From positions 124,001 through 188,000 of the forward strand of contig JAKFUG010000006.1 of NCBI GenBank assembly GCA_021732785.1: a DNA stretch of 64,000 nucleotides. The letters run 5' to 3'. A program made the translations under genes and the position numbers. The notes under the pieces are model-generated. The model searched no databases. It had not been told where the DNA came from and saw only the letters and a list, made by a program, of their open reading frames with translations. Below are positions 1 through 64,000 of this stretch, in pieces (the first letter of the stretch is position 1; each line of letters starts with the position of its first letter). This DNA comes from Planctomycetaceae bacterium. GTDB lineage: Bacteria; Planctomycetota; Planctomycetia; Planctomycetales; Planctomycetaceae.

Positions 1-58
1 TGTGGCAAGTGCCGAGGACTGAGTGATGCGACATCAACCCGTGTCATTGAATTAACGA

Positions 59-76
59 CCGCATTCGCGAATGCGG
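59..76. repeat. Perfect 18-bp palindrome upstream of the large secreted-protein gene
   Basis: The stretch CCGCATTCGCGAATGCGG is identical to its own reverse complement. It lies about 67 bp before the GTG start of the gene at 143. A perfect palindrome in a promoter-proximal position could be an operator for a dimeric regulator, or simply a short hairpin. Nothing else is recognised in positions 1-142 apart from a GGAG at 131-134. Confidence 0.4.
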
Positions 77-142
77 ATGTAATGTCTCGGCGAGGTCGGT
101 ATCGTAACAGGAACAAATATCACACACAGCGGAGTCATCTCG

Positions 143-3100
143 GTGAACGATCTTACCGCAGAGTCTGCATCCTTGAGAATCGATTATGGGAAACGATCGC
201 TTTGGAAATTGTGGTGGACCATTCGACGACAGTCGCCGCCGCGGGGGCACAAGCGTCCCGCTCCCATCGAACCGTTGGAAGTTCGCACGCTGTTAACCGC
301 GAATACGGCTTCTCTCGGCGACATCGGCACGAATGCGCTGACCGTGGTTCCGGAAGGATTGCTGATTTACTACGCCTATCCATCCGGGATCAATGGAACG
401 TTCTCGGTCAACGGAGCCGCTGCGGAATTTGCAAAGTACTCCTTCGTGGTTCTCGGGGGAGGACTGGAGCAAACCGGCCATGCCGATCACGCGAACACCG
501 CCGCGATTCTGAATCATCCGGCGACGGCGAACACCACGTTTTTCGGCTATGTCGACCTGGGTGTTTCCACGAGCAATTTCACGACCGCGGAAATCCATCA
601 GCGGATTGATGCCTGGCAGGTCACCGGCGCGGATGCCATCTTTCTCGATGATTATGGGTACGACTTCGGAGTCTCGCGGGCACGCCAGAACGACGCCGTG
701 GACTATGCGCACAGCCTCGGCCTGCCCGTCGTGGCGAACGGTTTCTTTATCAACGAAGTGTTCGGCAATCAGGTCGATCCGCAGTACAACCCCGGTGGGG
801 CCGCCCCGAGTCTGCAAGCCACGGATTATTACCTCTACGAGAGCTATCAGATCACGGAAGGGAGTTTTGTCGGTGGATCAACATGGCGTGCGAAAGCGGA
901 CGCGCTGGCGGCCGTGCGGACCACACTCCCCATCAAGGTTCTCGCCGTCACGACGACTCTCAGCGCCACATTCGATCAAAGCCAGTTCGATTATGCCTAC
1001 TGGTCGGCGGCGATGGATGGTTATTCCGCCTTTGGGTGGGGCGAGCCATCCTTCTCTTCCAGCACGGCGAGCGCGCCGTTTCGATCTCGGCCGGCAACCG
1101 ACCCTGGTTCCGCCTACAGTTCACCGATCGGCGGCGATTCTTCATTGTACACCCGTGAGACGAATCTCGGCCGGATTACGGTCAATCCAACCGCCCATCA
1201 GGCCGGGTTCAATGAACTCGATTTCGGCGATGCCCCCGAACTCGTGTCGAGCCCGGCGCCGGGCAGCTATCAAACCAAGCTCAGCAGCAATGGTCCACGC
1301 CATCGCATTGGTGGTCCGCGTTTGGGGACGCAGGTCGACTTTGAATCGGACGCCGTTCTGTATAACGAGGATAAAATCGACACCGGTTACGGCACCGGTG
1401 ACAACATTTATGGAGCCGATGAAGACGGCGTGACGTTCACGTCGTTCATGCAACCCTCACCGACGGTGGCGACATCGGCAACCGTCACGGTGAATGCGCA
1501 GAACACGAATGGAAATGCGCGGCTGGATGCGTGGGTGGACTTCAATCGAGACGGCGACTTTTCCGATGCAGGCGAGCAGATTTTCCAGAATCGTTCGCTC
1601 GCGGAAGGGAACAATGCGTTGACATTTGCCGTCCCTGCGGGGGCCGCTAACGGGAAATCGTTCGCCCGGTTTCGCGTGAGTACGGCGGGCAATCTGGCTC
1701 CAACCGGCCTGGCGAACGATGGCGAAGTGGAAGACCATGCGGTCGTGCTCGGCAGCAACGCGACGCTCCAGGTCATCGAGAACGCGATCCTCGCGCACCG
1801 CTTTCCAAATGGTGTCTTGAGGTCGAGCAACGGCGTCTCGTTTTACCAGCGCGACAATGGGCACGCGTGGTATATCCTCGATCCTTACTTTTCGTCTTTT
1901 GCCGTACGAGCGCTGCTCGCGGGACCGAACCTTGGCACGGCCGACAAATACGGCGTTGCGGAAAACCACCTCGCGTTCTGGCTATCGCACGTTCAAGGGA
2001 ACGGATCCCTTCCGCGACTGATCGTCGACGATAATTTTCAGTTCCTGACTACGGCCGTTGAAAGTACGTTCGACGATCCGATGACCGGTCTTCCCGTCGT
2101 TTTTGATCCCGCCAAGATTGGTGCCGACGCCGATGATTCCGCGTTATCGATGATCCTGTCTGTGGCTGCGGATTATGCAACTCACGGTGGTTCAACGTCG
2201 TTCCTGAATTCTCAGCGGACGGCGCTGGAATCGATTGCCACGACGCTTGTCAGTCTCATCGAAGCCGACAACCTCCCCACGCCATTCATCGATCCCGCGA
2301 GGAACTATTTCATCAAGCAGACACAGGACTGCGCAGAAGTCCTGCAAGCGCTTCGGCAATTCGCCGCTCTGGAACGGGACGTCTTTCACGATCCGCAACA
2401 GGCCGCGTTTTATACGGCGAGAGCCGATGCCACCGCCCCCGCGATTGAGCAGTCCCTTTACGATTCGGGAACGGGACTGTATCGCCAGTATCAAGGGGCG
2501 AGCACACCGGACTTAAACGTCTGGTATCCGATTGTGCTCGATCAGGTCTGGCCGATCATCACCGGAGTCGTCCCCGCCAACTCGGCTCGGGCCCGTCAAT
2601 TGCTGGATGCCGTCTACGGTGTCTGGGATGGCTCGCCGCAACTTAACTGGACGATGCGGACCGATTCGGCATCGCTGGCATGGGCCGCAATTCGAGCGGG
2701 CGACAAAACTCTTGCGGCGGCCGCCGTGCAACACGTGTTACCGTGGGCGTTGCAGAACACGCCCGCCAATCCCGCGGTCCCGATGACGGTGGCCGATTTT
2801 GGATTTTTGCTGCAATCGCTGTTGCCCTCGCTGGCTGGTCCGAATGCGACCACTTTCACAGAGAATCATCCCCCGCTCTCGATCAACCCGACATTGATCG
2901 TGTCCGATGTCGATACTGCCACGCTGGCCAGCGCCACGATCCGCATCACGAACTTTGTGCCGGGCGAAGACGAATTATCGTTCACCGGCAACGGCGCAAC
3001 GATGGGCAACATCGCCCTCGCCAGCAACATCAATGGAACGTTGATGCTGACGTCAGCCGGTGCCACGGCGACCTTGAGCCAATGGCAGTCCGCTCTCCGC

Positions 3101-4564
3101 AGTGTGCAATACTCCAACAGCAGCAATTTCCCCAATCCCACCAAACGGGCGGTGACATTTACGATCGATGACGGGGTCGCATCGAGCAACACCATCACCA
3201 GTACGATCTCCGTCATTGATGCCAATGATGCCCCTGCGCTCGGCGGGGTGATGGCCAGTCAACCGGTGAACGACGATTCGATCATTAGTCCCTTCGCTGG
3301 CTCGACGGTGACCGATCCCGACAATCAGAACATGCTCGCGAAAGTGACGATTAGCAACGGCGTTGTCCGTGGGGACTTCACAGCCGCTTCAACAACGGGC
3401 TGGACGCGCACGGTTGTCGGCAACGACATCGTTTATTCGCGATTTTACAACCCGCAGGCGAACATCGGCAGCGTTGTTCAGACTGCGATCCGCGCGCTGG
3501 TCTTCGTGCCACGGGCGAATGCCATCAAGCCGAACACCACCGAATTGACCGACATCACGGTCTTCGTCAACGACGGCCTGGCAAACACGTCAGCCACCAC
3601 GCGACTGGTCATCACCAGCGTCAATAATGCCCCCACCATTGGCGGTCCCAGTAATGCGGTCGCGGTCAACGATAATGGGACCGTGAATCCGTTCCCCATG
3701 CTCCTTGTATCCGATGCCGACCATCAGGAAATGCTGATTTCCGTGACGATTCTCAACGGCAAATACCGCGGCGATTTCACCAACGCCACCAGTTCCGGCT
3801 GGACGGTCCGTTACACCACCGGGAACGACATCACCTACAAACGCTATTTCAGCCCCGGACCCAATGTCGGAGCGAGCGCGCAGGCCGCTTTCCGGACGCT
3901 GGTCTTTCAGCCGCGAACGAATGCCATCAAACCAGGCACAACGGAGGCCACCGCTTTCCAGGTGACGGCCAGCGATGGTGTCGCACCCGCCGTGTTGGGA
4001 ACGGGCACGCTGGTGACGACAACCAGCATCAACAACGCTCCCGGCCTCAGCGGAACGGTCGCCGGCCAAACCGTGAACGACAATGCGACAAAGGCGGTCT
4101 TCAGTTCGTTGGTGGTTACCGATCCTGATACGCAAGAGATGCTGGCGCGTGTCACGATCAATGGCGGCACGACCCGCGGGGATTTCGTCGCGGCATCGAC
4201 CGTGGGCTGGACACGTTCCGTGAGTGGCGGAAACATCCTCTACAACCGCTATTTCAGCCCGCTCACGAACATCGGTGCGACAGTCCAGACGGCAATCCGC
4301 GCGCTCGTCTATCAGCCCCGAACCAACGTCCCCATCGGCACCACTGAAACCACGACGTTCGCCGTCTTCGTCAATGATGGAATCGCGAACGCGACGGACA
4401 GTACGACATCGGTGATGACCACCGGAGTAGCGCCGCGGCCCGTGCCTGCGGTTGCAGTCACCGCGCCGCGCTTTCTCGACAACGACATCGCCACCCTCGT
4501 TGTCCCGAGTGTTCAGTTGAGTGGGCCGACTCCGTCGGAACGGGTATCCAGAAAGCAGCGTTAA
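143..4564 (+). CDS. Giant modular secreted protein (TIM barrel, GEVED, alpha-toroid, cadherin-like repeats)
   Basis: 1473 aa, with a GTG start chosen because GGAG sits 8 nt upstream. Residues 43-53 read EPLEVRTLLTA, resembling the planctomycete LEPRxLL export/anchor motif after a basic N-terminus. Residues ~60-290 look like a TIM barrel of the spherulin-4/GH114 type (the segment FLDDYGYDFG is the best active-site candidate). Residues ~358-535 are a GEVED module (opening LDFGDAPE, DFNRDGDFSDAGE, closing NDGEVEDHAVV). Residues ~545-900 look like an alpha/alpha toroid as in glycan-active enzymes. Residues ~905-1435 are Thr/Asn-rich beta modules, the last three being tandem repeats. Its position next to the secretion genes suggests a secreted or surface glycan-active protein, possibly cargo of that system. 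The enzyme activity is inferred from fold only. Confidence 0.85.
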   Translation: MNDLTAESASLRIDYGKRSLWKLWWTIRRQSPPRGHKRPAPIEPLEVRTLLTANTASLGDIGTNALTVVPEGLLIYYAYPSGINGTFSVNGAAAEFAKYSFVVLGGGLEQTGHADHANTAAILNHPATANTTFFGYVDLGVSTSNFTTAEIHQRIDAWQVTGADAIFLDDYGYDFGVSRARQNDAVDYAHSLGLPVVANGFFINEVFGNQVDPQYNPGGAAPSLQATDYYLYESYQITEGSFVGGSTWRAKADALAAVRTTLPIKVLAVTTTLSATFDQSQFDYAYWSAAMDGYSAFGWGEPSFSSSTASAPFRSRPATDPGSAYSSPIGGDSSLYTRETNLGRITVNPTAHQAGFNELDFGDAPELVSSPAPGSYQTKLSSNGPRHRIGGPRLGTQVDFESDAVLYNEDKIDTGYGTGDNIYGADEDGVTFTSFMQPSPTVATSATVTVNAQNTNGNARLDAWVDFNRDGDFSDAGEQIFQNRSLAEGNNALTFAVPAGAANGKSFARFRVSTAGNLAPTGLANDGEVEDHAVVLGSNATLQVIENAILAHRFPNGVLRSSNGVSFYQRDNGHAWYILDPYFSSFAVRALLAGPNLGTADKYGVAENHLAFWLSHVQGNGSLPRLIVDDNFQFLTTAVESTFDDPMTGLPVVFDPAKIGADADDSALSMILSVAADYATHGGSTSFLNSQRTALESIATTLVSLIEADNLPTPFIDPARNYFIKQTQDCAEVLQALRQFAALERDVFHDPQQAAFYTARADATAPAIEQSLYDSGTGLYRQYQGASTPDLNVWYPIVLDQVWPIITGVVPANSARARQLLDAVYGVWDGSPQLNWTMRTDSASLAWAAIRAGDKTLAAAAVQHVLPWALQNTPANPAVPMTVADFGFLLQSLLPSLAGPNATTFTENHPPLSINPTLIVSDVDTATLASATIRITNFVPGEDELSFTGNGATMGNIALASNINGTLMLTSAGATATLSQWQSALRSVQYSNSSNFPNPTKRAVTFTIDDGVASSNTITSTISVIDANDAPALGGVMASQPVNDDSIISPFAGSTVTDPDNQNMLAKVTISNGVVRGDFTAASTTGWTRTVVGNDIVYSRFYNPQANIGSVVQTAIRALVFVPRANAIKPNTTELTDITVFVNDGLANTSATTRLVITSVNNAPTIGGPSNAVAVNDNGTVNPFPMLLVSDADHQEMLISVTILNGKYRGDFTNATSSGWTVRYTTGNDITYKRYFSPGPNVGASAQAAFRTLVFQPRTNAIKPGTTEATAFQVTASDGVAPAVLGTGTLVTTTSINNAPGLSGTVAGQTVNDNATKAVFSSLVVTDPDTQEMLARVTINGGTTRGDFVAASTVGWTRSVSGGNILYNRYFSPLTNIGATVQTAIRALVYQPRTNVPIGTTETTTFAVFVNDGIANATDSTTSVMTTGVAPRPVPAVAVTAPRFLDNDIATLVVPSVQLSGPTPSERVSRKQR
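3235..4432 (+). repeat. Three tandem ~400-bp coding repeats
   Basis: Inside the large secreted-protein gene three consecutive blocks (~3235-3630, ~3634-4032, ~4036-4432) encode related ~133-aa modules. Each opens with a VNDN/VNDD-type segment, contains TDPD or SDAD, then RGDF, then GWT, and ends with a variant of LVFQPRTNAIKPGTTE. They resemble cadherin-like/VCBS-type stalk repeats. The first and third are more alike than either is to the second. Confidence 0.8.
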
Positions 4565-4632
4565 AGTATACAAAGAAACCGGAGTGAGCGCGTTCCGGCA
4601 GAGCCTCACGCCGATAATTCAGCCATTGGCGA

Positions 4633-6759
4633 TCACTGGGGACGACTACTGGCATACGGGTCTTTGACCCGTTGCTTCACTTCTCCTGAGAGCGGGAATT
4701 TGGGATTGCGAATGGCGTCGGGCAGATCGGCTTCCCATTGCCGACGATCTACGCGTTGCAAGTCCGGCGTCACGAGTCTGGTTCGTGCCCGTTCGACAGC
4801 CCCGGCCATGCCCAGCGTGGCGGCATCCGGATAAGGCATGATATAGGGCACCAGGGCAATGATGACTTCATTGCGCTGACGGAGCACCGTTCGTCGCTGG
4901 AAGAAGCGACCGGCCAGCCAGACATCGCCGAGGTAGGGGATTTTTGTCTGCGTTTCGGTGTCTTCTTCCTTAATCAACCCCCCGATGATCATGCCGCTAC
5001 CGTCGGCGAGCATGACGGTGGTCTCAACTTCCGTGGTGTCTTCCTGCGGCAAGCCGGCGGCACTGATCTGTCCCCCCGACACTTCGGGTTTGACCTGCAA
5101 CATCACCATCCCCTCATCGGTGATGGTGGGAGTCACATCCAACACCACGCCGACATCGAGGAAATTGACGTTCTGCAGCGTGCTGGTCTGCGTGGTTGTG
5201 GTGACGAGGAAGCCGAGTTGCTGACCGATCTGAATTTTTGCGTGTTGGCCGTTAAGGCACAAAACCTGCGGCGTGGCGAGTGTTTTCGCGTCGGTCGTGG
5301 TTTTCAAGGCTTCCAGCAACGAATGGAAATTGTTGTTGTCGATGCCGAAGAAGAACGCGGGACTCGCCTTCGGATTCGCGAACCCGGTGGTTTGCAGCGA
5401 CACCTTGGTGCCGCTGATATTGAACATCTCCTGCAGATTCACACCGTGGCGGAGATCATCTTTGAGATTCACCTGAAGAACGTGCGCTTCAATGAGCACT
5501 TGCCTCGGCGGACGATCGACTTCGGCGATGTAGCACTCGATGCGGGCCAGATATTCCGGCAGGTCTTCAACGACGATTTCCTCGCGCGTCCGACGAGAAT
5601 TCTTGGAGTCCACGACGGTCGTCACCGAGCGTCCCGCGGGAGAGAGTAAACTCTGCACGACCCGCTCCACATCGTCTGCCGCGATGTAATTCAGACTAAA
5701 GACACGGAGCCCGACGCCGCGCAGTTCGGGCGAGGATTTGCTCTCGCTGGCGACTTTCGAAACGATCAGAATATTGCGATTGCGATGCCAGCTATAACCG
5801 TTGACCGTGAGGAGTGCATTCAAGGCGTCATCCAGGGCGACGTCCTTGAGTGTTACGGTGACACGTCCTTCGACTTCGCCGCCGGAAACGAGGTTCAATC
5901 CATGCTGCTCTGCCAGCAGGCCCAGCACGACCGAAAGAGACGCATCACGCACGGTGAGCGAAATCAGTTCGTGACTCGCATCGGACTGCTGAAGTTGAAT
6001 CTTGGGCGTGGTGCCGGACGGATTCACTGGAAGCAGAAATTGTTTGTTGGCTGCCGGGGCGGGCACTTCCGGTTCGCTGGCGGCTGGCGGGATCGCCTCC
6101 TCTTGTGCGAACGAGACGTTCCGAACCCCACGATTGCTTTCGAGGGTATACCCCGATCGTGCCGTCAGTGCATTGGACGGAGTACGAATTTCGATTCCCC
6201 GGGGCTGCCAGGTGGACTTCGGTTCCACCGGCGTGACAACATCCCCGATTTCAGGCGGTGATGCTGCCGCGATCGTTTGACTGAGCGGCACGTGATTCGT
6301 CACCGCGATCGTGGGTGGAACAAATTCTTCGTCGACGAGCGGCTGGCTCGGTGGCATTGGCGAGGGTGGAATGGTCTCGTTGACCATCGCAGGCACTGTC
6401 GCATTCACCGGGCGCAGAGGTCGCGTTGCGTTCGCCTTGGCAGCCGTCGTAGTGGTTGTGACGGGACGAAGAGGTGTTTGGTTCGATACGGGTTTGACCG
6501 TGGCCCCGGCCGATATTGGTGCCCGTTGAACCCGGTTCTCGATTGTCGGCATGGTGGCTGTCGACGCCGTCGCGGGCTGGTGAGCGGGAGGGCGTCCGAC
6601 GAGGGGCTGCTTTCCGGGCGCGGGTGCCGTTTGCGGCGCAGGGGCGAGCCGCTTCCACGAATACCACGGCTCGGCCGACATGGCGGGAGCGCACATCAGC
6701 CCGAAGGTCACGATAGCGACCAATCGGCTCGCTAACGTAATGGGCTTGGAGCGTGGCAT
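4633..6759 (-). CDS. gspD: Outer-membrane secretin (GspD/PilQ family)
   Basis: 708 aa. I start at 6759 rather than the upstream in-frame start because GGAG lies 6 nt before this ATG and a signal peptide follows (MPRSKPITLA ... APAMSA|EPW). Residues ~30-200 are a Pro/Thr-rich linker. Around 225-300 is an STN-like domain (LTVRDASLSVVLGLLAEQHG). A secretin N1-like domain follows, then the secretin beta-barrel core with the signature MLADGSGMIIGGLI and the C-terminal NEVIIALVPYIM. It would form the outer-membrane channel for the platform proteins encoded upstream on the same strand. The C-terminal ~60 residues extend beyond the usual core. Confidence 0.93.
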   Translation of the reverse strand: MPRSKPITLASRLVAIVTFGLMCAPAMSAEPWYSWKRLAPAPQTAPAPGKQPLVGRPPAHQPATASTATMPTIENRVQRAPISAGATVKPVSNQTPLRPVTTTTTAAKANATRPLRPVNATVPAMVNETIPPSPMPPSQPLVDEEFVPPTIAVTNHVPLSQTIAAASPPEIGDVVTPVEPKSTWQPRGIEIRTPSNALTARSGYTLESNRGVRNVSFAQEEAIPPAASEPEVPAPAANKQFLLPVNPSGTTPKIQLQQSDASHELISLTVRDASLSVVLGLLAEQHGLNLVSGGEVEGRVTVTLKDVALDDALNALLTVNGYSWHRNRNILIVSKVASESKSSPELRGVGLRVFSLNYIAADDVERVVQSLLSPAGRSVTTVVDSKNSRRTREEIVVEDLPEYLARIECYIAEVDRPPRQVLIEAHVLQVNLKDDLRHGVNLQEMFNISGTKVSLQTTGFANPKASPAFFFGIDNNNFHSLLEALKTTTDAKTLATPQVLCLNGQHAKIQIGQQLGFLVTTTTQTSTLQNVNFLDVGVVLDVTPTITDEGMVMLQVKPEVSGGQISAAGLPQEDTTEVETTVMLADGSGMIIGGLIKEEDTETQTKIPYLGDVWLAGRFFQRRTVLRQRNEVIIALVPYIMPYPDAATLGMAGAVERARTRLVTPDLQRVDRRQWEADLPDAIRNPKFPLSGEVKQRVKDPYASSRPQ

Positions 6760-6959
6760 TCCGTACTCCGAACTGTTCACAACCGCTGATCGACGGAAGA
6801 TCATCGGTTGGTCAACTACTTGAAGTTGTTGCCGCGGTGCGCACCCCCCCATGAGATGCGCACGCTGTCGTCCCCTGCGCTTCGGCGCGTGCAGACAAAC
6901 GAATCATCGGCATTGGAACGTCTACCGTACCGCTAAATTCGGTACAATCCGTACGATCG

Positions 6960-7139
6960 CTACAGGTTGAAGCGCGTTTGCAGGGCCAAGGTGCGGCAGA
7001 TTGTGCCGGCCGGAGTTCCGGCAACCATATTCGCGGGCATTCTCCACGGCGATTCAAAGACATCCGCGTTGACGAAAACCAATTTTCTGGTCGCGGACAC
7101 AATGCCACTGCTCGACAGTTGTCGGCATCGGGCCTCCAT
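6960..7139 (-). CDS. Possible 59-aa peptide coupled to the PilP-like gene
   Basis: The ATG at 7139 overlaps the TGA stop of the upstream PilP-like gene as TGATG, a junction also used by real genes elsewhere in this window (for example STAS/kinase at 13684). The 59-aa product is basic with no recognised domain. It sits in the otherwise empty 379-bp space between the PilP-like gene and the secretin. A GTACCG-CTAAATT-CGGTAC hairpin lies just downstream at 6927-6945. Composition gives no independent support, so this may be only a chance frame in the secretin leader region. Confidence 0.25.
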   Translation of the reverse strand: MEARCRQLSSSGIVSATRKLVFVNADVFESPWRMPANMVAGTPAGTICRTLALQTRFNL

Positions 7140-7738
7140 CACGGCTTCGGTGCGCTGGTCGCGTTAACAGGCCGTTCGATCAGTTCGAGAACAACGCCAT
7201 CGGGGCGAATCGCGGCAACGCGGAAGCGGTCGTCGATTTTATCGCCGACCATCACGACATGATCGCCCACCATCGCACCAATGCCCCTGGACGTGCGGAC
7301 GAGTGCGGTCAAGCGGTGGCTCTTCGCGGCTTCTCGCAGCTCGGCCGCCAGTGCTTCATCCTTCGCTGCTTGCTCGGCGGCAGAAATCGGCGGCGGCGCG
7401 GGAACGACCGGTTCGACTTCAACCACGGGCTCAGCGATCACTTCGGGTTCGGGCTTACTGTATGGTTTCAAGCCTTGCGGCAACTGGAACGGGTTCGTCG
7501 CGAGAACTTCCGAGAGAGAAATCGTGGGCCAAGTCACGGCGATCGCATTGTTGTCCGCAGGAGACATCGGTACCCCATTCGCGGGCTGTCCTTCCGGCTT
7601 ACGGACGACCAGCGTGGGAACGACGACCTTCTCTGAAGGCGCAAAGAGCATGTACAGCATGATCACGCCCAGGACCGGAATCATGATGACCTTGATCCGG
7701 CTCTGAGACGAATTGTTTGACACTGCCCGTTCAGCCAT
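7139..7738 (-). CDS. PilP/GspC-like inner-membrane assembly protein
   Basis: 199 aa from the ATG at 7738, which overlaps the preceding pilO stop (ATGGCTGA). One membrane segment lies at ~16-34 (VIMIPVLGVIMLYMLF), followed by a Pro/Val/Glu-rich periplasmic linker. The C-terminal part (TALVRTSRGIGAMVGDHVV) is typical of the small beta domain of PilP/GspC that contacts the secretin. Order PilM-N-O-(P)-secretin supports the role. Sequence similarity to PilP is weak, so the assignment rests mainly on topology and position. Confidence 0.7.
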   Translation of the reverse strand: MAERAVSNNSSQSRIKVIMIPVLGVIMLYMLFAPSEKVVVPTLVVRKPEGQPANGVPMSPADNNAIAVTWPTISLSEVLATNPFQLPQGLKPYSKPEPEVIAEPVVEVEPVVPAPPPISAAEQAAKDEALAAELREAAKSHRLTALVRTSRGIGAMVGDHVVMVGDKIDDRFRVAAIRPDGVVLELIERPVNATSAPKP

Positions 7739-8360
7739 GACGAGCCTCCGCCACATCCGGCTTGGTCAAGGGGGCGTAATAAATTCGCAGCGTCATTTCG
7801 ATGGGAAGGCGGGTTGCGTCCGCCTCGCCGGTGTGAACGCGCAGCCGAGTCACACGGCACAACCGCGCGAGCGTCCGCAGGCCATCGAGAAACTGGCAGA
7901 TGCCGGCATAGTCGGCGGAGGCATCCAATTGAACTTCGAGTGCCGTGTGGGTCCCTTCGTTCACGGGTTCACGCGGGTGATAACGTTGGATCTTCAACTG
8001 GCAAGTCCGTGCCAGGTGTGTGATTTGAGCGAGAAATTCGGACTCGCGCGGCGTTTCCGGCAATCGTGAAATCGCGTGAGAAAAGCTCCCTTCAAAGTTG
8101 GCAACCTGGCCTTCAATCTCACGATGGCGGGCGAGAATGTCATCGCTCTGCGATTGGAGCAATCGTTCTGCACGAATCCGCGTGGCAAGTTCCGTGTGCT
8201 GCTTCTGCATGGGTTGAATCGCGAACATCCACGTGACATAGGCAATGACAATCGCGCCACTCAATCCACACGCATGCAGACCAAGGTCGATTCCTCGCAG
8301 CGTTGATGATGAGCCACCCTGAGACACGATCCATCCCATTGCTAAACGGTCAGTCCACAC
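7731..8360 (-). CDS. pilO: PilO-like inner-membrane platform protein
   Basis: 209 aa, GTG start directly after the pilN stop. A single membrane helix at ~25-50 is followed by a coiled-coil region rich in Arg, Glu and Gln (~55-100), then a small alpha/beta ferredoxin-like domain with the segment ASADYAGICQFLDGLRTLAR typical of the PilO/GspM fold. It would pair with PilN to form the periplasmic part of the assembly platform. An ATG seven codons downstream (8339) is an alternative start; neither has a clear ribosome-binding site, so translation is probably coupled to pilN. Confidence 0.82.
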   Translation of the reverse strand: MWTDRLAMGWIVSQGGSSSTLRGIDLGLHACGLSGAIVIAYVTWMFAIQPMQKQHTELATRIRAERLLQSQSDDILARHREIEGQVANFEGSFSHAISRLPETPRESEFLAQITHLARTCQLKIQRYHPREPVNEGTHTALEVQLDASADYAGICQFLDGLRTLARLCRVTRLRVHTGEADATRLPIEMTLRIYYAPLTKPDVAEARHG

Positions 8361-9002
8361 TTATTGAAAGACGCATTCCACGGTAAATTGACGGCACTCG
8401 CCGGGCATTGCCACGAAGTGGATGGACGACTTGAGTGCCACCGACTCAAAAACTCCGGCTTCCCGCAAACCCGCGACGAATCGCGCCACGGCCAGGTCAT
8501 CCACGCCGAAGCCGTCAATTTTCAGGTGCGCGCGATCCACCAGCCGTGTCGCCGCCGGCACTGTGGTCGCCGGGTTGGTAGCGGCGTCTGTCGCCGCCTT
8601 GGAGTTCTTCACCACTTGGACGATTTGTGTGGGCGAAAGAACCAGGTCGTAAACCTGCACTTCCGGCTGTTTGCCACCCACAGAGCGCCCGATAATTCCG
8701 AGCAGTTGCACGGGCTGCTCCATGCGGTCGAGCATGGCCAGCATGGATTCTCGGCTTCGAAGAATTTTCAGCCGCTGAAGATTCTGATCGAGCTTTTGCT
8801 GCGTATCGCGCACAGGGCGGACAGATTCTTCGAGTCTCGACAGTGAATAGCGCTGCGCGGCAATCCGCGAGGTTTGCATCAACGTGCCAATGATGCACAG
8901 CACGGAAACGGAGCCCCACACGACGGTCCACTGCCGCAGTCGCAACCAGACGCGATTGCGACGCCGCACAACGATCGGCAGCAGATTCAAGTGGTCGTTC
9001 AT
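8361..9002 (-). CDS. pilN: PilN-like inner-membrane platform protein
   Basis: 213 aa, the ATG overlapping the pilM stop as ATGA. It opens with MNDHLNLLPIVVRRR, matching the conserved cytoplasmic N-terminal peptide (typically containing NLLP) by which PilN docks onto PilM. A membrane helix at ~27-45, a coiled coil (~50-95) and a periplasmic ferredoxin-like domain follow. The Ala/Thr-rich insertion at ~130-150 is a low-complexity linker. Partners by gene order are PilM (upstream) and PilO (downstream). Confidence 0.85.
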   Translation of the reverse strand: MNDHLNLLPIVVRRRNRVWLRLRQWTVVWGSVSVLCIIGTLMQTSRIAAQRYSLSRLEESVRPVRDTQQKLDQNLQRLKILRSRESMLAMLDRMEQPVQLLGIIGRSVGGKQPEVQVYDLVLSPTQIVQVVKNSKAATDAATNPATTVPAATRLVDRAHLKIDGFGVDDLAVARFVAGLREAGVFESVALKSSIHFVAMPGECRQFTVECVFQ

Positions 9003-10102
9003 CGGCTTTTCAGCAAGCTGGCCAACGCGAAGGCCGTTCCAAACGCGGGAGAATTCGTATCGAGTTCATGACTGGTCGCTTTGGTAGATGGCAAAGCCCA
9101 GACTTTAATCGGGACGGGGAGTGCGGTCCGAACCACAGCCGCGCTCAACTTCAATGCGGCGCCCCCTCCCATTAACACCACCGACTTTGGCGTCTGCCCC
9201 GGAAGATGTTGGAGAAATGCCCAGGTGCGATGCAATTCATCCGTAATATGATTCAGATACGGTGCCGAAAGTTCCGCCAGGACGGCCGACATATCATTTG
9301 CTTCGGCGCAGCTTTCCGTGCGACAGAAGCCGTACGCGGCCAGGAGTTGCCGGCATTGTTCGGCTTCGAGATCGAGCGGACGCATCATCGCCGTTGTCAG
9401 AGATCGCAGCTCGCAATCGCGAAGGATGCGTGTGTAAAACGGCCGGCCATCCACGACGACGGCGAGCGTCATCGCGCTGTCGCCCCAATCGATGACGGCG
9501 ACCGGTTCGGCAACGGCGGAACCGTTGACGGCCCGCGCCATGGCGAACGGCAAACCATCGAGCACACGGCAATCGAGTCCACAGCGCCACAGCACCGCGG
9601 ACAGCTTTTCCGCGAACGATTCTTCGATTCCCAGCAAAGCGTAGTTGCGATGGCCTTGCGAAGACGCGTCCAGTTGTGTGGACCAGGCTTCCGTCACCCA
9701 ATTTCCCACGGCGGTATCGGGCTCGTCTTGAAACGCGACCTGCAGGTCTTGCGAGGAAGTCGGCTCGTCTGCCGTTTCCTGCATTTCAAAAGTGCGGAAG
9801 GACATCAACTTCATCGACAGGGTGCATGCCGCGGGCAGGGGCCACCAGCGATTGCGCGATGACCACGCGCGACTCAATGTCTGCTCGATCTCCGCCAGCC
9901 AGAGGTCGGGATTGGACACCACCGGCGGATTGGCATGGGGGACCACTCGGCACACGCGCGGCCGGACCGCTCCACCACTCGACTCCAATTGCACGATCTT
10001 GATCGATTGGCTGCCGATATCGACACCCACGACCGTTCTCGCCGCCGATAAACGTCGGCGCGGAAGCAAGCTGCGACGGGAGGTGGACATGGCACTCGTC
10101 AT
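8999..10102 (-). CDS. pilM: PilM-like actin-fold assembly ATPase
   Basis: 367 aa. The actin-like nucleotide-binding signatures are present: phosphate-1 VGVDIGSQSIKIVQL near residue 25, phosphate-2 AVIDWGDSAMTLAVV near 205, and the adenosine motif VVLMGGGAAL near 310. It is cytoplasmic and would bind the PilN N-terminal peptide to connect the ATPase ring to the membrane platform. An internal ATG at 10090 is an equally plausible start. The stop overlaps pilN by 4 nt, supporting coupled expression. Confidence 0.88.
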   Translation of the reverse strand: MTSAMSTSRRSLLPRRRLSAARTVVGVDIGSQSIKIVQLESSGGAVRPRVCRVVPHANPPVVSNPDLWLAEIEQTLSRAWSSRNRWWPLPAACTLSMKLMSFRTFEMQETADEPTSSQDLQVAFQDEPDTAVGNWVTEAWSTQLDASSQGHRNYALLGIEESFAEKLSAVLWRCGLDCRVLDGLPFAMARAVNGSAVAEPVAVIDWGDSAMTLAVVVDGRPFYTRILRDCELRSLTTAMMRPLDLEAEQCRQLLAAYGFCRTESCAEANDMSAVLAELSAPYLNHITDELHRTWAFLQHLPGQTPKSVVLMGGGAALKLSAAVVRTALPVPIKVWALPSTKATSHELDTNSPAFGTAFALASLLKSR

Positions 10103-10114
10103 CGTCGACCGATC

Positions 10115-10375
10115 TCAAGGGAGCTTGCGGTCGAGCGTGATCTTTTCGAGGCGCTCCAGGCGACCGTCCATCGTTTTCAGCGTGGCGGCAATCTCTTTCA
10201 AAATGGTCTCCGATCGTTCGGAACCGGCCTGAAATGCCGCACGCGGCGTTGTCTCCCGGACTTCGGCCTGCAAGAGCGGTTGGCCGCTCCCCAGTTGTGC
10301 CAGGCCGTAACCGAGAATGATCCCGCACAGAATCATCATCGAACGAGACGTCGAACCGGTAGTGGCTTGCGTCAT
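10115..10375 (-). CDS. Small single-pass membrane protein in the secretion operon
   Basis: 86 aa with AGAGGTGATT upstream of the ATG. A hydrophobic segment (SMMILCGIILGYGLAQL, ~12-28) is followed by a basic/acidic helical region (ILKEIAATLKTMDGRLERLE) likely to form a short coiled coil. I do not recognise a family. Its place between pilM and gspF with 12- and 24-nt gaps argues for an accessory role in the machine. Confidence 0.7.
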   Translation of the reverse strand: MTQATTGSTSRSMMILCGIILGYGLAQLGSGQPLLQAEVRETTPRAAFQAGSERSETILKEIAATLKTMDGRLERLEKITLDRKLP

Positions 10376-10399
10376 GATGGAATCACCTCTTCAGTCAAC

Positions 10400-11545
10400 T
10401 CATTGCCCGGCAGCGGTTACATCCAGCAAGGGCAACATCACACTCAACACCACTCCGCCGACCACCACACCCATCAGCACAATCACGGCGGGTTCAATGA
10501 TTTTCATGGACGACTTGATGAACTGTTCGCCCTCTTCTTCGTAGTATTGTCCGATGAGCTGCAGCACACTCCCAAGCTGACCGTTGCGTTCGGCGGTCTG
10601 CACCATCTGTGCGGCACCGGGGGGAACAAATTCCGACCGGGCGACTTCCGTGCTCATGCCGCGCCCGTTGGTGACTTCGCGGTCGAGAGCGTCAAACAAT
10701 TGAAGGAATAGTCCGTTTCGAATCGCTCCCCGGCAAAGTCGAATGGATTCCAGCAAGGGCACACCGCTTTCGATCAGTGAGCCGAGCAATCGGAAGGATC
10801 GACCAGTCAGCAGCGAACGTGTCGCGCTGCGCAAGACCGGTGCGTGCAGGACGAAATGATCGAAGTATCGTCGCCAGGTATCGGTGCGACTGAATTGAAA
10901 CAGTCCAATCGCTACAACCGCTACAATCGCTACCAACCAGTGCGCTTGCGCTCGCATCAAACTCGCGGAATCCAGCAGCAATTGGGTGAACGGCGGCGCG
11001 GGTCGTCCCAGATTCTGAAAGACTTTCGAAAATTGCGGCAGCACAAAGAAGACGAGAGCACTGACGATCAGGACGGCAACTGCCGACAGCACCAGCGGAT
11101 ACGCGACGATGGACACGATCGCATTCCGCATGCGAATTTCGTTCTTTAGCAGCTCGCACTGGCGCTGCAGCACGGCCGTCAGCGTGCCCGAAGCCTCCGC
11201 AGACGCAATACTGGCAACGTACACTTCGCCGAAAGTCGCGGCATGTTTCCGCAATGCCAAAGAGGCCGATGTCCCGCTGTTCACATCCGTGGAGACGGCC
11301 ATGAGGATCGGCTTGAGTCCCGGATGGCGGCATTCCTGCGCGATACTGCTGATGGCCGCCGCGAGGTCGACCCCCGATTGGCACATGATCGACAACTGCG
11401 TGGTGATCACCAGCAGATCGGACTTGGAAACAGAAACGCGGCCTCCCAATGTTGGGGACTGCTTAACCGCCTGGTCACTACGAGGGCGTAACGCCGCGCT
11501 CGGTTTGAGCTCATTCCGCGGATTCATGAGCGAAGCGGTCGCCAT
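10400..11545 (-). CDS. gspF: GspF/PilC-type polytopic platform protein
   Basis: 381 aa with AGGAAA upstream of the ATG. It carries the two tandem GspF cytoplasmic domains (~50-170 beginning SKSDLLVITTQLSIMCQSG, and ~240-350 beginning TGRSFRLLGSLIESGVPLLE) and three membrane regions (about 140-172, 205-222 and 350-375). This protein is the inner-membrane rotor or adaptor turned by the GspE ATPase to add or extract pilin subunits. The N-terminal ~45 residues are unusually basic and variable. Confidence 0.93.
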   Translation of the reverse strand: MATASLMNPRNELKPSAALRPRSDQAVKQSPTLGGRVSVSKSDLLVITTQLSIMCQSGVDLAAAISSIAQECRHPGLKPILMAVSTDVNSGTSASLALRKHAATFGEVYVASIASAEASGTLTAVLQRQCELLKNEIRMRNAIVSIVAYPLVLSAVAVLIVSALVFFVLPQFSKVFQNLGRPAPPFTQLLLDSASLMRAQAHWLVAIVAVVAIGLFQFSRTDTWRRYFDHFVLHAPVLRSATRSLLTGRSFRLLGSLIESGVPLLESIRLCRGAIRNGLFLQLFDALDREVTNGRGMSTEVARSEFVPPGAAQMVQTAERNGQLGSVLQLIGQYYEEEGEQFIKSSMKIIEPAVIVLMGVVVGGVVLSVMLPLLDVTAAGQ

Positions 11546-11579
11546 TTCGATTTCCTAACGACAGAGCAGTCTCAGCGGC

Positions 11580-13352
11580 TTACTCGAAGAGCGCCACGCG
11601 CAACACTTCATCCAGGCTGGTGCGGCCTTCTTCCGCACAGCGCAGCCCGGCATCCAGCAGCGTGGCCCCACCATCACGACGGACGCAATCGCGCAGTTTT
11701 TCGAGGTCGGCCTGGGCGGAGATCAAGCCGCGCATTTCTTTCGTTGCCGTCAGAACTTCGTAAATCCCGACGCGTCCCTTGTAACCCGAATCGAAGCAGG
11801 CGTCGCAGCCTTCGCCGCGGGCAAACTGCCGACGATGGTCACCCTGGTAATGCAGCGTCTGCAGCATGTCTTCGGGGGGATAGTACGTGGTGCGACAGAC
11901 CGGACAGATCGTCCGCACGAGCCGTTGTGCGATCACCCCGACGAGCGCCGCGGCGATTTTATAGGACGCCACGCCCATATCCATCAGCCGGGTAATGGCA
12001 CTGGCGCTATCGTTCGTGTGGAGTGTGCTCAGGACGAGATGCCCGGTCAGTGCCGCCTGAATGGCCACCTCGGCGGTTTCGGCATCGCGGATTTCCCCGA
12101 TCATGATGATGTCGGGATCCTGACGCAGAATGGACCGCAGCACACTCGCAAACGTGAGCGAACGATTGCTCGCAGCCTGGACCTGGTTGATCAACTCCAA
12201 TTGGTATTCGACCGGGTCTTCGACGGTGACGATATTGCGGGCTTCAGACTTCACGAGTTCGATGGCGGAATACAGCGTGGTGGTTTTGCCGCTGCCCGTT
12301 GGTCCGGTGACCAGCACGAGTCCGTACGGTTTTGCGAGCATATTTTTGATGGAGGAAAGCTGCTGGTGCGGCATTCCGAGAGAATCGAGATTGAACGTGA
12401 CGTTGGCGCGGTCCAGCACGCGCATCACGCATTTCTCGCCCTGCACGGTGGGCAGCGTCGAGCAACGCAAATCGATCTCGCGACGCTCGACGACAACGTG
12501 GATGCGTCCGTCCTGTGGAATTCGCTGTTCGGCGATATCCATTTTCGCCATCACTTTGATGCGCGAAACCAGAGCCGCATGAAATTCGCGACGCGGCCGC
12601 AAAACTTCGCGCAGTTCTCCATCGACGCGAAACCGGACTGCCGTATGTTTCGGGCCCGGTTCGATATGGATGTCGCTCGCTCGCTGTCGCGCGGCATGCA
12701 CAATGATGTAGTTGACAAGGCTGATGACGGGACTTTCATCGGCCTGCGACTGAGCATCTTGCAGGTCGAGGTGGACCGCATCGGGGGAGAGTTCGACCGC
12801 ATCCGCACTTAAGTCGGCGGTCACGTTATCGACTCGGAAATCGACCTCGTAACAGCGCGGCAGCAGCCCTTCAATGGCCGATCGCATCGCCAGCACGGGC
12901 CGAATCCGCATGCGGGTGACGCGTTCCAGTTCGTCGAGATGCAGCAGATTCTGCGGCTCGGCCATCGCAACCGTGAGCACGCCGCGCACACGAAAGAGAG
13001 CCAGGGCGCACAGTCCTTCGGCTTTATTGCGCGGGACCGCTTTAACGGCTGCCGGGTCCACCAACCCTTGTCGCAAGTGGATAAACGGGACCCGTAACTG
13101 TTGGGCGATAAACGGCAGCAGGTCTTTCTCTTCGACCAGTCCCAATTGCACAAACGTTTCACCCAGCCTTCGCCCTTTGGACTGCGAATCGGCGAGCGCG
13201 GTTTCCAACTCGGCTTCGGTAATGAGGCCGGACGAGACCAACCGGTCACCGAGCCGTCCGTACGTACCGGAACCCGTCTGCTCGGTGAGACTGAGCAGGC
13301 TCGCGGGAAGTTCTCCGGCGAAGGAGACGGGCACGGCGGTAAGCGCGGTCAT
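11580..13352 (-). CDS. gspE: GspE/PilB-type secretion ATPase
   Basis: 590 aa, GGAG 9 nt before the ATG. An N-terminal MshEN/GspE_N region (~30-200) precedes the RecA-like ATPase: Walker A GPTGSGKTTTLYS near 350, the Asp box VEDPVEYQL, Walker B DPDIIMIGEIRD and the His box TGHLVLSTLHTNDS. A zinc-binding tetracysteine follows, CPVC near 484 and CDAC near 517, as in assembly rather than retraction ATPases. MshEN-type regions can bind c-di-GMP, which would fit the HD-GYP gene nearby; I did not verify the binding motif. The start overlaps the STAS stop (ATGA). Confidence 0.95.
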   Translation of the reverse strand: MTALTAVPVSFAGELPASLLSLTEQTGSGTYGRLGDRLVSSGLITEAELETALADSQSKGRRLGETFVQLGLVEEKDLLPFIAQQLRVPFIHLRQGLVDPAAVKAVPRNKAEGLCALALFRVRGVLTVAMAEPQNLLHLDELERVTRMRIRPVLAMRSAIEGLLPRCYEVDFRVDNVTADLSADAVELSPDAVHLDLQDAQSQADESPVISLVNYIIVHAARQRASDIHIEPGPKHTAVRFRVDGELREVLRPRREFHAALVSRIKVMAKMDIAEQRIPQDGRIHVVVERREIDLRCSTLPTVQGEKCVMRVLDRANVTFNLDSLGMPHQQLSSIKNMLAKPYGLVLVTGPTGSGKTTTLYSAIELVKSEARNIVTVEDPVEYQLELINQVQAASNRSLTFASVLRSILRQDPDIIMIGEIRDAETAEVAIQAALTGHLVLSTLHTNDSASAITRLMDMGVASYKIAAALVGVIAQRLVRTICPVCRTTYYPPEDMLQTLHYQGDHRRQFARGEGCDACFDSGYKGRVGIYEVLTATKEMRGLISAQADLEKLRDCVRRDGGATLLDAGLRCAEEGRTSLDEVLRVALFE

Positions 13353-13684
13353 CGGGTAAAGCTCCGCACGGCGGTGCGCACGTCGTCAAAATGCTCGAAC
13401 CGCTCGCCGACTCCGGTCACGTTGAGGATGTCACGGCAGAGCGGGTTCGATGCCGCAATCTGCATCTGCCCGCCTCGTTCGGCGCACCGTTCCGCAGAAC
13501 TGAGGAGCCATTCCAGTCCCTGACTATCGAACAGGGGAATTTCCGCCAGACTCAACACAATTCGTGGAGGCGATTCGCGCAGGCACTCTTCGAAGTAACG
13601 GTTCAACTCCGGCAAGTTCGGCTCCGTAACGGCCTCTTTGCCGGTGATGATTTGCACGGCACCTTGCTGAACGACGCTAAACAT
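13349..13684 (-). CDS. STAS-domain anti-anti-sigma-factor-like protein
   Basis: 111 aa. The ATG at 13684 overlaps the kinase stop as TGATG, with GGGAG 7 nt upstream; the GTG one codon earlier is possible. The fold pattern is STAS: beta strands, then LFDSQGLEWLLSSAERC, with Ser54 in the DSQG loop at the position phosphorylated in SpoIIAA-type proteins. It sits between a histidine kinase and the secretion ATPase, so it may act as a partner-switch input to the machine. No cognate serine kinase is adjacent. Confidence 0.85.
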   Translation of the reverse strand: MFSVVQQGAVQIITGKEAVTEPNLPELNRYFEECLRESPPRIVLSLAEIPLFDSQGLEWLLSSAERCAERGGQMQIAASNPLCRDILNVTGVGERFEHFDDVRTAVRSFTR

Positions 13685-15138
13685 CACCGCGCTCCCGAGT
13701 CAGGAATGGGAAGTGTGACCGTAAAGGTTGTCCCCTTGTTCAATTCGCTTTCCAGCGTCAAGAGCCCGCCGTGCGACTGCACCACTTCCTGCGTAAACGT
13801 CAGGCCCAGACCGTTTCCATGGATATCGCGGACACGAGAGTCGCTGCTGCGGAAGAATTTCTCGAAGACGCGTGCCTGCTCGTCCTTCGCGATCCCAATC
13901 CCGGAATCGGCGACGGAAAACTCGAGGCCTTGTCCGCGGTATTGCACGTCGAAGCGGACCGTTCCACCGGAAGGCGTATACTTGGCGGCATTCCCCAGCA
14001 AGTTCACCATTGCCGACTCGAACTTGTCTTTGTCGAGTCGCAAAGCGGGGAACTTGGGCGGCAGCTTGACGTCGAACGTAATCTGCTTCTGATCCATTTG
14101 CGGGCGAACATGTTCCACAACGTCGTGCAGCAGCCGTTCCAGATCGGTTTCGCGCAGGTCGAAGACCAGCGAGCCCGATTCAATCTGGCTCACGTTCAGC
14201 ATTTCGTCGACAAACCGTGCCAACCGAGTCGCTTCCGCATTGATGATGTTGCAGAATTCCTTTTGCTTTTCGACATCGATGCCATCGTGAATCGCCAGCG
14301 TTTCGGCGTACGCCTTGATGTTCGCCAGCGGCGTACGCAATTCATGGGTGGCCAGAGAAACGAAGCTGTGACGAGATTCTTCGACCAGGGCCTGCTGCGT
14401 CACATCGCGAATCGACCACACGACGCGCGCTTCACCGGACTCCGGATCGACGGTGAGATACCGCGCGATGCGCAGCACTCCGCCGCGGATTTCGGACGTG
14501 CGACGCAATTCAAAAACGGCGCTGGCACTATTCGCAAAGAGGGCGGCCAGAACGGTATCCGCATTATGCGCTTCCTGCACTCGCAGCAGCGGCAACAGAT
14601 TCTTGCCGGTCAGTTCCTCGGCAGTATCGCTGCTCACGAGCACGCTGAGGGCCCGATTGGCGTAAAGAATTCGTCCGCCGACTTCCGTCAGGGCGATTCC
14701 TTCCGACAGCGCTTGAAGAATCGTTGCCGCGCGATGATCCCGGCGGCTGGCGAGCGATGCCGACAGCCGTTGTTCCAATGCCGACAGGGCATCCTGCGTG
14801 GCGAGCCGTTCCAGCAGGGCATTCCAACCGGCAATGGCGGGTTCGTTCCCGTTGAGCGATTCGAAGCGGACACGTTCATCGCCCGGATGGGACGAGACGC
14901 GCAGCAGTTGTTGTTCGATGGCCGCGTGGAAGCGGACCGACTGATTGAGCACAATCGCGCCGACACCCAGGACCGCGAGCGGGATGATGGCCGCCAACGG
15001 AACGAAATCGGCGATGCGGGCGTGATCGATCAGCAGCGTCGTGATGACCAGCGAAAGAAATAGCCCCGCCAGCCCAAACGCAAGATAGGAAGTGACGAGT
15101 CGCCTTGTGAGCGAAAGGGGCGTTGCCCGGGTGCTCAT
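13684..15138 (-). CDS. Membrane sensor histidine kinase with PAS domain
   Basis: 484 aa from the ATG at 15138 with GGAGGAGA upstream; an in-frame start further upstream lacks support. Two membrane helices (~13-35 and ~43-62), a linker, a PAS domain (~140-240), then HisKA with H-box SLATHELRTPLANIK (His near 264) and HATPase_c with N-box VNLLGNAAKYTPSGG, G1 DSGIG and G2 GNGLGLTF. All catalytic motifs are intact. The likely partner is the response regulator immediately upstream in the operon. There is almost no periplasmic loop, so sensing is probably intramembrane or cytoplasmic. Confidence 0.93.
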   Translation of the reverse strand: MSTRATPLSLTRRLVTSYLAFGLAGLFLSLVITTLLIDHARIADFVPLAAIIPLAVLGVGAIVLNQSVRFHAAIEQQLLRVSSHPGDERVRFESLNGNEPAIAGWNALLERLATQDALSALEQRLSASLASRRDHRAATILQALSEGIALTEVGGRILYANRALSVLVSSDTAEELTGKNLLPLLRVQEAHNADTVLAALFANSASAVFELRRTSEIRGGVLRIARYLTVDPESGEARVVWSIRDVTQQALVEESRHSFVSLATHELRTPLANIKAYAETLAIHDGIDVEKQKEFCNIINAEATRLARFVDEMLNVSQIESGSLVFDLRETDLERLLHDVVEHVRPQMDQKQITFDVKLPPKFPALRLDKDKFESAMVNLLGNAAKYTPSGGTVRFDVQYRGQGLEFSVADSGIGIAKDEQARVFEKFFRSSDSRVRDIHGNGLGLTFTQEVVQSHGGLLTLESELNKGTTFTVTLPIPDSGAR

Positions 15139-15236
15139 GGTGCTCTCCTCCCCATGCCAAAGCTGCAATCCCGCGGGCTGCGGGTGGGCTCGTTTTCGGT
15201 TTTGCCGACAGCAACACGCTGATGAAGCATCGACAT

Positions 15237-15665
15237 TCACACAACTTCTTGACGGGCTTCCGCCCGACTGCCAAGTGCCGGATGAAGCCCATCTTTGAGT
15301 TGCAGTACGAACGTCACGATCGCCTGCGGGCTGACAGGCTTGAAAAAGAGGTAGCGGATATCACATTCAACCACGAGATTGGCGGCATCGGCCTCCATGC
15401 CTTTCGCCGAACACAAAACGATGGGCATTAACTTGCGACCCAGAACCTCACGGACATAGTGGCACAACTCGGCCCCATCCATGACGGGCATCTGGTAATC
15501 CGTGATCATCAGGTCGAACTCGCGCTCTTCCAGTTGCTCGATGGCTTCTTCACCGTGGAAGGCAACTCGCGTGCTAAAGCCTGCCCGCTCCAGGTTGAAG
15601 CGCAGCACCTGCGACATCGCTCGATTGTCTTCCACGATCAGAATGTTGAACCGATCGTTCGACAT
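15237..15665 (-). CDS. Stand-alone CheY-like response regulator
   Basis: 142 aa, a single receiver domain with no output domain. The acidic pair is E12/D13, the phosphoacceptor is D56 in MITDYQMP, the switch Ser is in LCSAKG and the conserved Lys is in FFKPVS. It is followed after 98 nt by the histidine kinase, so the two probably form a two-component pair acting by protein contact rather than transcription. The last ~15 residues are charged and variable. Confidence 0.93.
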   Translation of the reverse strand: MSNDRFNILIVEDNRAMSQVLRFNLERAGFSTRVAFHGEEAIEQLEEREFDLMITDYQMPVMDGAELCHYVREVLGRKLMPIVLCSAKGMEADAANLVVECDIRYLFFKPVSPQAIVTFVLQLKDGLHPALGSRAEARQEVV

Positions 15666-15735
15666 GATAGGGCACTATGAAGTGATCAACCTGAGCCGGG
15701 GTTTCGAGAACGGTATCATCAATCGAAGGGATCAA

Positions 15736-16152
15736 TTACCAGCCGATCGATGACGTATCATTCACGCGGAATTCGCCGGTGGTTGCGTTGTAGGCCCAGC
15801 CAAAGGCACCGGCTTCAATCGTCGTAATGGGAGATTGTGTGGATGCCACCACGGAGGCGTTCTGATTGGTGCCGACCTGGGCGGTAGGAAACGGGCCGCT
15901 CAGCATCGGGGCCAAGGCCGTGGCAATGGTGGCCGCGCTCGGGTAGTTCCCGTTCTGCGATTTGTACATTTCCAGGGCATCGCGGACGACGGCAAGGGAT
16001 TGCTTCGTGCCGTTGCTGCGTGCGGTCGACGCCGTGTTCACCATTTTGGGAGCCGCGACGGCCGCCAGAATGCCGATGACGAGGACGACGATGGCCAATT
16101 CCACGAGCGTGAAGCCGCGGCGTTGGCGAGTCTTGAGGCTGAGAACTTGCAT
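15736..16152 (-). CDS. Major pseudopilin / type IV pilin-like protein (copy 1)
   Basis: 138 aa. The ATG at 16152 has GGAG 8 nt upstream and gives a 12-residue basic leader ending RQRR, followed by the prepilin site G|FTLVELAIVVLVIGIL with Glu5 of the mature protein intact. The hydrophobic helix leads into a short globular domain ending in a C-terminal Trp. A paralogue at 43200-43622 is gap-free against it over the mature 126 residues, about 86 identical by hand count. Position at the head of the machine operon suggests the main filament subunit. Confidence 0.92.
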   Translation of the reverse strand: MQVLSLKTRQRRGFTLVELAIVVLVIGILAAVAAPKMVNTASTARSNGTKQSLAVVRDALEMYKSQNGNYPSAATIATALAPMLSGPFPTAQVGTNQNASVVASTQSPITTIEAGAFGWAYNATTGEFRVNDTSSIGW

Positions 16153-16536
16153 GATTCTGTCTCCATTGATAACGAGTGACCAATCGAGGCACCCCGGCCG
16201 CACTTTGCATCGCCGCGCGTTCCCGACACAAAAACCTAGTTCCGATTCAACAACACGCAAGTTGGAATTTCGGAACATCGCCGATTCTTCGTCTGCCGAG
16301 GGAGAACGGGGACTCTTCCAATCCCCTCGCGGGTTGTTCCCAGTACAAACGTTGCCCGGCGATCGATCTCTCGCTGCGGTTGTAACGGTTGCGCTGGTTT
16401 GAGGGTTTTCTTCAACCGCGGCTGCTCTTCGATTTCACTAGGTCCCACCGAAACCGCGTTATGTAGACGTTTCATGACCTAGCGTTAAGCATCGTTCGCT
16501 GTGTCGTTGTCGCACAGACGATGCTGGACAGATGCC
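16153..16536. promoter_or_regulatory. Divergent 384-bp intergenic region
   Basis: This space separates the minus-strand pilin gene from the plus-strand HD-GYP gene, so promoters for both secretion transcription units should lie here. I see no coding potential, no strong palindrome and no confident -10/-35 pair. Confidence 0.45.
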
Positions 16537-18201
16537 ATGAACTGCTCCGAACTCACCGCCATCGCTCCCGCCCCGCCCGCCGTATCGGCGGCAAACGCTC
16601 CCTTGTTGACGGTGTTGTCATCAACATTCGGTAGTCCCTTTCAGCTTTGGGACGAGACACGCCCTCTGCCCGCGGAGAATATCGCGGCCGTGGAACAGGC
16701 GCGACGTCATGGTTCCGCCACTCATTCGGTCGCTGGCGAACGCGTGCAGATTTGGATTGAGTTACCGGGACGGCGGAACCATCGCCCCCTGGCAGTGGGA
16801 ACGGTGACCAGTCGCGATCCGCAAATGCTCGACTTGTTAGTACAAGCCGCCCGCAAGCTGATCGCTCAGGACCGAACACTTTCGGAACGATCGGCCGATG
16901 TCGAATCGTGCCTGGAATCTTTGACTTATGGGCTGGAAGAGCAGACATGGCTGCGGTCGTTAACCAGCCATCTCACGCTGTGCTCCCTCCGCCATACCTG
17001 GCATGACGCAGCGCGAGCGATCCTTCCGACATTGCGCTCCCTGGTTCGTGCCGACTCATTAATCGTCGTCGTGGATGCTGGTAGCACCAATGCCATACAG
17101 ACAGATCCGTTGAAAGCCATAGAACTGGAGTTCCTGTGTGACGGACAACCCGTCGTCGACAACTCGTACTGGCAAAAATGGTCGGAAACGCGGGCCGCGA
17201 AAAATGACCGCGAACCGGTGGTGCAAAATGGTCCGGTTGTTGACGCGGACCTGCAAGGCCATCGCGTCCATGCCCTCTGCGCCATTCCCATCATTCATCA
17301 TGATCATCACTTTGGGTGGATCATCGCCGTTAAGCGACTGTTGACCGATGCGGAAGGGGTTTGGAAGCGGTCGTCCCGCTTAAGTGAAGAAGAATTCGGC
17401 ACCATCGAGGCGGGCTTGATCGAAGCCGCGGCTTCCATGCTGGCGACCCATCGCAGCAATGTGGATCTGCTCCAGGACCGTGAAAACCTCACTGTGGGCA
17501 TTATTCGTGCCATGGGCCATGCGATCGATGCCCGCGATCCTTACACACGGGGTCATAGCGAACGCGTCGGCCGTTATGGACGACTGCTCGCCCGGACGAT
17601 CGGTCTTTCGTGTGTCGACTGCGACCGCTTGTATCTCTCGGGCCTGCTCCATGATGTCGGCAAGATCGGTATCCCGGATACCGTCTTGCAAAAGCCCGGC
17701 AAGTTGACCGACGAAGAATTTGCGATCATCAAGCAACACCCCGAGATCGGTGCCCGCATTGTCAGCACATTGCCGCAGTTAGCCAATCTGTTACCGGGGA
17801 TTCTTCATCACCACGAGAACATCGATGGCACCGGTTATCCACACGGGTTGGTGGGCGAGTCGATACCACTCATGGGGCGGATTCTGGCGGTCGCCGATGC
17901 TTATGACGCCATGACCAGCGATCGTCCTTATCGAAAAGGGATGCCGCGCGAACGCGCTGCGGAAATCTTATCGACGAATGCCGGAACTCAATGGGACGAG
18001 CCATTGGTCAAAGCCTTCCTCGCCATCCCCGTCGAACAACTGATTCTCGATGCCTTTGAGAGAGCCGACGGCTGGCACACCGACGAAGCCTCCCTGCACG
18101 GTGGCACAGCCGCCCTGTTTGGCAGTGACGAGTCCGCCATCATGAAGCATATCAGTCGCGACAATCTCCCACCGGTGGAAGGTGATTCTGTCCTTCCGTG
18201 A
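16537..18201 (+). CDS. GAF-like / HD-GYP c-di-GMP phosphodiesterase
   Basis: 554 aa from the ATG at 16537; a GTG at 16501 is an alternative and neither has a strong ribosome-binding site. The N-terminal ~330 residues include a GAF-like region (~150-310). The HD-GYP domain is complete: HSERVGRYGRLLA, the HD pair in LHDVGKIGIPD near 371, and the GYP motif HHENIDGTGYP near 425, followed by DAYDAMTSDRPYRK. It should hydrolyse c-di-GMP. It heads the minor pseudopilin operon, suggesting c-di-GMP control of the secretion machine. Confidence 0.93.
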   Translation: MNCSELTAIAPAPPAVSAANAPLLTVLSSTFGSPFQLWDETRPLPAENIAAVEQARRHGSATHSVAGERVQIWIELPGRRNHRPLAVGTVTSRDPQMLDLLVQAARKLIAQDRTLSERSADVESCLESLTYGLEEQTWLRSLTSHLTLCSLRHTWHDAARAILPTLRSLVRADSLIVVVDAGSTNAIQTDPLKAIELEFLCDGQPVVDNSYWQKWSETRAAKNDREPVVQNGPVVDADLQGHRVHALCAIPIIHHDHHFGWIIAVKRLLTDAEGVWKRSSRLSEEEFGTIEAGLIEAAASMLATHRSNVDLLQDRENLTVGIIRAMGHAIDARDPYTRGHSERVGRYGRLLARTIGLSCVDCDRLYLSGLLHDVGKIGIPDTVLQKPGKLTDEEFAIIKQHPEIGARIVSTLPQLANLLPGILHHHENIDGTGYPHGLVGESIPLMGRILAVADAYDAMTSDRPYRKGMPRERAAEILSTNAGTQWDEPLVKAFLAIPVEQLILDAFERADGWHTDEASLHGGTAALFGSDESAIMKHISRDNLPPVEGDSVLP

Positions 18202-18211
18202 TCGAACACAA

Positions 18212-18745
18212 ATGCTTTTTGACCCGCTCTCGCCGAGAACCTGGAACGCGCCACGCTTCTGCACGACGCGGCGGATGCGCCGTGGCTTCACTCTGATTGA
18301 TCTCACGCTGACGGTCCTCATTCTGGGAATCGTGGCGGCGGCAGCGGCTCCGCGATTCTCCGGGGCCATGCTCTATTACCAGGTCGATGCGGCCACCCGG
18401 CGCATTGAAGCCGACATCAATTACGTTCGCTCGTATGCCCGGTTCACCAATCAATCGTGCAGTTTGACGTTTTCCGCCACAGCGCCGACCTACACCACGA
18501 CAGGAGTGCTCCATACCAACAATTCAGCGCGCGTCTATGACGTTGACCTGGCGGCACTCGGCTACCCGGTCACAGTGCAGGCCAATCTCGACGGCGGTCG
18601 CAGTGTCACATTCAATTCGAGCGGCAACCCGCAAGTCGGCTCGCCACTGGTCGGGCTGACAGCGGGAACGATCACGATCACCAGCGGAGTCCAAACGCGA
18701 ACGGTGACCATCGACGCGGTGACGGGAAAGGCGCGACGATCATGA
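18212..18745 (+). CDS. Minor pseudopilin, GspH-like
   Basis: 177 aa from the ATG at 18212; alternatives are GTG 18182 (inside the HD-GYP gene) and ATG 18275. The prepilin site is RRMRRG|FTLIDLTLTVLILG, with Asp instead of Glu at mature position 5, a substitution that can affect pairing with neighbouring subunits. The globular part is beta-rich, as in the GspH/FimT family. The stop overlaps the next gene's start (ATGA), so it is co-translated with the J-like pseudopilin. Confidence 0.85.
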   Translation: MLFDPLSPRTWNAPRFCTTRRMRRGFTLIDLTLTVLILGIVAAAAAPRFSGAMLYYQVDAATRRIEADINYVRSYARFTNQSCSLTFSATAPTYTTTGVLHTNNSARVYDVDLAALGYPVTVQANLDGGRSVTFNSSGNPQVGSPLVGLTAGTITITSGVQTRTVTIDAVTGKARRS

Positions 18746-20343
18746 AGCGTCGGCCCCCGCGCGGTTTTTCGCTGATTGAATTGATGGTCAGCCTCGCTGC
18801 GGCTGTGGTTCTGATGGCCGGAATGGCATCGGCTGTCGCGGTGTCGACACGATCGCTGGCGTTGTCCGATACCGGCAATAACGCCCGTGCCCTGTCCGCC
18901 GATGTGCAACGCGATCTGCTTGCGGATCTGCAACGGGCCACCGGTTTCACCGAACGCACAACGACCGCAGCGACATTCACCGTCCCCGATCGCACCGGTG
19001 ATGGTCGCCCGGAAACACTGCGGTACGCCTGGTCTGGAACACCGGGGACACCGTTGACGTTACAAATGAATGGCGGCACCGTGCAGAACATTGCGGAAGA
19101 TGTCCGCGACTTTGCGCTGGCGTATCGGACGCAAACGCTGGTGGCCCCTGTCGTGCCGGATGAAAGCCCACCGACCATCGGACGGCTTCTGTTCGTGTCC
19201 GGTCCTCCCGGACTCGCACCCACCTTCGGGCAGCAGGTGGGAGGGTCGGGCAGTCCGGTGATCGAAACCAGCCGCGATCCCAAGATCACACTTTTCCAAT
19301 CGTGGGGCTTCGAGGTCACGGCGATAAGTGCCGATCAAACCCAGACCGATTTCACCACGGCGATTGCCAAAAACGACGTGATTTATCTCTCGAGCGACAA
19401 CGGTATTTCGCAGGCGGCGGACCGGGTCGCCAGTGCGGCTATCGGAATCGTCAATGAAAACGCCGCCATGGCCGAACCGCTCGGCTTCTATCAAGGAGCA
19501 GGGAGCGCATCCGGAACGGATACGGTGATGGGCGTGACCAGTCACTACATCACGCAGAGCTACACATCCCGGCAACGAGTGAAGGTGATTAACACGGCGA
19601 ATAGCCTGCAGGCATTTCTGAATCCCAAAGCGACCGGGATGACGGTCCTCGGTGCGGAAACGACTACCGATAAAATCAACTTCGCCACACTGGCCGCAGG
19701 ACGAAAGCGGTTTGACGGTGCGAATGCACCCGGCCGTCGCGTTCAATTGCCCTGGGCCGTCACCGATCTCAATGTTTCGTCACTTTCCACCGACGGCAAA
19801 GCGTTGCTGAAATCGTCGCTGCTGTGGGCTGTCGGGAACGGGTCCGATGGCAACTCGTCTTACATTCCGTTCGGTCTGACGAATTCCAACGATAAGGTGG
19901 ATTATTTCAGCTCGTCTGGAACGCTCATGCACGCCTCGAAAGTCACGCTGGCATCGCGCGGAGAACTAATGGAACTGTCCGCGTATGTCCGTTCGAGCAG
20001 TCTCCCGTTGCGCCTCGCGATTTATTCCAACGCGACGGGGGTGCCGGGAGTGCGTCTGGCACAAACCGCGGCACTGAATGGGATCAGCAGCGAGTCCTGG
20101 ATCACCGGCGCGGTCACGCCCATCATTCTGGAACCGGGCACCTACTGGCTGGCGGTCGCCCTCAGCAATGCGACTCAGCGGGCCTACTACGATGACCCGC
20201 TGACGGGCATTACCTATCAGCTTTCCGCCATGAATTTTAATTCCGGTTTTCCCGCGACGTGGACTCCCGGGTCCGGCGGCTCGAACAGCTTGATTGCGAT
20301 TAAGCAACTGATGATGAACGCCTCCCTTCTGGCACTTCCCTGA
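18742..20343 (+). CDS. Oversized J-like minor pseudopilin with two extra ectodomains
   Basis: 533 aa, far longer than GspJ (about 200 aa). The N-terminus has a prepilin site RG|FSLIELMVSLAAAVVLMAG and a GspJ-like segment to ~140 (VQNIAEDVRDFALAYRTQ). Residues ~150-365 look like a class I amidotransferase/ThuA-like alpha/beta domain: strand LLFVSGPPG, then WGFEVTAISADQTQTDF, then KNDVIYLSSDNG and ENAAMAEPLGF. Residues ~370-530 form a beta-sandwich with the pattern LAIYSNATGVPGVRLAQTA seen in surface 'choice-of-anchor'-type modules. A tip adhesin or cargo-binding role is inferred. No active-site Cys is obvious in the amidotransferase-like part. Confidence 0.85.
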   Translation: MKRRPPRGFSLIELMVSLAAAVVLMAGMASAVAVSTRSLALSDTGNNARALSADVQRDLLADLQRATGFTERTTTAATFTVPDRTGDGRPETLRYAWSGTPGTPLTLQMNGGTVQNIAEDVRDFALAYRTQTLVAPVVPDESPPTIGRLLFVSGPPGLAPTFGQQVGGSGSPVIETSRDPKITLFQSWGFEVTAISADQTQTDFTTAIAKNDVIYLSSDNGISQAADRVASAAIGIVNENAAMAEPLGFYQGAGSASGTDTVMGVTSHYITQSYTSRQRVKVINTANSLQAFLNPKATGMTVLGAETTTDKINFATLAAGRKRFDGANAPGRRVQLPWAVTDLNVSSLSTDGKALLKSSLLWAVGNGSDGNSSYIPFGLTNSNDKVDYFSSSGTLMHASKVTLASRGELMELSAYVRSSSLPLRLAIYSNATGVPGVRLAQTAALNGISSESWITGAVTPIILEPGTYWLAVALSNATQRAYYDDPLTGITYQLSAMNFNSGFPATWTPGSGGSNSLIAIKQLMMNASLLALP

Positions 20344-20364
20344 TCGACCGCAGGCTCCGGCACC

Positions 20365-21021
20365 ATGAAATCGTCCCGTCTTGTACCGCAACACGCCCCC
20401 CGCAGACCGTTGCCGCACGGGCTCACATTGGTGGAAGTCACCATCTCGACGTTGATCGTCGGGTGTCTGATTGTGGCGGCCCTGCAATCCGTGGGGAATA
20501 TGAATCGGACCTGGACCACCACCAATCAACTCGTCGATGGGCAAGGATTGGCACAAGACCTCATGCGCGAGATCATCTCGCAGAATTATTCCGATCCGGC
20601 ATATACCGCAGCGACCACGTGGGGGCCCGAATCCGGTGAATCCAACCGGACCAGCTTCGACGACATTGATGACTATGATGACTGGACGGAATCGCCGGCC
20701 AAAGATGCGACCGGGACGGCTCTCTCGGGCTATACCGGCTGGTCCCGTTCCGTCATGGTCAAGAAGCTAGGCGTCTGGGATTATTCGGTCAAAAGTGATA
20801 CTTCGACCGACACCGGCTTGCGACGTGTGACCGTCACGGTCACATCGCCAACTGGAAAAACAACGACCATGATGGTCTACCGTACGGAGGATGCGGGGAC
20901 GTCGCAGGCACTGTCCTCGAATGCCACCACCGTGAAGTGGGTCGGTTGCAATCTGAAGCTGGGAACGAATGTCCCCTCCACCATGAGCACTTCGCTCAGC
21001 AACCATGCGGAGGACCAATAA
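20365..21021 (+). CDS. Minor pseudopilin, GspI/PilV-like
   Basis: 218 aa. After an 18-residue basic leader comes HG|LTLVEVTISTLIVGCLIVAAL with Glu5 intact. The globular domain contains an Asp-rich stretch (SFDDIDDYDDW, ~108-118) that might bind calcium, as pseudopilins often do. It is 21 nt after the J-like gene, and its TAA shares a base with the ATG of the next gene. Confidence 0.87.
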   Translation: MKSSRLVPQHAPRRPLPHGLTLVEVTISTLIVGCLIVAALQSVGNMNRTWTTTNQLVDGQGLAQDLMREIISQNYSDPAYTAATTWGPESGESNRTSFDDIDDYDDWTESPAKDATGTALSGYTGWSRSVMVKKLGVWDYSVKSDTSTDTGLRRVTVTVTSPTGKTTTMMVYRTEDAGTSQALSSNATTVKWVGCNLKLGTNVPSTMSTSLSNHAEDQ

Positions 21022-22325
21022 TGTTCCGCAGATTTCCTGCGCAGACGCTGCGTCCACACCGGCGTCAGGGAACGCTGTACGTGGGTGTTATGTTGACCGC
21101 CACGATTGTGGCCATCGTTGGCCTGGGCGGATTGTCGGTCGCCACGCTGGGAGTCCGTGCGGCCCAGAACACGCGCGATGCCGAAACGGCTGCCATGCTG
21201 GCCCGCGCCGCCGTCGAAGAGGGCGTACGAGAGCTCGCCGCAAATCCCTACTGGCGGACGTTGCTGCGCAGCAATACCACCTACACACCGTTCGTGAATA
21301 CCCTCAATGGGGGAACGCTCAGCTTCCAGATTGTCGATCTGGATGGCAGCCTCACCAATAACTCGGCCGATGGAATTCGCATTTACGGAACCGGACGTTA
21401 CGGCGCCGCGGCGTATGTCGAAAGCGTCTTGTTACAGCCGAGCGGTAATGCGGTGGATTGCCTCGAAGCCGCACTGCACTGCCAGGGCAGCATCACCCTG
21501 GGAACGTATTGCAATGTGGTGACGCCACAAATCGTGAGTTCCAACGGTTCGATCACCGCGACGGCCAGTCAATGCGAGATCGCCGGAAGTGTCGAAGCCG
21601 TGGGAAGTGTGACCGGTTCCGTGACGGGGACAAAATCGTCGGGGGTCTCGTCCCGTCAAATGCCTGGCAACACGGTGTTTGAATACTACCGCGCGAATGG
21701 AACGTGGATTGATATCGCCACCCTTCCCCTCTCGCAAAGCACGCGGACTATCAGCAATCGTGTGCTCGCTCCGACGCTGAATCCATTTGGGTCAGCCGGA
21801 AACGCGGAAGGAATTTACGTGATTGACTGTCAGGGACAGAATCTGCAGATCGAGAACTCACGCATCCTCGGCACGCTGGTCATCATTAACCCGGGGACAA
21901 CCTGTTGCTTTCAGGGGGCGCTCTCGTTTTCTCCAGCCAGTCCGAATTTCCCAGCGATCATGGTTCAAGGCAATGCGCAATTTGACACGGCGTGGACCTC
22001 GCTCAGCGAAAGCACACAGACGACGAATTTCAATCCTGCCGGAGCCCCTTTCGAGAACGCCGTGGATACCGACTCTGTCGATCTTTATCCGTCGAGCATG
22101 AAAGGACTCACCTATGTCTCCGGCAACCTCAAAATCAAAGGCAATCTGGCGGCGGAGTGCGCGTTTGACGGCTCGGTCATTTGCTCCACGATCGAATTCG
22201 AAAGCACTGGTGATGCTCGATTCACCTACCGCCCCACCCATCTCCACTACCCTCCACCGGGATTCGCCACGGGAAGTGCATTGCAGATTGTCCCCGGTAC
22301 CTGGCAGCGATCCGTGCTCCCCTGA
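21021..22325 (+). CDS. PilX/GspK-like large minor pseudopilin
   Basis: 434 aa from the ATG at 21021, with GGAGG 7 nt upstream. The N-terminus RRQG|TLYVGVMLTATIVAIVG resembles the GspK/PilX group, which lacks Glu5 and caps the filament tip. The C-terminal two thirds are rich in short Ser/Thr/Asn/Val turns (GSITLGTYCNVVTPQIV, SVEAVGSVTGSVTG) suggesting a right-handed beta-helix. Several Cys residues could form disulfides. Fourth in the H-J-I-K order of a tip complex. Confidence 0.83.
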   Translation: MFRRFPAQTLRPHRRQGTLYVGVMLTATIVAIVGLGGLSVATLGVRAAQNTRDAETAAMLARAAVEEGVRELAANPYWRTLLRSNTTYTPFVNTLNGGTLSFQIVDLDGSLTNNSADGIRIYGTGRYGAAAYVESVLLQPSGNAVDCLEAALHCQGSITLGTYCNVVTPQIVSSNGSITATASQCEIAGSVEAVGSVTGSVTGTKSSGVSSRQMPGNTVFEYYRANGTWIDIATLPLSQSTRTISNRVLAPTLNPFGSAGNAEGIYVIDCQGQNLQIENSRILGTLVIINPGTTCCFQGALSFSPASPNFPAIMVQGNAQFDTAWTSLSESTQTTNFNPAGAPFENAVDTDSVDLYPSSMKGLTYVSGNLKIKGNLAAECAFDGSVICSTIEFESTGDARFTYRPTHLHYPPPGFATGSALQIVPGTWQRSVLP

Positions 22326-22480
22326 TGAGTCGTGCTGAACAACGGTTGCATGGGGGTCACTTTCGGTCAATCCGACGTGCTCATGCCGTGTTGCTTTTTA
22401 TCATCATGATGTTGCCGTTCTTCATCATTCATGATCGCGTTCGTTCCGCATGGTGTGACATTGCCATCGCTGGCCGATGA
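22325..22480 (+). CDS. Possible 51-aa membrane peptide coupled to the K-like pseudopilin
   Basis: The ATG at 22325 overlaps the preceding TGA as TGATG. The peptide starts MSRAEQRLHGG, has a basic patch (RSIRRAH), then one hydrophobic segment AVLLFIIMMLPFFII (~21-35), then a charged tail. Positive-inside topology and the coupled start suggest a genuine small membrane protein of the operon. No homologue is known to me. The rest of the space up to 22639 shows nothing further. Confidence 0.42.
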   Translation: MSRAEQRLHGGHFRSIRRAHAVLLFIIMMLPFFIIHDRVRSAWCDIAIAGR

Positions 22481-22639
22481 ATTGATGATCATCGAAAGGC
22501 ACTCTACGGATCGGAGATCTCCGCATTCCGGCGCGCACTTCGAGCGACCGTATTCTTCGTTACGAATCGAGCCCATGGACTTCGGCATTAGAGTTGCGTG
22601 ACCAGCGAGAGGAGATAATCCCTCGTTGCGAGCGCGTCG

Positions 22640-23563
22640 ATGCAGAAGCCTTGGATCATCGGTCTCGCTGTTGTCGGTCTGCAGGCGGGCCTGATTGCCG
22701 TTGCGTGTGCCATGTCGCCGGAGGACATGGCGAAGCTCGTAAATCAGCCGGTGCAACTCGTCCTGGAAGACGGACGCACACCCCGCGGAGTCCTGTCGGC
22801 GAAATCGAACGAGGAATGGTTCGTGCTGCTGACCGACGTCCCGGACATCATGATCGAAAGCCGATTTGCAGCGGAAATTGTGCAAGACATTCAACCCCTC
22901 GCGGCTTTACGTTCGAGTCCGCAGGACCTGCCCGAGTTGATCGTTCCGCCGCCGCCTGCTCCCGCGATTCCCGCTCCGGCTGAAGCGCTCGACTCACTTT
23001 CACAACCGCACGCGAATGTCTTCCACTCACCAACATGCGTACCGCACGCCATCGATCCCATTGATGGAGCAGCCATCTTCCCGGGGATCGATCCCTTGGG
23101 AATTCCCCGCTCGCTCAACATTTCGACAACGGTTGCGAACTGGGACGCCGACCGCGAAAACGATGGCCTGCTGGTGCGCGTCTCGTCGATCGGCAACTGG
23201 GGCCAGGCGGTGCCGGTTGAGGGTTACCTCGATCTGCAACTGCTAACGGAAACCAAATTCGCCACCGGCGGTCGTACGGTTTCGCGGAACGAACATTTCC
23301 AAATCGCAGAACGGTGGTCCCTACCCATTCACGCTATCGAGTTTGACCCGAGCGGAACCATTTACAAACTCCCTTTCCGCAGAATTCATCCCGAAAGCAA
23401 TCTCAACATCGCGCCCGACGCCATGCTACTGGCACGCATGCGAGTCCCGTCGGCAGGAGCGTTCGACGCCGTCGATCCCTCGGTTCGGCTCCGCCCCACC
23501 AGCCGCGTTCGCGAGGACTATTTCTTGCAGCAAGACCCTCGCCGTCCATCGGCTCATCGCTAG
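22640..23563 (+). CDS. Secreted hypothetical protein
   Basis: 307 aa. A signal peptide is clear (KPWIIGLAVVGLQAGLIAVACA, ~3-24), followed by a short Sm/beta-barrel-like segment (VQLVLEDGRTPRGVLSAKSNEEW), a Pro/Ala-rich linker (~100-125), and a C-terminal beta domain (~160-290) with the pattern VPVEGYLDLQLLTET. I do not recognise the family. The GGAG at ~22609 is too far upstream to serve this ATG. Being after the pseudopilin operon on the same strand, it could share the secretion route, but nothing shows this directly. Confidence 0.75.
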   Translation: MQKPWIIGLAVVGLQAGLIAVACAMSPEDMAKLVNQPVQLVLEDGRTPRGVLSAKSNEEWFVLLTDVPDIMIESRFAAEIVQDIQPLAALRSSPQDLPELIVPPPPAPAIPAPAEALDSLSQPHANVFHSPTCVPHAIDPIDGAAIFPGIDPLGIPRSLNISTTVANWDADRENDGLLVRVSSIGNWGQAVPVEGYLDLQLLTETKFATGGRTVSRNEHFQIAERWSLPIHAIEFDPSGTIYKLPFRRIHPESNLNIAPDAMLLARMRVPSAGAFDAVDPSVRLRPTSRVREDYFLQQDPRRPSAHR

Positions 23564-23918
23564 GTTCCCAGCCCTAATGGACAACGGCCGCGCCCGACCC
23601 GCGAGCAAGTGACCAGAGACGAAAGCCTCCCGATTTCAAAACTTTACGACTAAGGATGGGTCCGAAGTCAAGCTTCACGTGCCACGATCAATCCAATCCC
23701 CTGTATAGGGGATGTCGGACAATCTGCACTAATGGCGAGTGCCTTGTGACGATATCGTTCTGAAGTGGGGCGCTATGTGCCTCTGCCTGAGGCCGGGGAG
23801 CGGGGTCGGGATGGACTCTGCTCCCCGGTGGCTTTTTCGCGTTCATCACACCGGTAGTGGTTCGGCTCGTGGCCCACCCATGGCGATGAGACGCACGCTC
23901 TGCCCATTTCGGAAGCCG
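23564..23918. other. 355-bp convergent intergenic region
   Basis: No gene is seen here. It holds an ATCCCC-TGTATA-GGGGAT inverted repeat at 23696-23713 and a terminator-like hairpin at 23793-23837 described separately. The adjoining genes converge on this space. Confidence 0.5.
23793..23837 (+). terminator. Hairpin with T-run between convergent genes
   Basis: CCGGGGAGC (23793-23801) and GCTCCCCGG (23820-23828) are exact reverse complements separated by 18 nt, and TGGC then five Ts follow at 23829-23837. This is the form of an intrinsic terminator for plus-strand transcription from the secreted-protein gene. The loop is long, so activity is not certain. Confidence 0.5.
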
Positions 23919-24521
23919 CTACTCATTCGACTGAGTGCGCTGTGACCGTCGCTTGGCCCAGTCCGCCAGCAGTTCACCGCGAGACGAGACCGAAAAAGAT
24001 TTATAGATCGCTTTCGAGTGATCGTGAACCGTATGCACGCTAATCCCCAACGAGGCGGCCACTTCCTTTTCGGAGAGCCCCTGCACGAATCCATGGTAGA
24101 CGCGACTCTGGGCCGCGGTGAGTTGTTCCACCCGGTCTGTCAGGTCCGTTTTTTCTGAGACGTTGTCGTTCCTGGAACGCGTCGACTCATCTCCGATACT
24201 GCCGATTTCTCGAATGGCATCCGCCATCGTGCCGCAAAAAGTGAGTTCATAAGAACCAATCCCGACGCGGCTTCCCGGTCCCAGCGCGATGTATTCGTGA
24301 AGCAGAATCCCATCCACGATGGTTCGGTTGCGGCTGCCCCGATCGCGAATGAACAGACCCTGGCTGCTTTTGACCAGCAGGGCATGCTCGCGGGAAATAT
24401 ACAGATCGGGAAGCCGGATTTGGCAATGCCGACCGCGACCGATCATGATCTCCGCGTCGCGGATTTCATACAGCCGATCGAACACGGACTCGCGACGAAT
24501 CACGACATGCACTTCACTCAT
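23919..24521 (-). CDS. FHA-LuxR-type transcriptional regulator
   Basis: 200 aa from the ATG at 24521. The N-terminal FHA domain (~20-90) keeps the phosphothreonine-binding signature: IGRGRHCQIRLPD, SREHALLV and the GSRNRT loop. The C-terminal LuxR/GerE helix-turn-helix is at ~135-190 (LSEKEVAASLGISVHTVHDH). This pairing suggests a DNA-binding protein switched by Ser/Thr phosphorylation rather than by a receiver domain. A second FHA protein at 49617 and the kinase at 44228 make kinase-FHA wiring plausible in this genome. Confidence 0.9.
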   Translation of the reverse strand: MSEVHVVIRRESVFDRLYEIRDAEIMIGRGRHCQIRLPDLYISREHALLVKSSQGLFIRDRGSRNRTIVDGILLHEYIALGPGSRVGIGSYELTFCGTMADAIREIGSIGDESTRSRNDNVSEKTDLTDRVEQLTAAQSRVYHGFVQGLSEKEVAASLGISVHTVHDHSKAIYKSFSVSSRGELLADWAKRRSQRTQSNE

Positions 24522-24643
24522 GTGGCATCTCGCTTCGTTGGTCAAACCTGTCGCGGCATTTTTGAAGAGAATCTCCTCTCGGCACACTACGCCACCCTTC
24601 GATCCCGGTCAACCGCAAGAGACGCATGGACGGCCCGCCACTG

Positions 24644-25006
24644 TCAGCTTTGTGAAACTGTCAATGCAATCTGCAATTCGAGCGTCTCAACCAGCCGATC
24701 GATCACGTCGGACGAGAGCGAGCCTTTGCCCAGCAGAAACGGTTCAATCTGCTCCCACGGAATCCCGGCTTGTTCCAGCACAATGGGGAGACGAAAGGCG
24801 GGGATGCCCGCGTTCTGAATAGCTCGGCGGAGTTCTCCGCTGAAGGAGTTTTCGGCAGCAGCAGTTCGGAAACGGTCGTATCGTTCCCGCGTGGCCACGG
24901 GATCATGCGCGGCCTCGGTTTCAGTGATGGTTTGCCGTTTCCGATCACGCTCTTCGGCGGTCAGTTCGAGCTCGATCCGTTGAAGCTGTGAGGCGTCCAT
25001 GTTCAT
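24644..25006 (-). CDS. Candidate antitoxin with degenerate XRE-like helix-turn-helix
   Basis: 120 aa. The N-terminal half is charged and helical. Residues ~53-115 (SFSGELRRAIQNAG ... LSSDVIDRLVETLELQI) follow the register of an XRE/Cro helix-turn-helix, but the recognition helix region (EQAGIPWEQIEPFLLGKG) is divergent. Its ATG overlaps the upstream small gene's stop as ATGA. The toxin-first order with an HTH partner is the HigBA/BrnTA-type arrangement. DNA binding and antitoxin role are inferred. Confidence 0.68.
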   Translation of the reverse strand: MNMDASQLQRIELELTAEERDRKRQTITETEAAHDPVATRERYDRFRTAAAENSFSGELRRAIQNAGIPAFRLPIVLEQAGIPWEQIEPFLLGKGSLSSDVIDRLVETLELQIALTVSQS

Positions 25007-25254
25007 TCTCCTTCCCCCATCGGGAAAGCATCGACGGGACTGATCGTCACGTCGTCGATGTACTCAAAGACACATTTCAACAACCGCCCGGCGTTCGTTT
25101 CGCCGACGATCTCCCAACGGCCGTTCTCTTTGTTCGGATGAATGTTGCGCTGCCGGGCCCCGAGAATCACTTCCTCGAACTCATCCAGCGTAACACAGTG
25201 CCGCCCCATGTGCGCCACCGTTTCGTCATCCCACATGATGAAAAAGAGCGGCAT
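25003..25254 (-). CDS. BrnT-like small toxin candidate
   Basis: 83 aa from ATG 25254 (a longer frame from 25311 exists). The sequence FIMWDDETVAHMGRHCVTLDEFEEVI matches the pattern of BrnT-type RNase toxins (WDxxN/T..H...H.VT.EE.EE). It continues with a strand-rich C-terminal part (RWEIVGETNAGRLLKCVFEYIDD). It overlaps the HTH gene by 4 nt. Catalytic residues of BrnT are not all assignable by eye, so this could also be a housekeeping-type DUF protein. Confidence 0.65.
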   Translation of the reverse strand: MPLFFIMWDDETVAHMGRHCVTLDEFEEVILGARQRNIHPNKENGRWEIVGETNAGRLLKCVFEYIDDVTISPVDAFPMGEGE

Positions 25255-25462
25255 GGGCAACAATTCTTGCTGAGTAAGAACGTGGGCTGACAGGGGGGCC
25301 CCGATTACCATTCCGATGGCGACCGGGGCGGCGCAGCCGCAAGAAGCTTTTCAACAACGCGTTGCCATCATACTTCTTGTCGCTCCGCGACCCCGGTAGC
25401 CCGCAGACGATCAGGCGGGGCCATTCGCCGAGAACATTTTCAAACAGAACCACCAAAAACCG

Positions 25463-25544
25463 TGCCACTGCTTCGTACCCGAAGCAGTGCTGTCGAGCAG
25501 TTTCCATCATCCGAAAACACTGCTTCGAGTACGAAGCAGTGGCA
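25463..25544. repeat. REP-like double palindrome
   Basis: Two perfect hairpins CACTGCTTCG-4 nt-CGAAGCAGTG occur in tandem, and the outer 16-mers TGCCACTGCTTCGTAC (25463-25478) and GTACGAAGCAGTGGCA (25529-25544) are exact reverse complements, so the whole 82 bp can also fold as one large cruciform or be read as an inverted pair. This geometry is that of REP/BIME elements mobilised by RAYT transposases. It lies between two minus-strand genes. The remainder of 25255-25592 shows no gene. Confidence 0.8.
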
Positions 25545-25592
25545 CATCCACGATTTCCGAGACAGTTCAAGCAGAGCCACCCCGCCACCCGA

Positions 25593-26222
25593 TCAATCTG
25601 GCACACCCGGGCCAATAACTTCGTTAAACTCTTTCACCTGCTGACGGCGGCGGAGCCATGACTTGATGTTCCACCGCGGAAAATAGTTCAAACGGTAGTA
25701 CCAATCGTTTCTTCCCGTTTTGTCGTTCTGTAATTGAGCTTTCAACTCAGCGAGTAGCGCAATTGCGAGAGAATGGTCCCGAAATAGAACACGATCGCTC
25801 TGAATCAACGTGAGCTGCACACGAACGTGTTCAAGTTTTGGGTCGTCGTGCTCCAACATCTTGAGCATTCCCAAGAGATGCAGGTCTCGTACACCGTTTC
25901 TGCTCAAGACGCATTTATGCAGTCGCGTCTGGTCGGGTAGCAGCGCTCCGCTCGCTGTTGTGGGAAAAATGTCAACCGAGCCGCGGCGTCCACGAATTTC
26001 TAGTTTGTATTCCGGGATCTCGGCGAACCCCACATTCCGTATCTCGTATTGCACGCCTTCATGGGCAGGTAGCTCCTGAAACCAGCTAAAGCGAAGTTCA
26101 ACGGCGGGTCTACTTTCAAAGTACTGCCACAGCCGATCCACAATGACACCGAAGATCGTACCGAATACAAATGCGATCAAAGTTCCAATTGGATGCCACA
26201 AAAGCTGCATTGCGTTCCACAT
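25593..26222 (-). CDS. Single-pass membrane hypothetical protein
   Basis: 209 aa with AGAGGA upstream of the ATG. One membrane helix near the N-terminus (GTLIAFVFGTIFGVIVDRLW, ~13-32), then a predicted beta-sandwich-like domain (~40-120, VELRFSWFQELP ... IPEYKLEIRGRRG) and a basic helical tail (SWLRRRQQVKEFNE). I do not recognise the family. Composition is less GC-rich than its neighbours, which together with the flanking repeat and toxin-antitoxin pair suggests an accessory gene. Confidence 0.65.
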   Translation of the reverse strand: MWNAMQLLWHPIGTLIAFVFGTIFGVIVDRLWQYFESRPAVELRFSWFQELPAHEGVQYEIRNVGFAEIPEYKLEIRGRRGSVDIFPTTASGALLPDQTRLHKCVLSRNGVRDLHLLGMLKMLEHDDPKLEHVRVQLTLIQSDRVLFRDHSLAIALLAELKAQLQNDKTGRNDWYYRLNYFPRWNIKSWLRRRQQVKEFNEVIGPGVPD

Positions 26223-26328
26223 GATTTCTACATCCTCTCGTGCCGTACGACGAAGCCTTCTGGTAAACGTGAATAGATTGCTCGCGGATCACTCAAATGA
26301 ACGGTCCAACATCGTCATGCGACGCACC

Positions 26329-28803
26329 CTACGTTTCCGTATCCAACCCATCCCCAAACTCCGCTTCCGGTTCGGCTTCGATGGTCGCAACCACATCCCC
26401 CAAATCGGCGGGGGTGAGGAGTGGTTTTTCCGGGCCGCGGTCGAGGTTCACGAGGTCGGGGTCGGTGGCGTGGAGCAGTGCGGAGTCGGTGCTTTGCGGG
26501 TCGACGGTGTGACACGCGGTGGTGAGACGCACGGCGAGGTCGCGGAGTTCGTCACGCCACGCTTGCGGGTCGATTTCCGGCGGGGCGAGCTGGCTGAATT
26601 CGCCGAGCAGCAGGCTGAGCCGCAGGATGTGGCGGAAGACGATCCCTTCCTGTTTCACCAGGTCGCGGCCGCTGGTGTATTTGGCGAAATCGCCGCCGAA
26701 GTCGAGCAGGTCGCCCGCGATCCACACGGGGGTGATCGGGGCGGTGATGTCCGGGTACTCGGTCTCGAAGACCATGCGGACCTTGTCGGCGAGCGGCGGC
26801 GCGTACTTGCGTTCTTCAAACGGAATGTCGGGATCGAACTCGGGGTACAGATCGCCCGCGGGAAGCAAGCCACGACTGACGATGTCGCCATCGATCCGCG
26901 TGAGGGCTAATGGTCCCGGCGGCATCTTGTGCGGCGGCGGGACGCGGACGAACTTCAACATCGACCGCGGAAAATCAAGCGCGGCTTCCCACAACTGCAA
27001 CCGCTCGGCGGGATCGGCGATGCCGAGGTGCTGGATGAGATAATCGCCGAACAACGGGTTGATGCTGCGGAAGACGAGCAGCCGTGCGAGTTTGTCCGTC
27101 GGCGTTGCCACCATGGGGCGATAGCGTTCGGGGACGTGCTCGACCGCGGGGGCTTTGATCCCTTGCGCCGCCCATTGCTGATTGAGCGCGGTCTGCAATT
27201 GCTGGGAGAGCCACGATGTCTTGGGAGCCTCGGGCGGAGGCGGAGCTTGTCCCGGCGGTAGCGGTTCCGGGGGCGGCGGTGGGGGCGGATCGAGCACGAT
27301 GTATCCGCCGGCGTGCAGCGTCATCAGCATGCGGTCGAGAACTTTTTCCCCGGCATCGAGCAGCTTCGGTTCCATGAGCCGTTTGCGGACGAGCACCCTC
27401 AGGCGGTCCACTTCCGGCGAGAGTTGCAAGAGGTACGCCAGCAGTCGCCACGGCAGCGGACCGCGGCTGACAAGTTGCCCCGGCGGTGCGATGCGGAGCT
27501 TGTCGAACTGCGATTCGTTCCAGTATTGCCGCTCGGGACTGCGCGTCGGCATCTTCTTTTTCATCTGCTTCTTCGCGCGGATGAGATTCGGATCCTTCGT
27601 GTCCTCGGGGATCTGGTCGTACTTCTCCTTCCAGCGAAGAATCTTGACATCATCCTCATGCGGCAAGGCGAAGACGAAACCTTCTTTGTCGAACTGCGGC
27701 CGTCCCGCACGACCGAACATCTGATGGGCCGAGCTGGGGTCGATCACCTTCTGCTCGCCCGGTTTCCCTTTCAGCAGACACGGCAGGACCACCGAACGAG
27801 CCGGGAGATTAATCCCCGCGGCGAGGGTTTCCGTACACATGCAGATTGACAGCAGCTTCTTCTGAAAGAGATGCTCGACGATGCGGCGATACTTCGGCAG
27901 CAGCCCCGCATGGTGGACACCGACGCCACGGAAGAGCAACTGCTTCAACTTGGGACCGATTCCTTTCGACCAATCGGTCTTGGCCAGTTCGACGCCGAGT
28001 TCTTTTTGCTGGCCCTCTGCGAGCAGACTGCGGCCCTTTAATTCTTCGGCAACACTCCAGCATTCCTCGCGGTTGAAACAGAAAACCAAGGCGGGCGTGT
28101 ACTTGGACTCGGCGTCCCCCGCGGCCATTTCTTCCAGATGTTCGGTGAGCAGTTTATCGGGCACCCAGCGAAAATTGAGGGGCACCTTGCGGTCGCTGCT
28201 CTGTACGAGTTCCAACCGCCGACCGTGGCAGCGCTCGAGCCACAACAGGAAGTCGATGGAGTTGCCGACCGTTGCGGAGAGGAGCAGTAACCGCACGTGT
28301 TTCGGCAGCAGCGACAGGGCGAACTCCCAGACGATGCCGCGTTCGGGATCGGAGAAACTGTGGAACTCGTCCATCACCACGCCCTGGACGTTGGCGAAGT
28401 CGAACCCTTCGGGATGCAGCAACCGATTCAATAGAATCTCGGCGACGACGACGAGGACTTTCGCGTCGGGGTTCACTTTGCGATTGCCGGTGACGAGGCC
28501 GACATCATCGCGCGAGAAGCCCCAACGTTCCGCGGCGACTTGAAGTTCGACGAACTTCTGTTCGGTCAGCGCGATCAGCGGCGTGGTGTAGTACATCACC
28601 CGGCCGGTGTGCAACGCCTCGAACGCCGCGGCCTCGGCGATGAGCGTCTTGCCGGTTCCCGTCGGCGCACAGACAAGCACACCGGTGTCGCTGGAGAACC
28701 ACGCCAGCAGGGCTTCTTCCTGCACGGGATACGGCGTGAACGGCAACTGGTCAAAATACCGCTGGGCCAGATCATCGCGGGACGGCACCGTCGCATCGGT
28801 CAT
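26329..28803 (-). CDS. Ski2-like DExH-box helicase
   Basis: 824 aa. Motif I is [16 protein letters not shown] (~44-59), motif Ia [12 protein letters not shown], motif [10 protein letters not shown] (DEFH box), motif III SATVG, and motif [13 protein letters not shown], so both RecA domains are present and intact. This is the Ski2-like/Lhr-Brr2-type class used on RNA or branched DNA. A Pro-rich stretch (seven consecutive Pro, then [12 protein letters not shown], ~505-530) interrupts the C-terminal half and may be a flexible linker. The C-terminal ~200 residues do not match a domain I can name. No operon partner is apparent. Confidence 0.9.
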
Positions 28804-28815
28804 GGAGGAATTCCG

Positions 28816-28884
28816 TAGGGTGGGCTGTGCCCACCAATTTTCACGTTGATCTTCTTAAGAAGATGGTGGGCAGAGCCCACCCTA
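28816..28884. repeat. GTGGGC-type REP-like inverted repeat
   Basis: TAGGGTGGGCTGTGCCCACCA (28816-28836) pairs with 28864-28884 as an inverted repeat with one mismatch in 21. Each arm is itself partly palindromic (GTGGGC/GCCCAC). A further palindrome ATCTTCTTAAGAAGAT (28849-28864) lies in the middle. It sits in the promoter gap between divergent genes, so it is more likely a REP-like repeat than a terminator. Confidence 0.75.
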
Positions 28885-28939
28885 TATCTGTCCGCAGTAT
28901 TCGTGATCATCCCTCACATCGCAAGCACGCCCCCAGAAG

Positions 28940-29011
28940 CCCAGCCATTGCCATGGCTGGGGTGCTTCAGATTGCCCCAGCATCCCGGCTGCGAAGAAGC
29001 AGCCGGGATGC
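28940..29011. repeat. Pair of perfect hairpins (second REP-like family)
   Basis: CCCAGCCAT-TGCC-ATGGCTGGG (28940-28961) and GCATCCCGGCTGC-GAAGAA-GCAGCCGGGATGC (28980-29011) are two exact stem-loops 18 nt apart. Their stems share no similarity with the GTGGGC element just upstream. Together with that element they fill the 292-bp gap before the aminotransferase gene. Confidence 0.75.
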
Positions 29012-29095
29012 GCTTCCCTCTCCTTGCCGCCGCTGCCAATCGACATCACAATGTCGGCAAGAATATTCATCGTTATCATCGAAGGACACGCACCC

Positions 29096-30271
29096 ATGCT
29101 TCCCGCCCCCGTTTCGCCGACGCGCCGCATTCTGATGGGGCCTGGTCCCAGTGACGTTCCGCACCGCGTGCTCGCGGCCCTGGCGTCGCCGACGGTCGGG
29201 CATCTCGATCCGTACTTCCTGCAGATCATGGACGAACTGCAAACCATGCTGCGACAGGTCTTCTGCACCCAGAACAAGTTAACGCTCGCCGTCAGCGGGA
29301 CCGGCAGCGCGGGGATGGAGACGACCGTCGTCAATCTCATCGAATCCGGCGACAAGATGGTGGTCTGCGTCAACGGCGTCTTCGGCGGTCGCATGGCCGA
29401 TGTTGCCCGCCGCGCCGGTGCCGAAGTCTTTTTGCTCGAAAGACCGTACGGCGAAATCTTTGACGCGGCGGAGATTGAAGCGGCATTGAAGAAGCACCGT
29501 CCGAAAGTCGTCGGCATCGTCAACGCGGAAACTTCGACCGGGGCGCATCAGCCCGTCGAAGACATCGCGAAATTGTGTCACGCGCATGGTGCGTTGATTC
29601 TCGTCGACTGCGTGACCTCTCTCGGCGGTGTGCCGTTGGAAGTCGACAAGTGGGAACTCGACGCGGTCTACAGCGGGACACAGAAGTGCCTGAGTTGCCC
29701 GCCCGGTCTTGCCCCGGTCACGTTCAGCGATCGCGCGGTGGCGGCGATTGATGCCCGCAAGACGAAGGTCCAAAGCTGGTACCTCGACATGCAGATGGTG
29801 AAGGACTACTGGGGCAGCAGCCGGGCGTACCACCACACCGCTCCCATCAACATGAACTACAGCCTGCACGAAGCCCTGCGGCTGGTCCTCGAAGAAGGCT
29901 TGCCGGCCCGCTTCGCCCGGCATCACCGCAATCACATCGCCCTGCGGGATGGTCTCGCCGCAATGGGGATTCAATACGCGGTGCCGGAGACGCATCGGCT
30001 GCCGATGCTCAACGCCGTGAAGATTCCCGCGGGAGTGGATGATGTCGCCGTGCGAAAGCAATTGCTTACCGAGTTCGGCATCGAAATCGGCGGCGGCCTG
30101 GGACCGTGGAAGGGGCAAGTCTGGCGCATCGGTTTAATGGGTTCGACATCGTCCGCATCGAACGTGCTATTGTTCCTCGCAGCCTTGGAAAAATGCCTGC
30201 TCGATAAAGGGGCCAATGTCCCGGCCGGTGCCGGAGTCGCCGCCGCGAATGCGTCCTACCGCGCGGGTTGA
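29096..30271 (+). CDS. Class V aminotransferase (alanine/serine-glyoxylate type)
   Basis: 391 aa from ATG 29096, with AAGGA 9 nt upstream. It begins with the family hallmark [14 protein letters not shown], has [12 protein letters not shown] (cofactor phosphate contact region), [14 protein letters not shown] (the Asp that pairs with the pyridine nitrogen) and the PLP lysine in [13 protein letters not shown]. The expected reaction is transamination of glyoxylate with alanine or serine. The C-terminal glycine-rich [19 protein letters not shown] is also characteristic. It appears to be a single-gene unit. Confidence 0.92.
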
Positions 30272-30307
30272 GACATCGGTTAAACTCGCCATTGGGGTAA
30301 TCAAATC

Positions 30308-30541
30308 ATGAGTCGCTTGATTGTTCGCTCGCGCGTCGATGCGGATGGCGTATTGCGTGTCGAGGTTCCATTGGGGACTGACGAAGCCGATCACGAGATG
30401 CAGGTGACGATTGAATCATTGCCGACTTCACTCAATCCGCAGGCCGACTATGTGGCATGGCTGGAAAGCCTTGCCGGAAGCTGGCAAGGCGATTTTGAGC
30501 CCATGCCTCAAGGCGATCCGGAAGAGCGGGACGCATTCTGA
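30308..30541 (+). CDS. Antitoxin candidate preceding VapC
   Basis: 77 aa. The N-terminus (VRSRVDADGVLRVEVPLGTDEADHEMQV) looks like a short beta domain, followed by an acidic helix (WLESLAGSWQGDFEPMPQGDPEERD) of the sort that wraps a PIN toxin. I see no AbrB, RHH or Phd motif. Its stop and the toxin ATG share a base (TGATG), strong evidence of coupled translation. Confidence 0.75.
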   Translation: MSRLIVRSRVDADGVLRVEVPLGTDEADHEMQVTIESLPTSLNPQADYVAWLESLAGSWQGDFEPMPQGDPEERDAF

Positions 30542-30942
30542 TGTACCTGCTCGATTCCAACGCATGGATTGCCATCTTCCGTGGAAAGAGCGCGTCGTTG
30601 CTCGACCAACTCAAGCAACGGCCAGCCACCGAGATTGTTCACTGCCCGATTGTGATCGCAGAATTGTGGTACGGGGTCTGTCGAAGCACTCCGCCCCATC
30701 GCGTTACGAATCAACGTCTCGTTGAACAAGTTGCGACGACATACGTCTCTGTACCATTCGACGAGGCGTCCGCGCTCGATTCCGCTGAACTGCGGGCTTA
30801 TCTTGCCTCAAGCGGCCAGCTCATCGGTGCGTACGATCTGCTCATCGCCGCCATTGTCAGAGTTCATGGATTGACGCTCGTCACACACAACACCGCGGAA
30901 TTCTCTCGCGTCCCTAATCTGCGCCTGGAAGATTGGCAGTGA
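30541..30942 (+). CDS. vapC: VapC-type PIN-domain toxin
   Basis: 133 aa. The PIN active site is intact: LLDSNAWI (Asp5), the central Glu in IAELWYG, Asp in GAYDLLIAA and THNTAEFSRV at the C-terminus. VapC proteins cleave tRNA or rRNA in a magnesium-dependent way when freed from the antitoxin. It ends 10 bp from the convergent GH17-like gene. Confidence 0.9.
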   Translation: MYLLDSNAWIAIFRGKSASLLDQLKQRPATEIVHCPIVIAELWYGVCRSTPPHRVTNQRLVEQVATTYVSVPFDEASALDSAELRAYLASSGQLIGAYDLLIAAIVRVHGLTLVTHNTAEFSRVPNLRLEDWQ

Positions 30943-30952
30943 GTGCCGAAAG

Positions 30953-31903
30953 TCACTTCGCCGCATCGCGCAAGGCTTTCCATGTCGCGAAGGCTGGATA
31001 CGGTTCGCGTTTGGCGGAGAGCAATCCCCACGATTTCTCGATGACGAGTTTTGACTCTTCCGCTTTCCATGGGAGATCGAAGGCCTCGAAGGCGACGCCG
31101 TGAAAGACGAACGCGGGTTTGTCCTTCTTCACAGTGCCGCCGCGGGTGTAGTTCGACCAGAAGGCTTGCTGCGTGGCGGGGGTGTAGGCGGGCTTGCCGT
31201 CGTGGGGGAAGCCGGTTTCCTTCACCAGGACGGGTTTGTTGGTTTGAACCGCCAGTTTGGCCGCTTCCTCATGCACCCAAGCGGCGGCGGGTTCGGCGGC
31301 GAGGGTTTCGCGATCGAACACCGGGTGAATATTCGGGGCGAGAAAATCGCCAAACTCGCGGACGACTTTTCGCTGATAACCCACCAGCGGCTCACTCGTC
31401 GTGAGGGGAACGGTCTTTCCCAACCGCGTCCGCAACCGTTGCTCGGCGATTCGCAGGTCATCTTCTTCGTAGCGGTTGAACGTCAGGCCTTCGTTTCCCA
31501 CGATGATGCCGATCGCCATGTCCTTGCCGAACTGTTCGGCCAGTGCGGCAACACCATCGAGTTCTGCCGCCGAGCGAATCTCCCACACGGCGAGCAGCAC
31601 CGCGCGAAAACCCAGTTCCTTCGCCAATGCCACCGTTCGCGGCGTGGACGATTCGTTGTAACCGTAAAGCACGAGACCGTCGAACGCCGGTCGCAGCGCT
31701 TCGAGGTCTTTGCGTAAGGATGTCGTCGTCACGCGGCGGTTATTGACTTCTTGCCGCGGATCGAGTTCCGAAGGCGTGTAGGTGATCATCAACGCCGTCG
31801 GGCTGCCTTGCAGGTAACGGAAGAGCGCCGGTTCCTCGGCGAAGGCTGCGGACGAGAACGAGAAGAAGAGCCAGGCAGCAATGTGAAGCGGTCCCAGTTT
31901 CAT
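30953..31903 (-). CDS. Secreted GH17-like glycoside hydrolase family protein
   Basis: 316 aa from ATG 31903; a signal peptide follows (LHIAAWLFFSFSSAAFAEE). The remainder matches a TIM barrel of the GH17/beta-1,3-glucanase kind: DGLVLYGYNE, then IGIIVGNEGLTF (acid/base Glu in NEG) and VLVKETGFPH (nucleophile Glu in KETGFP), separated by about the usual distance. An activity on beta-1,3-glucans is a reasonable guess. The gene is adjacent to and co-oriented with the cytochrome gene, 48 nt downstream. Confidence 0.8.
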   Translation of the reverse strand: MKLGPLHIAAWLFFSFSSAAFAEEPALFRYLQGSPTALMITYTPSELDPRQEVNNRRVTTTSLRKDLEALRPAFDGLVLYGYNESSTPRTVALAKELGFRAVLLAVWEIRSAAELDGVAALAEQFGKDMAIGIIVGNEGLTFNRYEEDDLRIAEQRLRTRLGKTVPLTTSEPLVGYQRKVVREFGDFLAPNIHPVFDRETLAAEPAAAWVHEEAAKLAVQTNKPVLVKETGFPHDGKPAYTPATQQAFWSNYTRGGTVKKDKPAFVFHGVAFEAFDLPWKAEESKLVIEKSWGLLSAKREPYPAFATWKALRDAAK

Positions 31904-31951
31904 TGACGGAATCCATGGAGAGCAATGGAGCAAATCGGTTTCGTAACGGGG

Positions 31952-34693
31952 CTACCATTCGTAATGCAGTGTCACGACAACAGGTTGTCCCGTGAGTTTC
32001 ACCGGTAGCAGCAGTTCTTTCTTACCGCGCGAATCACGCAGGATCGGGGTCTCACCGCCCGTCACTTTCAGCACCCACAAATTATCGATGCGGTAACCGG
32101 CATCCACGGCGTCAATCGCATCGGCAACAGCGGCGCGGAAATACCACATCGCGCCACCGGATGGTCCGCCGATAGTCAATGTTCGTTGCAACTGTCCGAA
32201 TTTCTCGCCTGCGGAAATCACCGGCTTTGGGAAATCTTCGACGGTGATCCCCGGACCTTCGTAACGGAACGTGGGACGTTGCACGTCATCCAGGTTGTAG
32301 CCACGGAAGCGGAAGCCATTTTCGCGTGCCGGGCTGTCGGGCCAGTTCGCATTGACGGATTCGAGTTGGGCAAAAGGTTGCCCCGCAGGTAAATGGAGCA
32401 AGTCGTCGCCAAGGGGGCTTTCGAACCCGACACCGCGGCCGTTCCAATGCCGGGCCGCATCGATGAAGGCCCCGTGCCAGATCATCGCCAACCGCATGTC
32501 GTTGGCATCCCAGGCGAGATTCGCCCGTTCGGCATAACCCACACCGATGGCCCGCGCTCCGGCCCCTTCGATGAAGTTGCGGTAAATGATGGGGGCCCAC
32601 GTCGGCTTCAGTTCGATCGGCTCGCGCACCAATCCCACCGGCACGGCGGCTTTGTCTCCGTCGTCGAGATACTGCCACACCGCCCGAATTTGTTTGTCGG
32701 CGCTGCCTTCGAGGAGATCCCGAATGGTCGACGTCCCGAACGGCCACGGCGCGGGCATGCGGGTGCCTGGGCGGAAGGCTTGCGGATCGAGCATATAGCG
32801 ATGGAACCAGTCTTCGCGCAGCCGCGTCGTCATGGTGGTCAGATTGATTGCCCGCACGCCTTGGGAGGGATGCTGCGCAAAATCGTGACACTTGATGCAC
32901 GACAGCGCATTCGCCCCGACCAGATGGCGACCGATCGCCGTGACTTTGTACTTCGGCAGATTCAGATTCGGACTCGGGGCGGAATCGGGTTGACGGTCGA
33001 CCGTGGCGAAAGCCGCGACGAGATGACCGACGTTGCCCCCGCCAAACTTGGGCATCTTCGATTGCATGTAAAGCTGGCGGTCACTGGCACCCTGTTCGAG
33101 GACACGTTTCGTCCAGTCGTCCCGAAGTTTGTCCCCCACACCGGTCAGCGCCGGGGGCAGGCGGCCTTCATCACCCATTTCCTTTTGAGCCGAGGTGAAG
33201 AAATCGTTACGGGCTTCTTCCACGCCGCCGATGTCACCGCGTTTGTGACACGCATAGCAATTGAACGTCACCAAAGTGCTATGGATGGTGTCGGCCACGG
33301 TTCGGTCGGCGGGCGCCGTCCCCACCACGGCGGCCAGCGCCACTTGCTGTGCCCCGGACAATCCGTACCGTGGTGCGGAAGCGGGCGGAGTTTCCGCCAA
33401 ACAGCCGCCCGTCTTGCCGGTCAATTCATTCCACGGTTTGGCGGTTTTCGTTGAAACAAGCGCTTTGCCGTCGTGTTTGAAAGAATGACACGACGCGCAC
33501 CCGATTGACTGAAACAATTCCCGGCCCCGTTCGGCCAAGGGCGCATCGATCGGAGAACCGGATTGATCTTTTCCCGCTTGCGGCAACTCTTTCGACAGCG
33601 AGACGACACCGGCAAGGGGTTGTTTTTTGAGACCGTTGCCCTCGATGTTGACGTCGAGCGAAGCTTCGCCACCCCCTTGAAAGTAATCGACGATGACGGG
33701 ATGCCAGCCGATGTCGAACGAATGCCGGCCCTTGTTTTCCAAATGAGGATGAATGCCGTCGCTGTCGACGATGACTTCGCCACCGATGGTCAAGCGGCTG
33801 CCGTCATCGGAACCGAGATAAAACTGATGCTGCGCCGCGGCTTTCACATACAGATTGCTCGTGAAACGGATCGCATAATTGTCTTTCCGTTCCGCCACCG
33901 TGATGTCGAAGCCCGCGCATTGGCCGGCTTTCACCGGTTTGAGCGACTCAAAGTCCGGCAGCTTTTCCCACGATCCTTCATAGACCGCGAATTCCACATT
34001 CGGGGCGAGATTCACATCACGGACGAAAAACTGGGCGATGTCCCGATATTCTTCATCCTTCAGTCCGAATGCCGGCATGCGGCCCGAGGGACGGGACTTG
34101 AGCGGATCTTTCAAAAAGGCCGCCAAACTGAGGGATGTGTATTTCTTGCCGAGATCGGGTAATGCCACCGACGTCGGCAAATCCGCGGCGTTCTCGCCCA
34201 CAGCATTGTGACAGGCGGTGCAGCCGATGCGATGAAAGGTCGCTTTCCCTTTTTGAGCCGCGGCCTGGTCGGGGTGCGTATCGGCCACGCTGCCAGTACT
34301 GGCGAGAAAATGCGTGAGCGCTTCAATCGCCGCCGCGCGGTCGGCTTCGGGCACGGAGTCCATCACCTGCGGCATGGTCGTGCCGGGCTTCACCTGTTGC
34401 GGATCGGCGAGATAACCGCGCAACCATTCGGGGCGGACACGATTGCCGACGTCATCCAGCACCGGCGCTTTTTTCGGTGCGACCGCCGTCAGTTCGCCCG
34501 GTCCACGATGACACGAAAGACAATTCAGTTCCTGCACGAGCAACCGCCCGGAGTCGATGAGTGGTGTCTCTTCGGCAGCGTGAAAGCGCTCAAAGCCCGG
34601 CACACGCGGTGCGGCTTCGGCAAAACTGGCCGCCATCGCCAACCACACCGCACTGGCCACCCACCAACCCGCACAATTCCGGCTGCGATTCAT
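31952..34693 (-). CDS. PVC-type multiheme cytochrome c with PA14-like domain
   Basis: 913 aa from ATG 34693 (GGGGA upstream), with a signal peptide MNRSRNCAGWWVASAV ... FAEA. Five CXXCH motifs are visible: CLSCH (~58), CTACH, CASCH, CYACH and CIKCH. Between the second and third is a PA14-like module (FYLGSDDGSRLTIGGEVIV). The C-terminal ~250 residues are an all-beta domain with no heme motif. Such proteins are periplasmic and typical of planctomycetes and verrucomicrobia, where they may couple oxidation of an organic substrate to electron transfer. The partner enzyme is not evident here. Confidence 0.9.
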   Translation of the reverse strand: MNRSRNCAGWWVASAVWLAMAASFAEAAPRVPGFERFHAAEETPLIDSGRLLVQELNCLSCHRGPGELTAVAPKKAPVLDDVGNRVRPEWLRGYLADPQQVKPGTTMPQVMDSVPEADRAAAIEALTHFLASTGSVADTHPDQAAAQKGKATFHRIGCTACHNAVGENAADLPTSVALPDLGKKYTSLSLAAFLKDPLKSRPSGRMPAFGLKDEEYRDIAQFFVRDVNLAPNVEFAVYEGSWEKLPDFESLKPVKAGQCAGFDITVAERKDNYAIRFTSNLYVKAAAQHQFYLGSDDGSRLTIGGEVIVDSDGIHPHLENKGRHSFDIGWHPVIVDYFQGGGEASLDVNIEGNGLKKQPLAGVVSLSKELPQAGKDQSGSPIDAPLAERGRELFQSIGCASCHSFKHDGKALVSTKTAKPWNELTGKTGGCLAETPPASAPRYGLSGAQQVALAAVVGTAPADRTVADTIHSTLVTFNCYACHKRGDIGGVEEARNDFFTSAQKEMGDEGRLPPALTGVGDKLRDDWTKRVLEQGASDRQLYMQSKMPKFGGGNVGHLVAAFATVDRQPDSAPSPNLNLPKYKVTAIGRHLVGANALSCIKCHDFAQHPSQGVRAINLTTMTTRLREDWFHRYMLDPQAFRPGTRMPAPWPFGTSTIRDLLEGSADKQIRAVWQYLDDGDKAAVPVGLVREPIELKPTWAPIIYRNFIEGAGARAIGVGYAERANLAWDANDMRLAMIWHGAFIDAARHWNGRGVGFESPLGDDLLHLPAGQPFAQLESVNANWPDSPARENGFRFRGYNLDDVQRPTFRYEGPGITVEDFPKPVISAGEKFGQLQRTLTIGGPSGGAMWYFRAAVADAIDAVDAGYRIDNLWVLKVTGGETPILRDSRGKKELLLPVKLTGQPVVVTLHYEW

Positions 34694-35138
34694 TCGCGAT
34701 TCCCCGTCACGTTGCAGAAGCATTTTTCTTCGTTTTGCTGGACGGCGAATCATAACGGCGGAGGCGGATTCATCGCCAGCAACGGCCAATAGAGTGTGGT
34801 GCCCCTCTGGAGACCCATTCGCGCAAATACCGGGTGGCTAAACCGTCGAAGCCAGAAGAACCCGCCGCGGCATCCTTACGAGGCCGTAAGCAAAGGACGT
34901 CATTGCATCTGTTAAGGTAGAAATTCCTCAGGAAAATGTGAACGCTTGGCCCGTAATACTGCGGCTTCGCTCGTATTTTACGGTCATCGCGAAACTTTTC
35001 GTTTGGGCGGGTGTTCATTGAGAGGCTTCTGCCGCAGCGATCTGGCGGAAAAATTTCGAGCGGCACAATCGGCGACGAACAATCCTCGACCGTTGTGCGA
35101 TTCTTTGGTGAAGTCGGTCGTGGCCAGGGAGAGCGAAC
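34694..35138. promoter_or_regulatory. Divergent 445-bp intergenic region
   Basis: It separates the minus-strand cytochrome gene from the plus-strand group beginning at 35139. Reading it in all frames gives no convincing gene. AGGGAG precedes the ATG at 35139. I see no confident promoter hexamers or palindromes. Confidence 0.4.
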
Positions 35139-35384
35139 ATGCTGACCTTAGCGTATTTTGATCCAGGCTCCGCCAGCTTGTTGATGCAGGCGTTGGTGGG
35201 GGGGAGTGCCGGGTTGATCGTCTTCGGGCGGTATCTGTGGATGTCATTGACCGGATCTGGCATGCCTGAGGTCGTTTCAACTTCGTCCGCAGCGACGCGC
35301 CCACTGCCGCCGACGGAGCGGTTGCGCGACGAGTCTTTGATGGCCGAGGCACTGTCAGGCGAGTTCCGCTTTCACGCCTCATGA
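35139..35384 (+). CDS. Small membrane protein with YFDPGS motif
   Basis: 81 aa, AGGGAG upstream. The sequence AYFDPGSASLLMQALVGGSAGLIVFGRYLW contains the Y-x-DPG(S/T)-x-S-L motif followed by one membrane helix; small proteins of this pattern are recurrent neighbours of membrane phosphodiesterase/sulfatase-like genes. The tail is polar and Ser/Thr-rich. It heads the group with the methyltransferase and sulfatase-like genes, which suggests a shared envelope role. Confidence 0.75.
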   Translation: MLTLAYFDPGSASLLMQALVGGSAGLIVFGRYLWMSLTGSGMPEVVSTSSAATRPLPPTERLRDESLMAEALSGEFRFHAS

Positions 35385-35534
35385 AAGCGGACGCCCGCCA
35401 TTTCGACGGTGGGACTTGGTGCGAAAAGATTCGCATCTTGTTTGTCGCCAATGGTTGTGTACGACCGTTCGTCGCGGGGTCGCCGTCAGGGGCGGAAATG
35501 CGGCGCGAGACTGCGATCGTCGTCGGGCACAAGG

Positions 35535-36962
35535 ATGTTGACGGTGGAATTTGATCCTGGCTCTTACCGGGATCGCGACGCCCGCGTCTGCCGGGGAGTC
35601 GACGGACAAATCTATCGGTTATTGTCCCCGCGCGCACTGGACGAGTGGAACGCCGTGTCCCAGGCGTCGTTCTTTCCGCAAGCACTTCGATCCGGTGCCG
35701 TTGTGCAGACGGAACTCACCAACGACTTCGGTTCATTGCCGGAATCGCTTTCCGCGGCGGGCGATCACCCCTGGGCAGGAGTCTTGCAGCACGAGGCCAT
35801 CCCGTTTGTCAGCTATCCGTACGAGTGGTCCTTTTCCATGCTGCGCGATGCGGCCCTGCTGCACCTGGAATTGCTGATGGCCGCCGTTGCCGACGGGTGT
35901 ACCGTGAAAGACGGTACCGCGTACAACATTCAGTGGCGGGGTCTGCAGCCGGTCTTCATTGATGTGGCTTCGTTCGAACGTTTGCCGCCTGGAATGCCCT
36001 GGGCGGGTTATCGCCAGTTCTGTCAAACGTTTCTGTACCCGTTGTTTCTGCAAGCTTACAAAGGGATCGCTTTTCATCCGTGGTTGCGCGGCCGCCTGGA
36101 GGGCATCACGCCGCAGGATTGCTGGCAGATGATGTCCCTGCGGGATGTCTTTCGTCGCGGCGTCGCCACGCATGTCGGTCTGCATGCCTGGATGGAATCG
36201 CGCCCGGCAAGCACGAATCGCGGGACCTCACAGACATTGGCCGATGCGGGCTTCGGAAAGGATCTCATTCTGAACAATGCCCGCGGGTTGAAAAAAATCA
36301 TTCAGCGCTTGCGTTGGACGCCGCCAAAGTCCACCTGGTCGGACTATGCACAAACTCATAGCTACACCGATGGTGATCAGCAAGCCAAGCAGCAATTCGT
36401 CCGCCGCGTCGTGCATTCCCGACGTTGGCACCAAGTGTGGGACCTCGGTGGCAACATCGGCCTGTATGGCGAAATTGCTGCGGAAAACGCCGATCTGGTT
36501 GTTGTTGTCGAATCCGATCATGCGGCGCTCGACCATTGTTACCGCCGTCTAGCCACGGCCCCGACGGAAATCAAGCGCAAGATTTTACCGCTGGTCGGAA
36601 ATGTCGTGGATCTGTCGGAGAACGTCGGCTGGCGCGGTCGCGAACGCAAGGCCTTCGTCGAGCGCGGGAAACCGGAGCTGGTGCTGTGTCTGGCGTTAAT
36701 TCATCACGTTGTCATTGGTCACGGTGTCCCCCTGCGCGAATTCATCGACTGGCTGGCGGACTTGGGAGCGAGCGTGGTGATCGAGTTTGTCGCCCGCGAT
36801 GACCCCAAAGTGCAGGAGATGATGCGGAACCGCCGTGACACTTGCGTCGATTACAACGCCGATGAATTTGAAGCGGCACTGAAACGCAGGTTCCAGATTC
36901 GATCGCGGGAAACGTTAACCTCCGGAACACGGTCGCTTGTCCTGGCAGAGCCGCTCGCATGA
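35535..36962 (+). CDS. SAM-dependent methyltransferase (nodulation NoeA-like)
   Basis: 475 aa from ATG 35535; an in-frame start at 35409 is possible. The N-terminal ~270 residues (SYRDRDARVCRGVDGQIYRLLS, GLQPVFIDVASFERLP) match an accessory domain of NoeA-type proteins. The C-terminal part is a class I methyltransferase: motif I VWDLGGNIGLYGEIAA, acidic strand VVVVESD, then LVLCLALIHHVVIGHGVPL. Substrate unknown. It overlaps the next gene by ATGA, so it is tied to the sulfatase-like enzyme. Confidence 0.83.
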   Translation: MLTVEFDPGSYRDRDARVCRGVDGQIYRLLSPRALDEWNAVSQASFFPQALRSGAVVQTELTNDFGSLPESLSAAGDHPWAGVLQHEAIPFVSYPYEWSFSMLRDAALLHLELLMAAVADGCTVKDGTAYNIQWRGLQPVFIDVASFERLPPGMPWAGYRQFCQTFLYPLFLQAYKGIAFHPWLRGRLEGITPQDCWQMMSLRDVFRRGVATHVGLHAWMESRPASTNRGTSQTLADAGFGKDLILNNARGLKKIIQRLRWTPPKSTWSDYAQTHSYTDGDQQAKQQFVRRVVHSRRWHQVWDLGGNIGLYGEIAAENADLVVVVESDHAALDHCYRRLATAPTEIKRKILPLVGNVVDLSENVGWRGRERKAFVERGKPELVLCLALIHHVVIGHGVPLREFIDWLADLGASVVIEFVARDDPKVQEMMRNRRDTCVDYNADEFEAALKRRFQIRSRETLTSGTRSLVLAEPLA

Positions 36963-39130
36963 AGCTCCCCAAGCTCACGAAGACCGCTGTTGCCGATGCT
37001 GGCGGTACACCGCTTACCGATCGGTCGAAGGCATTGCATCTGCTCGTGCTGTTCAACTTTGCCGTGGCCCAGCCCGTCTTTGATTTGCTGTGCGGACGGT
37101 TGCCATTTCTGCGCGACCTGCGCATCCCGGCGAGCGCGATTTACGCTCTGGCATTCATGCTGTCGCTCGGATTGCCAGGCCTCCTGATGATCGGCGTCCG
37201 TCTGGCTGGTGTGGCCGGACGAACGGCTTACCGTGCGACTTACTCCACCTGGTTGTTTCTGCTGGCGGCGTTATTCTTGCTGCCGGCGTTAAAGCAAACC
37301 GGCTTTCTGTCGGCCAGTACGGTCTATGGGGGAAGCATCGTCCTGGCTGCGGGAGCGACCTGGTGCTATTGGAAGTCGCCGAAGTTGCGCTCGATTCTGA
37401 CGCTATCGGCGTTGGGATTACCTTTATTTCCCCTGATGTTTCTGCTGCGGTACTCCGCGTCCGTGGACACCACCTACGGGTTGTCGGAACGAACCGCCAA
37501 GTGGACGACTCCCCCGGTGGTGCTGATCGTCTTCGATGAGTTCTGCGGTCAGAGTCTGATGACGCCCGAGCGCGAGCTCGATGCCACACGCTTTCCCAAC
37601 TTCGCGGCGCTGGCGAAGGACGGCCAATGGTTCCGGAATACCGCGTCGGTACACGAACTGACAGCGCAAGCGGTTCCCGCCATTCTTTCCGGTCGCTATG
37701 GAGACCATCTCTGGCCGATGCAACTCGCCGACCGCCCGCAAAATCTGTTCAGCATGCTCGTCGGCAACGGCGGTTACGAACACGCGGCGTTCGAACCGGT
37801 CACCCGCCTGGCCCCCGAAGCCAACGTCGAAGACCATTCCGCCGGCGACCTGTTCAGTGTCCGATTGCCGTTCTTTTTTGAAACGCTGGGTCGGGTTTAT
37901 CTGAGCCATTTGATTCCCAACGAGCATACCCACTGCTTGCCGGAAGTCCCTTACATGTGGTTCGGTGTGCGGCTCGAAAGAGACATCGATCCGGCGGCCC
38001 ACCGGGGGACATTTCGGTACACGTGGAGTGTGCATCGCCCCCGCCAATTCGAACACTTCCTGGAAACCATCGACGGAGCCGGTGGGCCAACTGTCCACTT
38101 TCTTCACGTCCTGTTGCCACATGTTCCGTGGAGTTACCTCCCCTCCGGAGAATGCTACACCAAGGACGGGGCGGATTGGGAATTGACGAACCTCGGCAGC
38201 GAAGCCGATCGATGGAATCCGGACGAGCTGCAAGTGATCCACGCTCAGCAGCGGTATTTGCTGCAGTTGATGAACGCGGACCGACTCCTCGGACAAGTCG
38301 TTGCCAAATTGCACGCGACAGGCCAGTACGACGAGACGCTCCTCATTGTGACGGCGGATCACGGAATCTCCTTCCGCCCCAGCGAATACCGTCGCGGCAC
38401 CACGGCGACGAATCAGGACGAGATTCTCTCCGTTCCGTTGTTCATCAAACGCCCCGGTGAAACACTCGCCGGCGCGAACGACCTTCCCGTCGAAACCGTC
38501 GACATCTTCCCGACGATTGCCGATGTATTGGGATACCGCCTCACTCAGAAGGTGGATGGATGGTCGGTCTTTGACGATCGGCGTCTTCCGCGAACGGCGA
38601 CCAAACAGGGAGCCGGCGGCACGATACGTTCGGTGCCGGTGAAAAGCGTCATGACGTCATCCGCTCCACAAGAGATTCGCCATCGATTTGGAGCAGGGGA
38701 CGATCCGGCAGCAATTTATCGGATTGGTCCCGTCCCCGAATTGGTCGGTCGGAATGTTGCCGAATTCCCGCTCGGAAAAGGCCCGAAGCTGCGCCTCAAC
38801 GTCAGCCGCTATGGAGATGTCTGGCCCAGCGACTCAGCCGCAACCGTTCCCTGCTTTTTTGAAGGAGCGGTTCATCGTCACAATCCGGTCGATGAAGATC
38901 CCGTCGTGCTGGCCATCGCGATCAATGGCGTGATCCAGGCCGTGACGCGCACGTACCTCCATGCCGGGGGGCTTTCGGAATGGGAGGCGATGGTTCCGAA
39001 GTCGGCGTTCCACGCCGGTCAAAACGATGTGCAGATCTATCAGGTGACGGGCACCTCGCCGAATTGGACGCTCACTCCCTGCGAAGTACACCGGCAGGGA
39101 GCCGCCGCGGCACCGTCCTCGCCCCAATAA
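36959..39130 (+). CDS. Membrane-anchored sulfatase/alkaline-phosphatase-superfamily enzyme
   Basis: 723 aa. About four to five hydrophobic segments fill residues 20-170. The catalytic domain begins PPVVLIVFDEFCGQSL (metal-binding Asp/Glu), has the nucleophile region HELTAQAVPAILSGRYG, and VTADHGISFRP (metal-binding Asp/His). This layout is that of LTA-synthase/phosphoethanolamine-transferase relatives, acting on lipids or envelope polymers on the outer face of the inner membrane. Residues ~600-715 form an extra beta domain. The neighbouring methyltransferase and LssY_C protein suggest one envelope-modifying pathway. Confidence 0.86.
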   Translation: MKLPKLTKTAVADAGGTPLTDRSKALHLLVLFNFAVAQPVFDLLCGRLPFLRDLRIPASAIYALAFMLSLGLPGLLMIGVRLAGVAGRTAYRATYSTWLFLLAALFLLPALKQTGFLSASTVYGGSIVLAAGATWCYWKSPKLRSILTLSALGLPLFPLMFLLRYSASVDTTYGLSERTAKWTTPPVVLIVFDEFCGQSLMTPERELDATRFPNFAALAKDGQWFRNTASVHELTAQAVPAILSGRYGDHLWPMQLADRPQNLFSMLVGNGGYEHAAFEPVTRLAPEANVEDHSAGDLFSVRLPFFFETLGRVYLSHLIPNEHTHCLPEVPYMWFGVRLERDIDPAAHRGTFRYTWSVHRPRQFEHFLETIDGAGGPTVHFLHVLLPHVPWSYLPSGECYTKDGADWELTNLGSEADRWNPDELQVIHAQQRYLLQLMNADRLLGQVVAKLHATGQYDETLLIVTADHGISFRPSEYRRGTTATNQDEILSVPLFIKRPGETLAGANDLPVETVDIFPTIADVLGYRLTQKVDGWSVFDDRRLPRTATKQGAGGTIRSVPVKSVMTSSAPQEIRHRFGAGDDPAAIYRIGPVPELVGRNVAEFPLGKGPKLRLNVSRYGDVWPSDSAATVPCFFEGAVHRHNPVDEDPVVLAIAINGVIQAVTRTYLHAGGLSEWEAMVPKSAFHAGQNDVQIYQVTGTSPNWTLTPCEVHRQGAAAAPSSPQ

Positions 39131-39227
39131 CCGTGCGGTTCGATTCTCTGGAACTGGACGGAATCACGCGGACCGGCCACACTGCCACGGAAGTCTCCAC
39201 TTTTTTGTCCGCCAAGTGTGATTTCCT

Positions 39228-40592
39228 ATGCTCTCGACGGTCTGGAACGTAATCGAACGGTTACTGACAACTCCCTATCACCCGACTGCAGACGACCAGC
39301 CGTTTCTGTCCCGTGCGGAAACGCAAACGCAGGCCGGTGTCGCTGTCACGGTGGCCATTCCCAGCGTCCGCGAAAGCGAAAAGCTCTTCGGCGTGCCCCT
39401 CGGTCATCACGGTTTGCAGCCGGTCTATCTGCGAGTGGAAAATCATTCAACCACCACGCTCCGGTTTCAGTTTCGCACGACGGATCCCCGTTATTCCACA
39501 CCGCTGGAAGCCGCGGGACGGTGTCACTTTTCGATTCTCAAGCGGCTCTCGGCGTTCGGACTTTTGGGCTGGCTGGTGTCGCCGTTGCTGCTGTTGATTC
39601 CGCTGAAGTTGCTCACGGCTCAATGGGCCAATGCCCGGATGGACGACTGGTTTCAGACACGGGGCTTCCATCGTCGACCGATCCCCCCCGGTGAAACGGC
39701 GGAAGGCTTCGTCTTCACGACCATGGACGCCGGGACGAAAATCGTTCGCATCTATTTGATGGCGTTGAACAGCCATGCCGTGCGGGAAGTCGCCGCACTG
39801 GAAGCGGGGAAGGCGATTGCGGATGGGCCAACTCCTGTGGATCTTGACCTGACGTTCACGCTGGCCGTGCCGAATCTCGCCGTGGATTATGAACATCAAC
39901 AATTGGCCCAGCGGACCGCATCGGCGGAGTTCGAAACGTGCTCCGTCGCCACTTTGCTGGAGCGGTTGAAAACCGTGGCATCCATCACCACCAATCGCAG
40001 CTCGCGTGGCCACGGCGATCCGATGAATCTGGTAATTATTGGTTCGTTTGATACGCTGCTCCGTGCCTTTGTCGGTCGCTGGGACGAAACCGAAGCCATC
40101 ACGCTGGCCACCTGCTGGAAGACGGTCCGGGCTTTTCTCCTCGGCTCGGAATACCGCTACTCGCCGGTCAGCCCGCTCTATCTGTTCGGCCGCAGTCAGG
40201 ACATTGCGCTGCAACAGATTCGCGCATCGATCAACATCCGCCTGCATCTGCGACTGTGGCTCGCCCCGTACCGCCTTCACGACAAACCGGTCTGGATTGG
40301 TCAAATCAGCCGCGATATCGGTGTTCGTTTCACGACCAAAGTCTGGAACCTCACCACGCACCGCATTGACCCCGATGTGGACGAAGCGCGGGATTACGTC
40401 CTCGACGATCTTCTCGACGCCGAGCGCGTGGAAGCGGCCGGGCATGTCGATGCGATGGAGCCCTCCACGGTCACCGCCCCGCGGCACAATCTCACGGGAG
40501 ACCCGTACTACACCGACGGTTTCCGCGTGGTCATTCTGTTGTCCGACCACCGCACCCGCCCGCGTTTCGTGGAATGGTCACCGCGCGAGTGA
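39228..40592 (+). CDS. LssY_C-domain membrane protein
   Basis: 454 aa, 97 nt after the sulfatase-like gene. N-terminal beta region (~30-95), one or two membrane helices (LLGWLVSPLLLLIPLKLL, ~115-132), then from ~255 the LssY C-terminal domain: DPMNLVIIGSFDTLLRAF, ATCWKTVRAFL, YRYSPVSPLYLFGRSQDIA, KPVWIGQISRDIGVRF, HRIDPDVDEARDYVLDDLL. The function of LssY_C is not established; it is often found fused to or beside PAP2 phosphatases, which fits membrane-lipid metabolism. Confidence 0.85.
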   Translation: MLSTVWNVIERLLTTPYHPTADDQPFLSRAETQTQAGVAVTVAIPSVRESEKLFGVPLGHHGLQPVYLRVENHSTTTLRFQFRTTDPRYSTPLEAAGRCHFSILKRLSAFGLLGWLVSPLLLLIPLKLLTAQWANARMDDWFQTRGFHRRPIPPGETAEGFVFTTMDAGTKIVRIYLMALNSHAVREVAALEAGKAIADGPTPVDLDLTFTLAVPNLAVDYEHQQLAQRTASAEFETCSVATLLERLKTVASITTNRSSRGHGDPMNLVIIGSFDTLLRAFVGRWDETEAITLATCWKTVRAFLLGSEYRYSPVSPLYLFGRSQDIALQQIRASINIRLHLRLWLAPYRLHDKPVWIGQISRDIGVRFTTKVWNLTTHRIDPDVDEARDYVLDDLLDAERVEAAGHVDAMEPSTVTAPRHNLTGDPYYTDGFRVVILLSDHRTRPRFVEWSPRE

Positions 40593-40597
40593 GGTCA

Positions 40598-41641
40598 TCA
40601 ATGGGCATCACTCGCATTGATGTCGACCTTACCTCGCATCGTTTGAAAGATGTAGGCGAAGTAACCGATGGTCAGCAGCATGCCGACCGCCCACCAGCCG
40701 AGCGCCACTACCAGACCGTAGCGGGCAGAGATCGAATTCGACGCGGTGAGACTGAGCGCCGGATCAATTGTCGAGCGGAGCCAGTACGGATAGTTGCCAG
40801 TCAACGTGGTGGCGGACAGACCGAGGAGAAACGCGGCGGAAGACAGGAACGCGGCGAGTGGCCGATTGCGTTGCAGAAAATAAAACACGCCGCCAAAACC
40901 TCCCATCGCGAGCATCACAAACGCCACGGACCACGGGCGCGAGAACAGATTCGGGAAGATGTCCGGTTGAACGAAGGCTGTGGCAAGCGTGACGATTACC
41001 CAGAAGGGAACGAGACTCGTCCAGATTCGACGAGCCGCGATGCGACTCCGTTCTTGAACCGGCCCTGCGGTGCGCCAATCGAGAAAGAGCGCCCCATGCC
41101 CGGTGAGGGCGAAGAGCGCAAAGAGGCCGACCAGAATGGTGTACCAATCGAAAATCCCGGCCTGTTTCCCCGGTTGAAAGTTCGTGAACAACGGCATTCC
41201 GGGCAGACCGGTTTCCTCCAACGGCACGCCCCGCACCAAGTTCGCGAGGGCCGTTCCGAACACGAATGCCAGCATTCCCGAGGCCAGCGAAAACACGGTA
41301 TCCCAAAATTCCCGCCATAATGGATTGTCTTGCAGCGATCGAAACTCGATCGACACGCCACGCAGGATCAACAACCACAACACGATCATGAGCGCGAGAT
41401 AAAACCCGCTGAATGCCGTGGCGTAGACTTTGGGAAACGCCATGAAGAGGACGCCACCCGCCGCAATGAGCCAGACCTCGTTGCCATCCCATACCGGCCC
41501 GATCGCGGAGAATACCGTGCGCCGTTCGAGATCGGTCCGCGCGACGAAACGGTGCAGCACGCCGACGCCGAAGTCGAAGCCGTCGAGGACCACGTAAATC
41601 GACAGCATCGCCGCCACGATGGCAAACCAGATTGCTTCCAT
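40598..41641 (-). CDS. cydB: Cytochrome bd oxidase subunit II
   Basis: 347 aa from ATG 41641 (a longer open frame upstream has no family match). Multiple membrane helices throughout. It begins MEAIWFAIVAAMLSIYVVLDGFDFGVG, contains GPVWDGNEVWLIAAGGVLFMAFP and RGVSIEFR, all conserved in CydB. It pairs with CydA, 4 nt upstream, to form a quinol oxidase with high oxygen affinity. No cydX-like small gene is seen after it; the stop lies 5 nt from the convergent LssY_C gene. Confidence 0.96.
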   Translation of the reverse strand: MEAIWFAIVAAMLSIYVVLDGFDFGVGVLHRFVARTDLERRTVFSAIGPVWDGNEVWLIAAGGVLFMAFPKVYATAFSGFYLALMIVLWLLILRGVSIEFRSLQDNPLWREFWDTVFSLASGMLAFVFGTALANLVRGVPLEETGLPGMPLFTNFQPGKQAGIFDWYTILVGLFALFALTGHGALFLDWRTAGPVQERSRIAARRIWTSLVPFWVIVTLATAFVQPDIFPNLFSRPWSVAFVMLAMGGFGGVFYFLQRNRPLAAFLSSAAFLLGLSATTLTGNYPYWLRSTIDPALSLTASNSISARYGLVVALGWWAVGMLLTIGYFAYIFQTMRGKVDINASDAH

Positions 41642-41645
41642 GGGA

Positions 41646-42977
41646 TCACGCCTCGTGCATCGCAGCGGGACCGCGGCTGATTTCTTTGAGGAATTGCAGT
41701 ACGAACACGATCCCCAACAGCAAGTACAGCCCGACGAACCCGAGCAAAGTGAAGACAACATCCCCCGGACTGACCTGCGTGGAACCGGCATCGGCGGTGC
41801 GCATCAGACCGTAAATGATCCACGGTTGGCGACCGAGTTCCGCGGTCCACCACCCGGCCGTGGTCGCAATGTATGGAAACGGAAATGCCAGCAGCAAGAC
41901 CCAGAGCATCGACCGCATACGCAAGAGTCGATCGCGCCATAACAGCGCAGTCGAGACGGCCATCACCAGCATCATCAACGTCCCCAGGCCGACCATGATG
42001 TGATAGCTGTAGTACAACAATTCGACATTGTCGGGCCATTCTTCTTTGGGAAAATCGTTCAAGCCTTTCACCGTGCTGCCGAAAGTGCCATAGGCCAGAA
42101 AGCTGAGGAATCCGGGCAGAACAATCGGATTCCGGAGTTTTCGTTGGGCGACATCGGGCTGTCCGATGATGGCGAGTTCCGCATACGGACCCCCTTCAAA
42201 CAGCCCTTCCATCGCCGCGAGTGCCACCGGTTGATGCATCGCGACCATTTTTCCGTGCTGATCACCCGTCGGAAAAGCCACCAGGACCGTCGAAAGCAAG
42301 CCGGCAATCACGCCGGTGCGCAGGCAAATGACGGCGTGTTCCCGATGCGTTCCGAGCAAGGCCCAATAGGCACCCACCGCGGAAACGACAAAGGATGCCG
42401 TCACCACGGAGGCCGCCATATTGTGGGCGTACTGCCAGAATGCCCAGGGATTGCCGAGGAACGCACGGAAGCTGGCCAGATGGAGCACACCGTCCTCGCC
42501 AATGACATGCCCGACCGGATGCTGCATGAAAGCATTGGCCACGATGATGAAATAACCGGATAACCACGACCCCGTCGCCAGGGCAATCGCCACCGCAAGA
42601 TGCCCTTTCGGCCCCAGCCGCTTCTCACCGAACAGAAACAAGCCGAGGAACGTGGACTCCAGAAAAAACGCGAACACGCCTTCCATGGCCAGGGTCTGCC
42701 CGATCACCTCACCGGAAAAGCTGGAAAAGCGCGACCAGTTGGTGCCGAACTGAAATTCCAGCGGAATGCCGGTGACGACACCCATCGCAAAATTGAGGCC
42801 GAAGATGCGGGCCCAAAACCGGGCGATTTCGTTGTATCGCTCATTCCCCCGGTACAACGCCGTGCTCTTAAACAGCACGATGAGCAATGCCAGTCCCATC
42901 GTCAATTGCGGGAAGAGATAGTGAAACGTGACCGAAAACGCGAACTGAAGACGATGCCAGAGCAACCCGTCGGCCAT
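41646..42977 (-). CDS. cydA: Cytochrome bd oxidase subunit I
   Basis: 443 aa from ATG 42977, with AAGGA 5 nt upstream. Heme ligand His in FSVTFHYLFPQLTMG, quinol-site/heme b region GTNWSRFSSFSGEVIGQTLAMEGVFAFFLES, GYFIIVANAFMQHPVG and the heme b595/d region all match CydA. Its length fits the short Q-loop class rather than the ~520-aa E. coli type. Expected to reduce oxygen at low tension and tolerate inhibitors. Confidence 0.96.
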   Translation of the reverse strand: MADGLLWHRLQFAFSVTFHYLFPQLTMGLALLIVLFKSTALYRGNERYNEIARFWARIFGLNFAMGVVTGIPLEFQFGTNWSRFSSFSGEVIGQTLAMEGVFAFFLESTFLGLFLFGEKRLGPKGHLAVAIALATGSWLSGYFIIVANAFMQHPVGHVIGEDGVLHLASFRAFLGNPWAFWQYAHNMAASVVTASFVVSAVGAYWALLGTHREHAVICLRTGVIAGLLSTVLVAFPTGDQHGKMVAMHQPVALAAMEGLFEGGPYAELAIIGQPDVAQRKLRNPIVLPGFLSFLAYGTFGSTVKGLNDFPKEEWPDNVELLYYSYHIMVGLGTLMMLVMAVSTALLWRDRLLRMRSMLWVLLLAFPFPYIATTAGWWTAELGRQPWIIYGLMRTADAGSTQVSPGDVVFTLLGFVGLYLLLGIVFVLQFLKEISRGPAAMHEA

Positions 42978-43199
42978 GATGATCCTTCTTGTCGGTCGCG
43001 ATTTCATCGCGGTTGCAGACCGCGAATGATCGAAACCGACACCACTCTTCGGAACGATGCCGAAACATTGTAGGCAGGACCTGCCGTGGAACGTACTCCC
43101 CCATTTCGAAATGGAATCGTCGGGACAGAAATGACATGAGGGCACGGAGGGCATCACGGGGCGCGTCGAGCAATCATGCCGAACGAGAATCGGCGGCCG

Positions 43200-43622
43200 T
43201 TACCATGAGAGCGCCGAACTATCGTTCACGCGCAGCTCACCGGTGGCCTGATTGTAGACCCACCCACACGGTGCCGATTCGACGCTGGTAATCGGATCCT
43301 GCGTGGAAGGAGCGATCGCGGCGTTCTGGTTCGCGCCGATTTGGGCGACCGGAAATGGTCCCGTGAGATACGATTGCAGTGATGTGTCTATCGTCGCCGC
43401 GGTCGGGAAATTCCCGTTCTGTGCCCGATAGAATTCGATTGCACCGCGGACGGCGCGCAACGATTGTTTCGTCCCATTTTCGCGCGCCGTGGCGGCCGTG
43501 TTGGTCATTTTGGGAGCCGCGACGGCCGCCAGAATCCCAATGACCAGCACGACAATCGCAAGTTCCACGAGGGTGAAACCGCAACGAGGGACTGAGCTTT
43601 TATGATTCGGCGCACGTTTCAC
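43200..43622 (-). CDS. Orphan major pseudopilin (copy 2)
   Basis: 140 aa. I choose GTG 43622 because the bases before it (GAGTGAGAATC) match those before the ATG of copy 1 (GAGACAGAATC), and it yields a 14-residue leader before G|FTLVELAIVVLVIGIL. The mature protein is the same length as copy 1 with no gap, identical over its first 25 residues and about 68 percent identical overall by hand count. It lies 27 kb from the machine operon with no other secretion gene nearby. It may be an alternative subunit expressed under other conditions. Confidence 0.88.
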   Translation of the reverse strand: MKRAPNHKSSVPRCGFTLVELAIVVLVIGILAAVAAPKMTNTAATARENGTKQSLRAVRGAIEFYRAQNGNFPTAATIDTSLQSYLTGPFPVAQIGANQNAAIAPSTQDPITSVESAPCGWVYNQATGELRVNDSSALSW

Positions 43623-43935
43623 GATTCTCACTCTTGCCGATGTCCGTCGTGGAGTGAACCACTCCGACAGAACTCGACTCGCCGCGATGCTCGGAATAGG
43701 AAACTTAGTTCGAAAACCACAAATGGCAAGTCGAATTGCAGAAATCATCCCGCGAAGTCGGTAAACCATCGGCAGGTTTGAGGTTACCGCTGTTGAAATC
43801 GGGGCTCACCGACTCGGATTTTCGTTGCTATTTTTTCCAGAGCGGTATAATTCGGCCATCACATCCCGCCGTTCTGGCGTGCCGCAGACCTGCATGACAT
43901 CCCTTCGATGATGTCGCGAAACGGAGGAAGATCCC
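43623..43935. promoter_or_regulatory. Divergent 313-bp intergenic region
   Basis: It separates orphan pilin copy 2 (minus) from the small gene at 43936 (plus). I see no additional gene. The sequence CGGTATAATTCGG (around 43849-43861) contains a good -10-like TATAAT pointing towards the plus-strand gene, without a clear -35. Confidence 0.4.
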
Positions 43936-44160
43936 ATGTCCGCTTTACTCACGCATTCCGTAACCGATTTGCACTCCATCCAGGAATGGTTTGCACTCAC
44001 GTCGCACGACTTATTCCAGGCGAAACGCGAACAGCCCGATGAAATGGCGCGCGTTCAACTGCATGTCGCCGCGCAATCGGCGCATCGGCTTGCCGCAGAA
44101 ATCGAACGCTTCGTGACCCTGCATCGGCAACTGCAGCGCGATGGTCTGATTGAAGAATAA
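43936..44160 (+). CDS. Small helical hypothetical protein
   Basis: 74 aa with GGAGG 8 nt before the ATG, the best ribosome-binding site in this neighbourhood. The product is almost entirely amphipathic helix (MARVQLHVAAQSAHRLAAEIERF, split here by Pro-free turns) with no membrane segment. Family not recognised. It ends 67 bp from the stop of the convergent kinase-tubulin gene. Confidence 0.7.
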   Translation: MSALLTHSVTDLHSIQEWFALTSHDLFQAKREQPDEMARVQLHVAAQSAHRLAAEIERFVTLHRQLQRDGLIEE

Positions 44161-44227
44161 CAGCGCGAGTTTACGATTCGTCCTGTCGTGTCACGCTGGC
44201 AGCGGGGCCGATTGCAGCCGATAACCA

Positions 44228-47200
44228 TCATGGTTGCAGGGAACCCAGAGGGACCGTTCGCACGACGTCGGACCACGAATCGCCGGCGGGATCACTCGTG
44301 GCGGTTGTTTGAACAACGTTGCCCGGCGTCTTCCATTCGACATCAATCCGCGTGAGCAGATTCGCCGCGATGCTCAGCAACTCCCGTTGACCGTGTGCGA
44401 CCGAGTGAATCACTTGTTGAATCGGCGCACCGCGGCGTTCCCGGCACACGGTCACGTTATTGGTGCGGGCAGTCATCAAGGGGACACGCGGCAGTGCGGG
44501 TACTGTCCGACTGTGAAAGGTCAATTCGCCCGTCTCCTCGGGAACCATCACCACCGCACTCTCTGCATCGCCGGCTTCAATGGGCCATGCGTTCTGGAAG
44601 AGTTTGGAAAGGGGCCCGTCGATTGACAACTCATGGTTATCTAGAGGTTGAGAATTGTGCCGCAAAATGGTGGACAAGACCTGTTCGATGCTGTGTAAAA
44701 CCACCTTTCGCGCGAGACGGCGGAGCGGATCCCCCAAGGCATGGTCGTAGGAGCAACGCTGCTGCAGGAAACGCTGGAGCTTCTTCGATCCCGCAAAGAT
44801 ATCTCGTTCGACATTCGTACGCAGTTCCTGCACGAGGCGCGGACGATGTTCCAGAAGCAGCTTGCGTAACGACTGCTCATAGGGCGTCGGGAGCGTGCTG
44901 TCGGAATGATGTGCTGTCGCATCATTCGCCATGCGTTTGCCGAGCTGCTTGAGTTCCTGCCACATGCTCAGCAGGTGATCGATGAGGGCGGAAAGATTGG
45001 CTTCGATCGTCCGAAGTTGCCATTGAACGAGCACTTCGGTGAGTTCTTCGAAAGAACACAGGCCGTGTTGAATCAGTTTTTCAGCGAGAACCGTGCGTGG
45101 ATTCGCGCGCCGCGTCAGCCAGCTCCGGCCGTTCTTCGCCGCTTCGTCCGGACTGGCCGACGTCGAAAGCCGGATGCGTGAATTCGTCTGCTGGCTCTGA
45201 CGTTCAACGATAGCTTTTCCCAGAACGCTGATGAGATCGCGAATGCAATTGCGGCCGGCTTCCGCGACATGTCGGGCCGCATCCACGCCTCCCCTGGGCT
45301 GATCGATGAGGTCGCACACCCAGGTGATATACCGGCCCGCAATGGGCATGGCCTGCGAAGCGAGCCGCGAATGCAGCAGATCAAACAACGTGTTCCGCGA
45401 CGAATCCTGCGGGCGTTCGCCAAAATCCAGGCCGATGATTCGATCCTGCATCGCCAACGTCAACCGCGCCACTTCGTGGTCGGGAACATCGTCGGCAACG
45501 GCTTTCACGGCTTCATCAAATTGAGCCTGCAGGAAGTCGCGCTGTGAGCCTTTCAGCTCTTGATGAAGCATCTCTCGCGCCTGTTTGACGAGTTGCTGCA
45601 CATCGACTCCGCAGGCCAGCGTTTTCTGTTCCGCTTCCGCGGTCAGTTGCTGGTTCTTCGCGTTCTGGCTGTGCTCCATGGAGTTCAACAGCATTGTTGC
45701 CGACGAGGTCTGGTTGCGCTCACCGAATGCACCTTGCGGTTCCGAACCGCACCAGCCATCAATGATGTCGACGCAAAGTTGGCGAGTCAGATCGTCAACA
45801 AAAGTCCCGGCATACCCGCCGATTTGCTGCACTTGCACCAGATCCATCGAAGCGCTGCTCCGTGCCGGGACTGGAGATGTGCTCAGGGCCTGGTCGAGAT
45901 TCGTCAAGAGCCGACAGTAAAGAAGCTCGGCAACGTTATCGATGGCACGCAGCCAAACCGCGGTATCAAGATCTTCGCCGAGATGCAGGAATTGCGTCTT
46001 GGTGAAAGTCTGGTTATTACCGTGGAAGGGGGGCGTCTGGAGCATCGGCTCGCCGGGGTAAAAACTTCCCGCAGCGCTGAAATGTTCCAGTTCCGTCATT
46101 GTGGCAATCGCGTTCAGGACGGCTTTATCGCGCCCGCTGCCCGTGGGTGTGGAATGCAGCAAGACGCCATCGACGGGAGCGTCGGGAAAGCCGGCGCTGT
46201 GCAGTTCGTGGCGCGCCGCGTAAGCGAGATCCGCCAGCATGCCGCTCCCGGTTCCGCCGGAGATGGATGCCACCAGCAGGATACGCGGGGGCGTTTCCGG
46301 GCATGCGGAAGTCACATGCAAGATGGCGGAGCGAAGCGACGCCAGAACGCGGCTCGCATTGGTCACTAACGCCAGTCGACCGAGCGGACGGAGTCCTTCC
46401 GTGCGGAGGTTGCGGGGAACGTTGAAGAGCCAGCGGCGCGAGAGCCAGCGCCGATGAAGATGTCCCTGTTCGCGATATTCCGCCGAACTGCGCAGCGGTG
46501 TGGGAACCGTTTCCAGATCATTCCACGCCAACTGATCGTGATTCATCTCATTCAAGGTGTCGGTGTCGACATCGAGAAACAGCATCTTGAAAGCGGGCAG
46601 TGTGCCCATGCCTCCGAGCCGGTCGGCGATTCGTAGTCGCAGTCGTTGCAGAGTCTTCCCGGCCGTGCCTCCAATTCCGATCAAAATCGTCGGCACCGCG
46701 CGGCATTTTTGCGGGACCGGCTTGAGAGTCTGGTTGGTGTCCCCCGCGGCATGCGATTGAGTCGAAGCGGTTGACACTTCGGCAGGAGTGGGCGTGGCTG
46801 CGGGTTTGACGAGCAGGTCGCGAGAAAAGTGAGCCTTGGCAATGCCCGCTGCCGGACTCGCGGGTGAGCGTTTAGCCGCCGCCGTCAGTTCCTCGATCAA
46901 TTCCATGCAACATGCAAAGCGCTGCTGCGGGTCTTTTGAAAGGGCCCGGGCGATAATCGGCCGCTGCGCCATCGGGAGCGCGGTCAGGTCCGGATTCTCG
47001 CGCAGATGCTGCGTCGCCAGTCGGGCCGCGGTGGTGCCGTTGAACGGTAGCGCCCCCGTCAACATTTCCTGATAGAGAATCGCGAGACTGTATTGATCGC
47101 TGGCCCGCGTCGGTTGTCCCTCGAAGATTTCCGGCGCGGCATAGGTCGGCGTCAGTCCCTGCACGAGCGATGAGGATCGTTCATAGATATTCATCACCAG

Positions 47201-47758
47201 GCCGAAGTCGGCAACTTTCAACCGTCGACCGAACAACAGCAGGTTCGCCGGCTTGATATCGAGATGCTGAAGGGCGTATTCCTGGTAGATGTAATCGAGC
47301 ACATCGGCCACATCGCGCATCATCGCCAACAGTTCGTCCTGCGGGATGCCGGGGAGTTCCCTGGCCAGACAGCCTCGAAAATACTCCTGGAGATTTTTGT
47401 CGCCGAGTTCCGTGACAATCGCGAGACAATCGCCATTCTGTTCGATGCGTTCGATCGAAAGGAGAAACGGGTGGCGGACATCTTTGATGCGGTTCAGCGC
47501 GCGCAGTTCCGTGACGCGCTGCGTCGGATCTTCGCCATAAATCAGCTTAATCGCTTTGGGCACGCCGCCGGGGGCCAGCGTTTTCCAAACCTCTCCGTAT
47601 CCCCCGCGGCCAATGCGTTCCTGCAGGCGATAGCCTGGAATCGGCTCGCTGGAACTGGCATGGCTGCCCGTGAGTGCGTCTTGAGAAGACATAGCAGGCT
47701 TTTCCGGGAATCGCGGTGCGGGTGCAGACAGTTCGTCCGGCCGCAGCGCGGCGGTCAT
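44228..47758 (-). CDS. Ser/Thr protein kinase fused to a tubulin-like GTPase domain
   Basis: 1176 aa. Residues ~42-295 are a Hanks-type kinase: Gly loop IGRGGYGEVW, Lys in PKAIKLIYG, catalytic loop LQHLDIKPANLLL and DFG in VADFGLVM. The loop is HLD rather than HRD. A Pro/Thr linker (~295-355) follows. Residues ~358-700 match the bacterial tubulin-like (Tubulin_2) pattern: PTILIGIGGTAGKTLQRLRLRI, LFLDVDTDTLNEM and the T4-type signature ISGGTGSGMLADLAYAA. The C-terminal ~450 residues are helical with no domain I can name. It starts 3 nt after the AAA ATPase gene. Phosphorylation-controlled GTP-binding or filament formation is inferred. Confidence 0.9.
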   Translation of the reverse strand: MTAALRPDELSAPAPRFPEKPAMSSQDALTGSHASSSEPIPGYRLQERIGRGGYGEVWKTLAPGGVPKAIKLIYGEDPTQRVTELRALNRIKDVRHPFLLSIERIEQNGDCLAIVTELGDKNLQEYFRGCLARELPGIPQDELLAMMRDVADVLDYIYQEYALQHLDIKPANLLLFGRRLKVADFGLVMNIYERSSSLVQGLTPTYAAPEIFEGQPTRASDQYSLAILYQEMLTGALPFNGTTAARLATQHLRENPDLTALPMAQRPIIARALSKDPQQRFACCMELIEELTAAAKRSPASPAAGIAKAHFSRDLLVKPAATPTPAEVSTASTQSHAAGDTNQTLKPVPQKCRAVPTILIGIGGTAGKTLQRLRLRIADRLGGMGTLPAFKMLFLDVDTDTLNEMNHDQLAWNDLETVPTPLRSSAEYREQGHLHRRWLSRRWLFNVPRNLRTEGLRPLGRLALVTNASRVLASLRSAILHVTSACPETPPRILLVASISGGTGSGMLADLAYAARHELHSAGFPDAPVDGVLLHSTPTGSGRDKAVLNAIATMTELEHFSAAGSFYPGEPMLQTPPFHGNNQTFTKTQFLHLGEDLDTAVWLRAIDNVAELLYCRLLTNLDQALSTSPVPARSSASMDLVQVQQIGGYAGTFVDDLTRQLCVDIIDGWCGSEPQGAFGERNQTSSATMLLNSMEHSQNAKNQQLTAEAEQKTLACGVDVQQLVKQAREMLHQELKGSQRDFLQAQFDEAVKAVADDVPDHEVARLTLAMQDRIIGLDFGERPQDSSRNTLFDLLHSRLASQAMPIAGRYITWVCDLIDQPRGGVDAARHVAEAGRNCIRDLISVLGKAIVERQSQQTNSRIRLSTSASPDEAAKNGRSWLTRRANPRTVLAEKLIQHGLCSFEELTEVLVQWQLRTIEANLSALIDHLLSMWQELKQLGKRMANDATAHHSDSTLPTPYEQSLRKLLLEHRPRLVQELRTNVERDIFAGSKKLQRFLQQRCSYDHALGDPLRRLARKVVLHSIEQVLSTILRHNSQPLDNHELSIDGPLSKLFQNAWPIEAGDAESAVVMVPEETGELTFHSRTVPALPRVPLMTARTNNVTVCRERRGAPIQQVIHSVAHGQRELLSIAANLLTRIDVEWKTPGNVVQTTATSDPAGDSWSDVVRTVPLGSLQP

Positions 47759-47761
47759 CGA

Positions 47762-49099
47762 TTATTTGACTTTGAGAACCATGGCAAAATAAGTTTCCAC
47801 CGCGGCATCGAGGTACTCCGGACGGATCTCGAGGGGGTGACCGTGGTACCGACAGTAGTTGCGGACTTGCGTCAGCAGATCGCGGGCATGGCAACGCCGT
47901 TTCGCGCGGCCGGGCTTGTTGTAATGTTTGTCGAGCAGATAGTTGACGACATCCTTCCGGTACTCACAGCCAAACTTCTCGCAGTAAAGTCGGAAGAGGT
48001 GATGGAACTCCTCGTCCGTCGGGTCCGTCATGTGAATCTTGTACGGAATGCGCCGCAGGAACGCTTCATCGACGAGGTCTTCCGGTTCGAGGTTCGTCGA
48101 GAAGATGATGAGTTGTTCAAACGGAACCTGAATCTTGCGGCCGCTTGGTAAAGTCAGGAAGTCATGACGCGATTCCAGCGGCACGATCCAGCGGTTCAGC
48201 AATTCGCCCGGGGCAATGCGTTGGCGACCAAAATCGTCGACCAGGAGGCAGCCGCAATTGCTCTTCATCTGCAGCGGTGCCTCGTTCACATTGCGATCGC
48301 GGTTGAAACGTATTTCGAGGTTATCGAGGGTCAGCTCTCCACCCACCACCACGGTCGGCCGTTCCACGCGAATCCAGCGGCGATCGACGGTGGCCGCCCG
48401 CAGCAGTCCTTCTCCTTCTTCCGGCACCGCCTTGTGAAATTGCGTGTCGTAGAACTTGATGATCTCGCCGTTCTCGATGATGGCGTGCGGCACCCAGATG
48501 GATTGTCCGAAGCAACTCGTGACGCAACGTGCCAGGGTTGATTTACCGTTGCCCGGAGCGCCGTAGAGGAACATCCCGGCGCACGAGTTCAATGCCGGGC
48601 CGAGCAGATCAAAGAGCTTGGTCTCGACGGAGATATTCCGGCAGGCATTCAGCAGCGTTTGTCGCGTGGGGGCTTCGTCGGCGATCGATTGCGCTTCGAC
48701 CGAAACCACATATTCGGCCAGTGGAACGGGGGCCGGACCAACGTACGCACTTTGACGAAGGTGCCCGCGGGCCTGTTCGTGGCCCGCCTCTGTGAGCATG
48801 TAGTTGTAATCGTTGAGTTGGGCCGTGCCCGCGTGAGCGACGAGCTTGCGACTCCGCATCGATTCCAGGATCGGTGCCACGAGTCGCAGCGGCAAGCAGG
48901 TCATTGAGGACAGACGCCGCCCGCTGTTCCCGCCAATCACGGCGAGATGGCGACAGAGCAACGCTTCGACATATTGTTCGCTCAGCCCCGTCTCGGCGAT
49001 CGTTTTGGGTTCGGGGGGACAGAATGTGTCCTCCGACAACAGTTGAGCCAACAACTCCGCGTTGACTTCCATCGGCTTGTCGGTCTGGGTGGTCGTCAT
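47762..49099 (-). CDS. AAA+ ATPase partner of the kinase-tubulin protein
   Basis: 445 aa, GAGG 8 nt before the ATG. The N-terminal ~130 residues are a winged-helix-like helical region. The AAA core has Walker A GMFLYGAPGNGKSTLARC, Walker B CGCLLVDDFGRQ, sensor-1 LIIFSTNLEPEDL and an arginine-finger candidate in EAFLRRIPYKI. Residues after ~350 form a lid-like helical domain. It directly precedes the kinase-tubulin gene (3-nt gap), so the two almost certainly act together, perhaps as a remodelling ATPase for the tubulin-like partner. Confidence 0.9.
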   Translation of the reverse strand: MTTTQTDKPMEVNAELLAQLLSEDTFCPPEPKTIAETGLSEQYVEALLCRHLAVIGGNSGRRLSSMTCLPLRLVAPILESMRSRKLVAHAGTAQLNDYNYMLTEAGHEQARGHLRQSAYVGPAPVPLAEYVVSVEAQSIADEAPTRQTLLNACRNISVETKLFDLLGPALNSCAGMFLYGAPGNGKSTLARCVTSCFGQSIWVPHAIIENGEIIKFYDTQFHKAVPEEGEGLLRAATVDRRWIRVERPTVVVGGELTLDNLEIRFNRDRNVNEAPLQMKSNCGCLLVDDFGRQRIAPGELLNRWIVPLESRHDFLTLPSGRKIQVPFEQLIIFSTNLEPEDLVDEAFLRRIPYKIHMTDPTDEEFHHLFRLYCEKFGCEYRKDVVNYLLDKHYNKPGRAKRRCHARDLLTQVRNYCRYHGHPLEIRPEYLDAAVETYFAMVLKVK

Positions 49100-49616
49100 C
49101 TCGTAACCTCAGGCGTGGGATGCCGGTGACATCTCGGTACTGGTGTCGAGCGCTCGAACACCACGAGAAGGCACTCCGCCTCATCCGAACTCTAGGTCAC
49201 GTTTCCGATTGCCAACGTGGCAATTCTCCTTTGGTCCCCGAAATGCACCGAGCCTCTCTGTAATTCCGGTGTAAGGGCGCATGAAATTCGTCCGGCAGTA
49301 GAAAAGTGGCGGCTTCCTCTCGTTGAGACGCCATCCGCTTGTGAGAAGCCATTCCTATCGGACGGCAGATCGCGAATAGACGTTAAAATCAATTCCTTGC
49401 TGACGCGTGACGGGACTTTAAAACCGATTATGACGTTGAATTTCATTCGCGGAGATTTCGGCACGATTCTGAAGACTTACCCGTTCGTCCTCGGTTTCTG
49501 AACTACACTTCCTTACAAGTGTTCCAAAGTCAGCGTCGACCTTCGGAATCGCTCCATCGTCGTAGCGACTCTTTCACCGACCGGACTTGGGACCAAGCAG
49601 ATGAACGAGGTGTTCC
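49100..49616. promoter_or_regulatory. Divergent 517-bp intergenic region
   Basis: The space lies between the AAA-kinase operon (minus) and the FHA-EAL gene (plus), so it should hold promoters for both. A plus-strand open frame of 94 codons (49217-49501) exists but has no recognisable features or ribosome-binding site. It is locally AT-richer around 49380-49440. No palindrome stood out. Confidence 0.4.
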
Positions 49617-50750
49617 ATGCCAGAATGGTTGCTAGTCGGCAAAATGAGCGCCTCCGGCGAGAGCTGCAGCAAGCTCATCGCTCCTCTACCGTTTCGAGTC
49701 GGTCGACGTCCCGAAGCCTCGCTGACGTTGCCGCGGGCAACGGTTTCCGGCCTGCATGCCGAACTCTTCACGGTCGACGATCGGCTCTTCGCTCGGGATC
49801 TGGGAAGCACCAACGGCACATTCATCAATGGCGAGCGGTTGCTGGACGTGGCCGAAATCCAGCCGGACGATGTCATTCAGTTTGCCGACCTGGCACTGCG
49901 GGTGATGCATTCATCCGCCAAGTGTGACTCACATACCCGATCGGAAGATTTCTGCGACCATGCCTTGGCGCGCGTGCAGTTCGACACCTTGCTGCGCGAT
50001 GAAATCATCACGCCCTATTTTCAGCCGATCGTCGATCTCCGGACTGGTGCGACGCAGGCGTTTGAAGTCTTGGCGCGAAGCCGGCTGATTGGCCTGGAAA
50101 CGCCCGGCCGCATGTTCGCTGCTGCGGCCGATCTCCAAATGGAAGCGCGTCTCAGCGATCTGATGCGGCGTAAAGGGGTCGAAGTCAGCGAGCACTTTCA
50201 CGAAACTCCGCCAGTCTATTTGAACACTCACCCGATCGAATTCGTGAATGATGCCGCATGGGAATGGGTGAGCCAACTCCGCGAGATGGCCCCCACTCAA
50301 AAGCTGATCATCGAAGTTCATGAAGCCGCCGTGACCGATGTCATCAGTGTGGCAAGATTCCGCGCGTTGTTACGCGACCACGATATCGGCCTTGCGTTCG
50401 ACGACTTCGGTGCCGGACAGGCACGGCTTGCCGAACTGGCCTCCGCCCGGCCCGATTGCCTGAAATTCGATCGCAGCATCATTACCGGCCTCGATCAAGC
50501 CGAGCCTTCGCGGCAGCGATTTGTCCGCTGTCTGGTGGATGCCATTCGCGATATTGGTGTCACGCCCCTGGCCGAGGGCATTGAAACGCTGGGCGAACAA
50601 CAAATCTGCGCCGAATTGGGCTTCGAATTGGCGCAAGGGTACTACCTGGGGATGCCGCGCCCCATCGAATCCTACTGCAATTGGAGTTCGCCCCTGCCCT
50701 CCGATGATGTGGTTGTATGCCCGTCGAATCGAGTGCTTGAGCCCGCCTGA
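49617..50750 (+). CDS. FHA-EAL protein, predicted c-di-GMP phosphodiesterase
   Basis: 377 aa, GAGGTG upstream of the ATG. N-terminal FHA domain (~1-95): FRVGRRPEASLTLPR, SGLHAEL and the pThr loop GSTNGTFING. EAL domain (~115-360): FEVLARSR replaces EAL with EVL, and the other catalytic markers are kept (LNTHP, LIIEVHE, AFDDFGAGQA, LKFDRSII, AEGIE, QGYYLGMP). The FHA domain implies recruitment to a phosphothreonine protein; the kinase encoded divergently is an obvious candidate. This would link kinase signalling to c-di-GMP. Confidence 0.92.
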   Translation: MPEWLLVGKMSASGESCSKLIAPLPFRVGRRPEASLTLPRATVSGLHAELFTVDDRLFARDLGSTNGTFINGERLLDVAEIQPDDVIQFADLALRVMHSSAKCDSHTRSEDFCDHALARVQFDTLLRDEIITPYFQPIVDLRTGATQAFEVLARSRLIGLETPGRMFAAAADLQMEARLSDLMRRKGVEVSEHFHETPPVYLNTHPIEFVNDAAWEWVSQLREMAPTQKLIIEVHEAAVTDVISVARFRALLRDHDIGLAFDDFGAGQARLAELASARPDCLKFDRSIITGLDQAEPSRQRFVRCLVDAIRDIGVTPLAEGIETLGEQQICAELGFELAQGYYLGMPRPIESYCNWSSPLPSDDVVVCPSNRVLEPA

Positions 50751-50844
50751 TGCAAGGCCGCAATGTCGCCGCGGGATCGTCACTCTGGTGGACCTGACGG
50801 AACTCGTCGCCCTGCAACTTTGCAGGCGCGGTGGCGTCGGCCGA

Positions 50845-52149
50845 TTACCGCCAGGGGGTTGTCTGTCGATCGGGCATGATCGCCTTCGGTCCCGACCATG
50901 TTGCCCGTTGGACGGAAGTCGTTGCCGTCGTCGATTGCCGCGCCACATGGGCCAACCGCGGTCGAAACACAACGGTCAGCACGAGGGGCAGGTACCATAG
51001 AATGTAGATGCCCCCTTCGTTCGGATACCAGAACTGCGTGGCGACGATCACCGCCGCCGAGTGCGCGAGCAGATGTTCGAGATTTTTTTCGAACGGCCAG
51101 ATCGTCAGCATGACCAGCGCGACACAGAAGGTCGCGAACACGGGGATGCGATAGGCGGCATCGTACAGCGACCAGAACCCCAGCCCCTCGCCCCCTTCAA
51201 ACCGCAGAGCTGACCAATCGATCGAACCGATAATCTGGCGGGTGAAGGACGCGGTATCTGCCGATGTGAAGATCAGACTGGCCACCAGCAGGACTGTGAC
51301 ACTCACCACGGCCCCCGCAAACCGGACGGCCCCGCGTTTCCAGTAAAATGCGATCCAGATCGGCAACAGGAATGCCGGGAAAAACACGGTCCCGCAGGCC
51401 AGTCCCAACAGCCCCCCGGCAATGGCCGGGCGCTGGTAACAGACGACCGCCCAGATAATGAGGGCCGCGGGCAGCACGTGCATGACCCGGCTGGTGTCGT
51501 ACGCGGTGCAAGGCAGCAGCAGATACAGCGTGGCCATCGCCAGGCCGAGATTCGTATCCTGAAAATGCCAGCGGCCGACGAGAATCAGCCCGAACATCAC
51601 CGCGATGTGGGCCATCACGGCGAGACAGCGCGCTGCAACGAGTTCCGCCCCGCCGGTCAGCGGCACCACCGTTGTCGCTAATAATCGTCCCGCCGGTCCC
51701 GCCGAGGGGGCTTCCGACTGAGTCTCGGTGCTGTCTTGTCCTTTGAGCAATTCATCCGCCATGCGAACCGTATTCACGGCGGATTCGTGTGGTTCTTCGC
51801 TGACGATGTTAGCGACTTGAAAGGCCAGTGCCGAGCACAGCAGAAACGTCATGCCGGCGGGGTTGAGATTCTGCTCATAACGCGGCCGTCGGGTGAGGCT
51901 GGCGTCAATCAGCAACCGCCCCCACAATAGCGCCGTGGCGGCGAACAGCCACACATACACCCACGGTGCCCCGGCGGAAGCGTGTCGCACGATCAGAACG
52001 CACGGCGACAGCGACAGCAGGACCAGCAGATCGACGTTGCGCCACGACCAGAAGCGGTTGAAGCGGTAGAAGACTGACAGAATCAGCAGCGACGACAGGT
52101 AGAACCATGTCGCACCGTTGACTTCATATCCAAACAGCACGTTTTCCAT
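50845..52149 (-). CDS. Polytopic membrane hypothetical protein
   Basis: 434 aa with about ten hydrophobic helices (for example WFYLSSLLILSVFYRF, MFGLILVGRW, GGLLGLACGTVFFPAFLLPIWIAF). The arrangement resembles integral membrane glycosyltransferases of the GT-C class, but I cannot point to the acidic loop motif. A short polar loop at ~125-160 and a basic C-terminal tail are cytoplasmic or periplasmic. Convergent with the FHA-EAL gene; no partner evident. Confidence 0.72.
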   Translation of the reverse strand: MENVLFGYEVNGATWFYLSSLLILSVFYRFNRFWSWRNVDLLVLLSLSPCVLIVRHASAGAPWVYVWLFAATALLWGRLLIDASLTRRPRYEQNLNPAGMTFLLCSALAFQVANIVSEEPHESAVNTVRMADELLKGQDSTETQSEAPSAGPAGRLLATTVVPLTGGAELVAARCLAVMAHIAVMFGLILVGRWHFQDTNLGLAMATLYLLLPCTAYDTSRVMHVLPAALIIWAVVCYQRPAIAGGLLGLACGTVFFPAFLLPIWIAFYWKRGAVRFAGAVVSVTVLLVASLIFTSADTASFTRQIIGSIDWSALRFEGGEGLGFWSLYDAAYRIPVFATFCVALVMLTIWPFEKNLEHLLAHSAAVIVATQFWYPNEGGIYILWYLPLVLTVVFRPRLAHVARQSTTATTSVQRATWSGPKAIMPDRQTTPWR

Positions 52150-52559
52150 GAACCAGACTCGCAGGAGCGGAGCAATCGACCCGTCTGGACGTGATGTCCA
52201 AAGATCGGGTCATTACCCGATGCGACGCATCCCGGCGCGCGTCAGCCACTCCTGCTGCTCTCGCAATGGGAGCGTGCCAACCGCCAATACGATACGGCTT
52301 GCGGCGGCCACTGCCAATTGGCAATCGCCACGGGCGGGCGATTTCGTGTCAATTCGGTGTTACAACCATTGTAGACCGCTGGGTTTAGATCGATTGTACG
52401 GATTTTCCGTATGGGTCAAGCCGGTAAACTTTACGCAGAATGGTTGAATTACCATGACAGGTGACAACTGGCCGCTGAGCCGAGGAACATCCCTTGTTCA
52501 CACCGAAGGAACAAGAGCCAAATCGCTGGCAACGTGTCATGAGAAGCTCGACCGTCGGA
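52150..52559. other. 410-bp intergenic region with a small palindrome
   Basis: No gene found. It contains the perfect 12-bp palindrome TGCCAATTGGCA at 52312-52323, in a GC-rich to AT-rich transition (52330-52440). Its position upstream of the membrane-protein gene would suit an operator, but there is no further evidence. Confidence 0.35.
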
Positions 52560-53864
52560 TTATGAAAGCGGGGTTTCAAAAACGGGCGTCAGGGCCTGAA
52601 GGAAAGCATTTCGAATGGCGTCCATGACTTCGACGGAACCCCAACCGAATGAAAGCGAGAGATGACCATTCAAGCCGAACGCGTGCAACGCCCATTGTCC
52701 GCTCGTGCCCACCGGGCAAAAATCGCCTTCCATGCCGCAAATGGTGGTCGCACCAAATCGCGTTCTTGCGGAGCTGAATGTGCCACCATAGGTTGCGGCG
52801 ACTTGAACGAGTTCCCGCCTGGCAACTGAGTCTCGCGATTGTCTTCGATGCTGACGCACTTTCAACGCATAGGGCACCATTTCCACCAGCAGGCGGATCG
52901 GCATGGGAAGGCATTCATAAAACAAGGGGCTGAGTGTTTCCCCGAGACTGTGGTTCGACTTTTCGAACATGTGTTGACGGACCGCTTTTAAGACAGAATC
53001 CAGGGAATTGCTCGGCGAGTGCGGTACGAAAATGGTCTCAAGACCGACGAGATTGCCGAAACGGAACGGAGTCCCTTGTCCAAATCGTCGCCGCAAATCG
53101 ACCAGCACCGCGATAGGCAACGTGGGGTCGGATTCGGGCAAGACTTCCGTCGCGGCAAGGAAGTACGCCGCCAGGAGGGTCTGAAAGATCGTGGCCTGAT
53201 GTTGCAACGAGTATTCCTCAATCTGTTCCACTTCCACGGGAGTCAAACCGTGCTTCACGACGGCGCTTGATTCGGCAGCAGCGGTCGCCTGCGAGGGACT
53301 CACCCGCCACTTTCCGGCCCGTTGGATTTCTTTCAGCTCCGCGAATCCCGTGTTCCGAATCTGCTTCCGTTCCATCCTGGTCAAGCCGCGGACATATTGG
53401 CGAAAGCCGCGTTCAACCAGAGGACACGGTGCCAGGGCATATCCGGGATCACGTTCCAGCGCATTGTAGGTGTCGGCGAGAATCTGCACCAGTTTCTGGA
53501 GCGTGCGAAAATCGCCAAGGACGTGGTCGAACCGAATAATCAGGGTGTCAGTGGTCTCATGGAGTAAGACGAATTGCATCGCCTGCCGGGAGGGGCAGAC
53601 ATCATCGCCGAGGCGGTCTGCCCCGGTGTAAATCACCAGGTAATCGTCCACCGTGCCGGTCTCGAAGAACTCCCATCTCGGTTGCCACCAGTGTTCGACA
53701 AAACGACAGCGCATCAACGGAATCGCGTGCAGCATCTGCTCCACAGCATTCCGCAACCGCGACACGTCCAGACACCCGTCGAGATGAAGCGTCAACCTCA
53801 TCTCCCGCATGCCCGCGATTGCAAAGACGCGATCGGCCGCTTCAACGGGAACAGGGAAGGTCAT
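52560..53864 (-). CDS. Condensation/acyltransferase-fold protein (HxxxD)
   Basis: 434 aa. The condensation-like signature is present, RFDHVLGDFRTLQKL (HxxxD, near 115-125), with N-terminal PLMRCRFVEHWWQPRW and C-terminal LHAFGLNGHLSLSFGW typical of the WS/DGAT-PapA-alcohol acetyltransferase clan. Such enzymes transfer an acyl group from a carrier protein or CoA to an alcohol or amine. It is divergent from the ACP gene at 54123, so it probably offloads or decorates the product of that cluster. Confidence 0.82.
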   Translation of the reverse strand: MTFPVPVEAADRVFAIAGMREMRLTLHLDGCLDVSRLRNAVEQMLHAIPLMRCRFVEHWWQPRWEFFETGTVDDYLVIYTGADRLGDDVCPSRQAMQFVLLHETTDTLIIRFDHVLGDFRTLQKLVQILADTYNALERDPGYALAPCPLVERGFRQYVRGLTRMERKQIRNTGFAELKEIQRAGKWRVSPSQATAAAESSAVVKHGLTPVEVEQIEEYSLQHQATIFQTLLAAYFLAATEVLPESDPTLPIAVLVDLRRRFGQGTPFRFGNLVGLETIFVPHSPSNSLDSVLKAVRQHMFEKSNHSLGETLSPLFYECLPMPIRLLVEMVPYALKVRQHRRQSRDSVARRELVQVAATYGGTFSSARTRFGATTICGMEGDFCPVGTSGQWALHAFGLNGHLSLSFGWGSVEVMDAIRNAFLQALTPVFETPLS

Positions 53865-54122
53865 CGGAGGGAATCTTCTTCGCGTGAGCGACCGGGAGTC
53901 AGGTCGAAATCATAAGAGTTCGCCGTGCAATGTATCGGGCGAAAGAAGCTGCGAAAACATTTCGGAAGGGAATTGCACCGATTCACATTCCCAACCCGTC
54001 AAATTCCTTGAGAATCAGACGTTTTTTCCTTTTCAGCGGTTCCGCATCTTGCCATCCTTGTACCGACAACAGTCCAATCGAGGTGAGCCTCGTACGGATG
54101 CAACCCAGCCAGGGAATCGACT
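53865..54122. promoter_or_regulatory. Shared divergent promoter region of the acyl cluster
   Basis: 258 bp between the acyltransferase (minus) and the first ACP (plus). The T-rich stretch around 54011-54035 is followed by AGGGA seven bases before the GTG at 54123. No strong hexamer pair is recognised. Confidence 0.4.
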
Positions 54123-54365
54123 GTGTCCGCCCCGACGGTTCAACATGTGATCGCGCTCATTGAAGAAGCCACGCAATTCCCGCCCGGCGTTCTCGCGCCG
54201 AATACGGCATTGGAAGACTTCAGCGGATGGGATTCCATGGGGATTGTCACGCTGTTCGCGCTGGTACAAACCCATTTCGGAGTCAAGCTCCGGACGGCCG
54301 ATATCGAATTTTGCCTCACCCCCGCGGCAATGACCGAGCACATCACATCGCTCGCCGCAAAATGA
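54123..54365 (+). CDS. Free-standing acyl carrier protein (ACP 1)
   Basis: 80 aa, GTG start with AGGGA 7 nt upstream. The phosphopantetheine site is DFSGWDSMGIVTLF, with Ser in DSM, preceded by the usual helix I and followed by helix III. It would carry the growing acyl chain for the synthases downstream. Sequence differs strongly from ACP 2 at 55600, so the two are probably loaded or used at different steps. Confidence 0.9.
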   Translation: MSAPTVQHVIALIEEATQFPPGVLAPNTALEDFSGWDSMGIVTLFALVQTHFGVKLRTADIEFCLTPAAMTEHITSLAAK

Positions 54366-54499
54366 CAACCACCATCGATTTCACTTGAATAACAGGGCCT
54401 TCGTCTGCATCATCACTGAAGAACACGCTCGCGCAGGCGTATCGACTTTCGGCACATTGGGAACTCGTCGACGGATCGACCTTGCCTGGGCATCACGCC

Positions 54500-55543
54500 A
54501 TGCGTGGGGTGACATTTGATCGACACGGCGGCATTGAAGTCCTGCAATACCGCGAGGACTTGCCGATTCCAGCGATCGGGCCGAACGATGTCCTGATCAA
54601 AATTCATGCCGTGGCGATGAATCATAACTGCCTCTGGGCCCGTCGTGGGTTGCCGGGCATGGACATCCTTTTTCCGCACATGAACGGGACCGACGCCGCG
54701 GGTGTAGTCGCCGAAATGGGTTCGGCGGTGACACAGTGGAAAATCAACGACGAAGTGCTGGTGCATGGCGGGTTTTCGTGCGGCCACTGCGTCGAATGCA
54801 GTCGCGGCCACCCCAGTTTCTGCCCGGAATTCCAGATTTGGGGCTTTCAAACGGGTCCGAATGCCGGTGGTGAGGCGGAATATGCCCGGGTGCCCGCACG
54901 ACATCTCGTCAGCAAGCCCGCCAATCTCAGTTTTGACGAAGCCGCCGCGATTGGCAGCGTGCTTTTGACCGCCTGGCGGATGCTCGTGGTTCGCGCCCAC
55001 ATTCAACCCGGCAATTTTGTCCTCATCTGGGGAGCCGCTGGCGGATTGGGATCCATCGCCATTCAGCTTTGCCGACTCTACGGCGCGAAGTCAATCGCCA
55101 TCGTGAGCGATGACCGCAAGGCCGCGTTCGTCGAGTCGCTGGGGGCCGACTTTGTGATCAATCGCCATACGCAACGGATCAATCGGGAAGTCATGGCCAT
55201 CACTCGCCGGCGCGGCGTGGACATCGTTTTCGAACATACCGGGGCCGAAACCTGGGAAACCAGCACATACTGTCTCAAGTGGGGCGGAACGATCGTGACG
55301 TGTGGAGCGACAACCGGCTTCAAAGCACCGCTCGATATCCGCTTTCTTTGGAACAAGGAACAGAACTACCTCGGTTCCCATTTTGGCAGCGTCTCCGAAA
55401 TGATTGATGCCTTGAAGTTCGCCGCCAGCGGTCAAATCCGGGCGATCATCAGCGACACCTTGCCCTTGTGCGACGTGGCCCGCGGACACGAATTGCTCGA
55501 ACGCGGGGAAGTGTTCGGAAAGATTGTGTTAGTCCCCGAGTGA
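54500..55543 (+). CDS. CCR-like medium-chain reductase
   Basis: 347 aa from ATG 54500 (TTG 54482 also possible). Rossmann segment VLIWGAAGGLGSIAIQL. From memory, several stretches follow crotonyl-CoA carboxylase/reductase rather than ordinary alcohol dehydrogenases: FEHTGAETW, TTGFKAPLDIRFLW and YLGSHFGS. Unlike typical CCR it has four spaced Cys (SCGHCVECSRGHPSFCPE) of the structural-zinc type. It may act as an enoyl reductase on CoA or ACP thioesters. The CCR link rests on remembered motifs and needs an alignment. Confidence 0.78.
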   Translation: MRGVTFDRHGGIEVLQYREDLPIPAIGPNDVLIKIHAVAMNHNCLWARRGLPGMDILFPHMNGTDAAGVVAEMGSAVTQWKINDEVLVHGGFSCGHCVECSRGHPSFCPEFQIWGFQTGPNAGGEAEYARVPARHLVSKPANLSFDEAAAIGSVLLTAWRMLVVRAHIQPGNFVLIWGAAGGLGSIAIQLCRLYGAKSIAIVSDDRKAAFVESLGADFVINRHTQRINREVMAITRRRGVDIVFEHTGAETWETSTYCLKWGGTIVTCGATTGFKAPLDIRFLWNKEQNYLGSHFGSVSEMIDALKFAASGQIRAIISDTLPLCDVARGHELLERGEVFGKIVLVPE

Positions 55544-55599
55544 AGTCTTTGGGACACGAGTTGAGATTCGATGAAACCCACATTGAGAAGGAAGTCACC

Positions 55600-55842
55600 A
55601 TGTCCACTGCTGAAACCGTCAAGCAATTGCTCTTGCGACATTTGGATGCGGATGAGGAAAAAGTCACCCCCACGGCTTTGTTGCGCAGCGAACTAGGGGC
55701 GAAATCGGTTGATTTTGTGGAATTCATCGTCGATTTGGAGAATGAATTTGAAATCGAAATCTCCGAGGAGGACACCGAAGCGTTACGCACGGTTGGCGAT
55801 GTTGTGAACTACATCGAGCAGCGCACGACGGCGCGGACTTAA
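55600..55842 (+). CDS. Free-standing acyl carrier protein (ACP 2)
   Basis: 80 aa, AAGGA 8 nt before the ATG. Phosphopantetheine Ser lies in ELGAKSVDFVEFIVDLE, so the usual DSL is KSV with Ser kept. The helix II acidic face (DLENEFEIEISEEDTEAL) is strongly negative, as for docking to ketosynthases. One base separates it from the FabF-like gene, indicating these two work as a pair. Confidence 0.92.
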   Translation: MSTAETVKQLLLRHLDADEEKVTPTALLRSELGAKSVDFVEFIVDLENEFEIEISEEDTEALRTVGDVVNYIEQRTTART

Positions 55843-55843
55843 C

Positions 55844-57070
55844 ATGCGCATGCACCGCGTCGCCATCACGGGACTGGGCATTGTCAGCAGTCTCGGCAAT
55901 TCCGTCGATGAAGTGCGGGCCTCGTTACAGGCAGGGCGCTCGGGCGTGGAACTCGTGCCGGAACGAGCGTCGCTGGGTTTTCGCAGTCGGCTTGCCGGAA
56001 CGATCAAAAACTTTGTCGCGGAGACGTTTGACCGCGAACACGAACGGCATCTGGGTGATGGCGGCCGGCTGGCGATGTCCGCGGTCATGCAAGCGGTCCG
56101 CGATGCCGATCTTTCCGCGGAGTTGCTGCAGAGCGACCGATGCGGCGCCATCGTCGGGAACTGCGGCAACATGCGGGACATCTACCAGTTCAATCACATA
56201 CGACGGGAGTTGAAGAAAAAACTGCCGGCGTTGGCCCTGGCTCGCAGCATGAATTCCACCGTGTCGGCGAACATCAATGTGATCCTTGGGCTACGGGGAC
56301 AGTGCTATACGGTGTGCGCCGCCTGTGCCTCGGGGGCCATGGCGATCGGTCTGGCAGCGCAATCCATTCGCGCAGGAATGCAGGATCGCATGATCGCGGG
56401 CGCGATCCAGGAAGGTTCGACCGAGTTTGATCTGCTGTTCGAAGCACTCCGGGTCTTCAGTCAGCGCGAAGACATACCAATGCAGGCATCGCGACCATTC
56501 GACCGGCGACGGGATGGGTTGGTGCCGTCTGCCGGAGCCGGCTTCGTCGTCCTGGAAAACTACGAACAGGCCGTGGCTCGCGGGATTCCGATCCACGGCG
56601 AAATCATCGGGTTTGCTTCCAATTCGGACGGTTTCAGCATGACGACTCCGTCCGGCGAAGGAAGCCTCCGTTGCATGCGGATGGCACTCGCCGATGCGGG
56701 CCTCACCCCAGACGCTGTGGACTACATTAATGCCCACGCCACGAGCACGCAGGTGGGCGACACCGTGGAAGCCAACGGAATCCGCGACGTCTTTGGTTCA
56801 CGTCCGTTCGTGAGCTCCACGAAATCGATGACCGGCCATGAAACTGCCGCGTCGGGGGCCACCGAGCTGATCTACACATTACTAATGATGCGGCACAGGT
56901 TCATTGCTCCCAGCATCAATATCGAAGAACTCGATCCGGAATGTGCCGGGATCAATCTGGTGATGAATGAAGCGGTCGAGACACCCATCCGCGTGGCAAT
57001 GAGCAACTCGTTTGGCTTCGGTGGTGTCAACAACGCACTAATTGTTTCGCGTCCGGATGAATCCGTCTGA
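55844..57070 (+). CDS. fabF: FabF-like beta-ketoacyl-ACP synthase (KAS II)
   Basis: 408 aa. The thiolase-fold triad is complete: Cys in VCAACASGAM (~158), His in NAHATSTQ (~298) and His in STKSMTGHETAA (~331). It should catalyse decarboxylative chain extension on ACP. It differs from housekeeping FabF in the gatekeeper stretch and in clustering with two dedicated ACPs, suggesting a secondary pathway. The FabF name is by family; it need not be the primary fatty-acid enzyme. Confidence 0.93.
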   Translation: MRMHRVAITGLGIVSSLGNSVDEVRASLQAGRSGVELVPERASLGFRSRLAGTIKNFVAETFDREHERHLGDGGRLAMSAVMQAVRDADLSAELLQSDRCGAIVGNCGNMRDIYQFNHIRRELKKKLPALALARSMNSTVSANINVILGLRGQCYTVCAACASGAMAIGLAAQSIRAGMQDRMIAGAIQEGSTEFDLLFEALRVFSQREDIPMQASRPFDRRRDGLVPSAGAGFVVLENYEQAVARGIPIHGEIIGFASNSDGFSMTTPSGEGSLRCMRMALADAGLTPDAVDYINAHATSTQVGDTVEANGIRDVFGSRPFVSSTKSMTGHETAASGATELIYTLLMMRHRFIAPSINIEELDPECAGINLVMNEAVETPIRVAMSNSFGFGGVNNALIVSRPDESV

Positions 57071-57091
57071 ACTCCTGGGGACAGCCTCGTC

Positions 57092-58096
57092 GTGAAACCA
57101 TTCTACGTGCGACATCCCGTGCAGATTCGAGCCACCGGGTGCTATCTGCCCGAACTCGTGCTCGACAATGATGCTCTGATTCAACGATTTGGTTTGACGA
57201 TCAACAGCCAGTGGATCGTTGCGCGGACGGGGATTCACAGTCGACACTGGTTGCGCGACGGGGAAACTACATCCGACATGTGTGTGGCTGCCGCGAAGCA
57301 GATTCTCGATCGGGCCGGAGTTCTGCCGTCCCAGGTCGATCGATTGATTCTCGCCACAGGGTCGCCGGATTATCCGAGCCCATCGACCGCGACGATTGTC
57401 GCGCGGAAACTCGGAGCCCGTTGTGCGGCCTTCGATCTCTCCGCCGCCTGTGCGGGATTCCTGTACGGTCTCGATCTGGGAATGGGTGCCATCACCATGG
57501 GAGCGAAAAATGTTTTGGTGATTGCCGCCGATGCGCGCAGCCGCTATCTCAACCCGAAAGATCGTCGCTCGCTGGTCCTGTTCGCCGATGGTGCGGGGGG
57601 CGCGCTGTTAACACCGGGCCATGAAAACGAAGCGGGGTTTTTATCGTTGGTGATTGATGCAGAAGGCCGTGAACGCATGGGGGCGCACATTCCCGCGGGA
57701 GGGGCCGCCCGTCCGACGTCGCAAGCCACGCTCGATGCGCGCGAGCATTACATTCAAGTCGACGGTAAGGATGAAATCTTTGATGCCTTTGTCGGTTACA
57801 CGCGAGAAATCTGTGCGCGCGCCCTTGCCGATGCGGCGTTGACCTGGAACGAGATCGACCTCTTCATCACGCATCAGGGGAATGCGCTGCTGGTGGATGC
57901 CACCGCGAAAGCATTAGGGCTCAATCCTGAGAAAGTCGTCAACACGGTGGCTTATCACGGCAACACGTCCGGTGCGACGGTGCCGATCGCTTTGACCGAA
58001 TCGATTGCCTCCGGTCGCATTCAACCGGGATCGCGCGTGTTGTTGACCGCGGTGGGTGCCGGTTGTACGTTTGGAGCCGCGATCTACCGATTTTGA
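57092..58096 (+). CDS. fabH: FabH-like ketoacyl-ACP synthase III
   Basis: 334 aa, GTG start. Catalytic Cys in DLSAACAGFLYG (~118), His in FITHQGNALLV (HQGN instead of HQAN) and Asn in YHGNTSGAT. These fit an active KAS III that starts chains from an acyl-CoA, or an O-acyl/ester-forming member of the same group. Interacting partners by position are the FabF-like KS and the ACPs. Confidence 0.93.
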   Translation: MKPFYVRHPVQIRATGCYLPELVLDNDALIQRFGLTINSQWIVARTGIHSRHWLRDGETTSDMCVAAAKQILDRAGVLPSQVDRLILATGSPDYPSPSTATIVARKLGARCAAFDLSAACAGFLYGLDLGMGAITMGAKNVLVIAADARSRYLNPKDRRSLVLFADGAGGALLTPGHENEAGFLSLVIDAEGRERMGAHIPAGGAARPTSQATLDAREHYIQVDGKDEIFDAFVGYTREICARALADAALTWNEIDLFITHQGNALLVDATAKALGLNPEKVVNTVAYHGNTSGATVPIALTESIASGRIQPGSRVLLTAVGAGCTFGAAIYRF

Positions 58097-58132
58097 TCGA
58101 TCGCCCTGTCACCCGTATTGGAATTGAAGCGG

Positions 58133-58921
58133 ATGGTTCCCACGTCTTCGGCCTGTCCGACCGCCATCGTGACTGGCGGCGGTCGTGGCATCGGACGAGC
58201 CATTGCCCTGCGGCTTGCGACCGACGGAGCCCGCGTGGTGATCATCGGACGAAATGCCGACCGCTTGCGGGAGACAGCGCAGCTTCTGAATGGCGGGGCT
58301 GCAGGGACCATCGAATGCCTGCCCGGGGATGTTCGTGATGAGGCGTTCTTCAATGACCTTCGTTCGACGGCACCCTCCGTGCAGATTCTCATTCACGGTG
58401 CGGCAGCCTTTGCTCCGTATGCCCTGCTGGAACAGACGCAGGATGACGAATTGGTCCCGGTCTGGGAGACGATTTTCACCGCGGCCCTGCGTTTGACCCG
58501 GCATGTCTTACCTGGCATGAAAGCGCAGCGCTTTGGACGCATCCTCTATCTCGGTTCGGCCGTCGCATCGCTGGGGGGAGCGGGACAAGTCGCCTATGCC
58601 TCCGCCAAGGCTGCACTCGAAGGCTTGATGCGGAGCGTGACCTGCGAATCCGCGATGGACAACATCGCCTGTAATCTGCTGGAACTGGGACTCGTGGAGA
58701 CCGAACGGGTGAAGGAGGCGCTCTCGTCGTCGCAACGGCGTCAACTGGTGAGTCGCATTCCCGCCGGACGTATGGGAACCGTCGCGGAAGTGGCCCATGT
58801 CGTTTCATTTCTGACTTCGACCGGAGCCGGTTACATTCAAGGAGCCGTGATTCCCGTCACGGGCGGTGCCGGACTCGGGCTCACTACTTACAGAGCGGGG
58901 GAGACCCATGCGGATCTCTGA
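58133..58921 (+). CDS. FabG-like short-chain dehydrogenase/reductase
   Basis: 262 aa from ATG 58133 (TTG 58118 possible). NADP motif VTGGGRGIGRAIALRLA, IHGAAAFAPY in place of the common NNAG, catalytic Ser in LGSAVAS and the YxxxK motif YASAKAALEGLM. It would reduce a beta-keto group. Its stop overlaps the ligase start by 14 nt, so the two are co-translated. Confidence 0.9.
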   Translation: MVPTSSACPTAIVTGGGRGIGRAIALRLATDGARVVIIGRNADRLRETAQLLNGGAAGTIECLPGDVRDEAFFNDLRSTAPSVQILIHGAAAFAPYALLEQTQDDELVPVWETIFTAALRLTRHVLPGMKAQRFGRILYLGSAVASLGGAGQVAYASAKAALEGLMRSVTCESAMDNIACNLLELGLVETERVKEALSSSQRRQLVSRIPAGRMGTVAEVAHVVSFLTSTGAGYIQGAVIPVTGGAGLGLTTYRAGETHADL

Positions 58922-60452
58922 AGGCTTGTGGCGTCATGCCCGTTGGTCTCCGGAACAGATCGCGATTCAAGATGGTCGTCGCCGGGTGACATTTGGAGAA
59001 TTCGCGAACGAAGTCCGCGGGCTGTGTCAGTCTCTTCAGAAAAAGGGTGTGAAGCCCGGTGATCGCGTCGCCGTGGTGGCGACGAACTGCATCGAATATG
59101 TGGAATTGTACCTTGCTCTCGGCGAACTCGATGCAATCCTGGTCCCGGTCAACTGGCGGCTGCGACCAAATGAAATGGCTCCGATTCTGAAAGATTCCAC
59201 GGCAACGCTGGTCTTCTTCAGTCCCAAGTTCGAAGCCGCGCTGTCATCCCTCCGCGCGGAACTTCCCCAAGTGCGAGAATGGATGACCATCGGCGAAGAC
59301 GGTCCCCTTCCCTGGGAAGCGCTTTCCGAAACCGAAGCCCCGACGCTCACCGCCTGCAATCCCGATGCGGTGATCATCCAGATGTATACCAGCGGAACAA
59401 CCGGCGCGCCGCGCGGGGCGATGCTGACCCATCGCAATCTGCGGAGCATGGTCGCCAGTTGGCTCATCGAGATGCCCTTGCAACGCGGCGTCGACCGCAG
59501 TTTTCCGGGAACGCCCCTGTTCCACATCGGGGCCGTGATCATTGCGTTGTGCAGTCTCTCATCGGGAAGCACACTCGTGCTCCTTCCCGAGTTTCAACCC
59601 GCAGAAGCGGTCGCCACTCTCGCCGCGGAGGAGATCACGCACGCGCTCTTCGTCCCGGCGATGCTCCGATGGATGTTGCTGGAGTCGCAAATCTCCGAAC
59701 TGAATTTCTCGCATCTGAAAACGATCGTCTACGGTGCGGCTCCCATGCCCGTTCCCCTGTTGCGCGAGGCGATGAGCGTGTTTCACTGCTCGTTCCTGCA
59801 GGGGTATGGATTGACGGAATCCTCCGGAGTTTTGACCGCGTTGCGTCCGGATGACCATTGCTGGCCCACCGAAGAATCCCCCCCGGCGCGATTGGCGTCG
59901 GCCGGTCGCGCGATCTATGCCAGTGAAGTGCGTGTGGTCCATCCCGATGGCAAATCCGTTGCGCCGGGCGAAGTGGGGGAAATCGTGGCTCGGGGTGACA
60001 ACATCATGACGGGTTATTTCGGCATGCCGGAAGCCACGGCATCGGCGCTCCGGGATGGCTGGCTGCACACCGGCGACCTGGCCCGCATTGACGAGCAGGG
60101 ATTCATTTATATTGTCGATCGCCAGAAGGACATGATCATCGTTGGTGGTGAGAACGTCTACCCGCAGGAAGTGGAAGTGGTCCTGCATGGTCACCCGGCG
60201 GTGGCGGATGTCGCCGTGATCGGGATACCGCATGCCGTATGGGGCGAAGAAGTTCTGGCCCTGATCATCCTCCGACCGGAGACACAACCGACCGATCGGG
60301 AGGTCATTCAATTCTGTCGTCAGCAACTGGCCCGTTACAAATGTCCCACAAAAGTGGAATTCCGTGAAACGATTCCGCGTAATGCCGCCGGGAAAATCTT
60401 GAAACGCGAGTTGCGCGCACCGTATTGGATGCAGCAAGAACGTCTCGTTTGA
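58908..60452 (+). CDS. Acyl-CoA/ACP ligase (ANL superfamily)
   Basis: 514 aa from ATG 58908, with GGGGGAG just upstream. All adenylation motifs are intact: P-loop MYTSGTTGAPRGAM, GYGLTESSG, WLHTGDLARIDEQG, the hinge with GGENVYPQEVE and the C-terminal catalytic Lys in RNAAGKILKREL. It should activate a free carboxylic acid as acyl-AMP for transfer to CoA or to one of the ACPs. Substrate cannot be read from sequence. Confidence 0.93.
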   Translation: MRISEGLWRHARWSPEQIAIQDGRRRVTFGEFANEVRGLCQSLQKKGVKPGDRVAVVATNCIEYVELYLALGELDAILVPVNWRLRPNEMAPILKDSTATLVFFSPKFEAALSSLRAELPQVREWMTIGEDGPLPWEALSETEAPTLTACNPDAVIIQMYTSGTTGAPRGAMLTHRNLRSMVASWLIEMPLQRGVDRSFPGTPLFHIGAVIIALCSLSSGSTLVLLPEFQPAEAVATLAAEEITHALFVPAMLRWMLLESQISELNFSHLKTIVYGAAPMPVPLLREAMSVFHCSFLQGYGLTESSGVLTALRPDDHCWPTEESPPARLASAGRAIYASEVRVVHPDGKSVAPGEVGEIVARGDNIMTGYFGMPEATASALRDGWLHTGDLARIDEQGFIYIVDRQKDMIIVGGENVYPQEVEVVLHGHPAVADVAVIGIPHAVWGEEVLALIILRPETQPTDREVIQFCRQQLARYKCPTKVEFRETIPRNAAGKILKRELRAPYWMQQERLV

Positions 60453-60472
60453 ACTTCGTAAGGCGATGATCC

Positions 60473-61522
60473 GTGGCCGACCTGATGAGCCCCTGTTTTT
60501 CTCTCGAAATCGTCGGCACAGGAACGGCCTTTCCTCTGGACCTCGGCTGCGAGGCCGGAGTGGAAATGGATAATGCGGCCCTGCTCGACCGACTGAACGG
60601 CGAAGCCCGGCGAGGAAACGCGAGTCCCCGTTCTCAGCCAGACTTTCAATCCCGGTTGGGCATCGGCCGTCGTCAATGGTTGTTTCCCGAGAAAGGACAT
60701 AGCGGCGATCTCGCGGTGCTCGCCGCTCAGCGAGCACTCACCGCGGCCGATTGCACATTGGCGGATGTCGACCTGTTGATCGCGACCACATCAACGCCGC
60801 ATCGCATTTCGAGTTCTCTGTCGGCGTTCGTGACAAAACAACTCGGTGCGGTCGTCTCTTCGTTTGACATCAAAGCGGGTGGTGCCGGCGCGTTGTTCGC
60901 ATGGCTGACGTCCATCCAGTTTCTTCGACACGAGATTCAATCGGCCTTGATCGTCGCGGCGGAAGTTCCGTCGCACTATCGCGATCCGGACGACCGCACC
61001 GCGACCGCGCTCCTTGGTGACGGGGCCGGAGCACTGTTCTTGCGGCGCACCACATCCGAGTCTCGCTCCATCGGCTTGCTCGGGGGATTTTTTGAAACCG
61101 TGCCCTCGTGCGGGACGCCGTGGACAGTTCCCGGCGCGTTGCCCCCCACTGTCGCCGCATGTGACGCCGGGGCCTACCGGGCTCAGACCAGCGACGCGAC
61201 CTACAACCAACAATTACGGGACCTGCGCGCCGACTTGATTGTCCACTACCGGCAAGCACTGCCATTGCAGGTTCCTTCTACGCGCTGGCTGCTCAGCAAT
61301 GCCCCTTCCCTGAGCCAGGCCCAAACAGAGTTGGCAGTGCTGGAGTGTCCACGGACGGAACTTGAGACTACCCTGCAAGACCACGGTTATCTCGGGTGCG
61401 CCGGCCCGCTGGTGGCATTGCATGAATTGCGAATGTCCCGACGAGTTCAGCCCGAGGACTTGGTGCTCTTCACCGCCGCCGCGGGCGGAATCCATCGCGG
61501 CTGGCTGGCATGGCGGACCTGA
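60473..61522 (+). CDS. KAS III homologue lacking the catalytic Cys
   Basis: 349 aa, GTG start with AAGGCG upstream. The thiolase/KAS III fold is plain (LEIVGTGTAFPLD, LGIGRRQWLFPEKG, LLIATTSTPHRISS, ATALLGDGAGALFL). At the Cys position it reads DIKAGGAGALFAW, Gly replacing Cys. The His (usually THQxN) region reads LLSNAPSLSQAQ and the GN motif reads GYLGCAG. It therefore should not make C-C bonds in the normal way. It could be a structural partner of the FabH-like enzyme or a non-condensing acyltransferase. Confidence 0.85.
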   Translation: MADLMSPCFSLEIVGTGTAFPLDLGCEAGVEMDNAALLDRLNGEARRGNASPRSQPDFQSRLGIGRRQWLFPEKGHSGDLAVLAAQRALTAADCTLADVDLLIATTSTPHRISSSLSAFVTKQLGAVVSSFDIKAGGAGALFAWLTSIQFLRHEIQSALIVAAEVPSHYRDPDDRTATALLGDGAGALFLRRTTSESRSIGLLGGFFETVPSCGTPWTVPGALPPTVAACDAGAYRAQTSDATYNQQLRDLRADLIVHYRQALPLQVPSTRWLLSNAPSLSQAQTELAVLECPRTELETTLQDHGYLGCAGPLVALHELRMSRRVQPEDLVLFTAAAGGIHRGWLAWRT

Positions 61523-61745
61523 TGATTCCGCCTGCGGTAACGCTGTTCTCCATCATGTGAACCTGCAACCATGAGGTTCGTTGAAGGAACGGATCTTGTG
61601 AGTCGGAAGCGATTTCTTTATGAAGCCCAATCTCGCATCGGCATCTGCGATCCTGATTTCGAGTCGGGGTGTAGGGGAGGTGCAACGCCCCGTCTGCGAA
61701 CTCGCACCCGATCGGATCACAGGCTGGCTGGACAGCGGTGTCTCC

Positions 61746-61807
61746 TTTCGCTATGGAGAAGCGAATTGCGTATAATTCGGTCAGGCAGTGTCTAAACAGG
61801 AGGACGG
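61746..61807 (+). promoter_or_regulatory. Probable promoter and ribosome-binding site of cysD
   Basis: A consensus -10 box TATAAT occurs at 61771-61776, 32 bp before the ATG; the -35 is weak (TTTCGC at 61746-61751). AGGAGG (61799-61804) forms a strong ribosome-binding site. The preceding part of the 285-bp space (61523 onward) shows no gene. Confidence 0.5.
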
Positions 61808-62722
61808 ATGATCAGCAGCAGTTACAATTTGACGCATCTGAAAGTCCTTGAGGCGGAAAGCATCCACATCATTCGCGAGGTGGCTGCCGAATTCGAGCGG
61901 CCGGTCATGCTGTATTCCATCGGCAAGGATTCCGCGGTGATGCTGCGGCTGGCGCAGAAGGCGTTTCATCCGGGACGGCTTCCGTTCCCATTGCTGCACG
62001 TTGATACGACGTGGAAGTTCAAGCAAATGATCGAGTTCCGCGATCGATTTTGTCGCGAACAAGGTCTCGACCTGAAAGTTTGGACGAACCAGGAAGGTCT
62101 CGCCCAAGGGATTAACCCATTCGATAGCGGCTCGAAGAAACACACCGATGTCATGAAGACGGTGGCCCTCAAGCAGGCGTTGAACCACTACCAGTTCGAC
62201 GCCGCGTTCGGCGGTGCTCGTCGTGACGAAGAAAAAAGCCGGGCCAAAGAGCGCGTCTACAGCTTCCGCGACAAGCTGCACCAATGGGACCCGAAAAACC
62301 AGCGGCCGGAGTTGTGGAATCTGTACAACAGCAAGGTCAACAAAGGTGAGAGCATCCGCGCCTTCCCGCTGAGCAACTGGACCGAACTGGACGTATGGCA
62401 ATACGTCCACATGGAAAATATCCCCATCGTGCCGCTCTACTTCGCGGATGTCCGTCCGGTTGTCGAACGCGACGGCACGCTTATCATGGTGGACGACGAG
62501 CGGATGCGTTTACTGCCGGGCGAGAAGCCGATGATGAAACGCATCCGTTTCCGCACCTTGGGCTGCTACCCGCTCACGGGAGCCGTTGAAAGCGACGCCA
62601 CGACGCTGCCGGAAATCATCGAGGAGATGCTGCTGGCCAAAAACTCCGAACGTCAGGGCCGGGTGATCGACCACGACGAGACTGGGTCGATGGAACAGAA
62701 GAAACGCGAAGGGTATTTCTGA
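61808..62722 (+). CDS. cysD: Sulfate adenylyltransferase subunit 2
   Basis: 304 aa, strong AGGAGG upstream. PP-loop motif [19 protein letters not shown] (SIGKDS) near 38-55, [28 protein letters not shown] and [11 protein letters not shown] are all characteristic of CysD. With CysN it forms ATP sulfurylase, making adenosine phosphosulfate in sulfate assimilation. The partner lies 454 bp away instead of immediately adjacent because of an inserted small gene. Confidence 0.97.
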
Positions 62723-62723
62723 G

Positions 62724-63173
62724 TAGTTCTCAGTTGTGAGTTCTCAGTTCCCAGACTTATGGTTTTTGGTGGCGACTCACATCTGACGGTCGAGATCTCA
62801 TCAGTGAAATCGCACTATCGGAACCTGCTGGTTTGGCAGAAAGCCATTGCACTGGTAACGCAGGTTTATGTCGTAACACGAACGTTCCCCCGCGAGGAAT
62901 TATACGGGTTGTCCTCCCAGATTCGCCGAGCGGCTGTTTCCGTTCCGAGTAACATCGCCGAAGGTCAGGCCCGTCTCACGCCCGGCGAATTCCGCCAATT
63001 TCTCGGTTTTGCCAGAGGTTCACTCGCAGAGTTGGACACGCAGTTGATCGTCGCGGAAAATCTGGGTTATATCACAAATACCGGTCCCCTTTTTGAACAA
63101 CTCGCTGAAGTCGGGCGGATGCTCTCCGGTCTGCTCTCTTCGCTGACAACTGAAAACTAAGAACTGAGAACTA
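62724..63173. mobile_element. Inverted-repeat-bounded cassette between cysD and cysN
   Basis: The 30-bp stretches 62724-62753 and 63144-63173 are reverse complements at about 25 of 30 positions (core TTCTCAGTT / AACTGAGAA, repeated inside each arm). They enclose only the four-helix-bundle gene. The left arm begins 1 nt after the cysD stop and the right arm ends 3 nt before the cysN ATG. This has the appearance of a small inserted element like rRNA intervening sequences that carry the same protein family. No transposase is present. Confidence 0.7.
62804..63160 (+). CDS. Four-helix-bundle protein (S23/IVS family)
   Basis: 118 aa from GTG 62804, the start that matches the family's usual N-terminus (KSHYRNLLVWQKAIAL); ATG 62759 adds 15 residues. 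The fingerprints are LVWQKA, LYGLSSQIRRAAVSVPSNIAEG and FLGFARGSLAELDTQL. This family occurs inside 23S rRNA intervening sequences and as Avd in diversity-generating retroelements; the biochemical role is unknown. It lies within inverted repeats between cysD and cysN. Confidence 0.88.
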   Translation: MKSHYRNLLVWQKAIALVTQVYVVTRTFPREELYGLSSQIRRAAVSVPSNIAEGQARLTPGEFRQFLGFARGSLAELDTQLIVAENLGYITNTGPLFEQLAEVGRMLSGLLSSLTTEN

Positions 63174-63176
63174 TCC

Positions 63177-64000
63177 ATGCAAGCGGTTGATCTGAGTCAG
63201 GAAGACATCCACACTTACCTCGCGCGCCACCAGAAGAAGGAACTCTTGCGGTTCCTGACCTGTGGCAGTGTTGATGACGGCAAGAGCACGCTCATCGGGC
63301 GGCTGCTGCACGACACCAAAATGATTTATGAAGACCAACTCGCCGCCGTGAAACGCGACAGCGAAAAGGTGGGCACCACCGGCGCGGGTGAGATCGATCT
63401 CGCTCTGTTGACCGACGGCCTGAAGGCGGAGCGCGAGCAGGGGATTACGATCGATGTCGCGTATCGTTACTTCTCGACCGACCGCCGCAAATTCATCATT
63501 GCCGATACGCCGGGTCACGAGCAGTACACGCGCAACATGGCCACCGGCGCGTCGACGTGCCAACTGGCCATCATCCTCATTGATGCCCGCCACGGTGTGA
63601 TGACCCAAACCCGCCGGCACTCGTACATTGTATCGCTGCTGGGCATCCGGCATGTGGTCGTCGCCATCAACAAGATGGACCTGGTCGACTACTCGCGCGA
63701 GGTCTTCGAGCGCATCAAAGACGATTACACCGGCTTCGTCGCCAAGCTCGAACTGCACGACATCACCTTCATCCCGATGTCGGCACTGAAGGGCGACAAC
63801 GTCGCGTCCAAAAGCGACACGATGCCGTGGTATTCCGGCCCCCCGTTGCTGGACTACCTGGAGACGGTGCATATCGCGGGTGACCGCAACCTGACCGATT
63901 TGCGTTTTCCGGTGCAATACGTTCTCCGTCCGAATCTCGACTTCCGCGGTTTCTCCGGCACGGTGGCGTCCGGTGTTCTGCGCAATGGCGACGAGGTGAT
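63177..64000 (+). CDS. cysN: Sulfate adenylyltransferase subunit 1 (partial)
   Basis: The ATG at 63177 opens [19 protein letters not shown] and continues past the window end (274 codons seen). GTPase motifs: G1 [16 protein letters not shown]3 [18 protein letters not shown] and G4 INKMD. CysN supplies GTP hydrolysis that drives adenylyl sulfate formation with CysD. Whether an APS-kinase (CysC) domain follows cannot be seen. Confidence 0.96.

Follow-up and report, generated by a model that had tools for sequence, protein, structure and literature searches.

Conserved linkage of kinase-FtsZl1, AAA+ ATPase and FHA-EAL genes in Planctomycetes, with a predicted tubulin fold interrupted by a long insertion of helices

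Background

Fusions of a protein kinase with an FtsZ-like protein have been in print since 2010, when an N-terminal kinase was described in four planctomycete members of the FtsZl1 family (Makarova and Koonin, PMC2875224). In the sections of that paper drawn on here, FtsZl1 consists of an FtsZ-like domain, a coiled-coil/helical region and a C-terminal domain, an architecture that the fusion analysed in this work shares according to its model, with helices in the middle region; equivalents of T6-H7 could not be found with confidence. The sequence-only reading of the locus had put forward the fusion with its AAA partner as a candidate undescribed system; for the fusion, this paper contradicts it. 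The partner genes found here differ: those given for FtsZl1 in the same sections encode vWA, kinase, GTPase and OmpA proteins, whereas those found encode an AAA+ ATPase and an FHA-EAL protein (with GGDEF/CBS in addition). No vWA protein, distinct GTPase or OmpA occurred among the 25 of 133 families listed for 102 flanking proteins from 13 loci. A partnership of AAA and FHA-EAL proteins with FtsZl1 was not found among the matches listed from the main text of open-licence PMC articles, nor was the C-terminal fold of planctomycete kinase-FtsZl1 proteins found described in the open-licence PMC main text searched.

Results

Organization of the locus

The window (the whole stretch of 64,000 nucleotides that was analysed) contains the following features:

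47762..49099, minus strand: AAA+ ATPase, first gene of the pair; ORF, 445 aa
~48752-48979, minus strand: winged-helix-like N-domain of the AAA protein (residues 41-116), named by us from the order of its elements
~47780-48652, minus strand: AAA+ module of the AAA protein (residues 150-440), from the predicted structure
44228..47758, minus strand: kinase-FtsZl1 (Tubulin_2) fusion, second gene of the pair; ORF, 1176 aa; PF00069 and PF13809 over cut-off
46865..47647, minus strand: Hanks-type kinase domain of the fusion (residues 38-298), from Pfam and motifs
46697..46864, minus strand: low-complexity linker of the fusion with Thr/Ser/Pro/Ala (residues 299-354), from sequence
45737..46696, minus strand: N-terminal portion of the tubulin fold, S1-S7, with T1 GIGGTAG and T4 GGTGSG (residues 355-674), from Pfam and model
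44588..45700, minus strand: predicted helical insertion between tubulin H9 and S8 (~residues 687-1057), from model DSSP and VIA ranges
44321..44563, minus strand: predicted C-terminal completion of the tubulin fold, S8-S10 and H11-H12 (~residues 1066-1146), from the model
49617..50750, plus strand: FHA-EAL protein, 377 aa, from Pfam; divergent from the pair and 517 nt from it
49695-49883, plus strand: FHA domain of the FHA-EAL protein (PF00498)
49986-50657, plus strand: EAL domain of the FHA-EAL protein (PF00563)

According to the ORF coordinates, the stop of the AAA gene and the kinase-tubulin gene are spaced by 3 nt, both on the minus strand. The sequence-only reading, which gave no strand, had this pair right, AAA+ assignment included. 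It overlooked the FHA-EAL gene, a companion of the fusion roughly as regular as the AAA gene.

Sequence analysis of the fusion protein

All the motifs from which a full Hanks-type kinase and a tubulin-like domain had been read in one polypeptide were located in the fusion (HLDIKPAN at 165, DFG at 184, GIGGTAGKT at 361, LDVDTD at 395 and ISGGTGSGM at 499), with the catalytic lysine, K71, in AIKLIY. Pfam bore this reading out: Pkinase (PF00069) matched residues 43-283 over its cut-off (E 6.7e-30), and Tubulin_2 (PF13809) matched residues 358-562 with E 2.7e-28 and 99.7 bits against a cut-off of 27, whereas PF00091 gave only 13.4 bits, below its cut-off of 33. K71, HLD (a variant of HRD) and DFG were kept in all 22 aligned fusions. 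Judged by its catalytic Lys, HxD and DFG, the kinase part is a Hanks-type Ser/Thr kinase, and by the curated cut-off the fusion belongs to FtsZl1/Tubulin_2 (PF13809).

The loops of the tubulin part were compared in a 34-row alignment. The T4 signature of polymerising tubulin/FtsZ GTPases is of the type GGGTG(S/T)G, and the window has SGGTGSG; of the T4 glycines, G157 and G162 were invariant and G158 and G160 were present in at least 90% of the rows. One T1 glycine, G19, was invariant. In tubulin and FtsZ, canonical assembly-coupled GTP hydrolysis is served by the acidic T7 motif NxDxxD. No conserved acid was seen in the alignment between the equivalents of H7 and S7, an equivalence that rests on the model, and the window fusion has an NxD in the T7 position that its aligned relatives do not share there. 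This counts against the idea of a filament. A conserved arginine, R1137 of an R.D..W motif, falls within the predicted C-terminal completion of the fold. A sequence search of the PDB with the FtsZl1 profile brought up helical bundles and further chains of helical make-up, at best E 0.005, and otherwise nothing but weak matches of FtsZ/CetZ type, at best E 1.4.

Predicted tubulin fold

The tubulin part was modelled with AlphaFold2 (pLDDT 84.2, pTM 0.79), and the prediction is a tubulin fold, as the sequence-only reading had supposed. BtubA (2bto) matched the whole fold (VIA Z 23.2, rmsd 3.9, 326 aligned residues), CetZ 3zid followed with Z 22.5 (297 aligned, rmsd 4.1), and the best Foldseek match was CetZ2 4b45 (E 5e-6), with identity of at most 15% in these three rows. 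The best 50 VIA rows (Z 22.2-23.2) were all tubulin, BtubA/B or CetZ entries or tubulin complexes. The ranges matched to whole tubulins span positions 8..802 of the model, in which helices occupy 343-690 and are followed by a mixed C-terminal part; strands and loops were named by us from the DSSP order of the model. The predicted arrangement is thus a helical insertion of ~370 residues in an otherwise complete tubulin fold. What had been described as a long unassigned tail, separate from the tubulin-like domain, consists in the model of two pieces, this insertion and the C-terminal portion of the fold.

If true, the prediction of a fold split by the insertion would account for the C-terminal domain having gone unplaced in earlier sequence work; the window C-terminus is predicted to lie inside the tubulin fold, a similarity undetectable to the authors of 2010, as far as the sections of PMC2875224 drawn on here go. 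The fusion would share its whole fold with BtubA (2bto) and CetZ (3zid, 4b45) and differ from them in the predicted insertion, in the kinase placed in front and in the T7 acids, which are not conserved. Sitting on the C-terminal domain, an insertion as long as the model predicts could stand in the way of filament contacts. Filament contacts of the fusion as such lie beyond the reach of a monomer model.

The AAA+ ATPase

The AlphaFold2 model of the AAA protein (pLDDT 88.2, pTM 0.82) has a clear AAA+ fold. GAPGNGKST/T, LL(V/I)DDFGRQR, IFSTN and FLRRI, which we take to be Walker A, Walker B, sensor 1 and the arginine finger, were kept in 12 cassette orthologues, and all the matches of Pfam AAA models to the protein were under cut-off. 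By motifs and predicted fold, the protein is an AAA+ ATPase. Its best VIA match was 8p49_D (Z 18.0, rmsd 4.5, 289 aligned, model 41..441), an uncharacterised protein of Pyrococcus furiosus (Q8U0N8) of 11% identity on which no paper was found in the open-licence PMC text, and the structural match takes in the N-domain. The protein was not named as a relative of spastin/katanin, the microtubule-severing members of the meiotic AAA clade: spastin was the best sequence match (profile E 5.3e-9), confined to ~57 positions around Walker A, and VIA ranked 8p49, Lon and sigma-54 activators first. Spastin was absent from the best 50 VIA rows, an absence compatible with kinship.

The FHA-EAL protein and its GGDEF partner

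The FHA-EAL protein of the window matched PF00498 (E 1.6e-15) and PF00563 (E 9e-39), and a homologue was present at all 24 cassette loci studied closely. The residues G R S H N N, which we take to form the phosphothreonine pocket of the FHA domain, were intact at all six positions in 24/24 loci. In contrast, the EAL catalytic set, presumably E, N, E, E, D, D, K, E, E, Q, was intact in 13 of the 24 cassettes, the window included, and broken in 11; the function that stays constant thus looks to be phospho-reading. A GGDEF-type partner was encoded at 15/24 loci; the GGDEF motif itself was present in all four beside an intact EAL and absent from all eleven beside a lost one.

As in phospho-switches of the GarA/OdhI type, the window protein has an FHA domain with an adjoining threonine and is encoded beside its presumptive kinase. 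This threonine is Thr107 in the inter-domain linker, and a linker Thr occurred in 21/24 loci. The threonine here lies C-terminal to the FHA domain, with an EAL or pseudo-EAL domain following it, and switching may be supposed by analogy.

Conservation of the cassette

The phylum set comprised 391 genomes, with at most two FtsZl1 and four AAA candidates scored per genome. The best 17 AAA-profile matches (at least 643 bits) all lay less than 5 kb from a kinase-FtsZl1 profile match, and no listed FtsZl1 match was closer than 10 kb to any of the other listed AAA matches (the next at 629.8 bits). Kinase-FtsZl1 and an FHA gene were both found at all 12 of these 17 loci that had stayed outside profile building, as against 0/8 lower-scoring AAA loci and 0/11 loci of other AAA paralogues. 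In the named collection, AAA genes of at least 639 bits had the fusion nearby at 22/26 loci and the FHA gene at 21/26; with lower-scoring AAA genes, both were found at 1/54. The four high-scoring loci of this collection with no fusion in the available sequence were L117, L120, L123 and L127, and three of the 22 fusion-bearing loci had no FHA gene (L132, L133 and L145). L132 belongs to Rhodopirellula europaea 6C, with 10 kb examined on each side, and the sequences of L133 and L145 start at the AAA gene.

Co-inheritance of the genes shows in their distances, which were correlated between kinase and AAA (r 0.971) and between AAA and FHA (r 0.914) over 24 loci; none of 2000 permutations reached either value in a test that leaves shared species history in. 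The order and strand of the genes vary: the fusion is abutted by the AAA gene at 12 of 24 loci, by the FHA gene and not the AAA gene at 11, and by neither at one. The linkage of the AAA gene to kinase-FtsZl1 is real and specific to one AAA clade. Of the two outcomes that the sequence-only reading had named as fatal to it, a structure prediction with no tubulin fold and a pair conserved in no other genome, neither occurred, and the recurrence of the gene set in other genomes indicates that the arrangement of the window is not due to chance. From these sequences, the kinase-FtsZl1/AAA/FHA partnership is nearly certain.

One branch (support 100/99) parts the cassette fusions from ten fusions of families f3 and f4, carried at nine loci with no AAA or FHA gene nearby and with no FHA, AAA or EAL match. 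The AAA protein is therefore not needed everywhere. The profile of the FtsZl1 part matched only 25 of the 391 sampled genomes (E<=1e-12) and, at E 1e-12, had no match in G001, a well-completed genus-mate of the window genome; the fusion is patchy in the family of the window. In family f5, all nine sampled genomes of genera g39 and g47 keep the cassette, two other listed f5 genomes do not, and flanking genes c42-c46 are common to the three f5 loci compared. Retention in g39 and g47 together with the shared flanks points to stable inheritance in f5. No PF00091 FtsZ/tubulin match was obtained in 23/23 cassette genomes (E<=0.001), in a search that was positive in 13/14 control genomes.

Discussion

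We favour, at slightly short of an even chance, a three-gene signalling/assembly cassette made of a phospho-regulated, GTP-binding kinase scaffold with a predicted tubulin fold, a dedicated AAA remodeller and an FHA-EAL adaptor. The FtsZl1 part would bind GTP and self-assemble or act as a scaffold, bringing kinase domains together; the kinase would then phosphorylate threonines in its own linker, in the FHA protein (at Thr107, next to the FHA domain) or in both, and the form so phosphorylated would be where the FHA domain docks. Where a lineage has kept its EAL intact, as that of the window has, docking may put a c-di-GMP phosphodiesterase at the assembly, and in some genomes the GGDEF partner may be placed there as well. 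The AAA ring, through its winged-helix-like N-domain, would remodel or dismantle the assembly and thereby reset it.

A GTP-binding switch that forms no polymer, in which the tubulin fold, confined to a monomer or a ring, senses GTP and gates the kinase, with the AAA protein as its chaperone or unfoldase, is less likely. In its favour, the T4 glycines and T1 G19 are kept while the T7 acids are not, T6-H7 equivalents were not confidently found in 2010 (PMC2875224, in the sections drawn on here), and the predicted insertion could block filament contacts. The complete tubulin fold that is predicted speaks against it. That these genes are unrelated neighbours in one operon, without joint work, is scarcely credible; the varying gene order and strand would agree with it, but linkage to one AAA clade outlasts the rearrangements, and the kinase/AAA and AAA/FHA distances are correlated.

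An anti-phage or conflict system with kinase, AAA and FtsZl1 as sensor and effector parts is improbable. Tubulins are present in conflict systems described in the sections of PMC7159879 drawn on here, the fusion is patchy in the window's family and missing from G001 at E 1e-12, and in PADLOC the kinase matched mad6 (E 4.9e-37) and many PD-T4-6 models, the AAA protein matched IetA (1.8e-8), and four of the 102 proteins flanking cassettes matched mad3 and two mad8, among the 25 of 79 PADLOC families listed. However, such kinase matches may come from any kinase of this type, the best AAA matches span short stretches, and mad3 and mad8 are unspecific, matching in 14/14 control genomes and 85-145 and 52-93 times per genome, respectively, in 12 cassette genomes; stable inheritance in f5 also argues against defence. 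Defence was therefore not taken up as the main reading. A module that replaces FtsZ in cell division or budding in some Planctomycetes is very unlikely. It would suit the absence of PF00091 from the cassette genomes and the predicted tubulin fold, but a profile confined to 25/391 sampled genomes at E<=1e-12, and without a match in G001, is not that of a general division protein, and a stand-in for FtsZ in all Planctomycetes was discarded on this ground.

Returning to the three-gene cassette, it seems to be new, as does the predicted complete tubulin fold with its long interrupting insert. The conserved set names testable partners (a kinase, a phospho-reader and an AAA motor), and since the FHA domain stays where EAL and GGDEF motifs are lost together, a constant core of phospho-reading can be told apart from a c-di-GMP layer that is dispensable. 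Cassette and predicted split fold occur in cells in which no FtsZ was seen. In the boldest form of the proposal, FtsZ-less bacteria possess a self-phosphorylating tubulin, with kinase and fold in a single chain, whose dynamic polymer would be dismantled by an AAA motor of its own, an FHA/c-di-GMP adaptor serving as reader. This form is improbable; if true, it would be a phosphorylation-gated tubulin cytoskeleton encoded in one locus, analogous to microtubules with their severing ATPase.

Organization of the locus in the window

The window covers positions 124001-188000 of contig C7 in genome G000. The sequence-only reading had described a Hanks-type kinase fused to a tubulin-like domain and encoded 3 nt from an AAA protein. 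Both ORFs were recovered as described, and all the kinase and tubulin-like motifs cited were present in the fusion sequence. An FHA-EAL protein gene lies beside the pair:

49099..47762, minus strand: AAA protein gene (ORF, 445 aa)
47758..44228, minus strand: kinase-tubulin gene (ORF, 1176 aa), starting 3 nt past the AAA stop
49617..50750, divergent from the AAA/fusion pair: FHA-EAL protein gene (Pfam)

Residues 43-283 of the fusion matched Pkinase (E 6.7e-30) and residues 358-562 matched Tubulin_2, PF13809 (E 2.7e-28), both over the Pfam cut-off. PF13809 corresponds to FtsZl1, described in 2010 by Makarova and Koonin (PMC2875224), who already reported an additional N-terminal kinase domain in four planctomycete members; the fusion, previously proposed as undescribed, is therefore not new. 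None of the three proteins showed a long hydrophobic segment (maxima over 19 residues of 1.13-1.35 vs 2.59 for cytochrome bd subunit I), indicating that all are probably cytoplasmic.

Other genes in the window include those for cytochrome bd oxidase subunits I and II (40598-43157, minus strand), with a pilin-like N_methyl protein gene next to them (43200-43769), and a lipid/polyketide-type cluster at 54482-60452, entirely on the plus strand, with genes of the dehydrogenase, ketoacyl synthase, AMP-ligase and carrier protein types. A weak FHA-like ORF (37 bits) was seen at 23919-24587 on the minus strand.

Linkage of the AAA and fusion genes across genomes

In a first survey of 59 genomes, counting that of the window, the 11 nearest full AAA homologues from other genomes (52-69% identity) were each encoded near a fusion on the same contig, and no match to the fusion or the FHA-EAL protein was obtained at 11 lower-scoring paralogue loci. 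Such paralogues are widespread (some match in 54 of 59 genomes; for example G000:C24:52466-53740 and G000:C93:6414-7061 in the window's own genome), with no fusion nearby in the loci examined; Pfam matches in this family were weak.

As an out-of-sample test, two profiles, A2 built from 12 linked AAA proteins and A1 from the FtsZl1 part, were run over 391 genomes of the window's phylum, probably Planctomycetota, scoring four AAA and two A1 candidates per genome. The 17 best AAA matches (at least 643 bits, 16 genomes) each lay less than 5 kb from an A1 match (widest gap 4.7 kb), confirming the gene pair in other genomes; the next AAA match scored 629.8 bits. Among the matches listed, no other AAA gene was within 10 kb of an A1 match. 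Five of the 17 had gone into A2; the 12 independent loci all carried both a kinase-FtsZl1 and an FHA gene, and neither gene was found at any of eight lower-scoring loci. The converse fails: A1 matched at 1e-12 in 25 of the 391 genomes, nine of which had no linked AAA gene (five of the nine with weak A1 matches, E 1e-31 to 1e-16). Two fusion loci each were present in G044, G048 and G404.

A second, named collection (the best 80 of 568 candidate loci, partly overlapping the 391-genome set) gave the same picture, with exceptions. Within the sequence available per locus, the 26 loci with AAA scores of at least 639 bits contained a fusion in 22 cases and an FHA gene in 21, and among 54 lower-scoring loci both were present in one (L137) and neither in 53. 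Fusions were missing from the available sequence of L117, L120, L123 and L127, where a weaker kinase and tubulin search also gave no match; L120 and L127 nonetheless had the FHA gene. This gene accompanied 19 of the 22 fusion-bearing high-scoring loci. No FHA match was obtained at L133 and L145, whose sequence starts at the AAA gene, or within 10 kb on either side in Rhodopirellula europaea 6C (L132), where the fusion is present. All three genes occurred in named carriers such as Rhodopirellula sp. SM50 (L135) and Candidatus Laterigemmans baculatus (L134).

Co-inheritance and gene order

Twenty-four cassette loci (the window, 11 relatives and 12 new ones) were studied closely. In a tree of the kinase and tubulin domains (34 rows), a single branch with support 100/99 divided the 24 cassette fusions from 10 AAA-less fusions. 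Distance matrices were correlated for kinase-AAA (0.971) and AAA-FHA (0.914), values reached in 0 of 2000 permutations each, to which species history also contributes. Gene order differed, the fusion being adjoined by AAA in 12 of 24 loci, by FHA and not AAA in 11, and by neither in one. Nine AAA-less fusion loci gave no FHA, EAL or AAA match.

In one family of genomes (f4), all three AAA-less fusion loci had nearby a ParA/Soj-like ATPase gene of one protein cluster, named from its sequence by eye:

L074, 12313-13137, minus strand: ParA/Soj-like ATPase
L079, 7737-8588, plus strand: ParA/Soj-like ATPase
L081, 12126-12959, minus strand: ParA/Soj-like ATPase

A second partnership, of the tubulin-fold protein with ParA, is possible in this family.

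The FHA-EAL protein and a possible c-di-GMP layer

An FHA-EAL homologue was present in 24/24 cassette loci. The comparison used the residues usually regarded as key to FHA, EAL and GGDEF domains. At the six FHA positions compared, all 24 loci kept the residues G R S H N N, and a Thr directly past the FHA domain (Thr107 in the window protein) was kept in 21. All ten EAL catalytic positions were intact in 13 loci, one of them that of the window; the other 11 had a broken set. Fifteen loci also encoded a GGDEF-type protein, often carrying CBS domains; its GGDEF motif was present in 4/4 cases where EAL was intact and absent in 11/11 where EAL was broken, the 11 motif-less genes all lying between FHA and AAA on the opposite strand. 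Six examples were scanned with Pfam: GGDEF was over cut-off in four (L068, L098, L100, L104) and below it in L105, and L094 matched CBS alone, this and similar partners being joined to L098 through homology. GGDEF was also the most frequent Pfam family (5/102) among proteins flanking 13 loci. We read this pattern as suggesting that phospho-reading would be the constant function, and that c-di-GMP chemistry would be optional, with EAL and GGDEF motifs lost together.

Candidate phosphosites were noted at L077, L078 and L094-L096: a TDTKTI-type Thr motif kept in the kinase-tubulin linker, and a QTVTLAM motif past the FHA domain of the partner.

Predicted structures

Residues 345-1176 of the fusion were modelled from the 34-row alignment (pLDDT 84.2, pTM 0.79); the model is long and some parts are barely tested. 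The tubulin fold, put forward earlier from motifs, was borne out in the model: Foldseek gave CetZ2 (4b45, E 5e-6) as best match, and VIA-align superposed BtubA (2bto_A) with Z 23.2 and rmsd 3.9 over 326 of 413 residues. The 50 VIA-align rows listed were all tubulin, BtubA/B, CetZ or tubulin complexes (Z at least 22.2), with model ranges from ~8 to ~800. DSSP assigned seven strands at 13-303 and three at 722-768 of the model, ten in total as in tubulin, with helices alone in between. Since only helices separate S7 from the last three strands, residues ~687-1057 are predicted, from element order and alignment ranges, to be a helical insertion between H9 and S8, the C-terminus completing the fold. 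This assignment is supported by a C-terminal R kept in 31/34 rows (the segment is absent from the other three), at 68 to 498 residues from a conserved W. At L105 the stretch is 68 residues, with A instead of W, too short for S8-S10, so this fusion may be incomplete. For FtsZl1, the 2010 authors reported finding neither T6-H7 counterparts nor similarity of the C-terminal domain (PMC2875224).

In family f10 (L104, L105) the insertion is much shorter, and the linked AAA proteins (8963-10861 and 9640-11646, respectively) have an N-terminal extension of ~190-230 residues with no Pfam match over cut-off.

In the AAA model (pLDDT 88.2, pTM 0.82) the AAA+ module was preceded by an N-domain resembling a winged helix, both covered by the best VIA-align match, 8p49_D (Z 18.0, rmsd 4.5, 289 aligned); the following rows were assorted AAA+ proteins.

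Function of the cassette

In the 34-row alignment the glycines of T4 were kept, as was one T1 glycine, and no conserved acid was found between the H7 and S7 equivalents; the NxD of the window fusion was not common to other rows at that place. Canonical assembly-coupled GTP hydrolysis is thus doubtful and a filament putative, the rival being a switch that does not polymerise. Another alternative is a cell-division module. PF00091 (FtsZ/tubulin) had no match in 23/23 cassette genomes, the same search being positive in 13/14 controls, and PF13809 matched once in the window's entire genome (6.69 Mb, 96 contigs), the one genome covered by the PF13809 search. The fusion was the sole tubulin-superfamily protein detected in cassette genomes. 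It is not the general division protein, as 366 of the 391 sampled genomes had no A1 match at 1e-12.

The cassette might also be a conflict (defence) system: with PADLOC the kinase matched the mad6 and PD-T4-6 models, the AAA protein weakly matched IetA, and four and two of 102 flanking proteins matched mad3 and mad8. The mad3 and mad8 profiles were, however, positive in 14/14 control genomes, with dozens of matches per genome, so the flank matches carry no weight for a defence role. Finally, the genes could be unrelated neighbours; we consider it very probable that kinase-FtsZl1, AAA and FHA function together.

The 2010 FtsZl1 system has vWA, kinase, GTPase and OmpA partners, whereas the present loci have AAA and FHA-EAL; the partner section of PMC2875224 lists no AAA, FHA or EAL gene among them. 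No published description of the three-gene cassette or of the split tubulin fold was found in the open-licence PMC text searched, and both appear to be without printed precedent there. The tubulin-fold part would act as a GTP-binding scaffold under phospho-regulation, the AAA protein as its remodeller and the FHA/c-di-GMP partner as the read-out of its state, a scheme to which, taken as a whole, we give somewhat less than an even chance.
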